DNA from: Haloarcula rubripromontorii
GTDB lineage: Archaea; Halobacteriota; Halobacteria; Halobacteriales; Haloarculaceae
Direction: 5' to 3'
NCBI RefSeq assembly: GCF_001280425.1
Contig: NZ_LIUF01000004.1
Coordinates: 352,076-416,075 of the forward strand
Length of the DNA stretch: 64,000 nucleotides
Part shown: in pieces, positions 1 to 64,000 of the stretch
Layout: the number at the start of each line of letters is the position of its first letter
Numbering within the stretch: the first letter of the stretch is position 1
Notes under the pieces: generated by a model
What the model was told of the DNA's origin: nothing
Seen by the model: the letters and a program-made list of their open reading frames with translations, nothing else
The model's database searches: none
Translations under genes and position numbers: made by a program

Positions 1-2
1 AT

Positions 3-761
3 TCTCTGGATATAGTTGTGGAAATCCATAATATTAAATCAGAAATTGTTCTGGAAGACTTACCAATTTATAACCGTAGATTAGATAGAAATGAAGTACC
101 GGATAAATTTAATATCAAAATCGATTTAGCTGGTGAGGCACCCACCGTTGTTAGCTCAGATGAGCCAAGTTTCTTAGAAACTATAGAATCTTCGAGGATC
201 ACTGAAATACAGGAAGTGGCAAGACGTTTTTCTGAAGAAGTGGGGGAAGAAGCCAATCATGACGTATCTCTTGCGATAAGAAGATTGACTGGCGATATCG
301 TTTCGGATGCTCACAATCCAAATATGGGACCTGGCTTCCAAGACACAGGCAGTCTGGAGCTAAGAAAAATGGCCCGTACCCTTTCTGAAAGAGCAAAAAG
401 GGAGAATGTTTATTCAGAAAATGAGGAATTTCTCTCGTATATTGAGGATTTATCCCAGACGCTCGCACAACACATCCTGCAGGCTATACCAAGTGTTCAG
501 AAATATGATGGTCCGAAACCCATCCCAGATGAACAAAGCATCTCTGAACTCGAAGAGGGCGATTTTTATTACGAACTACTCCGGTATGCAGAACTTAAGC
601 CAAGCGAATTCAATGAACTAAATCCGATTAAACGGAGAAAAATCAGGGAGTTAGCCTCAAAAGAATTGACAGAGTTATTCAACGAATTTTGGCGACAGGA
701 AGACATGGCTGTGTTGAATCGCCATACAGCAGTGGAATTCACTGTTTCACGGCTCGCTTGA
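3..761 (+). pseudogene. AT-rich hypothetical protein, 3' end cut by an IS element
   Basis: The reading frame is open from the left edge of the window, so the true start probably lies outside; a GTG at 18 is the first usable start inside. The protein is acidic and helix-rich, with no motif I recognise, and its base composition is clearly more AT-rich than the genes to the right, suggesting foreign origin. The terminal inverted repeat of the neighbouring insertion sequence begins at 707, so the last 18 codons (from about MAVLNRH to the stop at 761) are encoded by the element, not the original gene. The native C-terminus is therefore lost. A short open stretch right of the element (about 1648-1710) could be its remnant, but this is weak. 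Confidence 0.6.
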
Positions 762-1646
762 TGTTATAGACGACACACATCAGCGCGATTTCACGGAACT
801 CCCGGAACCAAGTACGCGCTCGCACGGCGAAGCCGAGCGAGCGCTTCACAGCCGAGTTCACAGTCTCGGTCATCGAGCGCTGATTGTAGCGCTGTTCGTC
901 GATTCTGGCGTTGTGCGCGTGGTCGTAAGGTGCGAAGATACGATGTTTGATGAGCGGGCGAATCCCGAGGTTACGAAGGGATTCGCGGAGCGATTGCTTG
1001 TCATAGCCTTTGTCGGCAGCGAGAGACCGCAGATCGCCCGCGTTCCGGCGGGCGATCTGCTCGGCGAGATCGGCATCGCTTCCTTCTCGGTTCGTCGAGC
1101 AGTGAACGTCAAGGACAGCTTGAGAGTCTGTATCGACGAGTTTCGTGACCTTCAGCTTCTGTACGCGGTAGCTGATTCGCTGGCAGTAGTGACGGCTCGC
1201 AGCTGAGCGTTCGTAGAATGTTGCGTCGATAGCACCGTGTTTCGAGGGGTCGTGCAGCTGCGCCGACTGGCGCAGCAGCACTCGGCAGACGCTCATACTG
1301 ATCCGGTCGAACGCCTTACACAACGTGGATGGCGAGGGGAGATCGGCCGCTTCGAGGCCGATCTCCCCGGTTATTTGTGGCATCTCCTTCAGGAGGTCTA
1401 TCGTCATCCGGTAGGACGTGTCGAGGTAAATCCGCAGACAATGGAGGGAGACGAGCGCATAGTCGGCGAATCCGCCGCCACCTTCCGGGGCGGCGGATTC
1501 GTCTCCATCGCCAGTAACTCTTTGAGAAATCGGGACAATCTCGCCAGTGAAGCGGGAGATTTGCGTCATGACCATTCGCAGTCTCCCGCTTCAACTCCTT
1601 TGATTTAGCGACCTATCCCGTCGCCATCTAGTGATTCAACACAGCC
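707..1646 (-). mobile_element. IS5-family insertion sequence, 940 bp
   Basis: A perfect 14 bp terminal inverted repeat bounds the element: GGCTGTGTTGAATC at 707-720 and its reverse complement at 1633-1646. A single transposase gene fills the interior on the minus strand. Total length and gene content fit a small IS5-family element. I could not see a matching target-site duplication in the flanks (left flank ends ACAT, right flank begins CAAT), so the element may have moved or recombined since insertion. It interrupts the AT-rich gene on its left. Confidence 0.85.
739..1575 (-). CDS. IS5-family DDE transposase
   Basis: This 278-residue protein is the transposase of the surrounding element and would catalyse cut-and-paste movement. 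A DDE catalytic triad can be proposed from the Asp in AIDATFY (about residue 117), the Asp in AADKGYD (about 188) and the Glu in MTETVNSAVKR (about 242), the last followed by the usual basic helix. Length is normal for the ISH1-like branch of IS5. The frame is intact, so the element may still be active. Start is the ATG at 1575; a second ATG two codons later is equally possible. Confidence 0.88.
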   Translation of the reverse strand: MVMTQISRFTGEIVPISQRVTGDGDESAAPEGGGGFADYALVSLHCLRIYLDTSYRMTIDLLKEMPQITGEIGLEAADLPSPSTLCKAFDRISMSVCRVLLRQSAQLHDPSKHGAIDATFYERSAASRHYCQRISYRVQKLKVTKLVDTDSQAVLDVHCSTNREGSDADLAEQIARRNAGDLRSLAADKGYDKQSLRESLRNLGIRPLIKHRIFAPYDHAHNARIDEQRYNQRSMTETVNSAVKRSLGFAVRARTWFREFREIALMCVVYNIKRAVKQ

Positions 1647-1927
1647 CAATGAATCGCTTAAACGGGGACGAAAGTTTGACATGAAGCTAGCGAGCCTGAC
1701 GAATTAACCACGACGAGCAGGCCTCGTACGTGTCTGTCCGCTGGGAGGGTCAAACTATATGTTGGAGGACATGACGCTCGTAAGTATCTCCTACCGACTG
1801 TCCCTGCTAACCCGCTCTATCGTTCTGTTCATCCCATCTGCTCAGCTTGACAGGCGGGGTCATGTTGTGGTATTCAATTTCGGAACCCAGTGACTAACAA
1901 AGACTATCTGACGGATTCAGTACGACA
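1647..1927. other. Intergenic region right of the IS
   Basis: About 280 bp between the element and the first glycosyltransferase. No convincing gene. It presumably carries the promoter of the downstream glycosyltransferase, but I could not fix a TATA box. Confidence 0.4.
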
Positions 1928-3136
1928 ATGGACGAGTCGACGCTTTCAGATGGGGCCGGTTCTACTGTCTCAACAGTACCTGAGCAGAACAATGCAATCA
2001 CGATGGACGATAGCCGACCACTGCTGGCATTCTTCATCCCAGACCTTTCCGTCGGCGGTGCGGAGCAGGTCGCAATCACAATCGCGAACGGACTGGTCAC
2101 CCGAGGATACGACATTGACCTGCTCTTGTCACGGGCAAGCGGTGAGCTCCGCTCGGAGTTATCCGAACAGGTGTCTATCGTCGAACTGCCACCATCGAAG
2201 ACACCTGTGGTCGGAGTGGCCGCACATCTACCGTTTCTGGCTGCATATTTAAATAGACAAAAACCAGCAGCACTGTTTCCCCATCTTGAACACCCCAGCA
2301 TTGTCTCACTCGCTATCAATCGGTTCCTCGACGCCGATACTACGGTGATTCCGACGCAACACTCCGCGTTCGGACACGACGTTGAGGCGACACCGAAAGA
2401 CCAGATTGTCAGACGTATCGTTCCCAGGCTGTACCCCGCGTCGGACCAGATAGTCAGTGTTTCCGAAGGCGTCGCGGATAGCCTCGTTGATAGAACACCA
2501 GTCGACCGATCAGATATTTCTGTCCTACACAACCCTGTGGATGTCGAACAGATTCGTGATCGGGCCAGACAGCCAGTCGAACACGAGTGGGTAGAAAACG
2601 ATGATCGGGATGTTGTCCTGTTCGTTGGGCGACACGCACGGCAAAAGAATCTCGATGGATGGGTCCGTGCGTTCGAGAAAGTAGTCAATAGGAACGCCAA
2701 TGCTCGTGCAATCATTGCGGGCAAAGGACCGTGCAGAGCGCAAGTTCAGGCAACAGTTGAGCGGTTGGGGTTATCAGACGTGGTGTCTCTTCCCGGATTC
2801 GTCGATAACCCGTATCGGTACATGACAAAATCAGATGTGTTTCTCCTCTCGTCCCGGTATGAGGGGTTACCGACGGTTCTGATCGAGTGTCTGGCGGTCG
2901 GATGCCCGATCGTGTCGACAGACTGTCCAAGTGGTCCCAGGGAAATCCTCTCCGATGGGGAGCATGGTACACTTGTCCCAATAGACGACACGAACGGATT
3001 GGCCAACGCAGTCTGTGACACGCTTGCTGACCCGCCTGATCCTGACCGGTTGCGGTCCCGTGCTGATGACTTCTCGCCGAAACCCGTGTTTGATGAGTAC
3101 GAGCGGTTCCTCGAAAAGCACGTCTTCACAGCGTAA
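1928..3136 (+). CDS. Family 4 glycosyltransferase
   Basis: A 402-residue GT-B fold glycosyltransferase, expected to transfer a sugar from a nucleotide-sugar donor to a growing glycan on the cytoplasmic face. The N-terminal domain carries GGAEQ (residues 43-47), typical of GT4 enzymes. The C-terminal donor domain has LFVGRHARQKNLDGW (about 232-246) and the E-x7-E motif EGLPTVLIE (about 311-319), followed by GCPIVSTDCPSGPREIL. About 28 residues precede the first strand, so the ATG at 2003 (MDDSRPLLAFF) is a possible alternative start. It faces a second GT4 gene tail to tail, 19 bp apart. Donor and acceptor cannot be read from sequence. Confidence 0.88.
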   Translation: MDESTLSDGAGSTVSTVPEQNNAITMDDSRPLLAFFIPDLSVGGAEQVAITIANGLVTRGYDIDLLLSRASGELRSELSEQVSIVELPPSKTPVVGVAAHLPFLAAYLNRQKPAALFPHLEHPSIVSLAINRFLDADTTVIPTQHSAFGHDVEATPKDQIVRRIVPRLYPASDQIVSVSEGVADSLVDRTPVDRSDISVLHNPVDVEQIRDRARQPVEHEWVENDDRDVVLFVGRHARQKNLDGWVRAFEKVVNRNANARAIIAGKGPCRAQVQATVERLGLSDVVSLPGFVDNPYRYMTKSDVFLLSSRYEGLPTVLIECLAVGCPIVSTDCPSGPREILSDGEHGTLVPIDDTNGLANAVCDTLADPPDPDRLRSRADDFSPKPVFDEYERFLEKHVFTA

Positions 3137-3155
3137 CAGCACTACCTGCTATACA

Positions 3156-4373
3156 TTACCCTAAGACTTCAGCCGCGGGGAGGTGGCCGTCATTGATGAT
3201 TGATTTGTGCAGGGTCGCAAGTCGTTGCCCGTGTGCCTCCCACGTCCACCCCTTCGAGACCAACCGTTCCTTTCCGTTTGTTCCCATTCGTTCTCGCTCT
3301 TTTGAATTACTGATGAGACTGTTCAGAGCGGTAGCAAGCGCATCGGAGTCTTTTTTCGGGATCAAGAGACCCGTCTCCTCGTCTACAACCTGTTCTGGGA
3401 TCCCGGACACAGCAGAGGCGACAACCGCTGTTTCGCTGGCCATTGACTCGTATATGGTGTTCGGCCGGCCTTCTGCGTGGCTTGGGAGCATGAAAATATC
3501 TGCGGTAGCGAACCATCGACGAAGACCCAGTGGCGGGACTTCCCAGAGAACTCGATAGTTCTCGTGATGGCTAGCTTTGAGTTCGGCGAGGAGTTCTGTT
3601 CGGAGGTCACCGTAATGACCGACGAAAACGAAGGCTACGTCGTCGTTACGAATGTTATCCAGAGCGTCACAGATTTCTTCGACCCCTTTCCGTTCCGTAT
3701 AACCGCCACAGAACATGATGAGCGTAGTATCTTGGTCGATTCCTAGTTCTCGTCGAATCGCTGCCTCGTTATCCGTTGGATACCGTGACGGATCCGCGCC
3801 GTTGGGGAGTACAGTGGCTTTCGGGGTTTCAGTGATATTGTTGGCAATACGTGCGAGTGATTTACTCACGCAAAATATCCCATCCGCGTAATCGAGAGTC
3901 TCCCTGATCTTCCGTCGGCTTATCTGTGAGAGGTCGTAGAAATTATTCAAGATTTTCCCACGCCCCATGACTGTCAGCGGGATTTCGTTGCTCCTGCAAT
4001 ACGGAACCAGCCCGAAACCATCGTAGTGGATGTGGCCAGCATGGCAGATGTCTGGTGTTTCAAAGTTCGATGAGATATATTTCGGAAGCATCTCCGAAAA
4101 CGACTTGGATGAGAGTGTGTATTTAAACAGTTTTTGTGGTAGCAGGTAAAGGAATCTGGGATAATGGACCTCGTGAGAACTGTAATCATGTCGGCTCGGG
4201 ATATCACTGAACTCGGAATAGGGACCGATTGGGGGCGCTCTCGGACGAGGAGTTACAACATCCAAGCTGGCGTCTGTCGTACTGAGCGCTTTGAGAGACC
4301 GGAAATTGAACAGCCCCATGTAGGGATTAAAGGGGTCTGGATGGTTCATCGCGCTTACGACTGCATCGTACAT
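3156..4373 (-). CDS. Family 4 glycosyltransferase
   Basis: A 405-residue GT-B glycosyltransferase, convergent with the previous gene. The donor-binding half contains VLPNGADPSRYP (about 187-198), MFCGGYTERKGVEEI (about 219-233) and the E-x7-E motif EGRPNTIYE (about 303-311). The N-terminal domain is less conserved, as usual for acceptor recognition. It is one of several glycosyltransferases here, so it most likely builds a cell-surface or secreted polysaccharide. Composition is slightly more AT-rich than the chromosome core genes further right. Exact sugar specificity is unknown. Confidence 0.87.
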   Translation of the reverse strand: MYDAVVSAMNHPDPFNPYMGLFNFRSLKALSTTDASLDVVTPRPRAPPIGPYSEFSDIPSRHDYSSHEVHYPRFLYLLPQKLFKYTLSSKSFSEMLPKYISSNFETPDICHAGHIHYDGFGLVPYCRSNEIPLTVMGRGKILNNFYDLSQISRRKIRETLDYADGIFCVSKSLARIANNITETPKATVLPNGADPSRYPTDNEAAIRRELGIDQDTTLIMFCGGYTERKGVEEICDALDNIRNDDVAFVFVGHYGDLRTELLAELKASHHENYRVLWEVPPLGLRRWFATADIFMLPSHAEGRPNTIYESMASETAVVASAVSGIPEQVVDEETGLLIPKKDSDALATALNSLISNSKERERMGTNGKERLVSKGWTWEAHGQRLATLHKSIINDGHLPAAEVLG

Positions 4374-4878
4374 AAATGCTAACTAGAAATGGGCCTCATT
4401 AAGTATACATCCGGTACTGGTGTTTTCTTTGACGCATGGTTTAGAAGCCAGACGATAACAAATAAAATTATAGATATTGAGTGGTCTTGTTCACTCTGGA
4501 ATACTACGCTGTCGAGGGCAACCATCGCGGCAAAGCCATCTCTGACCAATCAATTATGATTGATGTGATACGAGGGGCCTAACTGTTACTTGATTCGGAA
4601 TATGTACGTTGGCCCACCAATTTCTGTGGGCTTTCGGTCGAAAGCAGGGTATTATCTAACGTGCCACTTAAATGCGTTTTATACAACCCTACACATTCTA
4701 CGTCGGACCGATATAACATCTGGCGAGTACAGGTATTGAATCCAAAACTCAGGGGAGCCTTCCCATCCACGACTGGTGCTAACATTACAAATGTGTACCA
4801 TTATAAAGCTGGTATACTGGCAGATGGACGGTCAAAGCTGCGCGATGTATTCGGTCTAAAATCTGGACCGATTCTTCG
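4374..4878. other. AT-rich intergenic gap, possible gene remnants
   Basis: About 500 bp with no intact gene I would trust. On the plus strand, positions 4477-4581 stay open and read as a protein fragment (EYYAVEGNHRGKAISDQ) that ends at a stop, which may be a decayed coding remnant. No terminal inverted repeats were seen. Confidence 0.3.
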
Positions 4879-5196
4879 CTACGAAAGAACGGGCATCACA
4901 CGTCTAAAGAGGACATATACGAGCAGTATCCAACCGATCCATTTGGCCCAGCGAAGACCGTGGGTCCAACTCATATCGGCCTTCGGCGAAACCAGGAGTA
5001 CGCTCAAGACCAGAAACCACAGGAAGGCGATGACATAGTAGACGCTGAATCCCGTGAACCCAACCCACCACATCGCCAGCGAAAGCGATACGAACACGCT
5101 GATATAAATCAGTAGGAACCGGCGGAGTCGAGGCTCTGTGTCCGATTTCGGTGATGCGAGCGTCAACCGTTTGATGCCAGTGTCTGGTCCATTCAT
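4879..5196 (-). CDS. Small integral membrane protein
   Basis: A 105-residue protein starting at the ATG at 5196 (MNGPDTGIKR); an upstream ATG at 5280 would overlap the preceding gene. After a short polar N-terminus it shows two strong hydrophobic segments (about residues 26-70, LLIYISVFVSLSLAMWW then YYVIAFLWFLVLSVLLV) and a third near the C-terminus (WIGWILLVYVLF). It follows the beta-helix gene on the same strand with about 75 bp spacing, so the two may be co-transcribed. No family recognised; a role at the membrane in handling the exported neighbour is only a guess. Confidence 0.6.
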   Translation of the reverse strand: MNGPDTGIKRLTLASPKSDTEPRLRRFLLIYISVFVSLSLAMWWVGFTGFSVYYVIAFLWFLVLSVLLVSPKADMSWTHGLRWAKWIGWILLVYVLFRRVMPVLS

Positions 5197-5270
5197 GGTT
5201 GAGGTGTCTGATAGTTGCGATGGGTACGCGCTCGGTGACTGTCGGTGAGTCTCTGTGCAGACATGTTGGG

Positions 5271-6755
5271 TTACCTCCACACAACTGAGTGTGACGCAGT
5301 GTTGATTCCGACAGCCGATGGCGACGGCACTGATGGCTCGAACGGTGCTTGCCCCTTTGCATCCGTTTCGACCGTGAGGTCAGCTGTGTTGCCCAGCCCA
5401 CCCTGATTATTGTTCCGTGCCAAGGTCCGGATAGTGCCATTTGATGAGTTCAGATCGAACACCTTGCCATTACACTCATGGACTGAGAGTCGGCCGATAT
5501 CGATATCCGAGAACCATCCCGAGTCCCGGTCTCTGATAACCTCATCGTCCTCTCGTATGTTCGTTTTTGTGATTGCTATCATATCTCCCTCGATGGTCAT
5601 CTCGTCAATCCGACACTGGAGCGCGTAGTCTGTCATATTTGTCGTAACAACGTCATTAAGACGTACTGTCGGTGGAGTGTCCGCTCGGGAAGCGATACGC
5701 TGGATGAACTGTCGGCCATCAAACTCGTGTCCGGGGATGTCATCAAGCTTCGCTTCGAGCGAGGGTGTGTTCGCGCGGTGGAAGACACGACGGACATCCA
5801 ACAGGGATGCGGCACTCAATTTACAAAAATTCGCACCAGTACCAGTCACATAGCAGTTTCTGACAGATATCTTGCCGGCGTTAAACCGGACATCTATTGC
5901 GCTTCCAGAACAATCGATGAATCGAGAGTTCGTCACTTTGAGGGGATTGCCTTTGCTCGCGTGGGTAGTGATGTGATGGCCGACGTGTCCGCCATCCGAA
6001 TAATTGTGATCGGCGATAGCATTGTCCTCAAACGTACATCGGTTGACGGTCCGTAGCACATCCCGTCCAAGGATAGCCTCTTGGTACCAGCCGCGGATAT
6101 GAGCGTTCGATAGGTGGAGATCACCGTCGCCACCGACTTTGATACATCTTGATCCGCCACCAGCACCGCGGAGATCCGGGAGATTCTCATAGTTTCCGTT
6201 GAGGCGGATATCCCTAACAACGACCGTCCCGTGGTCCACATCGTCCATGTAGCGGAAGCCGGTCTGAACCGGGTGTGAACCGGCCTGAAGTCGCTCGGTA
6301 ATAGCGAGTTCCGATGCCTCTGGGCCGGCCCCACAGATTGAGATGCCGGGTGGCATATCCCCGTCGACACCGATCCGATTGAAAGGTTCGTACTGCGCTC
6401 CTCTACGGCCAATGTAGTACGTTCCCTCTGGGACGTAAATAGACCCGTGGGCACCAGCCGCCTGAGCAGCAGCTTGGAGGGCATTCAGATTCCGCTCTGC
6501 GGCCTCAATACTCGGATCGTCCGGATTCGGTTTCGCACCGTGCGCCCTGATATTCTCCCCGCTCGTCTCTGTCCGTTCCTGATCTGGTTTTGCCTCCGGC
6601 GTCTCTTCCACGCTGGCCAGCGGCCCCTCACTGGGCCCAGTAAACCGACCCTCAAGCACTTGATGAGCGACACCGCCAGTGACCGCGGCTGATCCGAGGA
6701 GGGCAAGGAGCTTCCGTCGGCCGATCTGCGACGCCAACCCTGAGTCATCAGTCAT
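5271..6755 (-). CDS. Tat-exported right-handed beta-helix protein (short paralog)
   Basis: A 494-residue protein with a twin-arginine signal (GRRKLLALLGSAAVTGG, about residues 12-28), a linker rich in Pro and Glu, and then a long pectate-lyase-type parallel beta-helix. Helix hallmarks are the opening HGAKPNPDDPSIEAAERN, YVPEGTYYIG, and repeated N/D-containing turns such as RCTFEDNAIADHN, RFIDCSGSAIDVRF and NCYVTGTGAN. Such folds bind or cleave polysaccharides outside the cell. It is closely related in protein and DNA to the gene at 11964-14450, which has extra C-terminal domains. Catalytic residues could not be assigned. Context in a glycan cluster fits a role in making, trimming or holding an exopolysaccharide. 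Confidence 0.85.
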   Translation of the reverse strand: MTDDSGLASQIGRRKLLALLGSAAVTGGVAHQVLEGRFTGPSEGPLASVEETPEAKPDQERTETSGENIRAHGAKPNPDDPSIEAAERNLNALQAAAQAAGAHGSIYVPEGTYYIGRRGAQYEPFNRIGVDGDMPPGISICGAGPEASELAITERLQAGSHPVQTGFRYMDDVDHGTVVVRDIRLNGNYENLPDLRGAGGGSRCIKVGGDGDLHLSNAHIRGWYQEAILGRDVLRTVNRCTFEDNAIADHNYSDGGHVGHHITTHASKGNPLKVTNSRFIDCSGSAIDVRFNAGKISVRNCYVTGTGANFCKLSAASLLDVRRVFHRANTPSLEAKLDDIPGHEFDGRQFIQRIASRADTPPTVRLNDVVTTNMTDYALQCRIDEMTIEGDMIAITKTNIREDDEVIRDRDSGWFSDIDIGRLSVHECNGKVFDLNSSNGTIRTLARNNNQGGLGNTADLTVETDAKGQAPFEPSVPSPSAVGINTASHSVVWR

Positions 6756-7138
6756 TGTTTTTATACGTGTAAATCGAGTTATGTATCGTCGGAGCGCAGA
6801 TCACTTGTTGCGAACCCAGTAAGCATACCCACATATGCTGTGATTGATAGCATTGTTATTCCCTTCTTAACCTATTCTTATACCCACTGACGGGAATAAC
6901 ATAATTCATCAGACGGCACACCTCCAGTTGCCCCTCAACTCCGGGAGTGGTATGATTTTCTGGCGTGTATCTAACTGCTGGTCGAGACGTTGTCCGGATT
7001 TCGAGGAGGGATTTCTCCAGTGGGTGAGGTCTACTAGACGGTACCAGCGATATGTCCGGCCGACGACTTGCGGCTTGGGGGCACCAGTAGGTGCTGAATA
7101 GTGAACACCGTCAGTCCCGACCACAATACCGAAGCCAC
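6756..7138. other. Divergent intergenic region
   Basis: About 380 bp between the divergent beta-helix and family 2 glycosyltransferase genes. An AT-rich stretch close to 6760-6790 (TTTTTATACG on the plus strand) may hold the leftward promoter. No further structure seen. Confidence 0.4.
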
Positions 7139-8116
7139 ATGAATGAGTCCGTGGACGCGGAAGGAGCGACAACGCCGCTCGTAAGCGCAATCATACCGAC
7201 GTACGGCCGGAACGAAAGGCTATCGCGCGCCATCCAGAGTGTTCTAGAGCAGACGTATGAAAACATTGAGTTGCTCGTCGTCGATGACGCATCTCCGACT
7301 CCTGTTAGAGAAACGCTGGACTCATTCGATCCGACAGTGGACAGCTCCTTTCGGATCCTCCGCCATGACAAGAACCGGGGAGCGAACGCTGCCAGGAATA
7401 CGGGTATAAGAGCAGCCGACGGCCGATACGTCGCATTTTTGGACGATGACGACCGGTGGGACGAGACGAAGATTACAAAACAGGTGCAAGCATTTCAGCA
7501 GTCTGGCTCGGAGACTGGTGTGGTGTACACCGGCGTTCGGAAGGACGGGCCAGAGGGCACGACAGTGTCGACACCAATCGCATCGGGCGACGTAATGACT
7601 GACCTCCTGACCGGCACGAACTTCGGTCAGTTCTCCTCGGTTATGGTCGATACAACGGTCATAGAGACTGCAGGATTACCCGACGAGAGATTGCCTGCTT
7701 GGCAAGACCGCGAGTGGTTCGTCCGCCTGGCACAGCACGCACACTTCCGGCCAGTTCGTGAGACGCTGACGTACCGGCAGACCGGCCTCCCCGACAGCAT
7801 TACGAAGAAATTTGAAGAGAAGCGAGACGTGGCTTATCCAATGCTCATCTCGAAGCATGACTGGGTTGGGGCGGAGTACGGGACCTACTACGAGCGGATG
7901 TTTATAGCCACAATGCGTCGCTCGCTGGCACGGTCTGCAGTTAGAGCCAACCGCTATAGGGAGGCTAGAAAGTACTTTCTCTTATCCGCGCTCGCGAATC
8001 CGTTGTACTGGTCAGTGTATCCGCATCTGGTTGCGTCGCTCGGTGGGAGATGGTCTTATGAATCGATTGCCTCTCTTCGACAGAAGGTGACTAGCGGTCC
8101 TGCTTCCGGTACGTGA
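7139..8116 (+). CDS. Family 2 glycosyltransferase
   Basis: A 325-residue GT-A glycosyltransferase starting at the ATG at 7139 (MNESVDAEG); an upstream GTG at 7091 is less likely. It shows the family signature SAIIPTYGRNERL (about 16-28), VVDDASPTP (about 50-58), the ribose-binding stretch GANAARNTGIRAADG, and the metal-binding FLDDDDRWDETK (about 99-110). An Asp/Glu catalytic base region follows near WQDREWFVRL. It probably adds a sugar in surface glycan synthesis, and may start a rightward run with the membrane protein and phosphatase-fold gene that follow, though a 360 bp gap separates them. Confidence 0.9.
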   Translation: MNESVDAEGATTPLVSAIIPTYGRNERLSRAIQSVLEQTYENIELLVVDDASPTPVRETLDSFDPTVDSSFRILRHDKNRGANAARNTGIRAADGRYVAFLDDDDRWDETKITKQVQAFQQSGSETGVVYTGVRKDGPEGTTVSTPIASGDVMTDLLTGTNFGQFSSVMVDTTVIETAGLPDERLPAWQDREWFVRLAQHAHFRPVRETLTYRQTGLPDSITKKFEEKRDVAYPMLISKHDWVGAEYGTYYERMFIATMRRSLARSAVRANRYREARKYFLLSALANPLYWSVYPHLVASLGGRWSYESIASLRQKVTSGPASGT

Positions 8117-8475
8117 ACCCTCCTGGCTTCCAGCATGGCGGCGACGACACACCATCGGGAAGCCGGACACTGCGGCATCGGCTCAACTGAACCGGTGTTG
8201 TCGTTTTCATTCCATCCGCGGATGGATGATGATACAGACCATGTCACAGTCAGTCAAGTATGCACAACAGACGGGAGCAGAACCTTCGCCGTCGGACTGT
8301 GGATTCTTCCGGCGACCCTGTGGGGACAGCTAAATGGTCGCATAACAATGTATGCAATTCGGAAAGTAGAATATATGCAAGCACGATCAAGTGAAGGATC
8401 AGCTGATGCTCTTGATCAACATTCCTCTCGCTCGACAATGTGGTTCTTCCAGCGAGGTCTCAGGGAGCGACACCG
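8117..8475. other. Intergenic gap
   Basis: About 360 bp without a credible gene. It likely contains the promoter for the large membrane protein; AT-rich patches occur around 8340-8385. Nothing else visible. Confidence 0.35.
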
Positions 8476-10275
8476 ATGAGCCGAGCCCGGCACCTCGAAC
8501 TGCTTACGCTTCTGGGGACGGGGCTACTTATACTTGCAGTCGCAGTCGTTTCTGCGGTGCCATCGGCAACTAAGTATGAAATATCTATCTACGGGGCTCT
8601 CCCATCGTATTTTTGGGTCTCGATCGTCGGGGCACTGTTTGTGGGCGGCCTTGTTATACTCTTGAGCGCGGCTGAGCCTGCGGATACGACGTGGCAACCG
8701 GCACTCGCGCTCATGATCCTCTCTAACTTAGTCCTCTTTCTCATGCCGTTCCTGCGCGGGTATCAGATGTATGGGCGGGAAGACCCTATGTCACATCTCG
8801 GGTATATCCGCGATTTTGTTGTTACCGGCGAGATCGGCGCTAACATCTACCCGCCGGCCCACGTTCTGGCCGTCACTGTCTCCGATGCGACGGGTCTCGA
8901 CTGGATGACGGTCGTGATGGTGCTGTCTCCCGTGTTTTCTCTGCTATACTACGGAGCGATGTTCTATCTGTTGCGGACCGTGTTCGACTCCCGACGAGAG
9001 ATGCTCTTCGGGATTCCGTTCGTCATGCTCCCTGTGCTTCGGTTCGCACATCTCGGGTTCCGCCCCTTCGCACTGAGTATCATGCTGATACCGTTCTCGC
9101 TGTACCTTCTCTTCAAGAGCGATCAAAGCGCCACACCTGCAACCCGGACTGCATTCGTGATTGTACTCTTCGCACAGACCTTTTATCATCCGCTAACTGC
9201 GCTTTTTGTCATCGGGGTATTCGTCCTGTATCGCGGAAGCAATCACGTTCCGAGTATGGGCGGCCCCTTCCCCACTACAAAAAACCTCTTTTCGATCTCA
9301 GTAGCATTGTTTGCGGTTTGGTACACGCAGTACGCGGGTATCCTTCTGCGCTTCAAGCGGATCTACACCACCCTGTTCGGTGTCGATCAAGGGGAACCGC
9401 CGGTGGCCGCTTATCAGCAGACTATTCAAGAGTCTTCTCCGGCCCTAATCGATATTCTTCGAGTGATACTATTCAAATATGGCGTCGAATTCATGCTGTT
9501 TGGGCTCGGGTTCACATTTACAGTCGCTGCAGCTGCTCTGGTCTGGAAAGGTCGATATGTCCCAACACCACACCTCGGAATGTTTACTGGAACGGTAGTC
9601 GTATTCAGCTTTGGAGGGTTGTTATTCTTAGTCTCAGACCTCATCGTCCCGCCGAACCGACCATTCCAGATCGCTAAGATCGGCGCTATCGTCTTGGTCG
9701 GACAGCTGTTGTATGTCGGCTGGATAAAGATCGACTGGAGCGAGAGACGGATCGGACGGACTGTCGGATTCTGGCCGACCGCTGTGGTAGTTCTCCTACT
9801 GCTCGCAAGCCTTTCCACATTCAGTGTGTATAAATCACCGCTGAGTTCTGAACGGAATCCACAGGTAACCGAGATGGAACTTGAGGGGAGCGCGTGGCTG
9901 ATGGGCCACGGCGAGGCCACCGAAAATCTCGACCGCTTCGGGATTACCTTTCACCGACACCACGACTACCGGAACGGTGTTCAGACATCGGACAACTTCG
10001 ACGAAGGAACACCGCCGAGTCATTTCAATTACACCACCCGACAGTATCTCGGGAGTAGTTACGACTCCGACCACTACCTTACAATCACGCGGAAGGGCCG
10101 GATCACGTATCCAGAGCTTTTCCCGGGCTATCGTGACCGATGGCGATACACACCCGGTGATTTTGATCAGCTCGAACGGGACCAGACGGTCAACCGACTG
10201 TACGACAACGGGGATTATACGCAGTACCTCGTCAATGCTACCGCAAACGACGGAGCGACAGCGAGTCCGAACTGA
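8476..10275 (+). CDS. Large multi-pass membrane protein, possibly GT-C glycosyltransferase
   Basis: A 599-residue protein with about 12 or more hydrophobic segments over residues 1-450 and a soluble C-terminal tail of about 140 residues. The first long extracytoplasmic loop contains YGREDPMSHLGYIRDF (about 99-114), resembling the acidic ED motif with nearby His found in GT-C glycosyltransferases, followed by NIYPPAHVL. That makes a lipid-sugar-dependent glycosyltransferase or polymerase a reasonable but unproven idea. Start chosen at 8476 (MSRARHLELL) because the hydrophobic N-terminus begins there; 8440 is an alternative. It sits between a GT2 and a phosphatase-fold gene on the same strand. 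Confidence 0.7.
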   Translation: MSRARHLELLTLLGTGLLILAVAVVSAVPSATKYEISIYGALPSYFWVSIVGALFVGGLVILLSAAEPADTTWQPALALMILSNLVLFLMPFLRGYQMYGREDPMSHLGYIRDFVVTGEIGANIYPPAHVLAVTVSDATGLDWMTVVMVLSPVFSLLYYGAMFYLLRTVFDSRREMLFGIPFVMLPVLRFAHLGFRPFALSIMLIPFSLYLLFKSDQSATPATRTAFVIVLFAQTFYHPLTALFVIGVFVLYRGSNHVPSMGGPFPTTKNLFSISVALFAVWYTQYAGILLRFKRIYTTLFGVDQGEPPVAAYQQTIQESSPALIDILRVILFKYGVEFMLFGLGFTFTVAAAALVWKGRYVPTPHLGMFTGTVVVFSFGGLLFLVSDLIVPPNRPFQIAKIGAIVLVGQLLYVGWIKIDWSERRIGRTVGFWPTAVVVLLLLASLSTFSVYKSPLSSERNPQVTEMELEGSAWLMGHGEATENLDRFGITFHRHHDYRNGVQTSDNFDEGTPPSHFNYTTRQYLGSSYDSDHYLTITRKGRITYPELFPGYRDRWRYTPGDFDQLERDQTVNRLYDNGDYTQYLVNATANDGATASPN

Positions 10276-10529
10276 TTTCACCAACCGGAATGTCGGTATC
10301 GGGCCCAAGCAGTCGAGTAGTTCTGTGAGATATTGATCCAGAAGCCGTGTTTAGTGGTGATAGTGCCGGGTCTAGTGTTCTACTCGGTTAGGGAACGTAT
10401 AATTATTTTCTTGAAAGTTGCTAAACTACCCATGTCGAATCCAAAGTGGATACACACGAGAGACGATTTGATGAACAGCGAACGGATTCGATTTGTGGGA
10501 TATGGTTCCGGCCAGTGGGGGCAGTGGCA

Positions 10530-11894
10530 ATGAAAAATATCGTTTTCATTACGGTGGACTCACTGCGTGCTGACTATGTTACCGGGCCGAAGGCTCCTGA
10601 CTCGCTCGAAACGCTTCCGCAACTGATCGAAGAGTGGCTCACTTGCTCCACTGCATACGCGAATGCACCGTACACGAAACAGTCGTTTCTCTCGATTCTG
10701 AGCGGGAGCTATCCCTGGACGTTCGAATCAGCGGAGACAGGCTTCGATCCGGACCGGGTGCATATTGCGGAGCGGTTGTCCGAAGAAGGATACGCCACGG
10801 GTGGCTTTCACTCGAACACGTATCTAAGCCCGACATACAACTACGATAGAGGGTTCGACTATTATCTGGGTCGTGACAGTGGGGGCGATGGGGACACAGA
10901 GTCAGAGCTTACGTCTCTGTTCAACACGGCCGTGGAACGGGCTGTCGCTACCGAGCAACTCTCGGATCTCGTTCTTTGGACGTACCAGAACGCCGGTAAG
11001 CGGTTGGGGATTCAGCTTGGTAGTAACCTCTACAAACCGGCCGAAGAGTTGAATCAGCATATCGTCAACTGGACCCAACAGCAGTCTGAACCCGTCTTCG
11101 TATGGGCACATTACATGGATGTCCATAATCCGTACTATCCTCACGAGGGGACAGTCAGCGAGGGGATCAGCCGGAGGCGTGCGGTAAAACTGTTTCATAA
11201 AGTTAACCAGCAACGGTCCGAGGCCGCCGAGAGCGATATAAACGCGCTTGAGCGTCTGTATCGTGGTGAAATAGAGTATTTCGACCGGCAGCTTGGGAAC
11301 CTGCTAGAGCGACTCGACGAGACGATCGGTCTAGAGGAGACGCTCCTTGTGTTCACGTCGGACCATGGCGAAGCGTTCAACGAGAAGGGACTTGTTTTTC
11401 ATCCGGGAAGCGCTCTCTATGAAGAGAACGTTCATGTTCCAATGCTGATTGATGGACCTGAGATTAGCGGTGGCGAGATAGAGACTCCGGTTTCACATGT
11501 CGATCTTGTCCCGACGATACTGAAAAGAGCCGGTATCGAGGCACCTGAGTCAGTCGACGGGCGAGATATCGCCGGGCCCGGTTTTGATGCTACCAGCGAC
11601 AGGATCGTATTCACTGAGAGCTACGACCATGACGACGGCGGACTGATGGGTACTGACGGAGAGTATAAGCTCATCAGGGATCTGGAGACGGGCAAGGAGA
11701 TTTTTTGCAGACGTCACTCCGAACCGGAAGAAATCACCCAACCAGACGAGAGTGAGTCTGTCGCCTACGACAGGCTGGCCGGGGCTTTAGACGACCACAT
11801 GAAGTCGGTAACAAGCGCCGAGGTTATGACTACTGACGGCGAAATTTCCGAAAACGTTCGACTCCAGCTTCGCAAGCTCGGCTACAAGGAGTGA
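10530..11894 (+). CDS. Alkaline phosphatase/sulfatase-fold enzyme
   Basis: A 454-residue soluble enzyme starting at 10530 (MKNIVFITVDSLRADY). Metal-ligand motifs of the superfamily are clear: VDSLRAD at 8-14 and SDHGE at 277-281, plus FHPGSALYEENVHVPMLI further on. In true sulfatases a Cys or Ser in CxPSR becomes formylglycine; aligning the conserved LLTG-like end (SILSG) puts Thr49 at that position. A Thr nucleophile is used by related phospho-transferring enzymes, so this may be a phosphatase or phosphotransferase acting on glycans rather than a sulfatase. No signal peptide is visible. It follows the membrane protein by about 250 bp. Confidence 0.82.
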   Translation: MKNIVFITVDSLRADYVTGPKAPDSLETLPQLIEEWLTCSTAYANAPYTKQSFLSILSGSYPWTFESAETGFDPDRVHIAERLSEEGYATGGFHSNTYLSPTYNYDRGFDYYLGRDSGGDGDTESELTSLFNTAVERAVATEQLSDLVLWTYQNAGKRLGIQLGSNLYKPAEELNQHIVNWTQQQSEPVFVWAHYMDVHNPYYPHEGTVSEGISRRRAVKLFHKVNQQRSEAAESDINALERLYRGEIEYFDRQLGNLLERLDETIGLEETLLVFTSDHGEAFNEKGLVFHPGSALYEENVHVPMLIDGPEISGGEIETPVSHVDLVPTILKRAGIEAPESVDGRDIAGPGFDATSDRIVFTESYDHDDGGLMGTDGEYKLIRDLETGKEIFCRRHSEPEEITQPDESESVAYDRLAGALDDHMKSVTSAEVMTTDGEISENVRLQLRKLGYKE

Positions 11895-11963
11895 CAAACC
11901 GTATCTGGATGGACATTGCAACTTCGCGCTACAGACAGGGAGATGAATAACACGAAATGGGAA

Positions 11964-14450
11964 CTACAGCGGTTCGCTCAGACTATCCACCTGATTCTCA
12001 ACGTCATTCACTGTGATCCGAAGTTCGTCGACTTGACCACGGTCTCGCAATCGGTGCGTGTAACTGTCCTGTTCCCCGCTGACACGGGTGCTATCGGCAG
12101 CCACCACTGTTCCCTGAGAGAGGAGCGTCGTGACGACCATATCGAGGTCCCCATCGGCGTCCGTAACGGTCCAGTCAACATCGAATCGTGACCAGTCATC
12201 AGTATTTGTACGGTTCACTTCGACGGCTTCAATCTTCGGGGGGCTCGAAGCCGTCCCATTGTCTACGGTCACGGTAGCTGCGGCAGTAGCGTCGTTTCCG
12301 GCAGAGTCGGTCACACGCGCTTCGAGTCGGTAGTCGCCCCCGTCAACTCCTGTCGTGTCCCACGTGTCCTCGTGATACCCAGTCTCAGCGTTGTATGTGG
12401 CCGTCTTCCAGCTAGCGTCGCCAAGGCGGTGTTCTACAGTCAGTGCCTCTGCGGCGTCTTCCTCGTCGTTCGCTGCGATCTGTAACGTCACTTCGCCACT
12501 CGCTACCTCACCGTCAGTCGGCGTTGCCCAGGAAACAGATGGCGTCGTATCTGTCGTCTCGGAGTCAAGGAATTGAGCGGTGGAACCGCCGGTCACAGCA
12601 CTGAACACGTCCGTTTCGACTGGTTGCGGGTCGAACGATCCAAGCCCAACCCACCCGTCAGCGTGGTCGCTGTCAGTCTCGACAACGTCCCACTCGGTTG
12701 GTTCGTCCGTTCCAGCAGGCCAGACCTTTGCTTTCAGCTCGGACCCCTCCGCACGGAACCGCCTGTAGAAGTATTCATTCTCCTGTGGCGTGCCGAATCG
12801 GGCTATCGTTCTCACGGTCCCGTCGGTGTATTTACCGAGGCGGAACGCGTCTGCACGGTCTTCGACCTCTATCCAGTAGCCGTTGGCATTACCGTTAACC
12901 GTCGAGCCACGGAGATACACCCGGGCGTGGAACCCGTATTCTGTGTCCGCAGCGAACGATGGAACTCGAAACTTATCTAGTACCTCAACGTCCGCCGGTC
13001 GGCCGACATTGTCCGCGGAAATGGCGTATCGGGTACGGTTCCCGTCGGTGTTCTCGAAGGCGAGGGCGGAGTTTCCTGCGAACTGCGATCCGGTGTCGAC
13101 ACTCCAATCGCTCGTGGAACTAGACCACTGCGGTGTCCAGTGATCGAACAGCGGTGACTCGGAGGGAGTGGTTGTTTCCTCCTCGGAGTCGTCGGACGCT
13201 GAGTTGATACCGACATCGGAAGCAGTCGGCACGTCGGGTGTGAGCGGGTCGGCACCCTGCTCGTCAGCCTCGATCCTGATAGCGCCGGTGTCGCCGAGAC
13301 CGCCGTTCCCATCACGCGCGAGTGTTTTGATAGCCCCGTCCGAGTCCTGCGTCCCGAACAATGCCCGCTCGCAGTTGTGCACTGACACGCGGTCGAGAGC
13401 CACATCAGAGAAATGCGCCCCGTCACGGTCACGGAACACTTCGTCAGCTAGCTCGAACGTTGCGTTGTGGATCGCAAAGTTGTCACCCTGAAGGTTCAGT
13501 TGTCCGGCGGCAGCCTGGATAGCGTATCCCATGTGGTCCCTGGTTTCGACATCCTCGAGATACACTGTCGGTACGCCACCGGTGCGATCGGATAGCCTGT
13601 TGATGAAACACCGGCCATAAAAGTTCTCGCCCGACTTCTCGTCGAGTTTGGATTCGAGCGAAGGCGTGTTGGCGCGATGGTATACTCGTCGGACATCGAA
13701 CAGCGATGAGGCACTCAACTTACACAGGTTGGCACCGGTCCCTGTCACGTAACAGTCCCGCATCCGGATCTCGCCAGTGTTAAACCGGACATCTATGGCG
13801 CTCCCGGAACAGTCGATGAAATGGGAGTTCGTCACTGTGAGGGGGTTGCCCTCGCTCGCGTGGGTGGTGATGTGGTGGCCGATGTGTCCACCGCCCGAAT
13901 AGTTATGATCCGCAATGGCGTTGTCTTCGAACGTACACCGGTCGACGGTCCGTAGCACGTCTCGGCCAAGGATAGCCTCTTGATACCAGCCGCGGATATG
14001 CGCATTTGAGAAATGTACGTCTCCGCTGCCAGCGATATTCATACATCGAGAACCCCCGCCAGCACCGCGAAGGTCCGGTAGGTTCTCGTAGTTCCCGTCC
14101 AGCCGAATATCTCGGATGGTGACCGTACCGTGATCGGCACCATCGTCGTAGTAGAATCCTGTCTGGATCGGGTGGGATGACGCGTCAGTGTGTCTGCTCA
14201 CCCCTAACGCTGAGCGCTCTGGACCAGCCCCGGTGATTGATATGCCGGCGGGCTCCTGTCCACCGAACTCAAAGAACGAAGACCGACTGTCACGGGCGAA
14301 ATAAAACGTTCCCTCTGGGACGTAAATTTCGCCACCGTCGCCAGTAGCATTTGCCGCGTCAAGCACTGCCCTCCAGTTACGTTTCGCCGCATCGAACGAA
14401 GGGTCGTCCGGGTTCGCCACCGCACCGTGGTCGGTTATGTCTTCAGTCAT
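11964..14450 (-). CDS. Multidomain beta-helix protein with C-terminal lectin-like and Ig-like domains
   Basis: An 828-residue protein. Residues 1-415 form a pectate-lyase-type parallel beta-helix closely matching the protein at 5271-6755 (shared GWYQEAILGRDVLRTV, CSGSAIDVRFN, YVTGTGAN). About 430-600 looks like a jelly-roll carbohydrate-binding domain (FDHWTPQWSSSTSDW, NGYWIEVEDRADAFRLGKY). About 630-735 is an Ig-like domain with the end DTTGVDGGDYRLEARVTDSAGN, and 740-828 a second beta-rich domain. The ATG at 14450 begins directly at the helix, so the product has no signal peptide; a Tat signal lies just upstream in another frame (14447-14686). Likely an extracellular polysaccharide-binding or cleaving protein whose export depends on repair of that frame break. 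Confidence 0.8.
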   Translation of the reverse strand: MTEDITDHGAVANPDDPSFDAAKRNWRAVLDAANATGDGGEIYVPEGTFYFARDSRSSFFEFGGQEPAGISITGAGPERSALGVSRHTDASSHPIQTGFYYDDGADHGTVTIRDIRLDGNYENLPDLRGAGGGSRCMNIAGSGDVHFSNAHIRGWYQEAILGRDVLRTVDRCTFEDNAIADHNYSGGGHIGHHITTHASEGNPLTVTNSHFIDCSGSAIDVRFNTGEIRMRDCYVTGTGANLCKLSASSLFDVRRVYHRANTPSLESKLDEKSGENFYGRCFINRLSDRTGGVPTVYLEDVETRDHMGYAIQAAAGQLNLQGDNFAIHNATFELADEVFRDRDGAHFSDVALDRVSVHNCERALFGTQDSDGAIKTLARDGNGGLGDTGAIRIEADEQGADPLTPDVPTASDVGINSASDDSEEETTTPSESPLFDHWTPQWSSSTSDWSVDTGSQFAGNSALAFENTDGNRTRYAISADNVGRPADVEVLDKFRVPSFAADTEYGFHARVYLRGSTVNGNANGYWIEVEDRADAFRLGKYTDGTVRTIARFGTPQENEYFYRRFRAEGSELKAKVWPAGTDEPTEWDVVETDSDHADGWVGLGSFDPQPVETDVFSAVTGGSTAQFLDSETTDTTPSVSWATPTDGEVASGEVTLQIAANDEEDAAEALTVEHRLGDASWKTATYNAETGYHEDTWDTTGVDGGDYRLEARVTDSAGNDATAAATVTVDNGTASSPPKIEAVEVNRTNTDDWSRFDVDWTVTDADGDLDMVVTTLLSQGTVVAADSTRVSGEQDSYTHRLRDRGQVDELRITVNDVENQVDSLSEPL

Positions 14451-14686
14451 AGCGCGTACTCACTGAAATCAGTCATATACTGCGTCTGCTGGGACGATGC
14501 GGTTGCAGTGACGCTGTTCGCACCGACGAGTGCGGCGACTGTGACGGCACCCGCTTTGAGATAGTCCCTGCGGTTAATTGTACCTTGTCGGCCCCCGTCA
14601 AGTGATTTGTTCCGCCCGTTCTTTCCGTCCGCTTCGTCAGTTAATGAGTTATTACTTTGCTCCGATTCGGTATTCATCACACTCAC
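14447..14686 (-). CDS. Detached Tat signal peptide ORF
   Basis: A 79-residue frame with a polar N-terminus, a twin-arginine motif (NRRDYLKAGAVTVAALVG, about residues 38-55) and a cleavage-like ANSVTATASS, then only 17 residues before a stop. It ends in ATGA overlapping the start of the beta-helix gene, in a different frame. The short paralog has its Tat signal fused to the same helix. The likeliest reading is one ancestral exported protein broken by a frameshift near 14450-14460 (or a sequencing error); programmed shifting is possible. The octamer ATGACTGA occurs twice here, 26 bp apart, once in each frame. Confidence 0.6.
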   Translation of the reverse strand: MSVMNTESEQSNNSLTDEADGKNGRNKSLDGGRQGTINRRDYLKAGAVTVAALVGANSVTATASSQQTQYMTDFSEYAL

Positions 14687-15462
14687 CGCTGGTGTAGGTC
14701 CCGTATTTACTGATGCTACCAGTCAAAGTGAGTTTGGCTCTTTTTAATTACCAACTAAAGATATTTACAGGCAGTTAGCTTGTCTTAAGTTAATAATACA
14801 GGATGAGAGTAAGAGGATCCTACCATGAGACAGAGCTTCGTCCAGAGTGGTTGACCCGCATCGTTGAGCACGGGACACTATACTCAGCCGTATAGATGTA
14901 TTACTTCAGTCTGACACTAAAATCTGACTCGTATTGAACGGCACACCACCGATTGCGATCAATGACATACTGAAACTGTGATTTTGACTGTTACGACTGT
15001 AATCTGAGTTATTTTGGTTATCCGGTTTGTCAGGAGCGGGGTTCATTAACCAAGATCCATTTCTGAGGATGCTACCGACTGATCTGTATGGTATACAAAG
15101 TCGATGAATACTCTGACCTGAACGCCTCAGATTCTGTTTATGGGGGTTTTGTTTGAGAGACAGATCAATGTGGTTTATTATAATACAGGGTGACAGTTTG
15201 ACTATATTTTGGTCTATCAGTTCACTTTATTCAAGGTCGAGAATCGATAATAAGTCGATATATACTGATTCAATAGTGCACGTAACGGATTCAGGTTCGG
15301 AACGCCACAAGAGTATCAAACGTATACTAATACACCCGTCAGGGGTACAGTGCAACGATTCGATGTTGATGAGTAGCGATAGGCGAGCGGACACGGGACC
15401 GTCGTCAGAATGGAGGGAGGAACATCTGAGAGTGGGCCAAACGATGGACACACTTCACGACG
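14687..15462. other. Long AT-rich intergenic region
   Basis: About 775 bp without a convincing gene, between the divergent Tat-signal ORF and a glycosyltransferase. Composition is markedly AT-rich. A plus-strand ORF at 15153-15473 lacks codon bias and family features and is not called. Promoters for both neighbours presumably lie here. Confidence 0.45.
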
Positions 15463-16713
15463 ATGACGACTGACTGCGTCATCGTCTCTCAGCGGTATCC
15501 CCCTGAAAAGGGCGGCAATGCATCCAGAATTCACGACACAGCCGTCAATCTCGGTGACGGCTTCGACGTGACCGTTCTGGCGCCGTCCAGCTGTTACCCA
15601 CCGGGAAACTTCGAACGGACTTGGAAGCGAAAACAGACAGACCGCGATAAGGGTGTGGTCGTCCACCGTCTGTGGACGTGGCAGCCACAGAGAGAGAACC
15701 CCTCTCTGCTTCGTCGACTTCCATACTACCTGATATTCGCACTGCATGCGGCTCTCTGGCTAGTCTTGAATTTCCGGCAGTACGACGTTGTCATGACATC
15801 TACGCCACCAATCACCACTGGGTTCCCCGGACTCGTGGCTGCTGCCATTGGAACTCCCTGGGTGATCGATGTCCGCGACCTGTGGATTGAGAACTCAATC
15901 GCCCTCGGATACATTTCAGCAGACAGTCCCCTGGTAACAGCCGGTCGTACGTTCCAGCGCCTTGCGCTGCACTCCGCCGACCGCATTACGGTAACGACTG
16001 AGACCCTTGGGGATGCAGTCGCTGACACGTACGGGAGCGAGCTCAGGGACCGGGTTCAAGTCATCCCGAACGGTGTTGACATCAACCGGTTTTCTTCGGT
16101 ATCGACCCCTGAAAGCAGCGGTTCCCGAATTGTTTACACCGGGAATATCGGGAGTGCGCAGGCACTCGAACCGTGTATCCGGGCAATGCAACACGTTTCA
16201 AGCGACGATGCAGTGCTTCAGTTGGTTGGCGACGGGGACGAGGTGTCTCGGCTCAAAGATGTGACAGCCCGACTTGGGCTTGAAGACCGCGTAGAGTTTG
16301 TCGGACTGGTGGACCGTGATCGAATCCCGGAGATTCTTGATACTGCAACTATCGGATTGGCTCCAATCAAGGACAGTCCAGAGCTGGACTACGCGATACC
16401 CACGAAGCTCTACGAGTACATGGCGTGCTCGCTACCCGTCGTCGTCACCGGAAGAGGGGAAATCAAGCGGCTCGCAACGGACACAGACGCAGGGATTCAC
16501 ACAGAACCCACTCCAGAGAGCATTGGGGCAGCGATTGACAGTCTCCTCGAAAACCCCGACAAGCGAGTGGCGATGGGTCGAGACGGATACAGAGTCGTCT
16601 CCGAAGCGTATGATCGGCAGGCCATCGCGGGTCGACTTGGCGAGGTGTTTCGGACATTGAAGACAGATGAACGACTGGAATCGTACACGGCCCCAGACCC
16701 AGACCATGACTGA
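15463..16713 (+). CDS. Family 4 glycosyltransferase (WcaI-like)
   Basis: A 416-residue GT-B glycosyltransferase. The N-terminus reads DCVIVSQRYPPEKGGNA (about 4-20), the form seen in GT4 enzymes of the colanic-acid WcaI and fucosyltransferase type. Further on are VIDVRDLWIENSI (about 130-142), VIPNGVDINRF (about 202-212), YTGNIGSAQALEP, and LYEYMACSLPVVVTG where the donor-site acidic residue lies. A hydrophobic stretch near 85-105 may attach it to the membrane. It overlaps the following heparinase-like gene by 8 bp (start of the next gene at 16706), so the two are translationally coupled and probably act on the same glycan. Confidence 0.87.
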   Translation: MTTDCVIVSQRYPPEKGGNASRIHDTAVNLGDGFDVTVLAPSSCYPPGNFERTWKRKQTDRDKGVVVHRLWTWQPQRENPSLLRRLPYYLIFALHAALWLVLNFRQYDVVMTSTPPITTGFPGLVAAAIGTPWVIDVRDLWIENSIALGYISADSPLVTAGRTFQRLALHSADRITVTTETLGDAVADTYGSELRDRVQVIPNGVDINRFSSVSTPESSGSRIVYTGNIGSAQALEPCIRAMQHVSSDDAVLQLVGDGDEVSRLKDVTARLGLEDRVEFVGLVDRDRIPEILDTATIGLAPIKDSPELDYAIPTKLYEYMACSLPVVVTGRGEIKRLATDTDAGIHTEPTPESIGAAIDSLLENPDKRVAMGRDGYRVVSEAYDRQAIAGRLGEVFRTLKTDERLESYTAPDPDHD

Positions 16714-18589
16714 GCACCTGCAGGCGCTTCCCAAAGCGGTCAGGTTGTACGGACACACGCTCACACAGTTGGAGCCTGCTCAGGTACTCGGGATGGTTGA
16801 GCGAACAACTCGTAACTCCGTGCTCACACGACTCCCGCTGGACTTCGACGCGAGATACGACGCAGCAATCCCTCAAACCCTCTCAGTAGCGACCAATCCG
16901 GTCAAAACGGATCTTCGCCTGCTTCGGACAGAACTTTCCGAGACGACCGTCGAGATGTTCCAGCAACGGAGCCGTCGGGCGGCCGACGGTAATCTGACGT
17001 TCCTCAACAAGACCATACAGCTACGGTCGCCAGACCAGCTTAACTGGTTTGACGACCGGTTCGACGACTATCCGTTGCTCTGGCCGCTGAAACTATACGC
17101 GTTCGAGCCGCTTCGATGGGCGTCGCTGGGGTTCAAAGACCCACAGTCGGCCCCGGATAGGGTTGTCGAGGTGTTCGACCAGTGGATACGGGACTGGACC
17201 GATAGTATCGAGATCGGCCAGCCGGGGTACCTCCGAGACGTGTGGACGCCGTGGGCAGTGTCACTCCGCATTCAAACACTCACACGATACCTCGCGTGGC
17301 GAACTGGAGGTCCCCGGAAAGACGTTCCAGAGAGACTCACTGAGGCCCTTACCAAAGAGATATATCGGAATTCGCTCTTCCTTGCAAACCATATCGAAGG
17401 CGATGTCGGGGGGAATCACCTCGTCGAGAACGGGCTCGCACTGCTCATGGGCGGACTCACTTTCCCAGATGCTGATACGTCCTGGGTTTCAGATGGGATC
17501 TCTGTACTTGGCCGTACAGGGGCTGAGCAGTTCCTTTCTGACGGTGGCCACTATGAGCGCTCGCCGATGTATCATGCAATCGTGACAACGAGGTTCGTGA
17601 CAGCGTGCGCCGTACTGGCAGCCAGTAATCGCTCACTCCCAAACTGGCTGACAGCGATGACGAGGCAGGCCGTAGCGTATCTGCGGTACCTCTGTCCCCC
17701 AGACGAACGGCTTCCGCTCTGTAACGACGCCGTGTTCGGTCAGGCGCTTCCGCTTGGCGACTGTTTGGGGTACGCTACTGCCGCCGGATTTGGGTTGGGT
17801 GACCGTCCCGCCCCGGCTCACAATCCAGCGAGCGGGGAGACAGGGTACTACTGGCTCGATACAGACCATGGACGCCTGTTAGTGGACGGCGGCCCGGTCG
17901 GGCCTTCGCATTTACCCGGTCACTCCCACAACGATATGCTGAGTATCTTGCTCTGGGTCGGTGGACAGCGTGTGCTTACCGATACCGGTGTATATGATTA
18001 TGCCAGCAACGACCGCAGACAGTACGTCAGAGGTGTCGCTGGCCACAATACGGTACAGGTCGGCACCACCGAGCCGATAGAGATCGGTGGAAAGTATCTG
18101 ATGGGGGCGCGGACAGAACCGACGGTACAGTACGAGCGGACAGATCCGGCGGCTTTCGGTGGGCACTACGTGACGAACCCACATTCGCCAGCGTCATATC
18201 AACACACCAGGAAAATTGTAGCGGCAGACGACTGGTGGCTTGTCCGCGATACACTCCGCGGGCCTGACACTGAGACCGAGCCATGCATTTCTCGTCTCCA
18301 TTTCCACCCGGATATTGCTGTCACAATCAACGAGTCTGGGACAATACGGGCATCTCACCAGACAGTGGCCGATGACGATCCGCCCTTGCTGAACGTTCAC
18401 CCACTGGGTACAAACGACGTTCGCACTACTACAACCGAATACTTCGCCGAATTTGGCGTCGCTCAGGAGCGACAGACCGTGGAGTTACGAGTCGGTCCGA
18501 AGTCAGGAACAACAGCTCTGGGTTATCTTCTTGCCCCAAGCGGCAGCGATGGGAATAGATATGACTCCTCTATTGAAAGTGAGGAATAA
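16706..18589 (+). CDS. Heparinase II/III-like polysaccharide lyase
   Basis: A 627-residue protein from the ATG at 16706 (MTEHLQALPK). The N-terminal alpha/alpha-toroid region contains GGNHLVENGLALL and GGHYERSPMYHAIV (about 235-305), the second bearing the Tyr and His expected around the active site. The C-terminal beta-sandwich opens with LPGHSHNDMLSILL (about 410-423) and DTGVYDYASNDRRQYVRG, characteristic of the heparinase II/III family. Members cut uronic-acid polysaccharides by beta-elimination, but many polysaccharide-cluster members in bacteria and archaea act during export or maturation. No signal peptide is visible. Coupled to the preceding GT4. Confidence 0.88.
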   Translation: MTEHLQALPKAVRLYGHTLTQLEPAQVLGMVERTTRNSVLTRLPLDFDARYDAAIPQTLSVATNPVKTDLRLLRTELSETTVEMFQQRSRRAADGNLTFLNKTIQLRSPDQLNWFDDRFDDYPLLWPLKLYAFEPLRWASLGFKDPQSAPDRVVEVFDQWIRDWTDSIEIGQPGYLRDVWTPWAVSLRIQTLTRYLAWRTGGPRKDVPERLTEALTKEIYRNSLFLANHIEGDVGGNHLVENGLALLMGGLTFPDADTSWVSDGISVLGRTGAEQFLSDGGHYERSPMYHAIVTTRFVTACAVLAASNRSLPNWLTAMTRQAVAYLRYLCPPDERLPLCNDAVFGQALPLGDCLGYATAAGFGLGDRPAPAHNPASGETGYYWLDTDHGRLLVDGGPVGPSHLPGHSHNDMLSILLWVGGQRVLTDTGVYDYASNDRRQYVRGVAGHNTVQVGTTEPIEIGGKYLMGARTEPTVQYERTDPAAFGGHYVTNPHSPASYQHTRKIVAADDWWLVRDTLRGPDTETEPCISRLHFHPDIAVTINESGTIRASHQTVADDDPPLLNVHPLGTNDVRTTTTEYFAEFGVAQERQTVELRVGPKSGTTALGYLLAPSGSDGNRYDSSIESEE

Positions 18590-18603
18590 TCGCCTGCGGG
18601 CTA

Positions 18604-18634
18604 AAACCGCTACCCCATCGGATAAGGGCGGTTT
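18604..18634. terminator. Inverted repeat between convergent genes
   Basis: Perfect 7 bp arms AAACCGC and GCGGTTT at 18604-18610 and 18628-18634, separated by 17 bp. It sits just after the heparinase-like stop and before the end of the convergent PTS operon, so it may help end transcription. The long loop makes this tentative. Confidence 0.25.
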
Positions 18635-18768
18635 GGACATTGCAGCTGATGGGTAATCCGGCGTTTGGGATTGTAGCCGCAACTCATGGATTATATCCGC
18701 CCGTGCAAGTGGCTCAATCCGCTATGCCGTTCGATGGATCTCCGACGTTGGCGGGGTATAGCTCCGAC

Positions 18769-19203
18769 TCAACTGAACAGACGCTTCAGCCGAGCCACGA
18801 GACTCTTCGAACGATCACCACCACGACGGCGCGGCTGCGTCGAATCGGTACTCGTGGACTCGGAGCCATCGACATCGGACCCAGTGTCCGATGCGTCGCC
18901 GTCAGCAGCCGCAATCGCATCAGCGATCATGCCTTCGGCGTCGTTAACAGCGTCTTTGACTGTGCCTTTAATTAGCGGAATACCGCCGAACCGGTCCTGA
19001 CTGACCGACGTGTCCGAGGCGATGATGGCGGCGTCGGCGGACTCGATATCCGAGTCGGAGAGCTCGTTCTCCGCACCCATCGCGCCCTGTACTTCTACCT
19101 TGATATCGTGCCCCTGTTCTTCGGCTGTCTGTTCGAGGTTCTCCGCTGCCATTTGACTGTGTGCAATCCCAGTCGGGCAGGAGGTGACTGCGACGAGTTT
19201 CAT
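18769..19203 (-). CDS. ptfB: PTS fructose-type EIIB component
   Basis: A 144-residue EIIB protein. The phosphocysteine is Cys9 in TSCPTGIAHSQMAAE, the classical fructose-family EIIB signature; it accepts phosphate from EIIA and passes it to the sugar during transport. The catalytic domain ends near residue 100. The remaining 45 residues are a low-complexity acidic linker followed by a basic tail (PRRRGGDRSKSLVARLKRLFS), which is not needed for the fold and is unusual. Last gene of the leftward PTS operon, overlapping ptsI by 4 bp (ATGA). Confidence 0.92.
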   Translation of the reverse strand: MKLVAVTSCPTGIAHSQMAAENLEQTAEEQGHDIKVEVQGAMGAENELSDSDIESADAAIIASDTSVSQDRFGGIPLIKGTVKDAVNDAEGMIADAIAAADGDASDTGSDVDGSESTSTDSTQPRRRGGDRSKSLVARLKRLFS

Positions 19204-20885
19204 GTGTCTAATGTGGTATGGACTTCGCTTCGTGTTGCGGCGAGTCGGGCGCGGTCCGCACGCTCACTCGCGGTGTTGTACTCGGTGTCGCGGACGGCCG
19301 TCTTGACCTCCGGAATCGTCACGGCGCTCATGCTGAGTTCGTCAAGGCCGAGACCGACAAGCAGCTCGGTCAAATCGGGGTCGCCAGCCATCTCGCCACA
19401 CATTCCGACCCAGGCGTCCTCAGCGTGAGCTGCAGTAACTGTCTGATGGATTGCCCGGAGGACGCCCGGATGAGTGGGGTCGTGCAGGTCGCCGACGCGC
19501 TCGTTCTCGCGGTCGGCGGCCATCACGTACTGCGTCAGGTCGTTCGTTCCGAGAGAGAGGAAATCGACTCGCGCCGCGAGTTCGCCGGCCATGAAGGCGG
19601 CGCTCGGTGTTTCTATCATGACGCCGACTTCGACATCAACGGCGTCGGCGTCGCACTCTTCAATATCAGCCGCTGCTGTGTCCAGCGCGTCGAGTGCAGC
19701 GTCGAGTTCGGTAACCGTAGCGACCATCGGAAACATGATGGCGAGGTCCCCAGCGCCGTCCGAAGCAGCACGCAGGAGTGCACGGAGTTGCGTGGCGAAA
19801 AGGTCCGAATCCGGGTCAAGCGAGCGCCGGATGCCGCGCTCGCCGAGGAAGGGGTTCTCCTCGTCTGGCTGGTCGAGATACGGAATCTGCTTGTCGCCAC
19901 CGATATCCAGCGTCCGGACGACAACGCGACCATCCGGGAACATATCGAGTGTCTCACGGATAGCCTCGTACTGCTCGTCTTCCGACGGCGGTGTCTCCCG
20001 GTCGAGGAAGAGAAACTCGGTCCGGTAGAGCCCAACGCCGTCAGCCCCTCGGTCTACTGTGGGCTTTAGTTCCGCCGGCTGGCCGATATTTGCCGCCACT
20101 TCGACGTGTCGCCCGTCAGTGGTTTCGACAGACGCATCGACGACAGCGGCTCCCGAGTCGCTTGCCGCGGCCGCTCGCTCGGAGTCGTCAGGGGCGACCA
20201 GCACCTCACCGCTGTCGCCGTCGATCACGACCGCTGTGCCATCTTCGACGGTGTCGAGTGCTTCCCCGACACCGACAACGGCCGGCAGGGCCAGCGAGCG
20301 GGCGAAAATCGACGCGTGAGATGTTCGTCCCCCTGTAACTGTAGCGAAGCCGGCGACGCGTTCCGGGTCGAGTTGTGCCGTGTCACTCGGTGTCAGCCGC
20401 TCGGCGAGGACGACACTGCCGTCGGGCAAGTCTCCGAGATCGACCCGTTCCCCGTCCGTCAACAGACGGAGAAGTCGGTCACGGACGTCTCGAAGGTCGT
20501 CCGCACGCTCGGCCATTCGGCCGTCCATCCCCTCGAACTGCTCGATGTGGTCGCCAAACGCGGCGTCCACGGCGTTCGGGGCGGGGTGCCCCTCGCCGAT
20601 CATCGTCTCGACGGCCTCCTCGATAGTCGGGTCTTCGAGGAACTGGATATGCGCGTCGAACACTGCGGCTTCGTCTTCGCCAACGCGTTCGGCAGTCGCT
20701 TCGCGCTCGGACTCTAGTTCGGCGCGGGCGGTGTCGACGGCGTCAGCGAACCGCTGGCTCTCTGGCTCGGGTTCGACTTCCACGTCGTCCGGATCCGGGA
20801 GCGAGATGTCGCGGCCGTACCAGACAACCGTTCCGACCCCGGAGCGCGGCGTGGCACCGGTCCCGTGGAGTGTGCGTTCAGCCAT
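19200..20885 (-). CDS. ptsI: Phosphoenolpyruvate-protein phosphotransferase (PTS Enzyme I)
   Basis: A 561-residue Enzyme I, which takes phosphate from phosphoenolpyruvate and gives it to HPr. The active His is His190 in GGRTSHASIFARSLALPAVVG-type context (the run GRTSHASIFARSL). The PEP-binding half shows GVGLYRTEFLFLDRE, IMFPMVAT, GVMIETPSAAF, FLSLGTNDLTQY and GMCGEMAGDP, all canonical. Length is normal. It overlaps ptsH by 8 bp and ptfB by 4 bp, fitting a tightly coupled operon. All key residues appear intact. Confidence 0.96.
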   Translation of the reverse strand: MAERTLHGTGATPRSGVGTVVWYGRDISLPDPDDVEVEPEPESQRFADAVDTARAELESEREATAERVGEDEAAVFDAHIQFLEDPTIEEAVETMIGEGHPAPNAVDAAFGDHIEQFEGMDGRMAERADDLRDVRDRLLRLLTDGERVDLGDLPDGSVVLAERLTPSDTAQLDPERVAGFATVTGGRTSHASIFARSLALPAVVGVGEALDTVEDGTAVVIDGDSGEVLVAPDDSERAAAASDSGAAVVDASVETTDGRHVEVAANIGQPAELKPTVDRGADGVGLYRTEFLFLDRETPPSEDEQYEAIRETLDMFPDGRVVVRTLDIGGDKQIPYLDQPDEENPFLGERGIRRSLDPDSDLFATQLRALLRAASDGAGDLAIMFPMVATVTELDAALDALDTAAADIEECDADAVDVEVGVMIETPSAAFMAGELAARVDFLSLGTNDLTQYVMAADRENERVGDLHDPTHPGVLRAIHQTVTAAHAEDAWVGMCGEMAGDPDLTELLVGLGLDELSMSAVTIPEVKTAVRDTEYNTASERADRARLAATRSEVHTTLDT

Positions 20886-21165
20886 CGTCAGTGTCCAGTT
20901 CTCCTTCTGGTGTTGTTAGTATTCGCTCCAGTTCGTCGAGTACGGCTTCGGCGTCCGGGCCGTCGGCGACCAGTTTGATGTCGTCGCCCTGTCCGACACC
21001 GAGGCTGGTGACGGCGATCATACTCGCCGCCTGGACGAGGTCACCATCCGGACGCCCAGCCGAGACCTCTGCCTCGTGGTCGTTGACGGCCTGGACGAAC
21101 GCTGACGCCGGCCGGGCGTGCAGGCCCGCTTCCGGGACAATCGTCACGGTGCGTTCGACGGTCAT
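20878..21165 (-). CDS. ptsH: Phosphocarrier protein HPr
   Basis: A 95-residue HPr with the active-site His at residue 16 in PEAGLHARPASAFVQAV. It relays phosphate from Enzyme I to EIIA of the fructose PTS. The Ser in the regulatory-site region of bacterial HPr is not obviously preserved as in Gram-positive HPr, and no HPr kinase gene is seen. It overlaps both neighbours (ATGA with ptfA, 8 bp with ptsI). The family is well known in haloarchaeal fructose PTS operons, where it is often called ptsH1. Confidence 0.95.
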   Translation of the reverse strand: MTVERTVTIVPEAGLHARPASAFVQAVNDHEAEVSAGRPDGDLVQAASMIAVTSLGVGQGDDIKLVADGPDAEAVLDELERILTTPEGELDTDDG

Positions 21166-21638
21166 GCGATGGCCTCCCGGAGCACGTCCTGGACGGTCGC
21201 TTCGTCCTCCGCCGCGTGGAGCCGGTCCCGAACGTCGTCGTGCATCAGGGCCCGGGAGAGGGAGCTGAGGATGTCGAGGTGCTCCTCGCCACCGGCCTCC
21301 GGGACGAGAATCATGAACACGAGCGTTGCCGGCTCGCCGTCCATGGAGCCGAAGTCGACGCCCGCCTCGGAACGGACGAACGCGAGCGACGGGCGGTTTA
21401 CGGCGTCGGTCTTCGCGTGCGGGATGCCGATGCCCATGCCGACGCCGGTCGTGGTCTCCGATTCGCGTTCCAGCAGCGCGTCGAGTGCTCGCTCGCGGTC
21501 CTCGACCCTTTCGGCGTCAACCAGCAGGTCGAGCAGGTATTCGATGCAGGCTTCCTTCTCGGCGGGTGGTTCGGACAGCGAGATGTGGTTCGCCGGAATC
21601 AGCTCGTCGATGTCATCCGTTGAGATTGTGTCTGTCAT
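21162..21638 (-). CDS. ptfA: PTS fructose-type EIIA component
   Basis: A 158-residue EIIA of the fructose/mannitol family from the ATG at 21638 (MTDTISTDDID). The phosphorylated His is in GMGIGIPHAKTD (about His74). I prefer this start to the upstream ATG at 21674, which would overlap ptfC by 23 bp and adds a non-conserved leader. It hands phosphate from HPr to EIIB. Gene order ptfC-ptfA-ptsH-ptsI-ptfB matches the known haloarchaeal fructose PTS arrangement. Confidence 0.93.
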   Translation of the reverse strand: MTDTISTDDIDELIPANHISLSEPPAEKEACIEYLLDLLVDAERVEDRERALDALLERESETTTGVGMGIGIPHAKTDAVNRPSLAFVRSEAGVDFGSMDGEPATLVFMILVPEAGGEEHLDILSSLSRALMHDDVRDRLHAAEDEATVQDVLREAIA

Positions 21639-21651
21639 TGGTGTACTGTGG

Positions 21652-22791
21652 TTAGTCGTTGGTCGGTTGTGCACTGGTCGTTTCCTTGCCAGTGTCGACG
21701 CGGTCCTCGAAGTCCGGTTTGATAACCGTCGCGATGACGGCCGTCACGAGCGAACCCAGCAGAATGCTGCCTATGAACGCGAGCGGCTGATTTGACAGCA
21801 GGACGACGAAGATGCCGCCGTGGGGAGCGGGCATCGTGACGCCGAGGGCCATCGAGGTCGCGCCGCCGACCGCGCTGCCGGCGACGATAGCCGGAATAAC
21901 GCGGAGCGGGTCCGCGGCCGCGTAGGGGATCGCACCCTCAGTGATGAACGATAGGCCGAGCACGATACCGCTTTTCCCGTTCTCGTACATTTCGGCCGCG
22001 TACTTGTGCGGGGCAATAAAATTCGAGAGCGCGAGGCCAATCGGCGGAATCATCCCGCCGATCATTACCGCAGCCATCGGCGCGTAGATCTCTTCGGTGA
22101 TGAGTCCGGTCGCGAACACGTACGCGACCTTGTTTACCGGGCCACCCATGTCGAAGGCCATCATCCCGCCGAGGATGAGGCCGACGACGATAGCCTGACC
22201 GCCCTGCATCGACTGCAGGAACGAGGTCAGAGCCTCGTTCGCGAGCGCGACAGGAACGCCAAGCACGAAGAGCATGATTGGCGTCAGCACCGCCATCGTC
22301 GCGACGGGGATGAGCAACACGGGCATCATCGGCTGGATGAACTCGGGAACGTCGAGATTCTTGAAGAAGCGCGCGACGTACCCGGCCAGCAGTCCAGCGA
22401 CGATTGCGCCGAGATAGCCGGCACCGGCTTCGCCGCCGGAGATGCCGATTACTGTCGCCGCTTCGGCGACGACGTTCCCTTGCTGGAGGATGTATGCCAG
22501 CAGGAATCCTGGAGCAAGTCCCGGACGGTCGGCGATGGCGTACGCGATGTACCCGCCGAGAATTGGAACCATAATCGTCAGCCCGGCCACGCCAATCTGT
22601 GCGAGGAACCAGCCTGCCGAGCCGGTGTTCCCGAACACTGCCTGTGTGTCCCCTATCGCGTACGCGACCGCGAGGAAAATCCCCCCGATAGTCACGAAAG
22701 GAATCATGAACGATACGCCCGTCATCAGGTCCTCCTTGACGGAGGTCACGTGAGCGCGAAGCGCACTCTCAGCCCGGTCTTGATCTGTCAT
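21652..22791 (-). CDS. ptfC: PTS fructose-type EIIC membrane permease
   Basis: A multi-pass EIIC permease of about 379 residues with at least eight hydrophobic helices. Family stretches include MTGVSFMIPFVTIGGIF, GPVNKVAYVFATGLI, SFITEGAIPYAAADP and MPAPHGGIFVVLLSN, which line the sugar site in fructose-family EIIC. It imports fructose while EIIB phosphorylates it. Start at 22791 (MTDQDRAES) is favoured because the TATA-like box at about 22824-22832 places transcription start near 22800; the ATG at 22803 adds four residues. First gene of the PTS operon. No phosphofructokinase or GlpR-type gene is seen next to it. Confidence 0.93.
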   Translation of the reverse strand: MTDQDRAESALRAHVTSVKEDLMTGVSFMIPFVTIGGIFLAVAYAIGDTQAVFGNTGSAGWFLAQIGVAGLTIMVPILGGYIAYAIADRPGLAPGFLLAYILQQGNVVAEAATVIGISGGEAGAGYLGAIVAGLLAGYVARFFKNLDVPEFIQPMMPVLLIPVATMAVLTPIMLFVLGVPVALANEALTSFLQSMQGGQAIVVGLILGGMMAFDMGGPVNKVAYVFATGLITEEIYAPMAAVMIGGMIPPIGLALSNFIAPHKYAAEMYENGKSGIVLGLSFITEGAIPYAAADPLRVIPAIVAGSAVGGATSMALGVTMPAPHGGIFVVLLSNQPLAFIGSILLGSLVTAVIATVIKPDFEDRVDTGKETTSAQPTND

Positions 22792-22823
22792 GGTCAACGA
22801 CATCGACAGCTACGCCGATTGCA

Positions 22824-22851
22824 TAATATAAATGTACACGTTTGAGCGTGT
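22824..22851 (-). promoter_or_regulatory. Probable ptfC promoter with upstream inverted repeat
   Basis: On the minus strand an AT-rich TATA-like box (about 22824-22832) lies roughly 25 bp before the likely transcript start. Directly upstream is an inverted repeat ACACG-N6-CGTGT at 22836-22851. A site abutting the upstream edge of the TATA box is a typical position for an archaeal activator, fitting substrate-inducible control of the fructose PTS. The binding protein is unknown. Confidence 0.45.
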
Positions 22852-23035
22852 TATTTACCGAAACTGCTCGATATATGGATATCGGCGATTGTTTCTGAAC
22901 GGAAATAGGTCCGGGAGCCCTATTAAATAACAGGCATATGTTTGTTAGCCACTTCCATCTATTAGGGTGAATGTCTGGATGATCGGTGCCACGCGCGCCA
23001 TAGTACTTATGCCCGTAACCCGCTCACACCGAAAC

Positions 23036-24994
23036 ATGGGTTCACGCTCGGTATCTGGGGAAGTGGCGACCGTCACCGTCGAAAAGATAGGGGGCATCGA
23101 CGAGACGACAGTCGAGGTCCCGCCAGGGGTGACGGTGCTCCAGGGCCGTAACGCGACGAATCGGACCTCGTTCCTGCAGGCGGTGATGGCCGCTCACGGG
23201 AGCGAGTGGGCAAGCGTCAAAGGTGACGCTGATCAGGGGCACATCGAGTTCTCACTGGGCGGAGAGCCGTACACCCGAACACTGACCAGAACCGACGACG
23301 GGGTTGTCGGGTCGGGCCTCGGGCTTCTCACGGACCCGACTGTTGCGGACCTGTTCGCGTTCCTACTCGAAGACAACGAGGCCAGGCGGGCTGTCGAACG
23401 GGGTGATGACCTCCGGGAGATCATCATGCGACCCGTCGACGTGGCGTCTATCCACCGACAGATACGTGCAGCCGAGCAGCGCAAAGAAGAGATCGACGAG
23501 GAACTCGATCGTATCGCGTCGCTCAAGCGTGAGCTTCCCGACTTGGAGCGCCAACGGGCTGATCTCCGCGAGGAAATTGCCGAGACGAGAGACGAACTCC
23601 AGCGCGTCGAAGAACGCATCGACGAGCGGGATGTCGATTTCCAGACGACACAGGAAAACAGGGACGAACTCGAGACGGCTCTCGATGAGCTACAGGCGAC
23701 TCGGTCCGAACTGAAACGCGTCCGCGAGGATATTCAGTCAGAACAGGAGAGCATTGCGGCGTTACGCGACGAGCGAGGAAACCTCGCAGTCGAACGGTCC
23801 GGGCTCCCAGACGCACCAGATGACCGACTCGAATCGCTGGAATCAGACATCGAACGACTGCGAGAACGGGAGCGTGAACTCTCAGAGTACACCACCCGAC
23901 TACAGAATGTCATTGAGTTCAACGAAGAACTGCTATCGGGCGAACATCATGAAATAACGGATGCCATCGACGCAAAGCCCGAGAGCGTCGGTGACATCAC
24001 GGAACAGTTGTACAAGGGATCAAAGACGACCTGCTGGACCTGTGGCTCGCGAGTAAAGCCGGCCCGTATCGAGTCGACGCTCCAGAGTATGCGTGACCAT
24101 CTTCAGGAGACAGTCGGGGAGATAGACGATATCGAAGACGACCTCGACGGACTAACCGACCAGCGTGACGAAATTGCTGAGACGCGCGCGCGGGCACAAA
24201 AGCTGGACGAGACAATTACGGAGGTCGACACCGAAATCGAGCGCCGGCAGTCGGACGTAGCGGACCTCCGGGAGCGACGCGACAACCTCTCGGCCCGCGT
24301 CGAGGAACTGGAGGCCCGGGTGACCACGCTCCGGACGGAAGAGTTCGACGAAGTGCTGGACCTCCACACGGAGGCAAACGAACTGGAGCTAGAACTTGAC
24401 CGACTCGAATCCGAACGAGATACGATAAGCGAAGAGATCGCCGACATCGAGTCAGAAATCCGCCGGAATGACGAACTGGCCGACCGACGGGAAGAAGTAG
24501 TCGACGAGCTGATCGACCTTCGGTCACGTATCGACCGCCTCGAAGCCGAGGCGACTGACCAGTTCAACGAGAAGATGGACGACTTGCTCGACATTCTCGG
24601 TTACGGCAACATTGAACGGATCTGGATCGAACGGACGGACACACCAGATGACCCGGTCCATACCAGCGACGACGGCGTCACGGGGTCGACGTTCACCCTC
24701 CACGTCGTCAGGAGCACCGACGGCGGGACGGTGTACGAGGACACGGTCGGCCACCTGAGCGAGAGCGAGCGGGAGGTGACCGGGCTTGTGTTCGCGCTCG
24801 CCGGCTACCTCGTCCACGACGTGTACGAGGAGGTCCCGTTCATGCTGCTTGACTCGCTGGAGGCAATCGACGCGGACCGCATCGCCGCCCTTGTAGAGTA
24901 CTTCGCGGAGTTCCCCACCTACCTCGTCGTCGCGTTGCTCCCCGAGGACGCACAAGCACTCCCCGAGAAGTACACCCGGATTACCGACATCTGA
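23036..24994 (+). CDS. Archaea-specific SMC-related protein
   Basis: A 652-residue SMC/Rad50-like coiled-coil ATPase-type protein, starting at the ATG at 23036. The N-terminal nucleotide-site region reads LQGRNATNRTSFLQAV (about 36-51): the Walker A lysine position holds Arg. Two long coiled coils (about 140-310 and 350-520) flank a hook region with CWTCGSRV (about 331-338), like a zinc hook with one CxxC. The C-terminal part has the ABC-type signature HLSESEREVTGLVFALAG (about 573) and Walker B-like FMLLDSLEAID (about 602). A TATA-like TACTTA about 25 bp upstream suggests a leaderless message. It converges on the RdfA-like gene, a pairing known in haloarchaea and linked to cell shape. Confidence 0.87.
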   Translation: MGSRSVSGEVATVTVEKIGGIDETTVEVPPGVTVLQGRNATNRTSFLQAVMAAHGSEWASVKGDADQGHIEFSLGGEPYTRTLTRTDDGVVGSGLGLLTDPTVADLFAFLLEDNEARRAVERGDDLREIIMRPVDVASIHRQIRAAEQRKEEIDEELDRIASLKRELPDLERQRADLREEIAETRDELQRVEERIDERDVDFQTTQENRDELETALDELQATRSELKRVREDIQSEQESIAALRDERGNLAVERSGLPDAPDDRLESLESDIERLRERERELSEYTTRLQNVIEFNEELLSGEHHEITDAIDAKPESVGDITEQLYKGSKTTCWTCGSRVKPARIESTLQSMRDHLQETVGEIDDIEDDLDGLTDQRDEIAETRARAQKLDETITEVDTEIERRQSDVADLRERRDNLSARVEELEARVTTLRTEEFDEVLDLHTEANELELELDRLESERDTISEEIADIESEIRRNDELADRREEVVDELIDLRSRIDRLEAEATDQFNEKMDDLLDILGYGNIERIWIERTDTPDDPVHTSDDGVTGSTFTLHVVRSTDGGTVYEDTVGHLSESEREVTGLVFALAGYLVHDVYEEVPFMLLDSLEAIDADRIAALVEYFAEFPTYLVVALLPEDAQALPEKYTRITDI

Positions 24995-25021
24995 GGGAGT
25001 AGGGACAGACCACGCGGGACG

Positions 25022-25618
25022 CTACCGGCAGTTACAGCCGCCGCGGTCAAGGAGGTCGCTGATGCTGTGGCGCGTCCCGCAGTCCTGACAGCGGATGTCG
25101 ATGCTGACGAACACGCGGTACTCGCCGACAGTGAGCGTGTCGGCGGCCTGCAGTCGGTCGACGGTGTCCCGGACAATTGTCTCGACCCGGCTGCGGAGGC
25201 GGTCGATGGTGTCGCGTTCCCGCTCTACCTGGTCGGTCCCGCGGTCGGGGTCGTAGCTCGCCCCGCGAACCTCCGTCAAGTAGTAGCGAATCGCCTGGTA
25301 GGTGACGAACTCGTCTTCCAGCCGCTCGACGTCGATACCGGCCCGTTCGAGTCGGTTCCGGGCCTCGACACGCTTGCCCGCGCTGACATCTTCGGCCGTC
25401 AGGAGGCGGTAGAAGTTCGCCGGCTCGCCGTCGACCACGTCCATCCCCGCGTCGCGTATCGCGGCCACGAGCAGGGCTCGGTTGAACCGGTCAGCGAGGT
25501 CACGGAGGCTCTGGCGCTCCTGACCGTCCCCGAGCCAGGCCCGTTCCAGCTCCGAACCCATCGACTCCAGACCGTACGTTTCGATTAGTCGTCCGACTTT
25601 GGACTGCGCCGACCCCAT
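25022..25618 (-). CDS. rdfA: RdfA-like rod-determining factor
   Basis: A 198-residue protein from the ATG at 25618 (MGSAQSKVGRLIETYGL). Features of the haloarchaeal RdfA family are the N-terminal KVGRLIETYGL, SLRDLADRFNRALL, the central NFYRLLTAEDVSAGKRVEARNRL, DFVTYQAIR-type stretch (EFVTYQAIRYYL) and a C-terminal zinc-ribbon-like end with CQDCG and CNC. Members are reported to control the rod versus disk shape choice in Haloferax. It ends 27 bp from the stop of the SMC-related gene. An upstream in-frame ATG at 25693 adds a basic extension that is not family-like. Confidence 0.8.
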   Translation of the reverse strand: MGSAQSKVGRLIETYGLESMGSELERAWLGDGQERQSLRDLADRFNRALLVAAIRDAGMDVVDGEPANFYRLLTAEDVSAGKRVEARNRLERAGIDVERLEDEFVTYQAIRYYLTEVRGASYDPDRGTDQVERERDTIDRLRSRVETIVRDTVDRLQAADTLTVGEYRVFVSIDIRCQDCGTRHSISDLLDRGGCNCR

Positions 25619-25913
25619 TACCGCCGGAACGCGGCGGCCCGGTTTAGCCGTTGTGTTGCGGCTCCGCGTTCGTCGGTAGCGGGCAGTTGGCATGCCAGGC
25701 GAGAATGGTACTCACCGACAACTACAGAATGTGCATATTATAAACCATCAGTACCGAATATAGATTTAAATCAGCCATCAGTGTTTCCAGATTTGAAGTA
25801 ATCGGTGTAAGCCGTCGACATCGGTTCAGCGTACGGGCCATCTGGCACGACCCGGTGGCTGTCAGTCTACCGCGAGGATTTTATACCTGACAGCGCAAGC
25901 GGGAAGGTGCACG
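25619..25913. other. Divergent intergenic region
   Basis: About 295 bp between the RdfA-like gene and the first lipoprotein gene. It includes AT-rich stretches near 25735-25770 (for the leftward gene) and a TTTTATACC box at about 25878-25886, about 30 bp before the rightward ATG, fitting a leaderless promoter. Confidence 0.45.
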
Positions 25914-26597
25914 ATGGTCCCCTTCACCCGACGTTCCCTCCTTCACAGCGCCTGCGGGCTGGCAACGCTGTTTGCCGGCTGCAGCGGGCTGTTCGAGGGT
26001 GGCACTGGTTCGACACGCACTCCAACGGAAAGCGACGACGCGGCTGGTCCGAAGGTCGGCTCGGTATTCGACCCGGACACGGTCGTCTCTCGCGTAGATG
26101 CCGACCGGAAGCCGGTCTGGCTCGACGACGACGGCCGGCCGACCGAAAGCCGACACAGAGACCGGCTGGAGTCCGAAATTATCGACACCGCGGCGAAAGC
26201 CGACCGGCTCGGCGTCGCCGAAGCCGTGGACCGCGAGCCAATCGAGAGTTTCCTTGCCGAAACTGACTTCGAGACAGAGGGTATATACATCCAGAACGTA
26301 CTCATCGAGGAATGTTTTCGGTTGTCGCTCTGTAGAATCCAGTGGTCGCCAAACAGGATTTCGACCGACTACGGCCGGGTGAGCCGTCCCTACGACGAAC
26401 GTTGCACGGCGGGCAAGACGGTGTATGCGGTGTGGTTCATCCGTATTCCGGAGGCGCTCGACGCCGACGAGGTCACCAGGTTCTCCTCCTCTATCGGGGG
26501 CAGTGGCTGTGACGGCCCACAGAGAGGTGCCGAAAGCGAAGGTAACGGCGGGTCAGGGCAGAGCGATGCCCGTCGGTCCGGTGGTGAGCGAGCATGA
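25914..26597 (+). CDS. Predicted Tat lipoprotein, unknown function
   Basis: A 227-residue protein with TRRSLLHSACGLATLFAGCSG at its start (twin Arg followed by a lipobox ending at about Cys23), so it should be exported by Tat and lipid-anchored outside the membrane. The rest is acidic, with several Cys residues (ECFRLSLCR, DERCTAG) that could form disulfides or bind metal, and a Gly/Ser/Arg-rich tail. I do not recognise a family. Its stop overlaps the next lipoprotein gene start (ATGA at 26594-26597), so both are probably made together. Confidence 0.72.
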   Translation: MVPFTRRSLLHSACGLATLFAGCSGLFEGGTGSTRTPTESDDAAGPKVGSVFDPDTVVSRVDADRKPVWLDDDGRPTESRHRDRLESEIIDTAAKADRLGVAEAVDREPIESFLAETDFETEGIYIQNVLIEECFRLSLCRIQWSPNRISTDYGRVSRPYDERCTAGKTVYAVWFIRIPEALDADEVTRFSSSIGGSGCDGPQRGAESEGNGGSGQSDARRSGGERA

Positions 26598-27898
26598 CGG
26601 ACGATACGTCCGGAGCGGGCGGGGACTGTGCGGGGATGACCCGTCGCGGGATGCTCGCGCTGGCAGGGGCCAGCGCCATCGCCGGCTGTGGCAGTATCGG
26701 CAACACCGGGGGCGAGCCGACTATCGATGCCTACGACCTGCCCGACATCCGACGCGACGAGGAGTTGGAGTCACCGGTGCCCCCGGCGGTCCCGGTCGAC
26801 GTCGCAACGAGCCACTTCGAGGCCGCGCGCGAGCGGGTCCACTCGCTCCTGGCAACGCTGCCGACGCCGCTTGGTCCCGACGAGGTTCCGAACGGCCACG
26901 TTCGCCAGCACCTGACCGACGCCGCCAGCACCGCCTCGGACGGCCTCGACGAGGCGCGGACGGCCCGAACAGGGTTGGTGGCGCTTCGAGATCTCCGGTC
27001 GGCGCGCGAGCACGCCCGCTACGCCGCGGCGGGCTGGAGCGTCGTCGACCGCGGACGTACTGACGCCCCATTCCGAGAGGAACACAGCCGGACCGTGTTG
27101 GCGGCCCGCGAAGCCAGGCAGGCACACGAGTACGTCGGGACCGACCCGGTGCGCGCGGCGCTGGTTCACGCCCGCATCGAGACGGGACTGCGACGGGCCG
27201 ACCAGACAGATGGCGCGCCCAGAGCGGACTCGGAGTTGCTAGCGGTGGCCGAGTGGGGCGAGCGGGCCGAGTCGGCGCAGGCGTATCTCGACAACGCCCG
27301 CCACCTGGGGTCGCAGTTCGAGGCCGCGCTCCCGGCCGATGTCGGGACGCTTGAGTCGGTACTGGCCGACGGGGCGCAGACGTTGCTCGCGGCCGTCCGG
27401 GACCGGCGAGAGGCCCTGCCCCCGGAAGGGACGGCCGGTGACCGTACCCCAGGGCGGATGGTCCTCGAAGACCTCCGCTGGGAGGCCGAGAGCGGCACTA
27501 GCAGTCTCTCGGAGGCTATCGGGCCAGCGAGTGCCGTCGTCGACGCGACCGGGCGACTCGCCCAGTTCCGGGCGCTCGAACGCATCGGGACGCGTCGGGA
27601 GGCCGACGAACTCGCTCGCCCGACGAGCGCGGCGGCGATCCGGGACATCAGACGGACCGCACGCGACGCGCTCACGGCGGCCCTCGAATCGAGTGCCCGG
27701 CCGGAACTGGTCCGAACGATACTGGTCGACGCTGGCTACAAAGTCATGGGCGCGGACCGCCATCTGTCTCAGCACCGAGGAGCGGTTTCGGTGTCCGCGC
27801 TCGACAGAAGCGTCGCGGGCTACTGGCACGCGACGGCGCTGGCCCGAGCAGCGCCGCCGGCCGCCCGACAGGCCGTACAGGCGCTCAAGTCCGGCTGA
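26594..27898 (+). CDS. Predicted Tat lipoprotein, helical, unknown function
   Basis: A 434-residue protein starting with an acidic leader, then TRRGMLALAGASAIAGCGS (about residues 16-34), a Tat signal with lipobox Cys. The mature part is strongly alpha-helical, rich in Ala, Arg and Glu, with a bundle-like pattern and no catalytic motif I recognise. Translationally coupled to the preceding lipoprotein, so the two may form a surface complex. The GC content is very high, similar to core chromosome genes. A hairpin at 27974-27991 lies 76 bp after its stop. Confidence 0.7.
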   Translation: MTDDTSGAGGDCAGMTRRGMLALAGASAIAGCGSIGNTGGEPTIDAYDLPDIRRDEELESPVPPAVPVDVATSHFEAARERVHSLLATLPTPLGPDEVPNGHVRQHLTDAASTASDGLDEARTARTGLVALRDLRSAREHARYAAAGWSVVDRGRTDAPFREEHSRTVLAAREARQAHEYVGTDPVRAALVHARIETGLRRADQTDGAPRADSELLAVAEWGERAESAQAYLDNARHLGSQFEAALPADVGTLESVLADGAQTLLAAVRDRREALPPEGTAGDRTPGRMVLEDLRWEAESGTSSLSEAIGPASAVVDATGRLAQFRALERIGTRREADELARPTSAAAIRDIRRTARDALTAALESSARPELVRTILVDAGYKVMGADRHLSQHRGAVSVSALDRSVAGYWHATALARAAPPAARQAVQALKSG

Positions 27899-28227
27899 CG
27901 AAACACTGTGGGTAGCAGCGGTCCGAAACGCAACGTAATTTCACGCTGACAGTTTGTGGGAATCACAATGTTACCACTGTTATTTCAGTGGCGTAGCGAC
28001 GGAGGAGGGGTACAACAATCGTCACCAACGAGCAGGGAGCGGTGCAAAACTCGTCATGTCCCGTCGATTATAGGTTAGGGCAGGCTGTCGGACGTGACTG
28101 TTCGACGGCCAAGCCCCAGTAGCTGTCTCCGTCAGGACCGTACCCGGCGAAACCGTTAGACGCCTGCGCCGGGACGACATACCATGGACAGTCGAACGCG
28201 ACGGCCCGGCACCTCTGGACGAGACAC
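27899..28227. other. Intergenic gap with a hairpin
   Basis: About 330 bp with no credible gene. A perfect inverted repeat CCACTG-N6-CAGTGG lies at 27974-27991 and could act as a terminator-like hairpin for the lipoprotein pair or as a protein site; it is not followed by a T-run. Confidence 0.4.
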
Positions 28228-28812
28228 ATGATTGCAGACCAGCCCATCGGCGAGTTCCTCGACGCTGTGGCGTCGGAACGGGTGACGCCCAGCGGCGGTG
28301 CCGTCGCCGCCGTCGGCGGGGCGATGGGGGCGGCCCTGTGCGAGATGACCTGTATTCACACCGTTCGCGGTGACGGGTCAGACGCGGCGGACCTGTCGGC
28401 CGTGCGGGACACTCTGGCAGACAGACGGGCGCAATTGCTCACGCTCGCTGACGAGGACGCAGCGGCGGTCGAGACGGTCCAGACCGCGTTCGCGTCGGGC
28501 GACGACGCGCGGGTCCAGGCGGCGCTGGAGCGGTCGACGACGGTCCCGATGGAGACCGCCGAAGCGTGTCTGGACGTGGTCGAACACGCCGTCACCGTGA
28601 CGGCGGCGGGGACGCCGGTCGCCGTCCCGGACGCGGCCGTCGGGGCGATGCTCGCGCACGCGGCGCTGGACGGGTCCGTATCGACAGTGCGTGCGAACAT
28701 AGAGAAGATAGCCGACGAAGCGTTCGTCGCGGAGATGGCGGGCCGGGCAGACGAGGCGGAAGCGGCCGGCGAGGCGGCACTCAGCACGGTTCGGGCGAAC
28801 GCGAGGCCGTAG
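28228..28812 (+). CDS. fchA: Methenyltetrahydrofolate cyclohydrolase (FTCD_C family)
   Basis: A 194-residue member of the formiminotransferase-cyclodeaminase C-terminal family, recognised from PIGEFLDAVASERVTPSGGAVAAVGGAMGAAL-type start (the run TPSGGAVAAVGGAMGAAL) and an all-helical layout. As a stand-alone protein it probably interconverts 5,10-methenyl-THF and 10-formyl-THF, supplying or using the product of formate-THF ligase next door. Its stop codon ends at 28812 and the convergent ligase gene's stop begins at 28813, with no spacer. Cyclodeaminase activity is the alternative, but no formiminotransferase half is present. Confidence 0.85.
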   Translation: MIADQPIGEFLDAVASERVTPSGGAVAAVGGAMGAALCEMTCIHTVRGDGSDAADLSAVRDTLADRRAQLLTLADEDAAAVETVQTAFASGDDARVQAALERSTTVPMETAEACLDVVEHAVTVTAAGTPVAVPDAAVGAMLAHAALDGSVSTVRANIEKIADEAFVAEMAGRADEAEAAGEAALSTVRANARP

Positions 28813-30558
28813 TCAGAACAGCCCCGAGATGTTGCCGTCCTCGTCGATGTCCATGTCCGCCGCGGCCGGCCGGGCCGGCAGGCCAGGCATCGTGAGCGCG
28901 TCGGCCGTGAGCGCGACGAGGAAGCCGGCCCCGGCGGACGGGTACACCTCACTGATTTCGAGTTCCCAGCCCTCCGGCGCACCCTTTCGGCTGGCGTCGT
29001 CGCTCAGTGAGTGGAACGTCTTGGACATGACGACCGGGTAGTCGTCGAAGTCGAGTTCGTTCATCTGCTCGATGTCGTCGAGCGCGCCGCCGGTGTATTT
29101 CACGTCGTCAGCGCCGTAAATCTCGGTCGCAACTGTGTGAATCTTCTCCTTGATACTATCCTCGTCGTCGTACAGCATCCGGAAGTCTGCCTCGTTGCTC
29201 TCCTCGGTTGCTTCGATGACGTTCTCCGCAAGGTCGACGCCGCCCTCGCTCCCGTCGGAGAACACGTTCGACTCAGCGGCACGCACGCCGAGGTCCTCTC
29301 GGCAGTGGTCCAGTACGGCCTGAATCTCCGCGTCGGTGTCGTCCGGGAAGCGGTTGACCGAGACGACGACCGGGACGCCGAACTTCTGGAGGTTCCGGGC
29401 GTGCTTGTCGAGGTTCGAGAAGCCGGCTTCGACGGCGTCGACGCCGGCCGCGTCGATCTCGTCGTAGTCGACCGGCCACTGGTCGAGACCGTGGTACTTG
29501 AGCGCCCGAACGGACGCCACCAGCACAACGGCGTTGGGCGTCATGTCGCCCTTGCGACAGACCACGTCCATGAACTTCTCGGCCCCGAGGTCGGAGCCGA
29601 AGCCGGCCTCGGTAACGAGGTAGTCACCCATGCCGAACGCGGTTTTGTCGGCGACCAGTGAGTTCGTCCCGTGGGCGATGTTCGCGAAGGGGCCGCCGTG
29701 GACCAGCGCCGGCGTCCCCTCGATGGTCTGAACGACGTTCGGCTTGATGGCGTCCCGGAGCAGCATCGTGGCCGGACCGGTCGCCTCGATGTCGTCGACG
29801 GTGACCGGGTCACCGGCCTCGTCGTAGGCGACGATGATGCGACTAACGCGCTCTTTCAGATCGCCGATGTCGGTGGCCAGACAGAGGACCGCCATCAGCT
29901 CGGAGGCCGCCGTCAGGATGAAGCTATCCTCCCGCGGCGTCCCGCCAGTCTTGCCGCCGAGACCGACGACCGTTTCTCGGAGCGCACGGTCGTTCATGTC
30001 GATTGCGCGCGGCCACGAGACGTTGTTGATGTCGATGTCTAAGTCGTCGCCCTGCGATATTTTCGCGTCGAGCATCGCAGCGATGAGGTTGTGCGCGGAG
30101 GTGAGCGCGTGGAGGTCCCCGGTGAAGTGGAGGTTTATATCCTCCATTGGAAGGACCTGCGACCGGCCGCCGCCCGCGGCACCGCCCTTGACGCCGAACA
30201 CCGGGCCGAGCGACGGCTCCCGGATGGCTATCATCGCTTCCTCCCCGACGTGGTTGAGCGTCTGGCCGAGGCCGACAGTCGTTACCGTCTTCCCCTCGCC
30301 TTTCGGCGTCGGCGTCATTCCGGTTACCAGAACGAGACTCTGTTCCTTGTTCTCGGCCTGTTCGCGGAGGCGCTCGATGGCGTGTTGTTTGACTTTCGCA
30401 GTGTATTCACCGAAGTACTGGAGGTCGTCGAGCCCGAGTCCCCACGGCTCGACCAGCTCCCAGATCGGCTCCATGTCAGTCGACTGGGCGATATCGTAGT
30501 CCGTGGGAATCGGCTCCTGACTCTCTTCGGTCGAAGATTGCTCGTCCTGTGAAGACAT
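28813..30558 (-). CDS. fhs: Formate-tetrahydrofolate ligase
   Basis: A 581-residue enzyme from the ATG at 30558 (MSSQDEQSS); the 35-residue upstream extension from 30663 is not family-like. It makes 10-formyl-THF from formate, THF and ATP. The ATP site TPTPKGEGKTVTTVGLGQ (about 80-97) is canonical, as are EPSLGPVFGVKGGAAGGG, FTGDLHALTSAHNL, HGGPFANIAHGTNS, TEAGFGSDLGAEKF and the C-terminal TMPGLPARPAA. The acidic N-terminal leader of about 30 residues is a halophilic addition. It pairs with the convergent cyclohydrolase gene, completing a formate-to-methenyl route. Confidence 0.96.
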   Translation of the reverse strand: MSSQDEQSSTEESQEPIPTDYDIAQSTDMEPIWELVEPWGLGLDDLQYFGEYTAKVKQHAIERLREQAENKEQSLVLVTGMTPTPKGEGKTVTTVGLGQTLNHVGEEAMIAIREPSLGPVFGVKGGAAGGGRSQVLPMEDINLHFTGDLHALTSAHNLIAAMLDAKISQGDDLDIDINNVSWPRAIDMNDRALRETVVGLGGKTGGTPREDSFILTAASELMAVLCLATDIGDLKERVSRIIVAYDEAGDPVTVDDIEATGPATMLLRDAIKPNVVQTIEGTPALVHGGPFANIAHGTNSLVADKTAFGMGDYLVTEAGFGSDLGAEKFMDVVCRKGDMTPNAVVLVASVRALKYHGLDQWPVDYDEIDAAGVDAVEAGFSNLDKHARNLQKFGVPVVVSVNRFPDDTDAEIQAVLDHCREDLGVRAAESNVFSDGSEGGVDLAENVIEATEESNEADFRMLYDDEDSIKEKIHTVATEIYGADDVKYTGGALDDIEQMNELDFDDYPVVMSKTFHSLSDDASRKGAPEGWELEISEVYPSAGAGFLVALTADALTMPGLPARPAAADMDIDEDGNISGLF

Positions 30559-30794
30559 CTCTACTAACCCTTCCCTGCACCGTCGTAATAATGTTAGTGA
30601 ACCTGACACTACCGGGATAGGATGTGTTCGAGTCGCCGGAGGAAACCACAGAAGCCACATCATGTATCACGGATTACGAGATTGGTTCCCAGACCCGACA
30701 ACAGGGCGACCGCGAGGGGAGGATGTACCACGCGTTATCAGGATAGAGTTACCCTGGCGATACATTAATCAGGCCGCCGGCGACCAGTTATGGT

Positions 30795-33194
30795 ATGGAG
30801 TACCACGAGTCGGCGGACTACTTGCAGTCGTTACAGCGTCGTCGGCCCAAGTTGGGAACCGATACGACGGCGCGGATGCTTTCACATCTCGGTGACCCGG
30901 ACGACAGTTTCGACAGCGTGCAGATCGCCGGGTCGAACGGAAAGGGAAGCACCGCCCGGATGACCGAGAGCGTACTCAGGGCCGCCGGGCTAGATGTCGG
31001 TCTATTCACCTCGCCAGGGTTGAACGGCTTCCGGGAGCAGATCACGGTCAACGGCGGTCGGGTACCGAAAGAGCGAGTGACGGAGTTCGTCGAGCAGATC
31101 AAGCCCTGTATCGACCAACTGGCTGCCGAGGACGACAAGCCGACGCATTTCGAGGTTCTCACCGCGCTAGCGCTCTATCACTTCGATGTCGAGGATGTCG
31201 ATGTCGCGGTGCTGGAAGTCGGCATCGGTGGCCGCTACGATGCCACGAGCGCAGTCGAGCCCGTCGCAAGCGCCGTCACCAGCATCAGTTTAGAACACAC
31301 CGACCTGCTCGGCGACACAGTCGAAGCAATCGCTCGTGACAAGGCGCAGGTCGCGCCGCGGGACGCCCCGCTCGTGACAGGAACGACCGGCGCTGCTCTC
31401 GAGACGATTCAGGGGATTACCGATACGATCACCGTCGGCGACGCCGGGGCCGACGTCACCGCTGTCGAGAACGGCATGCGCTCGGCCGTCGAGAACCGCA
31501 TCTCACTCACTGGGCCGGACTGGGCTCTCGAATCGAATCTTAAGCTACTCGGACAGCATCAAGCAGAGAACGCCGGTGTCGCAGCGACGCTGGCCCGACA
31601 ACTCATCGACGTGGACACGGAAACCGTCTCCGAAGGACTGCGGGCTGCAACCTTACCGGGCCGGTTCGAAATCCGGTCGACTGACCCGATGGTGGTCCTC
31701 GATGGCTCCCACAACCCCGGTGCGATGGAGACGCTGACGACACTCATCGAGCGATACGAGTACGACGACCTCCATGTGGTTTTCGCCGCGATGAACGACA
31801 AGGAGTACGAACGAATGATTGCGACGCTTCCGGCCGTCGAGACGGCCTTTACCGCGCGACCGGAAGTCGACCGAGCCGCGAGCACCGAATCGCTCGCTGC
31901 GGCGTTTGAGGGGCAAGCGACCCGGGTACAGCGGGTCGAGTCCGTTCCAGAAGCCACCGAACGAGCGATAGCCACGGCTGACACGAACGATTTCGTCCTC
32001 GTGGCCGGCTCACTCTACGCAGTTGCCGAAGCACGGGACCGCTGGAGCCGCCTCGTTGTGCCCACAGAGAACCTCCGGCAAGCATCTACGGGCGGAGCTG
32101 ATGGAGTCGGAAGTGAGCCAGAGATTCGCCAGCGAGTACTTTCGGTCACGTTGCGACGCGACCAGGCAGGCGTCGTCAAGCAGACGTTCGAGGACTGCGG
32201 TGGCACCTGCACCCGTTCGACTGTCGGGATGCCGGAGAAGCTCGTCGACACGACACTGTCGGGGACGCCGCGACAGTTCCGACGGCTCACTGACCGACTG
32301 GCCTCGGCGGGACTGGGGCTCGGCAGACTCGCCATGCAACTCGAAGACGCATTGGCTGACAGATCGTTCCCGCCACCGTTCGACACTGATTCGGCAGCCG
32401 TGATGGGGATTCTCAACGTCACGCCGGACAGTTTCTACGACGGTGGCGAGTACAATCGTCGCGACCTCGCTATCAGTCATGCGGAACAGCTGATCGAATC
32501 TGGGGCGGATATCGTCGATATCGGCGGTGAGAGCACGCGCCCCGGGGCCGAACCAGTGACCGTCGAAACAGAGATTGACCGCGTAGTGCCGGTCATCGAG
32601 GCCGTTTCGTCGCTCGATACGACTGTCTCTGTAGATACCCGAAAAGCTGCCGTCGCTGACGCGGCGCTGGATGCCGGGGCCGACATCGTCAACGATGTGT
32701 CGGGACTGTCAGACCCCGAGATGCGGTTCGTGGTTGCCGACCACGACGCGTCCGTCATCCTGATGCATAGTCTGTCCGCGCCAGTGGATCCGGGTCGAAC
32801 TGTAACGTACGACGATGTCGTCGATGACGTGCTTCGAGACCTCACGGAACAGGTACTGCTCGCCGAGCAGGCCGGTATTGACCGCGAGCAGGTTATCATC
32901 GACCCCGGCTGTGGGTTCGGGAAGAACGCCGCCGAATCGTTCGAACTCGTCGACCGTCTCCACGAGTTCCACGCGCTCGGCTGTCCGGTGCTGGTCGGCC
33001 ACTCTCGGAAATCGATGTTTGCAGATATAAGCGACGCAGAAGCGGACAGGCTGCCGCCGACGCTGGCAACAACGGCACTTGCCGCCGAACGCGGAGCGGA
33101 CGCCGTCAGAGTCCACGATGTCTCCGAGAACAACGCCGTCCTCAAGACTGTTTCAGCGACGGCGGCTCGGCCGTCCCAGCTTCGACAACAGTGA
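30795..33194 (+). CDS. folCP: Bifunctional dihydrofolate synthase / dihydropteroate synthase fusion
   Basis: A 799-residue fusion. Residues 1-410 are FolC (Mur-ligase fold) with P-loop IAGSNGKGSTARMTE (about 43-57), FTSPGLNGFREQI and LDGSHNPGAMETL, which adds glutamate to dihydropteroate or folates. Residues about 535-795 are FolP with GILNVTPDSFYDGG, DIGGESTRPGA, DTRKAAVADAAL, DPGCGFGKN and LVGHSRKSMF, which condenses p-aminobenzoate with the pterin diphosphate. Between them lies a segment of about 110 residues with Cys pairs (DCGGTCTRS) not belonging to either domain. The fusion is known in haloarchaea. Folate biosynthesis inside a folate-using region supports the one-carbon theme. Confidence 0.95.
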   Translation: MEYHESADYLQSLQRRRPKLGTDTTARMLSHLGDPDDSFDSVQIAGSNGKGSTARMTESVLRAAGLDVGLFTSPGLNGFREQITVNGGRVPKERVTEFVEQIKPCIDQLAAEDDKPTHFEVLTALALYHFDVEDVDVAVLEVGIGGRYDATSAVEPVASAVTSISLEHTDLLGDTVEAIARDKAQVAPRDAPLVTGTTGAALETIQGITDTITVGDAGADVTAVENGMRSAVENRISLTGPDWALESNLKLLGQHQAENAGVAATLARQLIDVDTETVSEGLRAATLPGRFEIRSTDPMVVLDGSHNPGAMETLTTLIERYEYDDLHVVFAAMNDKEYERMIATLPAVETAFTARPEVDRAASTESLAAAFEGQATRVQRVESVPEATERAIATADTNDFVLVAGSLYAVAEARDRWSRLVVPTENLRQASTGGADGVGSEPEIRQRVLSVTLRRDQAGVVKQTFEDCGGTCTRSTVGMPEKLVDTTLSGTPRQFRRLTDRLASAGLGLGRLAMQLEDALADRSFPPPFDTDSAAVMGILNVTPDSFYDGGEYNRRDLAISHAEQLIESGADIVDIGGESTRPGAEPVTVETEIDRVVPVIEAVSSLDTTVSVDTRKAAVADAALDAGADIVNDVSGLSDPEMRFVVADHDASVILMHSLSAPVDPGRTVTYDDVVDDVLRDLTEQVLLAEQAGIDREQVIIDPGCGFGKNAAESFELVDRLHEFHALGCPVLVGHSRKSMFADISDAEADRLPPTLATTALAAERGADAVRVHDVSENNAVLKTVSATAARPSQLRQQ

Positions 33195-33219
33195 TACATC
33201 TGGAGTCCAAACAGTATGT

Positions 33220-33453
33220 ATGCTACAGTTCCTCATGCAGTTCGGCTCGGGCCTGCTCGAATCCGTCGGGCAGGTGGCAGCAGTCGCTGGGACTGTCGTT
33301 CTGCTACTGATACTCGTTGGTCTGGGTGCCTTCGCGTACAAGAGCCTCGCTGGAGACGGAATCCGCTGGCCTGATGAGCGGGACGAAATGGACAGTGACG
33401 ATGACGACGGCGTCGTGCAGGGAAGCCGTGACGACGACTGGAAGTATTACTGA
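33220..33453 (+). CDS. Small single-pass membrane protein
   Basis: A 77-residue protein starting at the ATG at 33220 (MLQFLMQFGSGLLES). One strong hydrophobic helix (VAAVAGTVVLLLILVGLGAFAY, about residues 20-41) is followed by a very acidic tail (DSDDDDG) that should face the cytoplasm. It lies 25 bp after folCP and could be co-transcribed. No family recognised. A longer frame beginning at 33079 would overlap folCP and is not supported. Confidence 0.65.
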   Translation: MLQFLMQFGSGLLESVGQVAAVAGTVVLLLILVGLGAFAYKSLAGDGIRWPDERDEMDSDDDDGVVQGSRDDDWKYY

Positions 33454-33512
33454 GGGCAGAATCGAACTCGTGTGGCAGAACTGGACAGCACGCCGGCTGG
33501 TGCACCCATCCT

Positions 33513-33944
33513 CTAATCCGTACTGTGGTCGTATGAGTGTTCGAACTCCCAGTGGTACCGACAGTCTGTACAGGTCGCCCACTCGGGGATGTCGAACCGC
33601 TCGGGATGCCGTCGGCCGTGTTCCATCCGGCCTCGACAGACCGGACACGTGAGATACAGGAGTGTGAGGTCGGCGAACTCGTCGTGGCTGTACTCGCCGA
33701 CACACCGCGGACAGTCGATGCTGTCACGCGCGTTGTGCTGGAAGATCTCCGACTCGCATCGCGGACACTCGACCGTCGCTGGCGGCCGTCTCGCCCACCC
33801 GCTGTCACCGTCGTACGTCGTCGTCGCCGTGTCCATGCTCGACAGTCTGAACTTGTTTGGACCGTCACCCCGCCGGAGTGGGGCGGCGATCCGCTCCCCG
33901 AGCCAGACGAGCTTCGAGAACAGGACCGCGAGCCATCCAGACAC
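33513..33944 (-). CDS. Zinc-ribbon protein with four CxxC pairs
   Basis: A 143-residue protein with CPRC (about 60-63), CPRC (78-81), CPVC (100-103) and CTDC (124-127), arranged as two stacked zinc ribbons likely binding two Zn ions. The N-terminal 35 residues from the GTG at 33944 are hydrophobic/amphipathic; an ATG at 33836 gives a shorter form without them. The longer form is preferred because a TTTAAG box lies about 27-32 bp upstream, as for leaderless genes. Such small proteins often bind nucleic acid or protein partners, but its role is unknown. It converges on the small membrane protein gene. Confidence 0.65.
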   Translation of the reverse strand: MSGWLAVLFSKLVWLGERIAAPLRRGDGPNKFRLSSMDTATTTYDGDSGWARRPPATVECPRCESEIFQHNARDSIDCPRCVGEYSHDEFADLTLLYLTCPVCRGRMEHGRRHPERFDIPEWATCTDCRYHWEFEHSYDHSTD

Positions 33945-34041
33945 TATTCTCTAGTACGGATTCTGACGGCTTAAATTTCCGGGCAGCACCGACGCTGACC
34001 CGGGACTCTGCGGTCGATAGGTTTTCACGGCGACCCACAGT

Positions 34042-34659
34042 ATGTATGGTATGGCTTTTGACGCCGTTGTCGATATCGCGCCGAGCGTCATGGGGCTGGC
34101 AGCAGCAACCGGAGGACACGTCGTAGGACAGCTGGAGCCCAGCGTTGCCGCCGAGCTATCCAGGCCACTTCGCGGGCTCGTCTCGTTTATTCTTGTTGTC
34201 GTGTCCGGCGCGGTGATACTCCGGCTGCGGCGGGCTTCTGTCGCCGATTCTATCGACGCGATATCGGCCAGCCCGGCGACCGCCGTCCTCTACGGCATCG
34301 CTGGATACGTGATATTCGGGATCGTCGGTCTCTACGGGACCACGACTTTGGCGCGCCTCGGTGTCGCCGGCGGCGTATTCGTCCGTCTCGTCGTTCTTGC
34401 CAGTAGCGCCGTTTTCCTGTTACTCACCGGCTTCGGGTTCCTCGTCGTCGGGACGCTGCTCACTGAACTCCTGTACCATCGTCAGCCGTCGCACGGGCTA
34501 CTCATCGGCGCGTCTCTCAGTGCACTCACATGGGTCCTGTTGTCACCTGCCGGCAGTATCGTCGCCAGTCTCGGCATCGCCGCGTTCGGAATCGGCGGCT
34601 CTGTGCGGGTCTGGATACACTCTGAACGAACGGTCGAGACAGAGGTCGACCCACGCTAA
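34042..34659 (+). CDS. Integral membrane protein, unknown function
   Basis: A 205-residue protein with four to five hydrophobic helices (about 45-62, 78-98, 108-140, 150-185). The soluble parts are short. No transport or catalytic motif recognised; the Gly-rich C-terminal helix pair is typical of haloarchaeal small membrane proteins. It is divergent from the zinc-ribbon gene and convergent with the BCCT transporter. Start could also be the ATG at 34051 (MAFDAVV). Confidence 0.65.
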   Translation: MYGMAFDAVVDIAPSVMGLAAATGGHVVGQLEPSVAAELSRPLRGLVSFILVVVSGAVILRLRRASVADSIDAISASPATAVLYGIAGYVIFGIVGLYGTTTLARLGVAGGVFVRLVVLASSAVFLLLTGFGFLVVGTLLTELLYHRQPSHGLLIGASLSALTWVLLSPAGSIVASLGIAAFGIGGSVRVWIHSERTVETEVDPR

Positions 34660-34717
34660 CACTCGTTATTCGAACTGTCGCTACGGGTCGCCTGGAAAAC
34701 GTCAAAACGAGAGTGCG

Positions 34718-36478
34718 TCAGTCGGTCCCCGTCGCAGCGTCGTCGCTCCGTTCGGAGATGTCCGTCACCATCTCGTCGCCAGCAGTCACGATATCCATGT
34801 CGTCCCGTTCGGAGAGGTCCTGGATGGTTTCCGCGAACTCCTCAGACTCGAGTATCTGGTACTCATTGTCGAGCCCCAGATACACCGTGTAACACATCAG
34901 ACACAGGATGAGCGCGAACGGGAGTCCTGTAGTGATTGCGGCCGTCTGGAGCGCCGTCAGGCCGCCACCGATGAGCAGGATGGATGCGACAAGTCCCTCC
35001 GTGAGGGCCCAGAATATCCGTTGCGTTCGCGGAACGTCGTGTTTGCCGCCCGAGGTCAGGTGGTCGATCACCAGCGACCCTGAGTCCGACGACGTGACGA
35101 AGAACGTGATGACCAGCAGGGTCGCGAGCAGTCCGCTGACGACACCGAGCGGGAACTGCTCCAGCAGGGCGAACATCGCGACGGTCTGGCCGACTTCGTT
35201 GTAGGTCGCTAACGCCTGCCCGTTCCCCATGAGCGAATTGAACATCGCGCTCCCACCGAACACCGACAGCCAGAGCGTCGAGAACAGCGACGGAAGGAAC
35301 AGCACGCCCAGGACGAACTCCCGAACGGACCGGCCCTTCGAAATGCGCGCGATGAACATGCCGACGAACGGCGACCACGCGATCCACCAGCCCCAGTAGA
35401 ACACGGTCCAGGCGGTGGGGGTGCCGTTCGCGGCTTCGTTGAGCGTCCCGGTGAAGAACCCGAGCGCAAGGATGTTCCCGAAGTACGCGCCGAGCCCCTC
35501 GACCCACGTCCCGAAGATGTACACCGTGGGACCCACGATAACGAGGAACCCGAGAAGCGCGAACATCAGGTAGAGGTTGAGCGTACTCAGGCGTTTGACC
35601 CCACCGTCGAGCCCTGCCGCAACTGAGAGCGTCGCGATGAGCGTGATACCGGCGATGAGTGCGACCTGCGGCCAGGTCCCCGTCGGGACACTCACCGCAC
35701 CGAGCATGTCCCCGCCAACGTAGGACAGTCCCGTGTTGACCTGCGCAACACCGAGTCCCAGCGAGGTCGACAGCCCGAACAGCGTCGCGAACACCGTCAC
35801 GAGGTCGATGATGTGGCCCGGCCAGCCGTAGATTCGCTCACCAAGGAGGGGCCAGAATATCGACCGGAACGTGAGCGGAAGCCCGCGGTTGAACGAGAAG
35901 AACGCGAGGCCCAGTCCCACCAGTCCGTACACCGCCCACGGGTGAAAGCCCCAGTGGAAGAACGTCTGTGCCATCGCAGCGGCCGCTGCGCCGCCGGTGC
36001 CGGCCTCGGCTCCGAAGAAACTCGGTGGGTTCTGGAAGTAGTACAGCGGTTCCGAGACGCTGAAGAACATGAGTCCGATGCCCATACCGGCGCTGAACAG
36101 CATCGCCATCCAGGAGAAGTCGCTGAACTCCTTCTCGGCCTCGACGCCGCCGATTTTTATTTTACCGTACTTGCTGAACGCAAAGTACAGCAATGTGACG
36201 ATGAACACGTTCACCGCCAGCAGGTAGAACCAGCCGAAGGTGTCCCCGATTGTGTTGAACAACCACGTGTACGCTGAGGCTGCTGTGTCGCCGAGCAGTA
36301 TCGTCACTGCGATAAACAGCGCAATTATCGCCAGTGCCACCGGGAAGACAACTGGATGAATGTCGAATCCAGCCGCCTGGATGTTCGTGTCACCGGGCTC
36401 ACGGTCTGACTCCGGGTGGAACAGCTCTACCTGCAGTCCGTCCGACATATCACCGGTTGGATCGTCACTATCTGCCAT
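34718..36478 (-). CDS. BCCT-family osmolyte transporter
   Basis: A 586-residue betaine/choline/carnitine transporter, normally sodium- or proton-coupled, importing compatible solutes. About 12 hydrophobic helices are present. The glycine stretch SAGMGIGLMFFSVSEPLYYF (about 129-148) and the family signature WTVFYWGWWIAWSPFVGMF followed by IARISKGRSVREFVLG (about 360-395) are clear. The C-terminal cytoplasmic tail is acidic. Substrate cannot be fixed, but nearby dimethylglycine-dehydrogenase-like and DmdA-like genes make glycine betaine or DMSP attractive. An AT-rich box near 36672 may be its promoter. Confidence 0.93.
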   Translation of the reverse strand: MADSDDPTGDMSDGLQVELFHPESDREPGDTNIQAAGFDIHPVVFPVALAIIALFIAVTILLGDTAASAYTWLFNTIGDTFGWFYLLAVNVFIVTLLYFAFSKYGKIKIGGVEAEKEFSDFSWMAMLFSAGMGIGLMFFSVSEPLYYFQNPPSFFGAEAGTGGAAAAAMAQTFFHWGFHPWAVYGLVGLGLAFFSFNRGLPLTFRSIFWPLLGERIYGWPGHIIDLVTVFATLFGLSTSLGLGVAQVNTGLSYVGGDMLGAVSVPTGTWPQVALIAGITLIATLSVAAGLDGGVKRLSTLNLYLMFALLGFLVIVGPTVYIFGTWVEGLGAYFGNILALGFFTGTLNEAANGTPTAWTVFYWGWWIAWSPFVGMFIARISKGRSVREFVLGVLFLPSLFSTLWLSVFGGSAMFNSLMGNGQALATYNEVGQTVAMFALLEQFPLGVVSGLLATLLVITFFVTSSDSGSLVIDHLTSGGKHDVPRTQRIFWALTEGLVASILLIGGGLTALQTAAITTGLPFALILCLMCYTVYLGLDNEYQILESEEFAETIQDLSERDDMDIVTAGDEMVTDISERSDDAATGTD

Positions 36479-36889
36479 ACGTTACCCCTCTCGAACGTGG
36501 TACTGGTCTGTGGAGTCTCATTGTCGTAGTCTCGGTCTTGCTCTGTCACGGTCCGCTGCCACCGTCATGCCAGCGATGTCCCAGCGATAGGCGTCTGCAG
36601 CGTTCGCATCCTGTTTGACTCTCTGTGCTCGCTTGCAGGCACTGTGTGCCCGCGGGGCTATTGTCGACGTATTTTATGTGCTACTGAGTCTCATACGTAT
36701 CCACTGATGCAACTCTAATAAAGGTTCACATTAAACACCAATATATGAGGGATTAGGGCGCTATACTGCCGTGGTTCGGCAGACATTTACATTATCTAGT
36801 ACATTGTGGTTTGGTACTTCCCCGCGAGTCGGTCGCCAATCGCGTACCCCGGTGAGTGTTTTTATTTCGGACTCCCGCCTATCGCCGCT
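36479..36889. other. Divergent intergenic region
   Basis: About 410 bp between the BCCT gene and a small membrane-protein gene. A perfect inverted repeat CTGCCG-N5-CGGCAG lies at 36766-36782, and a TTTTTATTT box at about 36859-36867 sits close enough to the ATG at 36890 for leaderless transcription. No gene seen. Confidence 0.45.
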
Positions 36890-37051
36890 ATGGCACGACT
36901 TCTGGCGACGGGAGCGGCCGCGGTGGCAGCACTGCTGATGGGCGTCGGTCTCATCGGGATGACAGCTGGCGACTTTCGGCTCGCAGGATTTAGCTTCCTC
37001 AGTGCGAGTCTGGTGATTTACATACGCGAAACGCGGCTGATAGACGCGTAG
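36890..37051 (+). CDS. Very small membrane protein
   Basis: A 53-residue protein (MARLLATGAAAV) with two hydrophobic segments (about 3-22 and 28-42) and a charged C-terminus (RETRLIDA). The start is supported by a TATA-like box about 25-30 bp upstream. No known function. It converges on the UspA gene with 6 bp between stops. Confidence 0.55.
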   Translation: MARLLATGAAAVAALLMGVGLIGMTAGDFRLAGFSFLSASLVIYIRETRLIDA

Positions 37052-37057
37052 CGGTTG

Positions 37058-37501
37058 TCAAATATCGTTGACGCTCATCCGCTGGCTGATGACTGGCACG
37101 CTCGACGTTCTGACCACCTTGTCCGTCGTCCCGCCGAGGAGGTTTCCGAGTTTCCCGCGGAACGCCGACCCCAGAACGATTGCGTCCATCCCTTCATCTT
37201 CGGCGAACTCCACGATCTCTTCGCTGGGCGCACCGGTTTTGAAATGCGTCTCGTAGTCGACGCCGTGTTCTTCGGCGACAGTCCCGAGATTCGCCAACAC
37301 CTCCTCGCCGTAGTTCCGATACTCCTCTCGCATTTCCTCCTCGTCATCCCTGAGCGCGAGCGCACGCGGTGTCCCCGGGAGGTCGATGACGTACAATGCA
37401 TGCACTGTCGAGCCGAGCGCAGCAGCGAGTTCGATGCCGTGTTCTGCCCCTTTCCTGGCCTCGTCGCTGCCGTCGTACGGGACGAGTATGTGGTCGTACA
37501 T
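37058..37501 (-). CDS. Universal stress protein (UspA family)
   Basis: A 147-residue UspA-fold protein starting at 37501 (MYDHILVPYDGSDEA). The conserved N-terminus and the C-terminal beta-strand VPVISQ are present. The usual ATP motif G-x2-G-x9-G-S/T reads GSAFRGKLGNLLGGT here, so the second glycine is Phe; ATP binding may be altered. Family members help in stress survival. It follows threonine deaminase on the same strand with about 90 bp between. Confidence 0.9.
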   Translation of the reverse strand: MYDHILVPYDGSDEARKGAEHGIELAAALGSTVHALYVIDLPGTPRALALRDDEEEMREEYRNYGEEVLANLGTVAEEHGVDYETHFKTGAPSEEIVEFAEDEGMDAIVLGSAFRGKLGNLLGGTTDKVVRTSSVPVISQRMSVNDI

Positions 37502-37591
37502 GGTACTTGACTCATGTGTAATTCCCACACATACCTGTTATAGGTTTCCCCGCGTCTGGCGTCAAGCCGTCGATCTGAGCGCGGATTCGGC

Positions 37592-38854
37592 TTACAGTGC
37601 GCCGTTCTGGGCCTTGCGTGCGACGTTGTCGACAGGATAGCCTGCGTCACGAATCGCTGTGATGATGGTTTGTGCGTGCTCGGCACCACTCGTCTCGACG
37701 TTGAACACGAGGTAGGCCTCCCCGATTTCGAGATTCTCGACGGACCGTTCGTGTCTGACATCGTGGATATTGGCACCCTGTCTGGCGATGACACCGGATA
37801 TTTCTTCCATCACGCCCGGCTGATCGTTGATGCGGACCCGGAGCTGCAGGAGCTGTTGGCGCTCTGTGAGCGCGTGGATGAGAACCTCACGCATCTGTGT
37901 CATGTCGAGGTTCCCACCACAGAGTAGCGGCATCACTGTCTCCCCAGACACGTCGAGGCCGTCGCTCAGCACAGCGGCCACGGAGGCGGCCCCGGCACCT
38001 TCGACGACCTGTTTGGCCCGTTCCATCAGCAGGAGAATCGCCTGTGCAATATCGGTGTCCGAAACCGTCACGACCTCGTCGACGTTCGCCTCGATAATGC
38101 CAAGCGTCGTCTCCGAGATACCGCCGGTGGCGATACCGTCGGCGATTGTGTCGACCTCGTCAAGCACGACCGGAATCCCCTTGTCGAGGCTCTCGTGGAC
38201 GGTCTCCGCACCGGTCGCCTGAACGCCGACGACGCGCGTTTCGGGCGAGAGATGTTTGATAGCAGTTGAGACACCGCTGATGAGACCGCCGCCGCCGATG
38301 GGAACGACGACCGTGTCGACATCGGGGCAGTCGTGGTACATCTCCGTGCCGAGGGTCCCCTGTCCGGCGATGATGTCCAGGTCGTCGTAGGCGTGGACGA
38401 ACGCGGCATCGGTCTCCTCGACGGCGGCCTGGGCGTGGGACATCGTCTCCTGGAAGTCGTTGCCGACCAGTTCGACGCTCGCGCCGTAGCCTCTTGTGGC
38501 ATCGATCTTCGCCTGTGGTGCGTTCTCCGGCATGAAAATAGTCGCCTCCGCCCCGCACTTCGTCGCGGCGAGGGCGACGCCCTGCGCGTGGTTGCCAGCG
38601 CTGGCGGCGACGAATGACTCCACGCCGTCGGCGACATCCTGTGAGATTTTGTTGTACGCGCCTCTGGTTTTAAACGAGCCAGTCCACTGGAGGTGTTCCA
38701 TCTTCAGGTGTACCTCAGCATCGACAAACCCGCCGAGGGACGTACTCCGCTCGACCGGCGTCTTTTTCACGACTGTGTCGTCGTCCAGTCGTTCGCGGGC
38801 TCGTTCGATGTCTGCGTACGTGACGGGCAGCGTGTCCGATTCTGTTTGTGTCAT
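37592..38854 (-). CDS. ilvA: Threonine ammonia-lyase with ACT domain
   Basis: A 420-residue PLP enzyme converting threonine to 2-oxobutanoate and ammonia, for isoleucine synthesis or threonine breakdown. The PLP Lys lies in WTGSFKTRGAYNKI (about residue 62); ASAGNHAQGVA and PIGGGGLISG bind the cofactor. Residues about 325-405 form an ACT domain (VRINDQPGVMEEISGVIARQGANI), typical of the short catabolic/allosteric form. It lies 49 bp downstream of the flavoprotein gene on the same strand, so may be co-transcribed. Confidence 0.93.
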   Translation of the reverse strand: MTQTESDTLPVTYADIERARERLDDDTVVKKTPVERSTSLGGFVDAEVHLKMEHLQWTGSFKTRGAYNKISQDVADGVESFVAASAGNHAQGVALAATKCGAEATIFMPENAPQAKIDATRGYGASVELVGNDFQETMSHAQAAVEETDAAFVHAYDDLDIIAGQGTLGTEMYHDCPDVDTVVVPIGGGGLISGVSTAIKHLSPETRVVGVQATGAETVHESLDKGIPVVLDEVDTIADGIATGGISETTLGIIEANVDEVVTVSDTDIAQAILLLMERAKQVVEGAGAASVAAVLSDGLDVSGETVMPLLCGGNLDMTQMREVLIHALTERQQLLQLRVRINDQPGVMEEISGVIARQGANIHDVRHERSVENLEIGEAYLVFNVETSGAEHAQTIITAIRDAGYPVDNVARKAQNGAL

Positions 38855-38903
38855 AATTGGTATCGTCTCGGGGCGTCTGTCAAAGTTGTTGGGTCATGTC
38901 CCG

Positions 38904-41456
38904 CTATCTGATGATTCGCTCTCGGGCCGGATCGAACAGCGGTTCGTCACGCACCGTCGCGTCGTATGTCTCGCCCTCGCACTGTATCTGAACCGACGTG
39001 CCGGCTTCGGCGTGTTCGGTCGGGACGTACGTGTACGCGATCGACTCGTCGATGCTGTAGCCGTAGTTCCCGGCCTGCACGTAGCCGAGTGCCTCGCCGT
39101 CTTTCAGAACTGGTCGGCCGCTCAGCATGATATCTGTCGAGTCGTCCAGCGTCACCGGCGTGATTTTGCTGTCGATACCCGCCTCGCGTGCGGTTTCCAG
39201 CGCCGCCTTGCCGATGAACTCGGTGTCCATGTCGACGGCGAAGGGCAGCCCGGCCTCGAAGGGGTTCGAGTCCGTGTCGATGTCCGTCCCCCAGAGGCGG
39301 TAGCCTTTCTCTAATCGCATGGAACCGAGCGCGCCGCCGCCCATCGGCCGGACGCCGAGGTCCTGGCCGGCCTCCCACAGCGTCTCCCAGAGGCGCTGGC
39401 CGTACTCCGTCGGAGCCCACAGCTCCCAGCCGAGTTCGCCGACGTAGGAGACCCGCAACGCGATGACCGGCACGTCGCCGACGTACATCCGCTTGGCCCG
39501 GAAGTACGGGAAGCCATCGTTGGTCACGTCGGCGTCGGTACACCGCTGGAGGAGGAGCCGGGCGTTCGGGCCCCAGAGACCGATTGTCGATTTCGCCCCT
39601 TCCTCGACGTGGACCGACACCGTCTCGGGGGCGTGGTCCTCCAGCCAGCCGCCGTGGATGCCGGGCGAGTTGCCGCCGCCGGTCGTCACCATGTACTCCT
39701 CGTCGTCGAGTTTGACGACAGTGATGTCCGCGAGAATCCCGCCGCCGTCGTTCAGCAGCAGGGAGTAGCGGACCTGCCCGGTGTCGATGTCCATGTCGTT
39801 GCTACAGACCCGCTGGAGGAACGCCCCGCTGCCATCGCCCTCGACCATAATCGAGGAGAACGTCGACATGTCGAACATCGACACCTTCTCGCGGGTGTGG
39901 AGGTGTTCGGCGGCCTCGATTTTCGAGCGGTTGATTCCCTGCCAGCCGTCCTGGTTGGGAATCCGGTCCTCGTACTTCGCTACCAGGTCGGCGTTTGACT
40001 CGTAGTACTGTGGCGTCTCCCAGCCGCCGCTCTGGTAGAACTCCGCGCCGAGTTCTTTCTGTTGGTGGTAGAACGGGCTCGTCCGGAGTCCCCGGTGGTC
40101 GTCGGGCTGCCACCGCGGCTCGACGATGCTGTACACCTGCTCGTAGCGCTTGGCCCCGCGGTCGACGAAGTAGTCCTTCTCGCCGGCGTGGGGCTCGAAC
40201 CGCCGGACGTGGATGCCGCCGGTGTCGACCGGGCCCGAGGGCAGTCGCGGAACGCCGTTTTCCATCCACTCCGCGAGGATGCGGCCGTACCCACCGGAGT
40301 GAGTCCACCAGATGGCCAGCCCCGTCCAGAGGCCGTCGACCTGCGCCGTCTCGCCGACGGCGGGCATCCCGTCGGGCGTGAACACGAAGATGCCGTTCTC
40401 GGTGGCCTCGTACTCTACGTCCTGAGTCGCCGGGAGCAGTTCGTCGAAGGCCTGCTTGGCTGACTTGTCCCGCCCGCGGTGGGTCGGCGTCTCCCAGTGT
40501 TCTTTCGTGAACCCTCTGACCGAAGCCTGGTGTTCCTCGGTGTTTTTCCCCATCGCTTCGGGGTCGACCGAGAGCGTCTCGTGGTTGTACGACCCCATCC
40601 CGAGCGCGTCGCCGTGGGTCCGGAAGTACAGCGAGTGGTCCTGGTCGCGGCCGACGGGCTGGTGTGGCCCCTCGCTCATGTACTCCGCGATAGAGCGGTC
40701 CCCAGGAACATCGAGGCCGGTCGTGTTGTCCCCGACAGAGGTCTCGGCGTCGGCGAGTTCGTCCATCGGTTCGGTGACGACGTACTGGTGTTCGACCGGT
40801 GCAATCGGCAGGTCCAGCCCGGCGAGTTGGCCGGTCTGGTAGCCCCAGTTGTTGGTTGCGATGACCGCTCGCTCGCAGTCGATTCGCCCCTTGTCTGTCT
40901 CGACGGCGGTGATTTCACCGCCCGACACATCCAGATCCGTGACCTCCGTGTTCCCGTAGAACGACGCCGAGGAGTGTTCCATGTACCACTGGAGCGCGGC
41001 GATGCCGTCGACGCGGCCGTCGGTCGGCGAGTAGTAGCCGCCAAGAATCTCGTCCTCGTCGACCAGCGGGAGGTGTTCGGTGACCTCTTCGGGCGAGAGC
41101 AGTTGTGGCTCGGGCAGTCCGTAAGAGGTGGCCCACTCGACGCGCCGCCGGAGGAAGTCCATCCGCTCCTCGCTCCGGGCCACCTCGATGCCACCGACCT
41201 CGTCGTAGACACCGGCGTCGGAGAGTAATCGGCTGGTGTAGTGTGCCGTCTTCGTCTGTATCTTCGACGGCGATGTCTGGAACATGATGCCGGGTGCGTG
41301 GACCGACGACCCGCCGGTGACCGGAAGCGGCCCCTGGTCGATGACGACAACATCCTCCGCGCCGAGTTCCGTCAGGTGATACGCGACGCTACACCCGACG
41401 GCCCCGGCACCGATAACGACTGTATCCGCCCGAGACGGGGGAGTCTCTGTGCTCAT
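38904..41456 (-). CDS. Dimethylglycine/sarcosine dehydrogenase-like flavoprotein with GcvT domains (copy A)
   Basis: An 850-residue fusion. The N-terminal FAD-dependent oxidoreductase domain shows VIGAGAVGCSVAYHL (about 15-29) and SSVHAPGIMFQ with His53 where related dehydrogenases carry covalent FAD. A central FAD-oxidase middle domain is followed from about residue 470 by a GcvT-type THF-binding domain and C-terminal barrel (GYVQAGNYGYSIDESIAYTYV). Such enzymes oxidatively remove an N-methyl group and transfer it to THF as 5,10-methylene-THF. A close paralog lies just upstream (41673-44243). A TATTTAAG box about 30 bp upstream marks a separate promoter. Exact amine is unknown. Confidence 0.9.
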   Translation of the reverse strand: MSTETPPSRADTVVIGAGAVGCSVAYHLTELGAEDVVVIDQGPLPVTGGSSVHAPGIMFQTSPSKIQTKTAHYTSRLLSDAGVYDEVGGIEVARSEERMDFLRRRVEWATSYGLPEPQLLSPEEVTEHLPLVDEDEILGGYYSPTDGRVDGIAALQWYMEHSSASFYGNTEVTDLDVSGGEITAVETDKGRIDCERAVIATNNWGYQTGQLAGLDLPIAPVEHQYVVTEPMDELADAETSVGDNTTGLDVPGDRSIAEYMSEGPHQPVGRDQDHSLYFRTHGDALGMGSYNHETLSVDPEAMGKNTEEHQASVRGFTKEHWETPTHRGRDKSAKQAFDELLPATQDVEYEATENGIFVFTPDGMPAVGETAQVDGLWTGLAIWWTHSGGYGRILAEWMENGVPRLPSGPVDTGGIHVRRFEPHAGEKDYFVDRGAKRYEQVYSIVEPRWQPDDHRGLRTSPFYHQQKELGAEFYQSGGWETPQYYESNADLVAKYEDRIPNQDGWQGINRSKIEAAEHLHTREKVSMFDMSTFSSIMVEGDGSGAFLQRVCSNDMDIDTGQVRYSLLLNDGGGILADITVVKLDDEEYMVTTGGGNSPGIHGGWLEDHAPETVSVHVEEGAKSTIGLWGPNARLLLQRCTDADVTNDGFPYFRAKRMYVGDVPVIALRVSYVGELGWELWAPTEYGQRLWETLWEAGQDLGVRPMGGGALGSMRLEKGYRLWGTDIDTDSNPFEAGLPFAVDMDTEFIGKAALETAREAGIDSKITPVTLDDSTDIMLSGRPVLKDGEALGYVQAGNYGYSIDESIAYTYVPTEHAEAGTSVQIQCEGETYDATVRDEPLFDPARERIIR

Positions 41457-41672
41457 GTATCTCGTTTGGGACTGTTTCTGTCACAATCTTAAATACACCG
41501 GTGGGGAGAACCACGCAAAGAGTAGACCGCCGGGGAGAGCGCTCAAATATCGATTATTCGTCCGGTATATGAGTGTCTGCTGTCCGTCGGGAAGGGAGAG
41601 TAAACGGCCAGTCGGACTGAACCACAGCGTGTTACAATCCCGATAGAATCAGCGGCGGGTCGGAGACTGCTC

Positions 41673-44243
41673 TCAGACGAGCGGTTCCTCGCGGACCGTC
41701 GCGTCGTAGCGCTCGCCCTCGTAGAGGATTTCGACGGTGGTGCCGGGTTCGGCGTACTCCGGCGGCAGGTACGTGTAAGCGACGCAGGCCCCGACGGTGT
41801 AGCCGTACTCGGCGCTGTGGAGATAGCCGATAGTCTCGTCGCCGTCAAGCACTGGCTTGTTGTCCAGCACCACGGCGTCCTCGTCGTCCAGCGTCAAGCA
41901 CGCAACTTTGTGGTCGATGTTGTCGCCGTCGGCGGCCGCCGCGACCGCCTCCTTGCCGATGAAGTCGGTTTCGAGGTCGACGGCCCAGCCGAGGCCGGCC
42001 TCGTAGGGGTTGTGTTCTGTGTGGAGGTCCTTCCCCCAGAGGCGGAACCCCTTCTCGATTCGCAGGGAGTCGAGCGCGCCGCTGCCGTACGGGCGGATGC
42101 CGTACTCCTCGCCGGCCTCCAAGATGTGCTCCCAGAGGCGCTCGCCGTACTCCGAGGGCGTGTAGAACTCCCAGCCGAGTTCGCCCGCGTAGGAGACACG
42201 GAGCGCGGTCACGGGCACGTTCTTCACGAAGAACTGCTGGCTCGTGAAAAACGGGAAGGCGTCGTCCGACAGGTCGACGTCGGTGACCTTCGACAGGACC
42301 TTCCGGGCGTTCGGGCCGGTACAGACCATCGCCGCCAGACTGGAGGTCACGTCGTTGACGACCACGTCGTCGGGGGATTGCTCGCGCACCCACGCGACGT
42401 GGTTGTTCCCGACCTCGCGGCCGGTCGTCAACAGGAGGTAGCGGTCCTCGTCGGTCCGCGTGACCGTGATGTCAGCCCGGACGCCGCCGCCCTCGTTGCA
42501 CATCAGCGTGTACTTCACGTCGCCCACGTCGATGTCCATGTCGTTCGTACAGAGGTACTGGACGAACTCGCCGGCGTCGCTCCCGATGACCTCCATCTTG
42601 TTGAAGGGGGTCATGTCGTGGAGGCCGACGTTGTTGCGGACGTTCAGCGCCTCGGCACCCTCGATTGGCGACCAGTACTTTGCCTCCCAGCCCTCGCGGT
42701 CGGGAATCCGGTCGCCGTACTCCGCCAGCAGGTCGGCGTTGGAGTCGAACCAGTGTGGTTCCTCCCAGCCCGCCTCGGCCCACAGTTCGGCGTCGTACTC
42801 CTTGTGGGTGTGGTACATCGGGGTCCGGCGGATGTCCCGCTGTTTGTCGGTCCAGACCCACTTGGGGTGCATGATGTTGTAGACGATGCGGTACTCCTCG
42901 CCGCCGATGTCCCGGGCGAAGTCCCAACTGCCCTCGTGGTCGTCGAAGCGGTTCACGTCACAGTGTGCGAGGTCAATCGGACCGGACGGGAGCCGCGGGA
43001 CGCCGTGTTCCATCCACTCGGCGAGGGCCTTCCCGGCCCCGCCGGCGTGGGTGACCCAGATGGCCGCAGCGGTCCAGAGGCCGTCGTACTCCTGGACCGG
43101 CCCCATCACGGGGAGGCCATTGGGCGACTCCGCGAACATGCCGTTGTACTTGTGTTCGAGTTCCTTGCCGGCCGTCGCCGGGATGAGTTCGTCGCTGGCC
43201 TGGCGCGGGGCCTTGTCCGGCCGGTCCGGGTGGGTCGCGTTGTCCATGTGGTAGTCGGTGAACTCGTGGACCGACCCCTGTTCGCCGTCAGGATCGTTGC
43301 CGCCCAGTCCCTGCGGGTCGGGCACGATTGGCTCGTGGTTGTACGAGCCGATGCCGTAGGAATCTCCATGGTTCCGGTAGTACATCGCGTTGTCCTGGTC
43401 GCGGAGAATCGGCCGGTCCGGACCCACGAGGAGCCGTTTCGCCTTCTCCCCGGAGACGTTCTCGTAGTTCTCGAACAGCGGGTGGTCGGTGATGTCGACC
43501 GCGCTGTCGGCCAGTTCGTCGAGCGATTCCGTCATTGTGTACTGGTGTTCGACCGGCGTCACCGGCAGGTGGACGCCGAGCTTCTCGCCGAGTTGCCGGG
43601 CCCAGATGTTCGTCGCCACGACCACCTCGTTGCACTCGATGGTACCGTTCTCGGTGACGACGGCCCGCACCGAGCCGTTCTCGGTTTCCACGTCCTCGGT
43701 GCGCGTGTGCGGAACGAACTTCGCACCCCGGTCCATCGCTTCCCGGGCCAGCGCGTCACACGCGACGACGCCCGAGACTTGCCCGTCCGTTGGGGAGTAG
43801 TAGCCACCCTTGATCTGGTCGGCGTCGACCAGCGGGAGGTGGTCGGTGACTTCCTCTGGGGAGAGCAACTGCGGGTCTTCGATGCCCCAGGCCTTTGCGT
43901 ACTCGACGCGGCGCTGGAGGAAGTCCATGCGCTCCTCGCTCCGGGCCACCTCGATGCCACCTGTTTCGTTGTAGGCCTGGTGTCCGTCAGCCCCTTCGAG
44001 GTCCGAATACAGCCGACGGCTGTAATCCGCAAACTGGCTGAGGGTCTTCGGTTCCGCGGTCTGGAACATGATTCCGGGGGCGTGTGTCGACGATCCACCC
44101 GTAGTCGGCATCGGCCCCTGGTCGACCACGACCACGTCTTCGCGGCCGAGTTCTGTCAGCTGGTAAGCGACGTTACAGCCGACGATTCCAGCACCGACGA
44201 TGACGGTATCGGCCTGGGTCGGCAGGCTATCGGTAGGCTCCAT
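41673..44243 (-). CDS. Dimethylglycine/sarcosine dehydrogenase-like flavoprotein with GcvT domains (copy B)
   Basis: An 856-residue paralog of copy A with the same layout: FAD domain (VIVGAGIVGCNVAYQL, about 14-29; SSTHAPGIMFQ with His54), middle domain, GcvT domain and C-terminal barrel. Shared runs such as GGIEVARSEERMDFL show a tandem duplication followed by divergence, notably in the FAD-domain substrate-side regions. It should also demethylate a methylated glycine with transfer to THF. The two copies may handle successive steps (dimethylglycine then sarcosine) or different amines. About 216 bp separates it from copy A, enough for independent promoters. Confidence 0.9.
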   Translation of the reverse strand: MEPTDSLPTQADTVIVGAGIVGCNVAYQLTELGREDVVVVDQGPMPTTGGSSTHAPGIMFQTAEPKTLSQFADYSRRLYSDLEGADGHQAYNETGGIEVARSEERMDFLQRRVEYAKAWGIEDPQLLSPEEVTDHLPLVDADQIKGGYYSPTDGQVSGVVACDALAREAMDRGAKFVPHTRTEDVETENGSVRAVVTENGTIECNEVVVATNIWARQLGEKLGVHLPVTPVEHQYTMTESLDELADSAVDITDHPLFENYENVSGEKAKRLLVGPDRPILRDQDNAMYYRNHGDSYGIGSYNHEPIVPDPQGLGGNDPDGEQGSVHEFTDYHMDNATHPDRPDKAPRQASDELIPATAGKELEHKYNGMFAESPNGLPVMGPVQEYDGLWTAAAIWVTHAGGAGKALAEWMEHGVPRLPSGPIDLAHCDVNRFDDHEGSWDFARDIGGEEYRIVYNIMHPKWVWTDKQRDIRRTPMYHTHKEYDAELWAEAGWEEPHWFDSNADLLAEYGDRIPDREGWEAKYWSPIEGAEALNVRNNVGLHDMTPFNKMEVIGSDAGEFVQYLCTNDMDIDVGDVKYTLMCNEGGGVRADITVTRTDEDRYLLLTTGREVGNNHVAWVREQSPDDVVVNDVTSSLAAMVCTGPNARKVLSKVTDVDLSDDAFPFFTSQQFFVKNVPVTALRVSYAGELGWEFYTPSEYGERLWEHILEAGEEYGIRPYGSGALDSLRIEKGFRLWGKDLHTEHNPYEAGLGWAVDLETDFIGKEAVAAAADGDNIDHKVACLTLDDEDAVVLDNKPVLDGDETIGYLHSAEYGYTVGACVAYTYLPPEYAEPGTTVEILYEGERYDATVREEPLV

Positions 44244-44611
44244 GACTCTGGGTAAAACGTGCTATGGCGTGGCAATATAGTTACCGCCTGATCCATCTCC
44301 TTTGCAAAATAAAGCCGAATTGTCACGTAGTGTTTCAGAATAACAGGAGTACCATTGTTAATAGATTTGGGTCCCCTGTGGTGATTGTCGCCGCTGTGTA
44401 GGAACTCCAAGTCACGCCTAACAGACAGATTGTATTGTCACCTTATGTATTCATACCCCAGCAGAATGTGTCCCCAACGGTGATTTCACACCATCGATGG
44501 CAGCGTCTCAGCCAGCGGTTCTGTCCCGAAAGAGAATCACAGCACCGCGCTATGTGACCCGGTGCAACGCCCACTCCCAGCGTTTTTGTCCGCGCGCCGC
44601 CGGCCTTGGGT
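44244..44611. other. Divergent intergenic region
   Basis: About 370 bp between copy B and the deacylase gene. A minus-strand ACTATATT box near 44275 may be the copy B promoter and a TTTTT stretch at 44583-44587 lies about 27 bp before the rightward ATG. No gene or repeat recognised. Confidence 0.4.
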
Positions 44612-45568
44612 ATGGACTACGCGCCCGTCACGCACACGACGACGGACCGACAGCTCGGACGATTGCCGTCAGGGCGAGACGTGTCTGTGACTGTCCACCG
44701 GTACGTCGGCGGCTCCGGGCCGACTGTGTACATTCAGGCGGCGCAACACGGCATCGAACTCAACGGTCCAGCCGCGTTGCGGCGGCTCCACGACCGCCTG
44801 ACTGACGCGGCCATCGCTGGGCGAGTGGTCGTCGTCCCGGTGGTGAACCAGCTTGCGTTCGACCACCGGTCGTACATGACTCCCGGTGAGTACGACGTGA
44901 TGAACCCGAACCTGAACCGCGTGTGGCCGGGCAACGAATGCGGAAGCTTACAGGAGCAGTTCGCCGCTCGGCTGTGGGAACTCGTAGAAGACGCCGACGC
45001 GGCCGTCGACCTCCACACCGGGACGGCAGATATGCTGGAACACGTCCGGTGTCGGGCAGGCGATCCGGCCGCCGAGCGCCTCGCCGAAGCGTTTGGCACG
45101 TCATACAGGCTCACCGACGCAGCAGAGGACACAGATGACGACGGGTCCGGCAGGACGTTCCGAGCGGCGGCTGCGGCAGCCGGGATTCCGGTTATCACTG
45201 CAGAACTATCGAACAGTCGTCGGATCGCACAGGACGCGGTTGCAGCGGGTGTCGACGGGATGCAGAATCTTCTACGCGAACGTGACGTTCTCCCCGAAGA
45301 ACCCGAATCAAAAGCGACACAAACGGTACTCCGAAACGATGCGGAGCCAGTCACCGCGTCGAAATCGGGGCTGTTCGAATCTCGGCCGGACATCACTGTC
45401 GGCAATACCGTCGACGCCGGGGAGCGACTGGGAACTATATACGAACCAGCCTCCTTCGAGCAACAACAGGTCGTTTCAGCGACAGAACGAGGAGTGGTAT
45501 TCTCGATTGCCAGGGAGTCCGTCGTCGTGAAGGGGGAGCGGCTCGCGGGCATCGCGATACCGGGATAG
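44612..45568 (+). CDS. AstE/AspA-family zinc deacylase
   Basis: A 318-residue M14-type zinc hydrolase of the succinylglutamate desuccinylase/aspartoacylase family. Zinc ligands are visible in QAAQHGIELNGPAAL (His and Glu, about 47-51) and VDLHTG (His, about 134). NPNLNRVWPG is the substrate-site Arg region. It removes an acyl group from an acylated amino acid or amine. In this setting it might release an osmolyte from an acylated form such as N-acetyl or ectoine-type derivatives, but that is inference. Start at the ATG 44612; a TTG two codons earlier is less likely. Confidence 0.87.
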   Translation: MDYAPVTHTTTDRQLGRLPSGRDVSVTVHRYVGGSGPTVYIQAAQHGIELNGPAALRRLHDRLTDAAIAGRVVVVPVVNQLAFDHRSYMTPGEYDVMNPNLNRVWPGNECGSLQEQFAARLWELVEDADAAVDLHTGTADMLEHVRCRAGDPAAERLAEAFGTSYRLTDAAEDTDDDGSGRTFRAAAAAAGIPVITAELSNSRRIAQDAVAAGVDGMQNLLRERDVLPEEPESKATQTVLRNDAEPVTASKSGLFESRPDITVGNTVDAGERLGTIYEPASFEQQQVVSATERGVVFSIARESVVVKGERLAGIAIPG

Positions 45569-45641
45569 CCGACTCAAGTTCGACGGCTCACCGACGAGTT
45601 CTGTTTCAGACAGGTGGTGATAGCCGTGGTTTTGTGGGGGT

Positions 45642-45656
45642 TTATAAATGGGTTCG
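45642..45656 (+). promoter_or_regulatory. Promoter element shared with 46920-46934
   Basis: TTATAAATGGGTTCG, containing a TATA box, 65 bp before the ATG of the HTH gene at 45707. The identical 15 bp occurs exactly 65 bp before the ATG of the MTHFR-family gene. The GGGTTCG part extends past a normal TATA box and is a candidate operator. Confidence 0.65.
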
Positions 45657-45706
45657 GTATTCCACACCTATCTCTACACCATAACGTGTCATAGTCACTC
45701 AATGAC

Positions 45707-46906
45707 ATGGGACTCCACACCGCCTTCACGGCGCTCGCGGAAGTTATCGATGCGTACGAATCCCGCGGTCGGTCCATTGAGACCGTCGAAGCATCGCCTG
45801 CCGACACCGGTGGTGCAGTCCTCGATGTGACGGTGGCAATGCCGGTCTCGCTGCGTTCCGGTGGCGGCGCTGATGAGAGCCTCACGCCGGAGACGGCGAG
45901 GCTGACCGAGAGTGGTGACCTCGAAGTCACGTTCTCACCACCGGCTCCCGAACTCCCGTCGACTTCCGGTGTCGCGCTGTCGGTATGCGACGCTTCGGCG
46001 ACGGTCACCGACGATGGCTTACTCCTGACGGTTCATCTAACGATCGACGCCACAGATGCACCAGACGGGGCAGCCAGCGCCGACTGCGGGCCTGACCGGG
46101 CTGGCTCCAGCGACACAGCGACCACCACATCGCGTTCGGCCGGGCCCGTCGAGGGTGACGGTGGCCCGGTCGATGGGTCGGCCGCCTCGGCTGCAGAGTC
46201 TACCAACGGCGGAGACAGCGGTTCACAGGAAAACTCACAGTCAGGCGACGCATCTACGGCGGATGCGCAGTCTGATCGCGACACCGACTCTGAATCCGAC
46301 TCATACGCCGCCGTCCGCGACGACTCTGTGCCACCGTACGAGGACACGGACTACCTGCAAGCACTGTACGACGGATGCGACAACTTCAGAGAAATCGCCG
46401 AGAAAATACAGATGGACGTGTCCTCCGAGACAGTCCGACGGTACATGATAGAAGCGGACATCCACGTCCCGAACACGTACGACACGTCCAGTGACGACGA
46501 GGAAGAACCGTCGACCGAATCAGATGCCCCGGACGAGGGCGCGAATCAGTCCGGTGCTGTGGATGCGGACGAAACGGTCGCTGTGGTCGAGCCTGTCTCG
46601 GCAGAGTCGTCCGGCCCCGCCGACGAGCCGGTCGGAGAACTCCCCGACGAACAACTGGTCACCGACGGGATCGGACTCCCGGCTGATGTCCAGTTACAAG
46701 ACATCGCGGACGCGGTCGTCGAGTCGGACACGGTCTACGAGGTCCAGCGCCGCCTAGACCTCGACCGGGGCCGGACCCGGGATCTGCTCGAAGAGCTCAA
46801 TCTGTTGGACCTCGTCCTGTGCCGGCTCACGGACGAACCGGACCAAGCCGTCTCCTACGAGACTGTGGCAGGTCGAATCCGGCAGTGTACGCCACATTGC
46901 GCGTGA
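45707..46906 (+). CDS. Helix-turn-helix protein, probable transcription regulator
   Basis: A 399-residue protein. An N-terminal globular domain (about 1-120, with DVTVAMPVSLRSGG) is followed by a long acidic Ser/Thr/Gly linker. Then comes a helix-turn-helix-like segment (DYLQALYDGCDNFREIAEKI followed by SSETVRRYMIEADI, about 220-255), a second acidic linker and a C-terminal HTH-like segment (DIADAVVESDTVYEVQRRL, about 338-356). No named family recognised. Its promoter shares a 15 bp element with the next gene, so it may control itself and the reductase gene. A related role in gene regulation is inferred from the HTHs only. Confidence 0.65.
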   Translation: MGLHTAFTALAEVIDAYESRGRSIETVEASPADTGGAVLDVTVAMPVSLRSGGGADESLTPETARLTESGDLEVTFSPPAPELPSTSGVALSVCDASATVTDDGLLLTVHLTIDATDAPDGAASADCGPDRAGSSDTATTTSRSAGPVEGDGGPVDGSAASAAESTNGGDSGSQENSQSGDASTADAQSDRDTDSESDSYAAVRDDSVPPYEDTDYLQALYDGCDNFREIAEKIQMDVSSETVRRYMIEADIHVPNTYDTSSDDEEEPSTESDAPDEGANQSGAVDADETVAVVEPVSAESSGPADEPVGELPDEQLVTDGIGLPADVQLQDIADAVVESDTVYEVQRRLDLDRGRTRDLLEELNLLDLVLCRLTDEPDQAVSYETVAGRIRQCTPHCA

Positions 46907-46919
46907 TGATCTCGGTCTG

Positions 46920-46934
46920 TTATAAATGGGTTCG
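46920..46934 (+). promoter_or_regulatory. Promoter element shared with 45642-45656
   Basis: TTATAAATGGGTTCG, 65 bp before the ATG at 46985. Identity and spacing match the element upstream of the HTH gene. A second AT-rich TTATATATGG at 46969-46978 is too close to the ATG to be the TATA box. Confidence 0.65.
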
Positions 46935-46984
46935 ATGCCCCACCCACAGAGAAAAGTACGGGTACGTCTTATATATGGCAACAC

Positions 46985-47845
46985 ATGGCCCTCGGAACTC
47001 GCGCAGTCTCAAACAGTCAGGGTGTCCAGACGCTGCTGACGAGCGCCCGGTTCGAACTGATGCCGTTCGAGAGCTTCGACGAGGAAATCACTCACCTTCC
47101 CGACGACGCGACGATCGCAATTACGACCTCGCCACAGCTCGGTATCGAGAAGACCGTCGAAAAGACGGAGCAAGCCGCTGCAATGGGGTACGATGTCGTG
47201 CCACATGTCGCAGCCCGCTACGTGGAAGACCGGGCGCAACTCGAAGCTATAGCCGAGCGACTGGACCAGGCAGGCATCACTGACATCTTCGTCCCTGGCG
47301 GTGACCGCGAGGAACCGGCCGGTGAATACGAGTCAGCCCTCGATATGCTCGAAGCACTCGCAGAGACCGAGTACTCCTTTGAGGAAGTCGGTATCACGGG
47401 CTACCCCGAGGGCCACGACTTCATCGACGACGAGACGCTGGCGGAGTCGATGGCACAGAAAGCACCATATGCGACGTACATCGTCACGCAACTCTGTTAC
47501 GACCCGGATGCCGTGTTAGAGTGGGTCGAAGAGATCCGTGGTCGCGGTATCGAACTCCCTGTCGAAGTTGGCATCCCGGGGGTAATGAACTACCAGCGAC
47601 TGATGCAGATCTCCCAGAAAGTCGGCGTCGGTGACTCGATCAAGTTCCTCAGAAAGACCACGGGGATTCTCGGCTTCGTCAAGCAACTGGTCGGTTCTCG
47701 CGGGACCTACGAACCAGACGAACTCATCGACGGTCTCGCCCCATACGTCGGGGACGACGAATACAACATCCGCGGCGTCCACATCTACACCTTCAATCAG
47801 ACGCCCGACACGGAGAAATGGCGGCACAAGCGTCTCGACTCCTGA
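46985..47845 (+). CDS. Methylenetetrahydrofolate reductase family protein
   Basis: A 286-residue TIM-barrel protein of the MTHFR family: TIAITTSPQLGIEKT, the barrel strand VVPHVAARYVEDRAQL (about 75-90), DIFVPGGDREEPAG (about 99-112), GYPEGHDFI (about 136-144) and ITQLCYD-like IVTQLCYDPDAV (about 163-174). The family interconverts 5,10-methylene-THF and 5-methyl-THF using FAD and a reduced cofactor. Beside a DmdA-like gene the direction may be oxidative, recovering methyl-THF made by demethylation. The sequence is divergent from bacterial MetF, so partner and electron donor are open. Own promoter matches that of the HTH gene. Confidence 0.85.
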   Translation: MALGTRAVSNSQGVQTLLTSARFELMPFESFDEEITHLPDDATIAITTSPQLGIEKTVEKTEQAAAMGYDVVPHVAARYVEDRAQLEAIAERLDQAGITDIFVPGGDREEPAGEYESALDMLEALAETEYSFEEVGITGYPEGHDFIDDETLAESMAQKAPYATYIVTQLCYDPDAVLEWVEEIRGRGIELPVEVGIPGVMNYQRLMQISQKVGVGDSIKFLRKTTGILGFVKQLVGSRGTYEPDELIDGLAPYVGDDEYNIRGVHIYTFNQTPDTEKWRHKRLDS

Positions 47846-48142
47846 ACCCCGCTGATTGCCCGGACTCGGGTCGCGCCCCGACAACAACCAGTTTTCAGTC
47901 GTATTGTAGTCTCTGACAGCGGACGGTGGTGTGTCCGAATCACCCCACCGGAGTACAGCGAGAAGCGACGTGGATATTCCGTAGACACGAGCTGTCCAGC
48001 GACAGCACTGCAGGACTGAATGGCGTGTGAAAACGACGGAGCGCTACGACGGTATCAGTGAAAACTGTGACGGCAGTCAAAGAACAACGTCGGCGGACAG
48101 CAGCGAGGTTCGCTGGCTGCCGGGACAGACGGAGTGGTGGAG
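47846..48142. other. Intergenic region between convergent genes
   Basis: About 300 bp between the reductase and the GcvT-family gene, which converge. No gene or clear hairpin recognised. Confidence 0.4.
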
Positions 48143-49519
48143 TTAGTCGTCGCTTTCGGCTTCTTTGCGGGCGTTGAGCTTCGCCTGCTCACGGGCGCTG
48201 GGATTGACCGACTCCTTGAACGGGACCTTCGCGGCGGTGGCAAACACCGGTTCGCCGGGTTCCTCTGCGTACTCGTCTGGGAGATGAACCTGGAACTCCA
48301 GGTCCAGTTCCTCGTCGTAGATCTCGTCGTTAAGCGGCGTGTCTGTGACTTCCTGAATCTTCTCGGCCGGGACGAACCCCATCCCGATGTTGGTTTCCAG
48401 GTCCGGGTTCCACCACGGGGACGTGAGGTAGCCGCACTCCTCACCCGTGTCCGGATCAGAGATAAGCCAGAAGTCGGGGGCGTAGTCGCGGATAGGCTCA
48501 CCGGCGATCTTCAGGCCGATGAGTTTGTGCTGGAACGGGTAGTTACCGTTCTCGATCTGTTCTTTCTGTTCTTCGAGCACCTCTTTCCCGATGTAGTCGG
48601 CTTCCTTGTCGTCGGGAACGTGGTAGCCGAGGTTGACCTGGAACGGGGAGGTCTCGTGGTCGAGGTCCTGACCCCAGGACATGATGCCGGCAGCGATCCG
48701 GCGGTGGTGTCCCGGCGCGATCTGGCGACCACCGTGGTCTTTGACGGACGCCATAACTGGGTCCCATACCTTCTCGGCGTTTTCCATCGCGTCCTTGACG
48801 TAGATCTCGAAGCCTTCCTCGCCGGAGAAGCCGGTCTGGCTGATCAGTACGTCACAGCCGTCGATCTCGGCCTCCATCAGACCGTAGTACGGCACGTCTT
48901 TGACCTTGTCACCGACGACGTCGACCATCACGTCAAGCGCCCTCGGGCCCTGGATCTGCATCGGGGCGACGTCGATCTCGTCGATCTCAACGTCGAAGTC
49001 GTTGTCGACGTTGACGCCCTGCAGCCACTGCATAAGCGTCGAGTCGGAGATGGAGAACCAGAACTCGTCTTCTTCGGGGCGCAGGAGGACGGGGTCGTTG
49101 AGGACGCCGCCGTCTTCGTTGCAGAGGATGACGTACTTCCCGTCCATGGCGTCCATTCCTGTTACGTCGCGGGTGACGACGTAGTTCGTCAGCGCCTCGG
49201 CGTCAGGCCCTTTGACACGAATCTGGCGCTCTACGGCAACGTCCCAGAGGGTGACGGTGTTGGTCAGTGCGTCGTACTCCTTCATCACGCCGCCATCCTC
49301 GGGTTCGATGAGGCCGCGTGGGTGATAGAGGCGGTTGTAGACGGTTGCCCGCCAGGCACCCTCTTCATTGAATGACTTGTGGAAGAACGGGGACTTTCGA
49401 ACGCGCGTCGACACCAACATCTCGATGTTGGGGTCACCAGTCTGGCGGAGGTTACGGGGGACGGTCCGGTCTGACTGGTCGACACTGGGATGATTAGGAT
49501 GTTCCTCGTTACCGGTCAT
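48143..49519 (-). CDS. DmdA-like GcvT-family THF-dependent demethylase
   Basis: A 458-residue GcvT-fold protein without an oxidoreductase half. The N-terminal run STRVRKSPFFHKSF (about 37-50), TVYNRLYHP, LWDVAVERQIRVKG (about 92-105), NEDGGVLNDPVLLRP and FWFSISDSTLMQWL resemble DMSP demethylase DmdA as I know it, more than the glycine-cleavage T protein. Such enzymes transfer a methyl group from a sulfonium (DMSP) or similar donor to THF, giving 5-methyl-THF. An acidic extra segment near the C-terminus (about 395-430) is not in bacterial DmdA. The MTHFR-family gene is its neighbour. Other methyl donors cannot be excluded. A CTTTTATTA box lies about 30-35 bp upstream. Confidence 0.82.
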   Translation of the reverse strand: MTGNEEHPNHPSVDQSDRTVPRNLRQTGDPNIEMLVSTRVRKSPFFHKSFNEEGAWRATVYNRLYHPRGLIEPEDGGVMKEYDALTNTVTLWDVAVERQIRVKGPDAEALTNYVVTRDVTGMDAMDGKYVILCNEDGGVLNDPVLLRPEEDEFWFSISDSTLMQWLQGVNVDNDFDVEIDEIDVAPMQIQGPRALDVMVDVVGDKVKDVPYYGLMEAEIDGCDVLISQTGFSGEEGFEIYVKDAMENAEKVWDPVMASVKDHGGRQIAPGHHRRIAAGIMSWGQDLDHETSPFQVNLGYHVPDDKEADYIGKEVLEEQKEQIENGNYPFQHKLIGLKIAGEPIRDYAPDFWLISDPDTGEECGYLTSPWWNPDLETNIGMGFVPAEKIQEVTDTPLNDEIYDEELDLEFQVHLPDEYAEEPGEPVFATAAKVPFKESVNPSAREQAKLNARKEAESDD

Positions 49520-49746
49520 GCCTCTGAAAGAAGATGTGAAATGCTAATAAAAGATACTGTTACTTGCTTCTGGGATTTATATGCGGGGCGGAGTTGACTG
49601 GCAGAAGCGATGCTCTGAACCGTTGTTTTACAGCTCCTAAGTGGAGATATTTACAGGAGTACGCAATCGTATGACTCGGCTGAGACTGGAAAGTACGAGA
49701 GGAAACGACCGGCACAGCCCAGCCGTTGTGACTGCTCCGACAGAGA

Positions 49747-50244
49747 TCATTGCGAGCAACTGCTTGTTCGAGTGTAGCTCACGATAGCGAACTCGCTGTG
49801 TGCCGTTCGGTCTGTCTCAGTCCAGCACGACCAGTCGACTGTCGGGAAGACTGTATCGCCGTCGTAAGATGCTGCTAATTCGGTCAGAATTAGCTCGTCG
49901 GCCCGTGGGAGAAACTGTTCGTACACTGTCGCTCCACCGATGACATACGTCGTAGATGCACCACTGTCGGCCGCTGCTGACAGCGCCGCCGTCGTCGAGG
50001 TAACGGCCGTAACACTGTCGGGAAGGCGATTCGGTGTCGTGGTCAAAACGATGTTCAGTCGCTTCGGTAGCGGGCCATCAAGATCACGCTGAATACTCTC
50101 GAAGGTTCGCCGCCCCATAATCACGGGATGACCGACTGTTGTCTGCTTGAAATGTGTCAGGTCTTCGGGATACTGCCACGGAACGTCGCCGTCAGCACCG
50201 ATCACCCCGTTAGCTGCGACGGCAGCGATCAACGAGACTTTCAT
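49747..50244 (-). CDS. folA: Dihydrofolate reductase
   Basis: A 165-residue DHFR reducing dihydrofolate to THF with NADPH. Motifs are complete: [28 protein letters not shown] (the runs AANGVIG and VPW-x-PEDL), [11 protein letters not shown] (about 42-52), and the NADPH loop [14 protein letters not shown] (about 94-107). Asp/Glu of the active site is in PEDL (about Glu27). It completes the local set of folate genes with folCP. The C-terminus ends a little raggedly (TRTSSCSQ) but length is normal. Confidence 0.95.
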
Positions 50245-50494
50245 ACATACCCCTTTGTCGGGCTCCTGGTAATAAGCTCGCCCCAGTCGATACGTGGGGC
50301 CACCGCTAGAAAGTCACGTATCAGTCCCGCTGCCCCAGTTGGAGACGAGATACAAGGAACGCACGGTCGCTCTCGGGTATCGTAATCCCGCTGTATATGA
50401 TGGATGAGTAAGATGTTTCCACAGCAGTGCTAGCCCGGACCGTGATAGCGCATCTCGCGCGTCACTTATGGGGGTCAGCCATATAAAATGTTGC

Positions 50495-50770
50495 ATGGAT
50501 ACGATTCACCTGCCGCCCGGACCCGCCGCTGCTCAGGCGTTTCGCCTGGGAATCGTTGCGAGCGCTGTCGGTGGGCTCGCCGGGATCGCGACTCTGTACT
50601 GGCTAGATGTTCTGACGCCGCTGTTTGCTGGATACGTACTCGTTCTCCTGTTCCCCGTGTATCTTGTCTTCGCCGCGACAGCGCTGAGCGTGTGGTTGGG
50701 GTACAACAAAGATGCGACGGCGTTACGCCCAGTCTATCGTCAAAAAGATTCGAGCAGGCAATCGAAGTAG
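50495..50770 (+). CDS. Small membrane protein with two helices
   Basis: A 91-residue protein from the ATG at 50495 (MDTIHLPPGPAAAQAF). Two hydrophobic helices (about 20-42 LGIVASAVGGLAGIATLYWL and 45-70 PLFAGYVLVLLFPVYLVFAATAL) and a basic tail. No family recognised. An alternative start at 50468 adds nine residues; the AT-rich CATATAAAATG lies between the two starts. Confidence 0.6.
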   Translation: MDTIHLPPGPAAAQAFRLGIVASAVGGLAGIATLYWLDVLTPLFAGYVLVLLFPVYLVFAATALSVWLGYNKDATALRPVYRQKDSSRQSK

Positions 50771-50932
50771 TTCTAGCGGCTAAAGAGATCTAATATTCGC
50801 ACCGAGAGGTCTCTTTTTGCTGTTTTCAGACATAGACCCTCGGATTTGCTTTCAAACGTGATTCGATATGACCAGCGGGCTTTGAAACTGCCAAAGCGAC
50901 GGGGAACACTCTTCGATGTCCGACTTGCGAAC

Positions 50933-51586
50933 TCACTTCTCTCGGTCTATTATCGTCGCCGCGATGAGGTTCCGCATCCCACGGCGGAGTCTGCCGCTCA
51001 TTGCTGTCGAGGATAGCCCGATTTCGTCGGCAACTTCGTTCAAAGATATGTCTCTGGGTTCTCCGAAATAGCCGTTTTCGTACGCAGTCGTCAGAGCGGT
51101 CCGCTGTTCATCAGTCAATCCGTACGACGATTCGCCACCGGTGTCCGTGTTTCCGTATATTTCGATTATATCGAGGGAGATATCGTTCTCGTTTGCATAT
51201 TCCCAGATCGTATTGAGCGCTTCGCGGTCAGGAAGCAGGAGTCGGACGAGCCACCCGTTGCCCTTCGTTTCTGTATGAACGAGAAAGCCGTTGACATCGG
51301 TAACGACAGAGCTGATAAGTTTCGTTTCAGGGGTGTGTTCGATGTAGTATATGCCGGTCTGGTCGGTCCAGTCGACAAGGTCGTAACTCTGGACTGTCGG
51401 GTCGGCATCGAGCATCTCCTCGAGTCGTTCCCTGTCGTGGTACTCGACGAGGAACGGAAACACAGTGGATCCCGGGTCGGTGTTCCCCTGCGTAATAACG
51501 CGGATGGTTATCTCTCCGAGGTTCTGTAAGGTTGGAACCAGCGCGAGGCGTTCGTGTTGGATGTGTATTTTAGTCGTTATCGACAT
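50933..51586 (-). CDS. Bat-type HTH_10 transcription regulator
   Basis: A 217-residue regulator of the haloarchaeal bacterio-opsin-activator type. Residues 1-155 form the sensor-like bacterioopsin-activator domain; residues about 160-215 are the HTH_10 domain with GLTDEQRTALTTAYENGYF followed by ISLNEVADEIGLSSTAMSGRLRRG. The DNA-binding helix is the SSTAMSGRLRRGM part. The effector is unknown. It lies alone between a small membrane gene and an AT-rich gap, so its targets may be distant; the nitrilase/MFS pair is the nearest same-strand candidate. Confidence 0.88.
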   Translation of the reverse strand: MSITTKIHIQHERLALVPTLQNLGEITIRVITQGNTDPGSTVFPFLVEYHDRERLEEMLDADPTVQSYDLVDWTDQTGIYYIEHTPETKLISSVVTDVNGFLVHTETKGNGWLVRLLLPDREALNTIWEYANENDISLDIIEIYGNTDTGGESSYGLTDEQRTALTTAYENGYFGEPRDISLNEVADEIGLSSTAMSGRLRRGMRNLIAATIIDREK

Positions 51587-51939
51587 TGTGTGGGAAGGGA
51601 CTGCTCTTGAAGCGTCAGAGATCAGTACGAACTGGACAGCTGAACAGCAGCATCGGTGAGTTGCTGTGTATAAGCTGGGTCACTACGTCAATGTTTACAT
51701 ACACAGGTGCACACACGAGGGCAAAAATATAAATCTGACTGTACTTCGAGCGAGTTCAGAGCGAGCTAAGTAGTGTGTTTTCACCGTTGAGAACAGATAT
51801 GAAACCTATTCTCGGAACAGACCAGATAAAAACGGATGCAAAAACTGTGTGTCACTGATTTACGCAATGCGGCGATAGCCGCTCTACCAATAATATGTGT
51901 TAATAATCATTTGAAATTATCCGTAATAAATACCCGTAA
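51587..51939. other. AT-rich intergenic region
   Basis: About 350 bp, strongly AT-rich, with a TATA-like AAAAATATAAAT at about 51723-51734. It should hold the promoter of the Bat-type gene. No gene recognised. Confidence 0.4.
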
Positions 51940-52242
51940 TTATCCACCAAGGGGGTTACCACGTTGTAACGAATATAGTATATTGAAATGAGTACCCAAC
52001 AAAACAGGACAACAGAGAGCAGCAAGTTCTCCACCGACGATTTCTATCTGCCGGCAGTCGCACTGCCACCAAATTTCGGTCGTATCGAGTCGTTCGTTTC
52101 CGACCTCTTTGATTTCCACGGTGTCGTGTTGATTCCGGACAGTTACAATAAGTAATTCCTCAATCGCCGGTTTGCAGTCTATCCGAAGAGGAACCAGCCA
52201 CGACTGCTTAGTCTGCCAGTTCGTCGGCGACTGCTTCGACAA
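51940..52242 (-). CDS. Doubtful small protein, possible fragment
   Basis: A 100-residue frame whose N-terminus overlaps the end of the nitrilase gene by 35 bp. The middle part (DCKPAIEELLIVTVRNQHDTVEI, seen over about 22-45) has plausible beta/alpha character and the piece WWQCDCRQIEI looks protein-like, but the C-terminus (YSLQRGNPLGG) does not. It may be a real small haloarchaeal protein, a decayed gene, or chance. Low confidence. Confidence 0.3.
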   Translation of the reverse strand: MSKQSPTNWQTKQSWLVPLRIDCKPAIEELLIVTVRNQHDTVEIKEVGNERLDTTEIWWQCDCRQIEIVGGELAALCCPVLLGTHFNILYSLQRGNPLGG

Positions 52243-53308
52243 CTTCGATGGGAACGTCGTACTCTTCGGCTACCGCTTGTGCCTGAGCCGCCGAGAGCGA
52301 ACCGTCCCCAGCGACTGCATTTTTGCCGGGTTCCCGAGGCTGTGACGGCGCTAGCGTTGCATCACTGATGGACAAGCTGACTGCGTCCCATCGGGTGTAG
52401 TGACCCATCGCATCGAAGTACGCTTTTGTCGCCCGCCGTTCGTCATCCCGGAACTCGGCGGTCAGAAGTCCCTCCTCACCGACCAGCGGACCAGCTTTGA
52501 CAATCCCAGCCGGGTTGATAAGCATACTCCCGCCCGCAGCGACGTTGAATCCGAGTTCTGCCTCCGAGAACCCGTCCGGCACAGCGTCGTCCATGTACGC
52601 CGAGCACGAAGCGACGAACGACTGGGTTTCGAAGGCGTACTCGCGCATCGCGGGATAGATATCACAGGTATCCACAGCGTCGCTCGTCTCCGCTCGGGTC
52701 TTGTCACCCGGATGCCCGTGCTGTTCCCAGAAGCCGGGCCAGACGGCGGCGTGTATCTCCTCACCCATCGCGGTTAGCGCCGCCTTCGAGAGTGTCATGT
52801 GGTTCTCATAGCAGATGAGCCCGCCGAGTCGGCCGACATCTGTTTCGTACGTGGCCAAGCTCGATGGATCGCCGCGGCCCCAGATGGCACGCTCCTCGTG
52901 GGTCGGCATGAGTTTTCGGTGGCGACCCACCAGCTCCCCGGTACTGTCGAAGTAAAACAGCGAATTATAGAGCGTCTCGCTCCCCTGCCGGTCGCTGATT
53001 TCGTTCGTTCCCAGCACGAGTGTGAGGTCGGCTTCCGCGACGGTCTCGCCGAGTATCTCGATAGCCTCGTCGTCGGCGTGGAGGCTGTTCTTCTGGAGGT
53101 CCACCATCAGGTCTGTCCATCTGGGGATAGAAACACTGCCCCGCCAGTATGGATACCCTGGAAAGTACGTCTCCGGAAAAACGACGACGTCCGCACCGTC
53201 CCGGCCGGCCTGCTCGATATACCGACACGTCTTGTCCAGCGTTCCAGCCATATCGTGGTAGACGGGCTCTACCTGTGCGGCCGCGAGTGTGAGCGACTCA
53301 GATGGCAT
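52208..53308 (-). CDS. Nitrilase
   Basis: A 366-residue carbon-nitrogen hydrolase from the ATG at 53308 (MPSESLTLAAAQVEP). The Glu-Lys-Cys triad is in FPETYFPGYPYW (Glu about 46), RKLMPTHEERAIWG (Lys about 131) and GGLICYENHM (Cys about 165). The Trp/Tyr-rich PGYPYW and CYENHM places it with true nitrilases and cyanide-hydrolase-like enzymes, converting nitriles to acids and ammonia, rather than with amidases. A 30-residue helical tail (about 337-366, AQAQAVAEEYDVPIEVV) is extra. The convergent-free, same-strand MFS gene lies about 100 bp upstream. Confidence 0.9.
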   Translation of the reverse strand: MPSESLTLAAAQVEPVYHDMAGTLDKTCRYIEQAGRDGADVVVFPETYFPGYPYWRGSVSIPRWTDLMVDLQKNSLHADDEAIEILGETVAEADLTLVLGTNEISDRQGSETLYNSLFYFDSTGELVGRHRKLMPTHEERAIWGRGDPSSLATYETDVGRLGGLICYENHMTLSKAALTAMGEEIHAAVWPGFWEQHGHPGDKTRAETSDAVDTCDIYPAMREYAFETQSFVASCSAYMDDAVPDGFSEAELGFNVAAGGSMLINPAGIVKAGPLVGEEGLLTAEFRDDERRATKAYFDAMGHYTRWDAVSLSISDATLAPSQPREPGKNAVAGDGSLSAAQAQAVAEEYDVPIEVVEAVADELAD

Positions 53309-53409
53309 TCGTTTGTAATATATATTCCAATGACAAATCAGTTCAGCCGACAGCCCGGAACGTGGTCTCGGAACCGAAGCGTGAACGACGGATTTCACCG
53401 AGTCGTGTC

Positions 53410-54648
53410 CTACTGGCGTCCCGGCTCCGGAGCCTGCCAGGTGACGATGATACCGGCGACAGCGACCGCACCGGCCAGTAGAAACGCCGGCTCGAATCCG
53501 GCCCTGTTTACGACGATTCCGCCGGCAATCGGTGCGACAAACGCACCGGCGAGGCCGATACTGGTCTGGAATGCGACCGCCGTTGCAGCGACCCGCAGGT
53601 CAACGACCTCTCGGACGTACGTAAACGAGAGGCCAAGCGTCAGTTGGACCGCAAATCCGATCAACAGCAGGACGGCGACGAGCAGCCCCAGCGAGCGAAG
53701 CTGCGTGAACCCGAGGAGAAGCGGCGCAGCAAGGCCGAACGACCACAGCACAACCGGTCGCCGCCTGCCATCGAAGACCCGATCCGATATGAGTCCGCCG
53801 CTGATTCGGGAAAGCACCCCCACAGCGGGGAACACGGCAACGACAAGCCCACTCACGGCCAGAGAGAAGTTCAGCTCTTGCGTGAGATACGACGAGCCCC
53901 AGCTGTTCACGAACAGGTAAAGCGCGTACCCGAGGAAGCCGAGGGCACCGACGAGCCAGACACTCGGGCTCTGCAACACTGCCCCGAATTCTCGCAGAGA
54001 GGGGGCATCACCCCGACTCTCGCCGTGCCCGCGACTCGCTGGCCAGAAGACGGCCAGACCCGCGATTGCGGGGGCGATAAAGGCCAGAAAGACAGTCGAC
54101 CAGCCGAACCGCTGGGCGATGAGCGGCCCAGTTCCCTGTCCGAGTGCGAAGCCGACCGGCCCGCTGGCGGTGAAGATGCCGACTGCTGTCGCGCGGTGAG
54201 AGCCTTCGACAGCCCGGCTCACCATGTCGATTCCGGCGTTCCAGACGACGACGTAGGCGGCTCCGCCCAGTGCACGGGATGCGAGGATTGCCTCGTACTG
54301 GCCCCGCCGGCCGGCGCGCCATCCCCACAACCCGGCGATGACCAGCATGCCAACCGCAATGGCCATCGCGGTTCTCGAATCGGTCCGATCCAGTACAGCA
54401 CCGGCAGGAAGGCTGACGACGACAGCGGTTCCGAACATGACCCCGACGAGGAGTCCAGCGGCTGTCGGCCCGACCCGCAGTGATTCCTGGATTAGTGGTG
54501 TGACACTTGCAGGGACGATCTCGTATGCGGCCAATCCCATCGAAATCAGGCTCGCGCCCGCTACGAGCCACCACGTCGAGTTGGCTGTTCGGACGGCGGT
54601 CTCAGCAGTGGGGTCCGACATATCGGAATCAGTAGCCTGTGGTGTCAT
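53410..54648 (-). CDS. MFS transporter
   Basis: A 412-residue major-facilitator transporter from the ATG at 54648 (MTPQATDSDMSDP), with 12 hydrophobic segments. The cytoplasmic loop between helices 2 and 3 has GAVLDRTDSRTAMAIAVGM (about 79-97), the family motif A position. The N-terminal 30 residues are polar. It lies directly upstream of the nitrilase on the same strand, so it may import the nitrile or export the acid or another compound. An upstream frame to 54813 is not hydrophobic-compatible as a leader and is rejected. Confidence 0.88.
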   Translation of the reverse strand: MTPQATDSDMSDPTAETAVRTANSTWWLVAGASLISMGLAAYEIVPASVTPLIQESLRVGPTAAGLLVGVMFGTAVVVSLPAGAVLDRTDSRTAMAIAVGMLVIAGLWGWRAGRRGQYEAILASRALGGAAYVVVWNAGIDMVSRAVEGSHRATAVGIFTASGPVGFALGQGTGPLIAQRFGWSTVFLAFIAPAIAGLAVFWPASRGHGESRGDAPSLREFGAVLQSPSVWLVGALGFLGYALYLFVNSWGSSYLTQELNFSLAVSGLVVAVFPAVGVLSRISGGLISDRVFDGRRRPVVLWSFGLAAPLLLGFTQLRSLGLLVAVLLLIGFAVQLTLGLSFTYVREVVDLRVAATAVAFQTSIGLAGAFVAPIAGGIVVNRAGFEPAFLLAGAVAVAGIIVTWQAPEPGRQ

Positions 54649-55078
54649 GCTGACGGCAGAGCACGTTTGATCATCGCGGTGTAGTAACGGTAACGGAACT
54701 GGCAGTGAAAAACTCAAGGTAATTCGAATAGCGAACAGTTGGCAGGCGATTCTCGGACGACACGGAAAGGCCGCATACCGCCAGCGTACACACACGATGG
54801 CAAATGTATACACACAGTACTAGGGCATAGAACTAGAAGACGTAATTTTGGGCTAATAGGATTATACTTACGTTTCCTCGGTTTTGACGGCTTTTGTATC
54901 GGATTAAGTTCGCAAAGACGGTACATCCGGCCACGTTCCGATTAGTTTTGGAGTGTAGTCGAGAAATTGAACAAATATAACCTCCATTGGGCAGTATTTA
55001 GCAATAAAAGTCCCCACCGAACCGGCAACGCTTCCAGTATTTATTCGTAGCACTGAACGCAACAGTGTGTGTTCCGGG
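54649..55078. other. AT-rich intergenic region
   Basis: About 430 bp, AT-rich, between the MFS start and the end of the IclR-type gene. It should hold the MFS promoter. No gene or clear inverted repeat recognised. Confidence 0.4.
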
Positions 55079-55861
55079 CTATCCGTCTATCGTACTGTAC
55101 TCGTAGTATTGACTTCGAACTTCGATCTCGTTTTTCGTATATCGGAGTATTTCCAGCAGGTTTGCCATATATCCGGAAGTGAATCTATCTCTGGGTCCAG
55201 TGATACCGAGGGATACCATAACATCCTGTTCATCGTTGAATATTGGTACAGCGACACCCCGAACACCTCGGAGATGCTCCTCGTCGTCTATCGCATAGCC
55301 CTGGTCGCGAATTCGCTCAAGCGCCGCTTCAAGATCTGACCGGGATGATAACGTGTTGTCAGTCCCCCTCGGAAGCCCATGTTCGGCAACGATTTGGTTT
55401 CGTTTGTCCACCGGCAGATGCGCCAGAATGGCTTTGCCCAGCGATGTCCAGTGCATCTCTGTGTGGTTGCCGATGGGGATTTCGTCGCCCGCAGCCTTTC
55501 CGCCTGAACTCCTGTAGAGGATGACCCGCTGGCCATTCTCCTCGATGCCGGCACCAGCAATCTCGCCGGTTTCTCTGCTGAGTTCTTCGACTTTATTACG
55601 GAGTAGTCGGCCGATATCCAGCCGCTGCCGAACACTGCCACCGACCTCCAAAAACCGGAACGACCGACGGTACTGCCCGGACTCCTTAACAACGTAATCA
55701 CGTTGAACTAATGTGTTGAGATGAATGAAGACAGTACTCGTAGGGATATCGAGGTGAGACGCAAGATCGGAGAGACCGACGGGTTCAAGTTTTCCGAGAG
55801 CAGCGAGGATGTCCAGCGTCGTCTCAACTGCGCTGATCGTTTTATTGTTCTGTGAAGGCAT
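55079..55861 (-). CDS. IclR-family transcription regulator
   Basis: A 260-residue regulator from the ATG at 55861 (MPSQNNKTISAVETT). Residues 10-70 form the winged HTH (LSDLASHLDIPTSTVFIHLNTLVQRDYV). Residues 80-255 are the IclR effector domain (GQRVILYRSSGG, TSLGKAILAHLP, RDQGYAIDDEEHLRGVRGVAVPIF). Such proteins usually sense a sugar acid or aromatic catabolite. It is divergent from the ABC operon, which it probably controls. A frame extending to 56023 lacks family features. A perfect 19 bp palindrome at 55913-55931, just upstream of its TATA-like box, is a likely operator. Confidence 0.93.
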   Translation of the reverse strand: MPSQNNKTISAVETTLDILAALGKLEPVGLSDLASHLDIPTSTVFIHLNTLVQRDYVVKESGQYRRSFRFLEVGGSVRQRLDIGRLLRNKVEELSRETGEIAGAGIEENGQRVILYRSSGGKAAGDEIPIGNHTEMHWTSLGKAILAHLPVDKRNQIVAEHGLPRGTDNTLSSRSDLEAALERIRDQGYAIDDEEHLRGVRGVAVPIFNDEQDVMVSLGITGPRDRFTSGYMANLLEILRYTKNEIEVRSQYYEYSTIDG

Positions 55862-55912
55862 AGATACGCTTTTTTCTGCAGAATAAAATAGGTTCCGCCG
55901 AGCGGCAAAAAA

Positions 55913-55931
55913 TTTCCAACAGTGTTGGAAA
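55913..55931. promoter_or_regulatory. Perfect 19 bp palindrome, likely IclR operator
   Basis: TTTCCAACAGTGTTGGAAA, arms of nine bases around a central G. It lies 52 bp before the IclR-type start codon and about 20 bp upstream of an AT-rich TATA-like box (about 55886-55893). Position and symmetry suit binding by the dimeric regulator, for autoregulation. Confidence 0.7.
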
Positions 55932-56124
55932 CTGGCATTACACCATGAGTTGACCAATTCTAACAAGGGTACGGCTGTTATTTTCTGGAATCTGTACCAT
56001 TGCGAAGAATGAGAACATACCACACGATCACAACAGCTGTGATACCCAGCACCTGATTTCGAAGAGACAGGGCCTCTAGCGCTGGTTTATCACACCAGCC
56101 TGCTCCTGGCGAGCGCAACATGTA

Positions 56125-56145
56125 TCTTTCAATCTCATTGAAAGA
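56125..56145. promoter_or_regulatory. 21 bp inverted repeat upstream of the ABC operon
   Basis: TCTTTCAAT-CTC-ATTGAAAGA, perfect 9 bp arms. It differs in sequence from the palindrome at 55913-55931 but shares the C(A)A/T(T)G-inner style. It lies 235 bp before the ABC ATPase start, in the divergent region, and may be a second regulator site or an RNA hairpin. Confidence 0.5.
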
Positions 56146-56341
56146 GAGTGGAAGCGCTCCGAGACCCCATTTGCTCCGGAGTAGTAGCCCTCAGCTCCGT
56201 CTTCTGTGTCACGGTACGAGGTTGGACTACCGAGTGTCCCGTTTCAGCGTGGCGTAAAACAGGTCGCTCCGCAGTCGTACCGGATAGTACTCCACAGTTC
56301 TCGCCGGATTTCAATGTGATTGGGCTGTCGACACTACCAAC

Positions 56342-56350
56342 ATTTATTAA
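56342..56350 (+). promoter_or_regulatory. Probable TATA box of the ABC operon
   Basis: ATTTATTAA, about 30 bp before the ATG at 56380, giving a predicted transcript start a few bases ahead of the start codon, as is common in haloarchaea. Confidence 0.5.
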
Positions 56351-56379
56351 TGATGATTGCGATGCTTCTGTTACTCGGT

Positions 56380-57477
56380 ATGAGCGAAGTTACACTATCA
56401 AACGTCAGCAAGGTATACGACGACGACGTCCTTGCAGTTGAGGATCTTTCTCTGGCCGTCGAGGACGGGGAGTTTGTCGTCGTTGTCGGGCCGTCCGGGT
56501 GTGGGAAGTCGACCACGCTTCGGATGATTGCGGGGCTCGAAACGGTCACCGATGGTGAGATTGCTATCGGCGGGGACGTAGTCAACGACGTTCGTCCACA
56601 GGACCGGAACATTGCGATGGTGTTCCAGAGTTACGCGCTGTATCCGCACATGTCCGTGCGTGAGAACATGTCCTTCGGGCTACGACTATCAGGTGAGTAC
56701 GATGATCAGATCGAGCAGCGCGTGACCGAGGCCGCCGAGCTGCTGGAGATCTCGGACCTCATGGACGACCTCCCGAAGCAACTCTCGGGTGGCCAGCAAC
56801 AACGTGTCGCGCTTGGGCGGGCTATCGTCCGGGACCCGGATGTGTTTCTGATGGACGAACCGCTGTCGAATCTCGACGCGAAGCTTCGGACCCAGATGCG
56901 AACGGAGATCCAGCGAATCCAGGAAGAGCTGGACGTGACAACGATTTACGTCACGCACGATCAGACGGAAGCGATGACGATGGCCGACCGGATCGTGATT
57001 CTCAATCAGGGCGAACTCCAGCAGGTTGCGCCGCCGGAACGCTGCTACGATACGCCCAACAACAAATTCGTCGCAGGGTTTATTGGCTCACCATCGATGA
57101 ACTTCTTCGAAGTGAGTGTGACCAACAGCGGCGGGCGCGCGACGGTCCACTCAGGGGCTGTCGAGTTCACGCTCGACGTCGACATTCCCGATGGGGAGTA
57201 CACGCTGGGCGTCCGCCCCGAAGATTTCGTCGCCGAGGACGCTGGCGCGTACATCGATACAGTTGTCGACGTCGTAGAACCCATGGGATCTGACAATTTC
57301 CTCTATCTGGATACTGCAGGCGGGTCGAAAGAAGTCGTAGCACGCGTCGATAGCGAATACCGCCCAGAACGTGGCGACGAAATCGCGTTAGGGTTTCATA
57401 CAGAGGATATGCATCTGTTCGATTCCGATGGCGAACGAGTGGAACTGAATCAGCTTCAGCGGACAGAATCAGTCTAA
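56380..57477 (+). CDS. Carbohydrate ABC transporter ATPase (MalK/UgpC type)
   Basis: A 365-residue ATPase from the ATG at 56380 (MSEVTLSNVSKVYDDD). Walker A GPSGCGKSTTLRMIAGLE (about 37-54), Q-loop VFQSYALYPHMSV, signature LSGGQQQRVALGRA (about 132-145), Walker B DVFLMDEPLSNLDAKLR and the switch His in THDQTEAMTMADR are all present. A C-terminal OB/TOBE domain (about 240-365, GVRPEDF) marks the MalK/UgpC group that serves CUT1 sugar importers. The stop codon and next gene start overlap as TAATG. First gene of the operon. Confidence 0.95.
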   Translation: MSEVTLSNVSKVYDDDVLAVEDLSLAVEDGEFVVVVGPSGCGKSTTLRMIAGLETVTDGEIAIGGDVVNDVRPQDRNIAMVFQSYALYPHMSVRENMSFGLRLSGEYDDQIEQRVTEAAELLEISDLMDDLPKQLSGGQQQRVALGRAIVRDPDVFLMDEPLSNLDAKLRTQMRTEIQRIQEELDVTTIYVTHDQTEAMTMADRIVILNQGELQQVAPPERCYDTPNNKFVAGFIGSPSMNFFEVSVTNSGGRATVHSGAVEFTLDVDIPDGEYTLGVRPEDFVAEDAGAYIDTVVDVVEPMGSDNFLYLDTAGGSKEVVARVDSEYRPERGDEIALGFHTEDMHLFDSDGERVELNQLQRTESV

Positions 57478-58277
57478 TGTTGTACGATACTATCGGCCGG
57501 AAAGAGAGCGAATGGGCCGGGATGACTGCGAATCAGATCCGTGGAGTCGGCGAACAGCCGGGGTCTGTCCTCGTTATTCCCGTCGGAAGCGTCGAACAGC
57601 ACGGGAATCACCTCCCGGTCGTCACCGACACACTTCTGGTCGAGGCGATGGTCGACACTGCTATCGAGCGTCTGGACGACGTTCCCCTCGTCGTGACACC
57701 GCCGGTCTGGAGCGGGTTCTCGCCACATCATCTGTCCTTCGGGGGCACTCTGTCACTGGAATTCGCACACTTGCGGGCAACACTTGAGGATATCGCGCAT
57801 GCTGGCATCCAGAACGGATTCGATGCGGTGCTGTTCGTAAACGGTCATGGGGGGAACAGTTCGCTTATCGATGCCGTCGTGAGTACCGTGGGCGTCGATA
57901 CTGATGCGGAAGTACTCGGGACGACGTACTTCCAGCTGGCGGCAGAGCGAATCGAGGAACTTCGGACGACCGAGACGGGGGGAATGGCCCACGGCGGTGA
58001 GTTCGAGACGTCTCTCATGCTTGCGCTCCGCCCAGACCTCGTGGGCGACCCGGAGGTCCGCGACGGCAAACCATTGGACGAACACTACAGATGGGGCGGA
58101 CAGGACTTGCTCGACGGGGGCAACGTCGCCGTCTATCGGCCATTCGACGAGTATTCCACGTCCGGAGCCATCGGGACGCCGAAACAGGCGAGCGCGGAAA
58201 CAGGCGAACGAATCCGCTCAGTTATTGGTGAGGAACTCGCGGCCCTTATGACAGCGATTCACGAACACAATGCGTAA
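57477..58277 (+). CDS. Creatininase-family hydrolase
   Basis: A 266-residue metal hydrolase of the creatininase family. Metal and active-site residues appear in VIPVGSVEQHGNHLPVVTDT (Glu, His, Asp, about 34-53), LFVNGHGGNSSL (His, about 121-132) and MAHGGEFETSLM (Glu, about 166-177). Besides creatininase, members open lactone or amide rings, including a hydrolase in inositol breakdown. Sitting between an ABC ATPase and its binding protein, it most likely opens a cyclic intermediate or lactone of the imported substrate. Overlaps the ATPase gene by one base. Confidence 0.88.
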   Translation: MLYDTIGRKESEWAGMTANQIRGVGEQPGSVLVIPVGSVEQHGNHLPVVTDTLLVEAMVDTAIERLDDVPLVVTPPVWSGFSPHHLSFGGTLSLEFAHLRATLEDIAHAGIQNGFDAVLFVNGHGGNSSLIDAVVSTVGVDTDAEVLGTTYFQLAAERIEELRTTETGGMAHGGEFETSLMLALRPDLVGDPEVRDGKPLDEHYRWGGQDLLDGGNVAVYRPFDEYSTSGAIGTPKQASAETGERIRSVIGEELAALMTAIHEHNA

Positions 58278-58332
58278 CCAATGATCGACACAACACAAAG
58301 AATTATGTTCATGGAAATAGGTGATATTAACG

Positions 58333-59691
58333 ATGCAGCCCGATAACAACGACAGGTCTGTCGCGGACAGTATCGACCGTCGACAACTCCTTCAAGCACT
58401 CGGCGCAGGCGGCGCTATCGCCATCGCGGGGTGTAGCGGCGACAGTGGGAGCGGCGGCGACGGTGGTGATGGTGACAGTGGAAGCGGTGGTGACGGCAGC
58501 GGCGGCAGTACGCAGAGCGTGCAGTTCCTGACGATGGGCGTCGGGGACAACATCAAGCAGTTCTTCGAGGAAAACAACACGGCCTTCGAAGACGAGCATG
58601 ACGTCGACGTAGAGTTCACTAGCGTCACATGGGACAACGCCCGGCAAACCGTGAACAACCGTGTCGACGGCGGGGAAGCGCCCGATGTCAGTCGATGGCC
58701 GGCGCGCTGGATCCCCCAGCTCGTGGGCAAAGACGCGCTAGAGCCCCTCGATGACATGATGGACGGGGAGTTCGGTGAGCAGTTCTACGACGGCGTGGCC
58801 GAAGGGACGATGTACAACGGCTCCCACTACGGCGTGCCGTGGGCCGCCTCGAACAAGTGCCTCTACTACAACAAGGACGTCTTCGAGACGGCGGGGCTCG
58901 ACCCCGAAGACCCGTCGCTCGATTCGTGGCAGGACATGGTGGATGCCGCAACACAGATCCGCGACAGTGACGCGAGCGTCCCAGCACTGGGGCTTGCGGG
59001 GGCGGACGCAATCGAAACTGGGTCGCAGTACTACCACTACCACTGGTCACATGGCGCCGACCTCGTGAACGACGAAGGAATGCCAGTCGTGAACTCCAGT
59101 GGCGCTGTCGACGCCCTCTCGTTGTACACCGACCTCCACCTCGAACACGGGGTCACCCAGTCGTCACCGCTTTCCTCGACCCGGCAGGACATCCGGCAAC
59201 TGTTCGAGAACGGGGACCTCGGCATGGTCATCGGGCACGTGTACACGGGACTCAACATCACCGCCGCGAAAGAAAACGGTGATGTCGACTTCGACTACGG
59301 TATCGTGCAGGTGCCACGTGGCCCAGCGGGCCGGTACAGCCTGTTCACCATCGACACGCTCGCTGTTCTGAGTCAGAGCGAACACAAGGACCTCGCACGG
59401 GACCTGATTCGGTTCTACTTCGACGAGGAGCGGCGGTTCCAGTACTCGAAGCAGAAAGGGTTCCTCCCTGTCGTCGAAGCCGTCGGCGAGCGCTCGTACT
59501 TCTCAGAGTCGAAGAACTGGGGACCGTTCGTCGAGGCGGGGCAGTACGCCCGCGCTCGACCGAAGCTCGGTAACTTCAGCGAGTTTAACGATCGGATGGT
59601 CCAGGCGATTCAGGAAGCACTGGCGGACCGGAAGTCACCGCAGAAGGCGCTCAACGATGCCCAGAGTGATCTCGAAGATGCTATGGAGTGA
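58333..59691 (+). CDS. ABC transporter sugar-binding lipoprotein
   Basis: A 452-residue extracellular binding protein of the CUT1 type. The start at 58333 (MQPDNNDR) is followed by the Tat motif DRRQLLQALGAGGAIAIAG and a lipobox Cys (AGCSG, about residue 35). A Gly/Ser/Asp-rich tether of about 30 residues follows. The ligand domain has CUT1-like strands (VQFLTMGVGDNIKQF, VDVEFTSVTWDN, YNGSHYGVPWAASNKCLYYNKD). It should present a carbohydrate or derivative to the two permeases that follow. It has a 55 bp gap from the creatininase gene and may also have its own promoter (AAAGAATTATG at about 58299). Confidence 0.92.
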   Translation: MQPDNNDRSVADSIDRRQLLQALGAGGAIAIAGCSGDSGSGGDGGDGDSGSGGDGSGGSTQSVQFLTMGVGDNIKQFFEENNTAFEDEHDVDVEFTSVTWDNARQTVNNRVDGGEAPDVSRWPARWIPQLVGKDALEPLDDMMDGEFGEQFYDGVAEGTMYNGSHYGVPWAASNKCLYYNKDVFETAGLDPEDPSLDSWQDMVDAATQIRDSDASVPALGLAGADAIETGSQYYHYHWSHGADLVNDEGMPVVNSSGAVDALSLYTDLHLEHGVTQSSPLSSTRQDIRQLFENGDLGMVIGHVYTGLNITAAKENGDVDFDYGIVQVPRGPAGRYSLFTIDTLAVLSQSEHKDLARDLIRFYFDEERRFQYSKQKGFLPVVEAVGERSYFSESKNWGPFVEAGQYARARPKLGNFSEFNDRMVQAIQEALADRKSPQKALNDAQSDLEDAME

Positions 59692-59700
59692 CAGACAGGG

Positions 59701-60639
59701 ATGAGTCTGGCAGAGGAATACACCGAGGCGTCCGAAGACTCACGTCTCGAACAAGGGTTAGCGTACGTCCAGCGCAACAGCCGCGCGTACCTCCTCATCG
59801 CTCCCGCAGCGGTGTTCCTGCTAGCCGTCGTGGGGTACCCGATTATCGAGACGTTCCGGCTATCGCTGTACCAGTCACCCGCTGACTCGAACATTGAGAC
59901 GTTCGTCGGGCTCCAGCACTACGTCGAAATATTCAACAGCGACATCTTCTACCGCCTGCTCTGGCAGACCGGCCGCTGGGTCGTCGTCGGCGTCGCAGGC
60001 AAGACACTGCTGGGACTGCTTATCGCCGTTCACCTCAAGGGCGACATTCGCGGTCGGAAGTTCTTCCGCACGGCGTTTCTCATCCCGTGGGGGATTCCGT
60101 ATGCGATCTCTGCTGTAGTGTTCCGGTGGATAGAACACCCGCAGTTCGGCTACCTCAACGCAATCTTGCTGAAACTCGGCGTCATCGAACAGGGTATCGG
60201 TATCCTCGGTAACCCGAGCATCGCGTGGCTCGGCGTCGTCGTGGCCGACATCTGGATCGGAACACCGTTCATGGCGATTATCTTCCTCGCGGGCCTGCAG
60301 TCGATACCGCAGGAACTGTACGAGGCAGCCGCCATCGACGGAGCCGAGAAGTGGCATCAGTTCCGGTACATCACGCTTCCACAGCTGAAAAGCGTCGTCC
60401 TGATTGCCACGTTGCTGTCGACGATCTGGACGTTCGTCAGCTTCGACGTTATCTGGACGATGACCGGCGGCGGGCCGATCAGTTCGACGGCGACGCTCGT
60501 CATCCACATCTATCAGGTGGGCCTCCAGAACGGGAACCTCGGTCGCGGAGCCGCCTACAGTGTCATCGGGTTCCTGTTCCTGTTCGTCTTCGCCATCATC
60601 TACCTGCGCATCTACACGCGCGGAGGTGACGAGCTATGA
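59701..60639 (+). CDS. ABC sugar transporter permease (MalF/UgpA type)
   Basis: A 312-residue permease with six hydrophobic helices. The EAA cytoplasmic loop is ELYEAAAIDGAEKWHQFRYITLPQLK (the runs LYEAAAIDGAEKWHQF and ITLPQLK), where it docks to the ATPase. The N-terminal 30 residues are polar. Starts 9 bp after the binding-protein stop and overlaps the next permease by 4 bp (ATGA). Confidence 0.94.
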   Translation: MSLAEEYTEASEDSRLEQGLAYVQRNSRAYLLIAPAAVFLLAVVGYPIIETFRLSLYQSPADSNIETFVGLQHYVEIFNSDIFYRLLWQTGRWVVVGVAGKTLLGLLIAVHLKGDIRGRKFFRTAFLIPWGIPYAISAVVFRWIEHPQFGYLNAILLKLGVIEQGIGILGNPSIAWLGVVVADIWIGTPFMAIIFLAGLQSIPQELYEAAAIDGAEKWHQFRYITLPQLKSVVLIATLLSTIWTFVSFDVIWTMTGGGPISSTATLVIHIYQVGLQNGNLGRGAAYSVIGFLFLFVFAIIYLRIYTRGGDEL

Positions 60640-61481
60640 CGATGGCAGGCCACGATCGAAGCAGTCTCCGCAAAGTCCGCCTCTACGGCGTGTTGATCGG
60701 ACTGCTGGGACTTATGATGTTGCCGTTCTACGCGATGTTCTCGAGTACGCTCAAGCCGGAGTCAGAGATATTCGCTGCACCAGCGACGCTGGTCCCCAGC
60801 GACCCAAGCATCCAGGCCTATCTGCAGGTCTGGACACAGACCGACGTGCTGCTCTGGGTCGGGAATAGCTTCATCATCTCAGTGGGGACGGTCGTGCTGA
60901 CGCTTCTGCTGGCGATCCCGGCCGCGTATTCGTGCGCCCGGAACGATTTCATAGGGAAGCGGACCTTCCTCCTCTCCGTGCTGGTCGTCCAGATGTTCGC
61001 ACCGGTCGTGTTGATCGTCGGCCTCTTCGACGTGATCTCCCAGATGGGGCTGTTCAACACCTATCTCGCTGTGATAGTGCCAGCAGCGGCGTTCACGCTG
61101 CCGTTCAACGTCTGGATGCTCTACGGGTATTTCAAAACGATCCCCGTCGCACTCGAAGAGTCAGCACGTATCGACGGCGCGAGCCAACTGCAAATCCTGA
61201 CGAAGATCGTACTCCCGCTCACGAAGCCGGCGCTGGTCGCCAGTGTCACCTACACCTTCCTCTATGCGTGGAATCGGCTACTGTTCGTGCTCACCTTCCT
61301 CACTGATAGTGCGAAGTACAACATCCCGCGGGGGGTCTTCTCGATGGTCGGCGCGCTGCAGACCGACTGGCGGATGATGCTCACTGTGTCTGTGATCGGT
61401 ATTATCCCACTCTTGATTCTGTTCGCCTTCCTCGAGGAGTATATCGTCGCAGGGATGACGGCTGGCGCGGTCAAGGAGTAA
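60636..61481 (+). CDS. ABC sugar transporter permease (MalG/UgpE type)
   Basis: A 281-residue permease with six hydrophobic helices and the EAA loop LEESARIDGASQLQILTKIVLPLTKPAL (the runs EESARIDGASQLQIL and IVLPLTKPAL). Pairs with the preceding permease to form the channel. The start at 60636 is coupled to the upstream stop; the ATG two codons later is also possible. The ABC set is complete with one ATPase, one binding protein and two permeases. Confidence 0.94.
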   Translation: MTMAGHDRSSLRKVRLYGVLIGLLGLMMLPFYAMFSSTLKPESEIFAAPATLVPSDPSIQAYLQVWTQTDVLLWVGNSFIISVGTVVLTLLLAIPAAYSCARNDFIGKRTFLLSVLVVQMFAPVVLIVGLFDVISQMGLFNTYLAVIVPAAAFTLPFNVWMLYGYFKTIPVALEESARIDGASQLQILTKIVLPLTKPALVASVTYTFLYAWNRLLFVLTFLTDSAKYNIPRGVFSMVGALQTDWRMMLTVSVIGIIPLLILFAFLEEYIVAGMTAGAVKE

Positions 61482-61521
61482 CCGCCTCTACTTTTATTAC
61501 CGCCGCGATAGTTGTCCGCGT

Positions 61522-62670
61522 ATGGAATTTGCGATGTGGGCGTACCCGTGGGACCTGCTCGACGAAGGGCCGGCTAGAGTGGAAACGCGATTGCGTGACA
61601 TCGGCATCGACGAGCTGAATCTCGCGACGAACTATCACACGGTGCAGGCGTTCGCGCCGCACAATCCGGAGCGGCGGACGCTGTTTGCCCGCGCGAGTTC
61701 GTATTTCGAGCCCGGCCCGGAGTACGGGGACCTCGAACCGGTTCCGTACGAGGGGATGGACGCGGACTGGGTTGCGGACATCGCCGCCGGCTTATCCGAG
61801 GTGACACTCAATTCCTGGACAGTCGGCTGTCACAACTCTCGGCTCGGAATGGCCAACCCCGAGTACACGCTGGAGTCTGCACACGGTGACGACCTGATCT
61901 TCGGCCTGTGTCCGTCCCAGTCCGCGGTCCAGACGTATCTCTCGGCACTGGTCTCGGATCTGGCATCCCGCGAGGAGTTTGCCCGTATCGAACTGGAGAC
62001 GTTTGATTACTTCTACGGAACGGGCTTCGGCTGGCATCACCAGAAGATCCACGCGCAGTTGGGCACACTCGGCGAGTTCTTGCTTGGGTTGTGTTTCTGT
62101 CCACAGTGTCAGGAGAATGCGACGGCCGAAGGCGTCGATACCGAACGGGCGCGCGAAACGGTAGCCGGCGCGCTGGACGGTATCGTCGCTGGCGACGTGT
62201 CACACGAAACCCCGCCGGGGGAGTGGCTCGCGGACCACAGCACCGTCGCCGCATACGTCGATGTCCGTGAACGGACGCTGGCCTCACTGTACGCCACACT
62301 GGCTGACGCCGCGGGAACGACACCGCTTGGCTACTACGTCGGCGCACCGGAACCCGGCCGTGAGTGGATCGTCGGAGCCGACCTGCAAGCACTCTCGAAT
62401 CACGTCGATTACTACTGTCTGCCGGCCTATGAGTCTACAAGTGACGCAGTCATAGAGGCGTACAACGCTGTGGAGACAGTAACCGATGACGTGCCACTCC
62501 ACGTTGGTCTCCTGCCGGGCCATCCGGCTGTCGACGACGAGGATGCCGTGGTCGATATCGTGGAGACGCTCAACTCGAAGGGAGTGCCGCGACTGTCGTT
62601 CTATAACTACGGACTGCTTCCGGAGCAGTCACTGGGGTGGGTCGAAACAGCCATCGATGCGGTGAGCTGA
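61522..62670 (+). CDS. Probable TIM-barrel protein of unknown function
   Basis: A 382-residue protein with a barrel-like strand/helix order: EFAMWAYPWDLL, ELNLATNYHTVQ, TLNSWTVGCHN, RIELETFDYFYGTGFGWHH and LGYYVGAPEP. The CFCPQCQENATAEG motif (about 193-206) is a Cys-rich loop seen in uncharacterised glycoside-hydrolase-like barrels. A catalytic pair could lie in ELETFDYF, but this is guesswork. No signal peptide, so cytoplasmic. A CTTTTATTA box about 25-30 bp before the ATG suggests a leaderless separate transcript, although it follows the permease gene by only 40 bp. Confidence 0.7.
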   Translation: MEFAMWAYPWDLLDEGPARVETRLRDIGIDELNLATNYHTVQAFAPHNPERRTLFARASSYFEPGPEYGDLEPVPYEGMDADWVADIAAGLSEVTLNSWTVGCHNSRLGMANPEYTLESAHGDDLIFGLCPSQSAVQTYLSALVSDLASREEFARIELETFDYFYGTGFGWHHQKIHAQLGTLGEFLLGLCFCPQCQENATAEGVDTERARETVAGALDGIVAGDVSHETPPGEWLADHSTVAAYVDVRERTLASLYATLADAAGTTPLGYYVGAPEPGREWIVGADLQALSNHVDYYCLPAYESTSDAVIEAYNAVETVTDDVPLHVGLLPGHPAVDDEDAVVDIVETLNSKGVPRLSFYNYGLLPEQSLGWVETAIDAVS

Positions 62671-62716
62671 GAGGGGGAGCGGTACTTTGATATCGGCTCC
62701 CGAACGACAGAAGAGC

Positions 62717-63886
62717 ATGGAGATAACTGGCGTGTCAGCGGTAACTATAGATGTACCGTTGGCCGACTTGGATGAGCATCTCGGAATCGGACCGTACGTG
62801 ACCAACCACGGGAAACTGCACTCGATGGAACGGGTCCTCGTCCGTGTCGACACAGACGAAGGGATTAGCGGCTGGGGCGAAATGCGTGTCTTCCTGTCAC
62901 CTGAGGCCACCGAGTCGATCATCGAAGACGGCGTCGGACCGATGATTGAGGGCCAGTCGCCGTTCGAGATCGAGCGACTCCGTCGACAGGTGTTCGTCGA
63001 GTACACGAACGTGGATATGTTCTTTGCGGCGGTCGAAACAGCCTGCTGGGACATCGTCGGCAAAGCCCTCGACAAGCCGGTGTACGAACTGCTCGGCGGG
63101 TGGACAGCACCGACACAGGGGACGCAGCAACATCGGCAAAGCGTCGACGGCAACAGTACTGCACCCGCTGATGTCCCCGTTGCGTTCTGTCTCGGTATCC
63201 TCTCGCCCGAAGAGTCCCGTATCAAGGCACGAGAAGCCCTCGAAGCTGGCTTCACTGTCCTCAAAACGAAGGCAGGGCGGGACTGGCGACAGGACGTCGA
63301 GCGAATCAAAGCGATGCATGACGAAGTCAACGGGCAACTGGAGTTCCGACTCGACCCGAATCAGGGCTGGACGCTGGACCAAGCAGTTCGGGTCGGCGCG
63401 ATGCTCGAAGATGCGGGAATCTACCTGCAGTACATGGAACAACCGATTCGAGTCGATGCACACACGTCGCTAGCTCGGCTCCGGCAGCGACTCCGACAGC
63501 CAATCGCACCGAACGAGGACACCTATATCTCGCATAATCTGCAGTCGCTCGTGGAGACTGGCGCGATGGATGTCGGCGTTATCGACCTGACTCCGGCTGG
63601 CGGTATCAGTGGGATTCGACAGCAGGCTGCCATCCTCGAAGACGCCGGAGTCCCCTTCACGCACCACTGTGCGTTCGACCTGGGGATTCGGACGGCAGCG
63701 ATCCTCCACGCGTTCACCGGCATCCCGGGCTTCTCGTTGCCTCCAGACTCGACGTACTACGGCTGGGAAGCAGACGTCATCGAGACACCGTTCAGCGTCA
63801 GCGATGGCTGCCTCCCAGCCCCGGAGGGTCCCGGTCTCGGCGTCTCTATCGATATGGCCGCCATCGAGGAGTATCGAATTACATGA
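62717..63886 (+). CDS. Mandelate-racemase-type enolase superfamily enzyme
   Basis: A 389-residue enzyme from the ATG at 62717 (MEITGVSAVTIDVPL). The N-terminal capping domain ends near residue 130; the barrel follows. Metal ligands are Asp in RLDPNQGW (about 211), Glu in YMEQPI (about 240) and Glu in PNEDTY (about 267). Catalytic bases are KTK (about 182-184) and a His-Asp pair, Asp in VIDLTPAGG (about 289) and His in FTHHC (about 316). Lys-x-Lys with His-Asp places it in the mandelate racemase group, most of which dehydrate acid sugars or racemise. Context favours an acid-sugar dehydratase. Confidence 0.9.
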   Translation: MEITGVSAVTIDVPLADLDEHLGIGPYVTNHGKLHSMERVLVRVDTDEGISGWGEMRVFLSPEATESIIEDGVGPMIEGQSPFEIERLRRQVFVEYTNVDMFFAAVETACWDIVGKALDKPVYELLGGWTAPTQGTQQHRQSVDGNSTAPADVPVAFCLGILSPEESRIKAREALEAGFTVLKTKAGRDWRQDVERIKAMHDEVNGQLEFRLDPNQGWTLDQAVRVGAMLEDAGIYLQYMEQPIRVDAHTSLARLRQRLRQPIAPNEDTYISHNLQSLVETGAMDVGVIDLTPAGGISGIRQQAAILEDAGVPFTHHCAFDLGIRTAAILHAFTGIPGFSLPPDSTYYGWEADVIETPFSVSDGCLPAPEGPGLGVSIDMAAIEEYRIT

Positions 63887-63935
63887 GCGGACAAGAGCAA
63901 CATTCAAGAGGACAGGTTACGTGGGCATCGGTGTC

Positions 63936-64000
63936 ATGGTAGAGCTATCACTAGCGAACCGACCGGCCATCGTAACTGGCGCGTCGCGGGGTATCGGGCG
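63936..64000 (+). CDS. Short-chain dehydrogenase/reductase, start only
   Basis: The ATG at 63936 opens a frame reading MVELSLANRPAIVTGASRGIG to the window edge. TGASRGIG is the NAD(P)-binding motif of the short-chain dehydrogenase/reductase family. The gene is cut by the window end. It lies 50 bp after the enolase-superfamily gene on the same strand, so it probably belongs to the same catabolic unit. Confidence 0.85.
   Translation, partial: MVELSLANRPAIVTGASRGIG

Follow-up and report, generated by a model that had tools for sequence, protein, structure and literature searches.

A predicted glycine betaine:THF methyltransferase of the DmdA superclade in Haloarcula rubripromontorii

A gene of the haloarchaeon Haloarcula rubripromontorii, located at positions 48143–49519 on the minus strand of the 64,000-nucleotide stretch of DNA analyzed here (the window), most likely encodes a glycine betaine:THF methyltransferase of the DmdA superclade that would catalyze the first step of betaine catabolism. 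We infer the substrate and give this reading a probability of about three in four. The proposed protein would be a stand-alone, redox-neutral enzyme that converts glycine betaine and THF to dimethylglycine and 5-methyl-THF by direct methyl transfer, initiating aerobic betaine catabolism without cobalamin, homocysteine or O2.

In saline waters and soils, glycine betaine is one of the major osmolytes. Three betaine demethylation routes have been named, which are GbcAB, BHMT and the corrinoid MtgBC system (PMC12478193). Betaine use by haloarchaea was proposed from the presence of dimethylglycine oxidase near BCCT genes, with no first enzyme (Anderson et al. 2011, PMC3102087); the same source states that Haloquadratum walsbyi grew no better with betaine and that Halorhabdus utahensis was not supported by it, which counts against the present reading. 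Arthrobacter sp. Rue61a grows on betaine, and its pathway was marked as incomplete with the first enzyme missing (PMC3534580). The protein described here is a concrete candidate for this missing step in both the haloarchaeal and the Arthrobacter pathways. The dmg operon of Arthrobacter was reportedly described by Meskys et al. in 2001. No description of a DmdA-type betaine:THF methyltransferase was found in the literature searched, whose scope excluded most subscription journals, so that priority is not proven.

The ORF listing of the window gives a product of 458 aa with an ATG start. A first-pass annotation of this DNA had placed a DmdA-like DMSP demethylase homolog here; its exact coordinates hold, the minus strand was not part of it, and the motifs it quoted (VRKSPFFHKSF, TVYNRLYHP, LWDVAVERQIRVKG and NEDGGVLNDPVLL) are all found in the ORF. 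Overall, the gene it pointed to is real, and both the superclade and the partner gene (MTHFR) were chosen correctly, whereas the substrate it assumed, DMSP, is most likely wrong. The protein belongs to the AMT/GCV_T superfamily (PF01571, 147.2 bits compared with a gathering cut-off of 25.6), and relatives were detected in 77 loci of the genome contigs searched, nearly all from Halobacteria and with 73–98% identity; given this match and these relatives, the ORF is not a chance one. Orthologs in genomes of the same genus are 96–98% identical, among them HAH_RS18290 of H. hispanica with 98%, and the region matches replicon pHH400 (406 kb) of that species.

An acidic insert near the C-terminus, also reported earlier, is real and spans approximately residues 389–406. 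It varies in length and is absent from some haloarchaeal orthologs (L065 and L067) and from an Agrococcus homolog, and was therefore dropped as a functional feature; given this variability, it appears to be a surface insertion of the usual haloarchaeal kind. A second haloarchaeal paralog with 67–70% identity was observed at L087:9001-10362, in L031 (9.8 kb) and in genomes G030, G048, G075, G094, G125, G129, G134 and G157. It is in tandem with the first copy in G129/L031, has NDF in place of NDP in L087, and possibly acts on a different substrate. In addition, the fifth GCV_T protein of the genome in locus L005 (G000:C1:674704-675408) may be read as YgfZ/IBA57-like and has a KGCYVGQE motif.

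The partner genes of the window described below fall within about 22 kb of the methyltransferase gene. Convergent with it is a gene for an MTHFR-like protein (46985–47845, plus strand, 286 aa; PF02219, 51.8 bits), which confirms the MTHFR-family neighbor noted previously; the genome has no other PF02219 gene. Two genes on the minus strand encode FAD+GcvT proteins that are closest to Arthrobacter dimethylglycine oxidase: DMGDH1, a dimethylglycine oxidase/dehydrogenase-like protein (38904–41456, 850 aa; best PDB match 1pj5, 593 bits), and DMGDH2, a second dimethylglycine/sarcosine dehydrogenase-like protein (41673–44243, 856 aa). They are accompanied by an IlvA-type threonine/serine ammonia-lyase (37592–38854, minus strand; TIGR01127, 434 bits, above the cut-off of 379) and by a BCCT transporter predicted to take up glycine betaine (34718–36478, minus strand; PF02028, 595 bits), whose best NCBIfam match is betaine_BCCT at 514 bits, under the cut-off of 650.

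Folate-related genes include an FchA-like methenyl-THF cyclohydrolase (28228–28812, plus strand; NF045657, 102 bits, under the cut-off of 275), the formate-THF ligase Fhs (28813–30663, minus strand; 797 bits, above the cut-off of 652), a FolC-FolP fusion of folate biosynthesis (30795–33194, plus strand) and an HdrA-like dihydrofolate reductase (49747–50244, minus strand). The genome has a separate GcvT gene and two FolD genes, one of which shares the contig with the methyltransferase gene at a distance of about 21 kb. A Bat-type HTH_10 regulator (50933–51586, minus strand), whose ortholog is close to methyltransferase orthologs in 26 of 58 loci, possibly controls the cluster. An AstE/aspartoacylase-like hydrolase (44606–45568) and an unannotated protein of 399 aa (45707–46906) adjoin the MTHFR gene in many haloarchaea. 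H. hispanica has an additional third dimethylglycine-oxidase-like protein, which occurs with ETF alpha and beta.

Searches of the window's genome for MttB (PF06253), S-methyl_trans/BHMT (PF02574) and Ring_hydroxyl_A (PF00848) gave no matches. Because the genome has betaine uptake and dimethylglycine oxidation and none of these known routes, an enzyme for the conversion of betaine to dimethylglycine is needed, and the methyltransferase is a candidate for it. In the pathway that we propose, flux would continue from dimethylglycine and sarcosine to glycine and methylene-THF through the neighboring FAD+GcvT enzymes, and from glycine to serine and pyruvate, with IlvA predicted to carry out the last step. 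The MTHFR-like protein is predicted to work in the oxidative direction, re-oxidizing 5-methyl-THF to methylene-THF, from which FolD and FchA would produce formyl-THF and Fhs would yield formate and ATP.

A genomic link of this protein family to betaine uptake and dimethylglycine oxidation was found well outside the window. Among 58 haloarchaeal loci with enough flanking sequence, MTHFR is located within 8 kb of the methyltransferase ortholog in 50, despite varying order and strand, and at least two of MTHFR, DMGDH, IlvA and BCCT are nearby in 42. The methyltransferase and MTHFR genes are on one strand and less than 200 bp apart in 11 of these loci. DMGDH lies within 8 kb in just 23 of the 58, and for a fair share of the loci it is found at another place in the genome. 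A similar context was observed in actinobacteria. In an Agrococcus MAG, the gene next to a homolog with 59% identity begins 20 bp further on and encodes an Arthrobacter-type dimethylglycine oxidase (457 bits to 1pj5). Fourteen further actinobacterial loci carry homologs with about 40% identity, and in 13 of them a gene for a dimethylglycine or sarcosine oxidase lies no more than about 9 kb away, mostly together with MTHFR, Fhs and ETF. The genes recurrently appear in the order methyltransferase, MTHFR, Fhs, dimethylglycine-oxidase-like protein, ETF beta and ETF alpha, in which the dimethylglycine-oxidase-like protein is about 55% identical to the third copy of H. hispanica; other loci have sarcosine oxidase subunits instead. 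L125 is the exception and is similar to a type found in alphaproteobacteria, in which enoyl-CoA hydratase and acyl-CoA synthetase are the neighbors.

Near-perfect co-occurrence was observed in one even set of 174 Halobacteria genomes, each at least 90% complete, in which the methyltransferase was counted as present at 60% identity or more. The methyltransferase was found in 36 genomes, the dimethylglycine oxidase type PF16350 in 51, Ring_hydroxyl_A in 31 and MTHFR in 37. PF16350 is present in all 36 methyltransferase carriers (Fisher's test, P = 1.3e-25; 4e-9 at the genus level), and so is MTHFR, which occurs elsewhere only in G057 (1.5e-36; 5e-13 at the genus level); since genomes are not independent, the values by genus are safer to rely on. 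Fourteen further carriers checked genome by genome all contain PF16350. The suggestion of the first-pass annotation that an MTHFR could take up the methyl-THF product is supported, strongly though indirectly, by this 36/36 co-occurrence.

The remaining 15 PF16350-containing genomes lack the methyltransferase, and in 14 of them a Rieske oxygenase gene is located 3–7 kb from the PF16350 gene. None of the 15 has MTHFR, which is expected if a Rieske route gives formaldehyde rather than methyl-THF. In L127, where the order is Rieske, IclR, DMGDH, IlvA, BCCT and SHMT, the cluster is equivalent to that of the window with the methyltransferase replaced by the Rieske gene. GbcA is the closest NCBIfam model of this Rieske protein (135 bits, under the cut-off), and CntA is its closest match in PDB. 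The replacement is not strictly exclusive because a PF00848 gene is also present somewhere in the genome in 12 methyltransferase carriers. Both the strict co-occurrence with MTHFR and the lack of MTHFR in Rieske genomes argue for methyl-THF, rather than methylene-THF, as the predicted product.

GbcA/CntA-related haloarchaeal Rieske oxygenases occur in betaine-type clusters (L127:6375-16109 and 14 genomes), and Haloferax volcanii, which has both PF00848 and PF16350, is a candidate model for this alternative route. G053 is the sole genome with DMGDH and neither the methyltransferase nor a Rieske gene; its DMGDH is found with a monomeric sarcosine/methyltryptophan-oxidase-like gene and a Liv-type ABC transporter (L126:6492-14350).

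Based on these distributions, haloarchaea and actinobacteria probably have a fourth route of betaine demethylation, which would be corrinoid-free, O2-independent and direct to THF. It would consist of a module of methyltransferase, MTHFR, Fhs, dimethylglycine/sarcosine oxidases and ETF, and in haloarchaea be replaced by a Rieske monooxygenase with loss of MTHFR. GbcAB (Rieske), BHMT and the corrinoid MtgB/MtgC also turn betaine into dimethylglycine, as predicted here for the methyltransferase, but they belong to unrelated families with different chemistry.

A much less probable substrate is another quaternary amine, such as carnitine, choline or proline betaine, which would be demethylated to THF; the dimethylglycine enzymes would then act in a separate reaction or further along. 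Several onium compounds are carried by BCCT transporters, the Rieske proteins that replace the methyltransferase match CntA (carnitine) best in PDB, and a related alphaproteobacterial clade with acyl-CoA enzymes and OsmC implies that the superclade has several substrates. However, the partners that stay constant in archaea and actinobacteria alike are dimethylglycine/sarcosine oxidases, no carnitine-, choline- or proline-betaine-specific gene was seen in the cluster, and the most direct precursor of dimethylglycine is betaine. We therefore consider a different amine unlikely.

Family placement was analyzed with an alignment of the protein and its haloarchaeal, Agrococcus, actinobacterial and alphaproteobacterial homologs, together with DmdA, GcvT and DMGDH C-termini. 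DmdA (NF009133) is the top NCBIfam match at 246.5 bits, below the equivalog cut-off of 410, and among solved structures the nearest in sequence is Pelagibacter ubique DmdA (3tfh, 4.7e-43). Scores of two GcvT models (155 and 142 bits, with cut-offs of 300 and 236) and of the LigM and DesA O-demethylase models (43.7 and 53.6 bits, with cut-offs of 580 and 800) are also under their cut-offs; the latter two are so far below that a LigM-like reading was rejected. In the maximum-likelihood tree, the DmdA superclade, including the protein of the window, is split from GcvT/DMGDH at 100/100. Within the superclade this protein groups with Agrococcus (100/100) and then with actinobacterial proteins (95/95), whereas the DmdA core forms a separate clade (100/100) that does not include it. 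Constraining the haloarchaeal set with GcvT was rejected (p-AU 7e-5), and constraining it as one clade with DmdA was rejected more weakly (p-AU 0.033). The tree places the protein neither with GcvT nor inside the DmdA clade, and the view of it as a DmdA-type THF methyltransferase homolog distinct from GcvT stands.

Motif comparison gave a similar picture. RxSP(F/Y), YN...P, WDV(A/G)ERQ, NDP and FWxS(I/L)(S/A)D are common to this protein, DmdA and the homologs from actinobacteria and alphaproteobacteria; the haloarchaeal sequence has WDVAVERQ, NDP and FWxSIxDS of the DmdA type and agrees with DmdA at the NDP, WDV-ERQ and E204/Y206 positions. On the other hand, the loop SG[YW]SKQGG[FY]E, present in all DmdA compared, is replaced by TGFSGEEGFE in the protein of the window, and a Glu of DmdA (LIERIE) corresponds to Arg in this protein and the actinobacterial ones (HRRIA, IRRIE). 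SKQ is present in 4/4 DmdA compared and also in L088 and L092. An aromatic residue of this loop, named W171, has been considered DMSP specific (Hernandez et al., PMC7487153), and by our own mapping it should correspond to W197 of 3tfh. As a marker on its own it was dropped, since three plasmid (Roseobacter) DmdA have Tyr there; judged from the alignment, the SKQGG loop appears to be a better marker of DMSP use than this aromatic residue alone.

An archaeal DmdA that converts DMSP to methylmercaptopropionate and 5-methyl-THF, as originally assumed, would be consistent with DmdA topping both the NCBIfam and the PDB sequence matches and with the shared NDP and ERQ motifs, and a side activity is plausible because DMSP and betaine are similar zwitterions. 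But the score is well short of the DmdA cut-off (246/410 bits), the protein lies outside the DmdA clade, with a single clade disfavored at p-AU 0.033, and the SKQGG loop is replaced. The gene partners point away from DMSP as well: none of dmdB, dmdC, dmdD and acuI is annotated near the gene on pHH400 of H. hispanica or was found in scans of the window, where the cluster is one of betaine, dimethylglycine and C1 oxidation, and every carrier genome examined also has DMGO-like enzymes. DMSP demethylation was therefore rejected as unlikely, its probability being slightly lower than that of another quaternary amine. Surveys of DMSP demethylation should leave out DmdA-like matches that fall outside the DmdA clade. 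A GcvT-like protein that makes methylene-THF, in glycine cleavage or as an accessory to dimethylglycine/sarcosine oxidation, is very improbable and was rejected: it would fit the common fold and superfamily and the resemblance of the TGFSGE loop to TGYTGE of GcvT, but the grouping fails the AU test (p = 7e-5), the DVSHMG and DD motifs of the GcvT signature (FDVSHMG and DDL) are absent, a separate GcvT exists in the genome, and the strict co-occurrence with MTHFR favors methyl-THF.

The AlphaFold model is of moderate quality (pLDDT 65, pTM 0.51). A VIA-align fold search with it placed 3tfh first (Z 21.1, 308 residues, rmsd 10.0), tied with GcvT (Z 20.8). Around the presumed substrate site (231–233 and 271–311) the loops are poorly modeled, so that binding residues cannot be placed, and the model may be taken to support the fold only and no residue-level claims.

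The predicted betaine:THF methyltransferase can be compared with several characterized systems. DmdA (P. ubique 3tfh and Roseobacter DmdA) resembles it in superclade, fold, stand-alone domain and the NDP and WDV-ERQ motifs, and redox-neutral methyl transfer to THF is presumably common to both; the chemistry of DmdA with DMSP (PMC5395565) is a model for such direct transfer. They differ in that identity is only about 29–31%, the haloarchaeal protein lies outside the DmdA clade and lacks the SKQGG loop, its gene partners are different and its predicted methyl donor is an N-methyl compound. GcvT has the same fold and THF-binding superfamily (PF01571), but a separate clade, other motifs and a different predicted product (methylene-THF). 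LigM/DesA with their MetF partner carry out THF-dependent demethylation, after which the methyl group is oxidized via the folate C1 pathway, as we propose here, although they are distant fold relatives (43.7 bits compared with a cut-off of 580).

Uncharacterized actinobacterial and alphaproteobacterial DmdA-like aminomethyltransferases, annotated with a GCV_T_C domain and having MTHFR, Fhs, PurU and FolD as partners, probably form one wider family with the haloarchaeal protein; no assigned substrate for them was found in the literature searched. A DmdA-related gene of SAR11 (SAR11_1265) adjoins metF, and another role has been guessed for it (Sun et al. 2011, PMC3160333); this and similar alphaproteobacterial chromosomal relatives are outside our tree set. 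Plasmids of Phaeobacter and Loktanella (L084:8407-13159 and L085:8322-13121), and also L125, have a cassette of Lrp, methyltransferase, OsmC, enoyl-CoA hydratase and acyl-CoA synthetase with a DmdA-like gene, which perhaps represents another sulfonium or onium acid pathway. A Lichenihabitans plasmid (L086:7660-12227) carries a block of MTHFR, DmdA-like, PurU and FolD genes beside an amino acid ABC transporter, which is a compact methyl-THF oxidation module.
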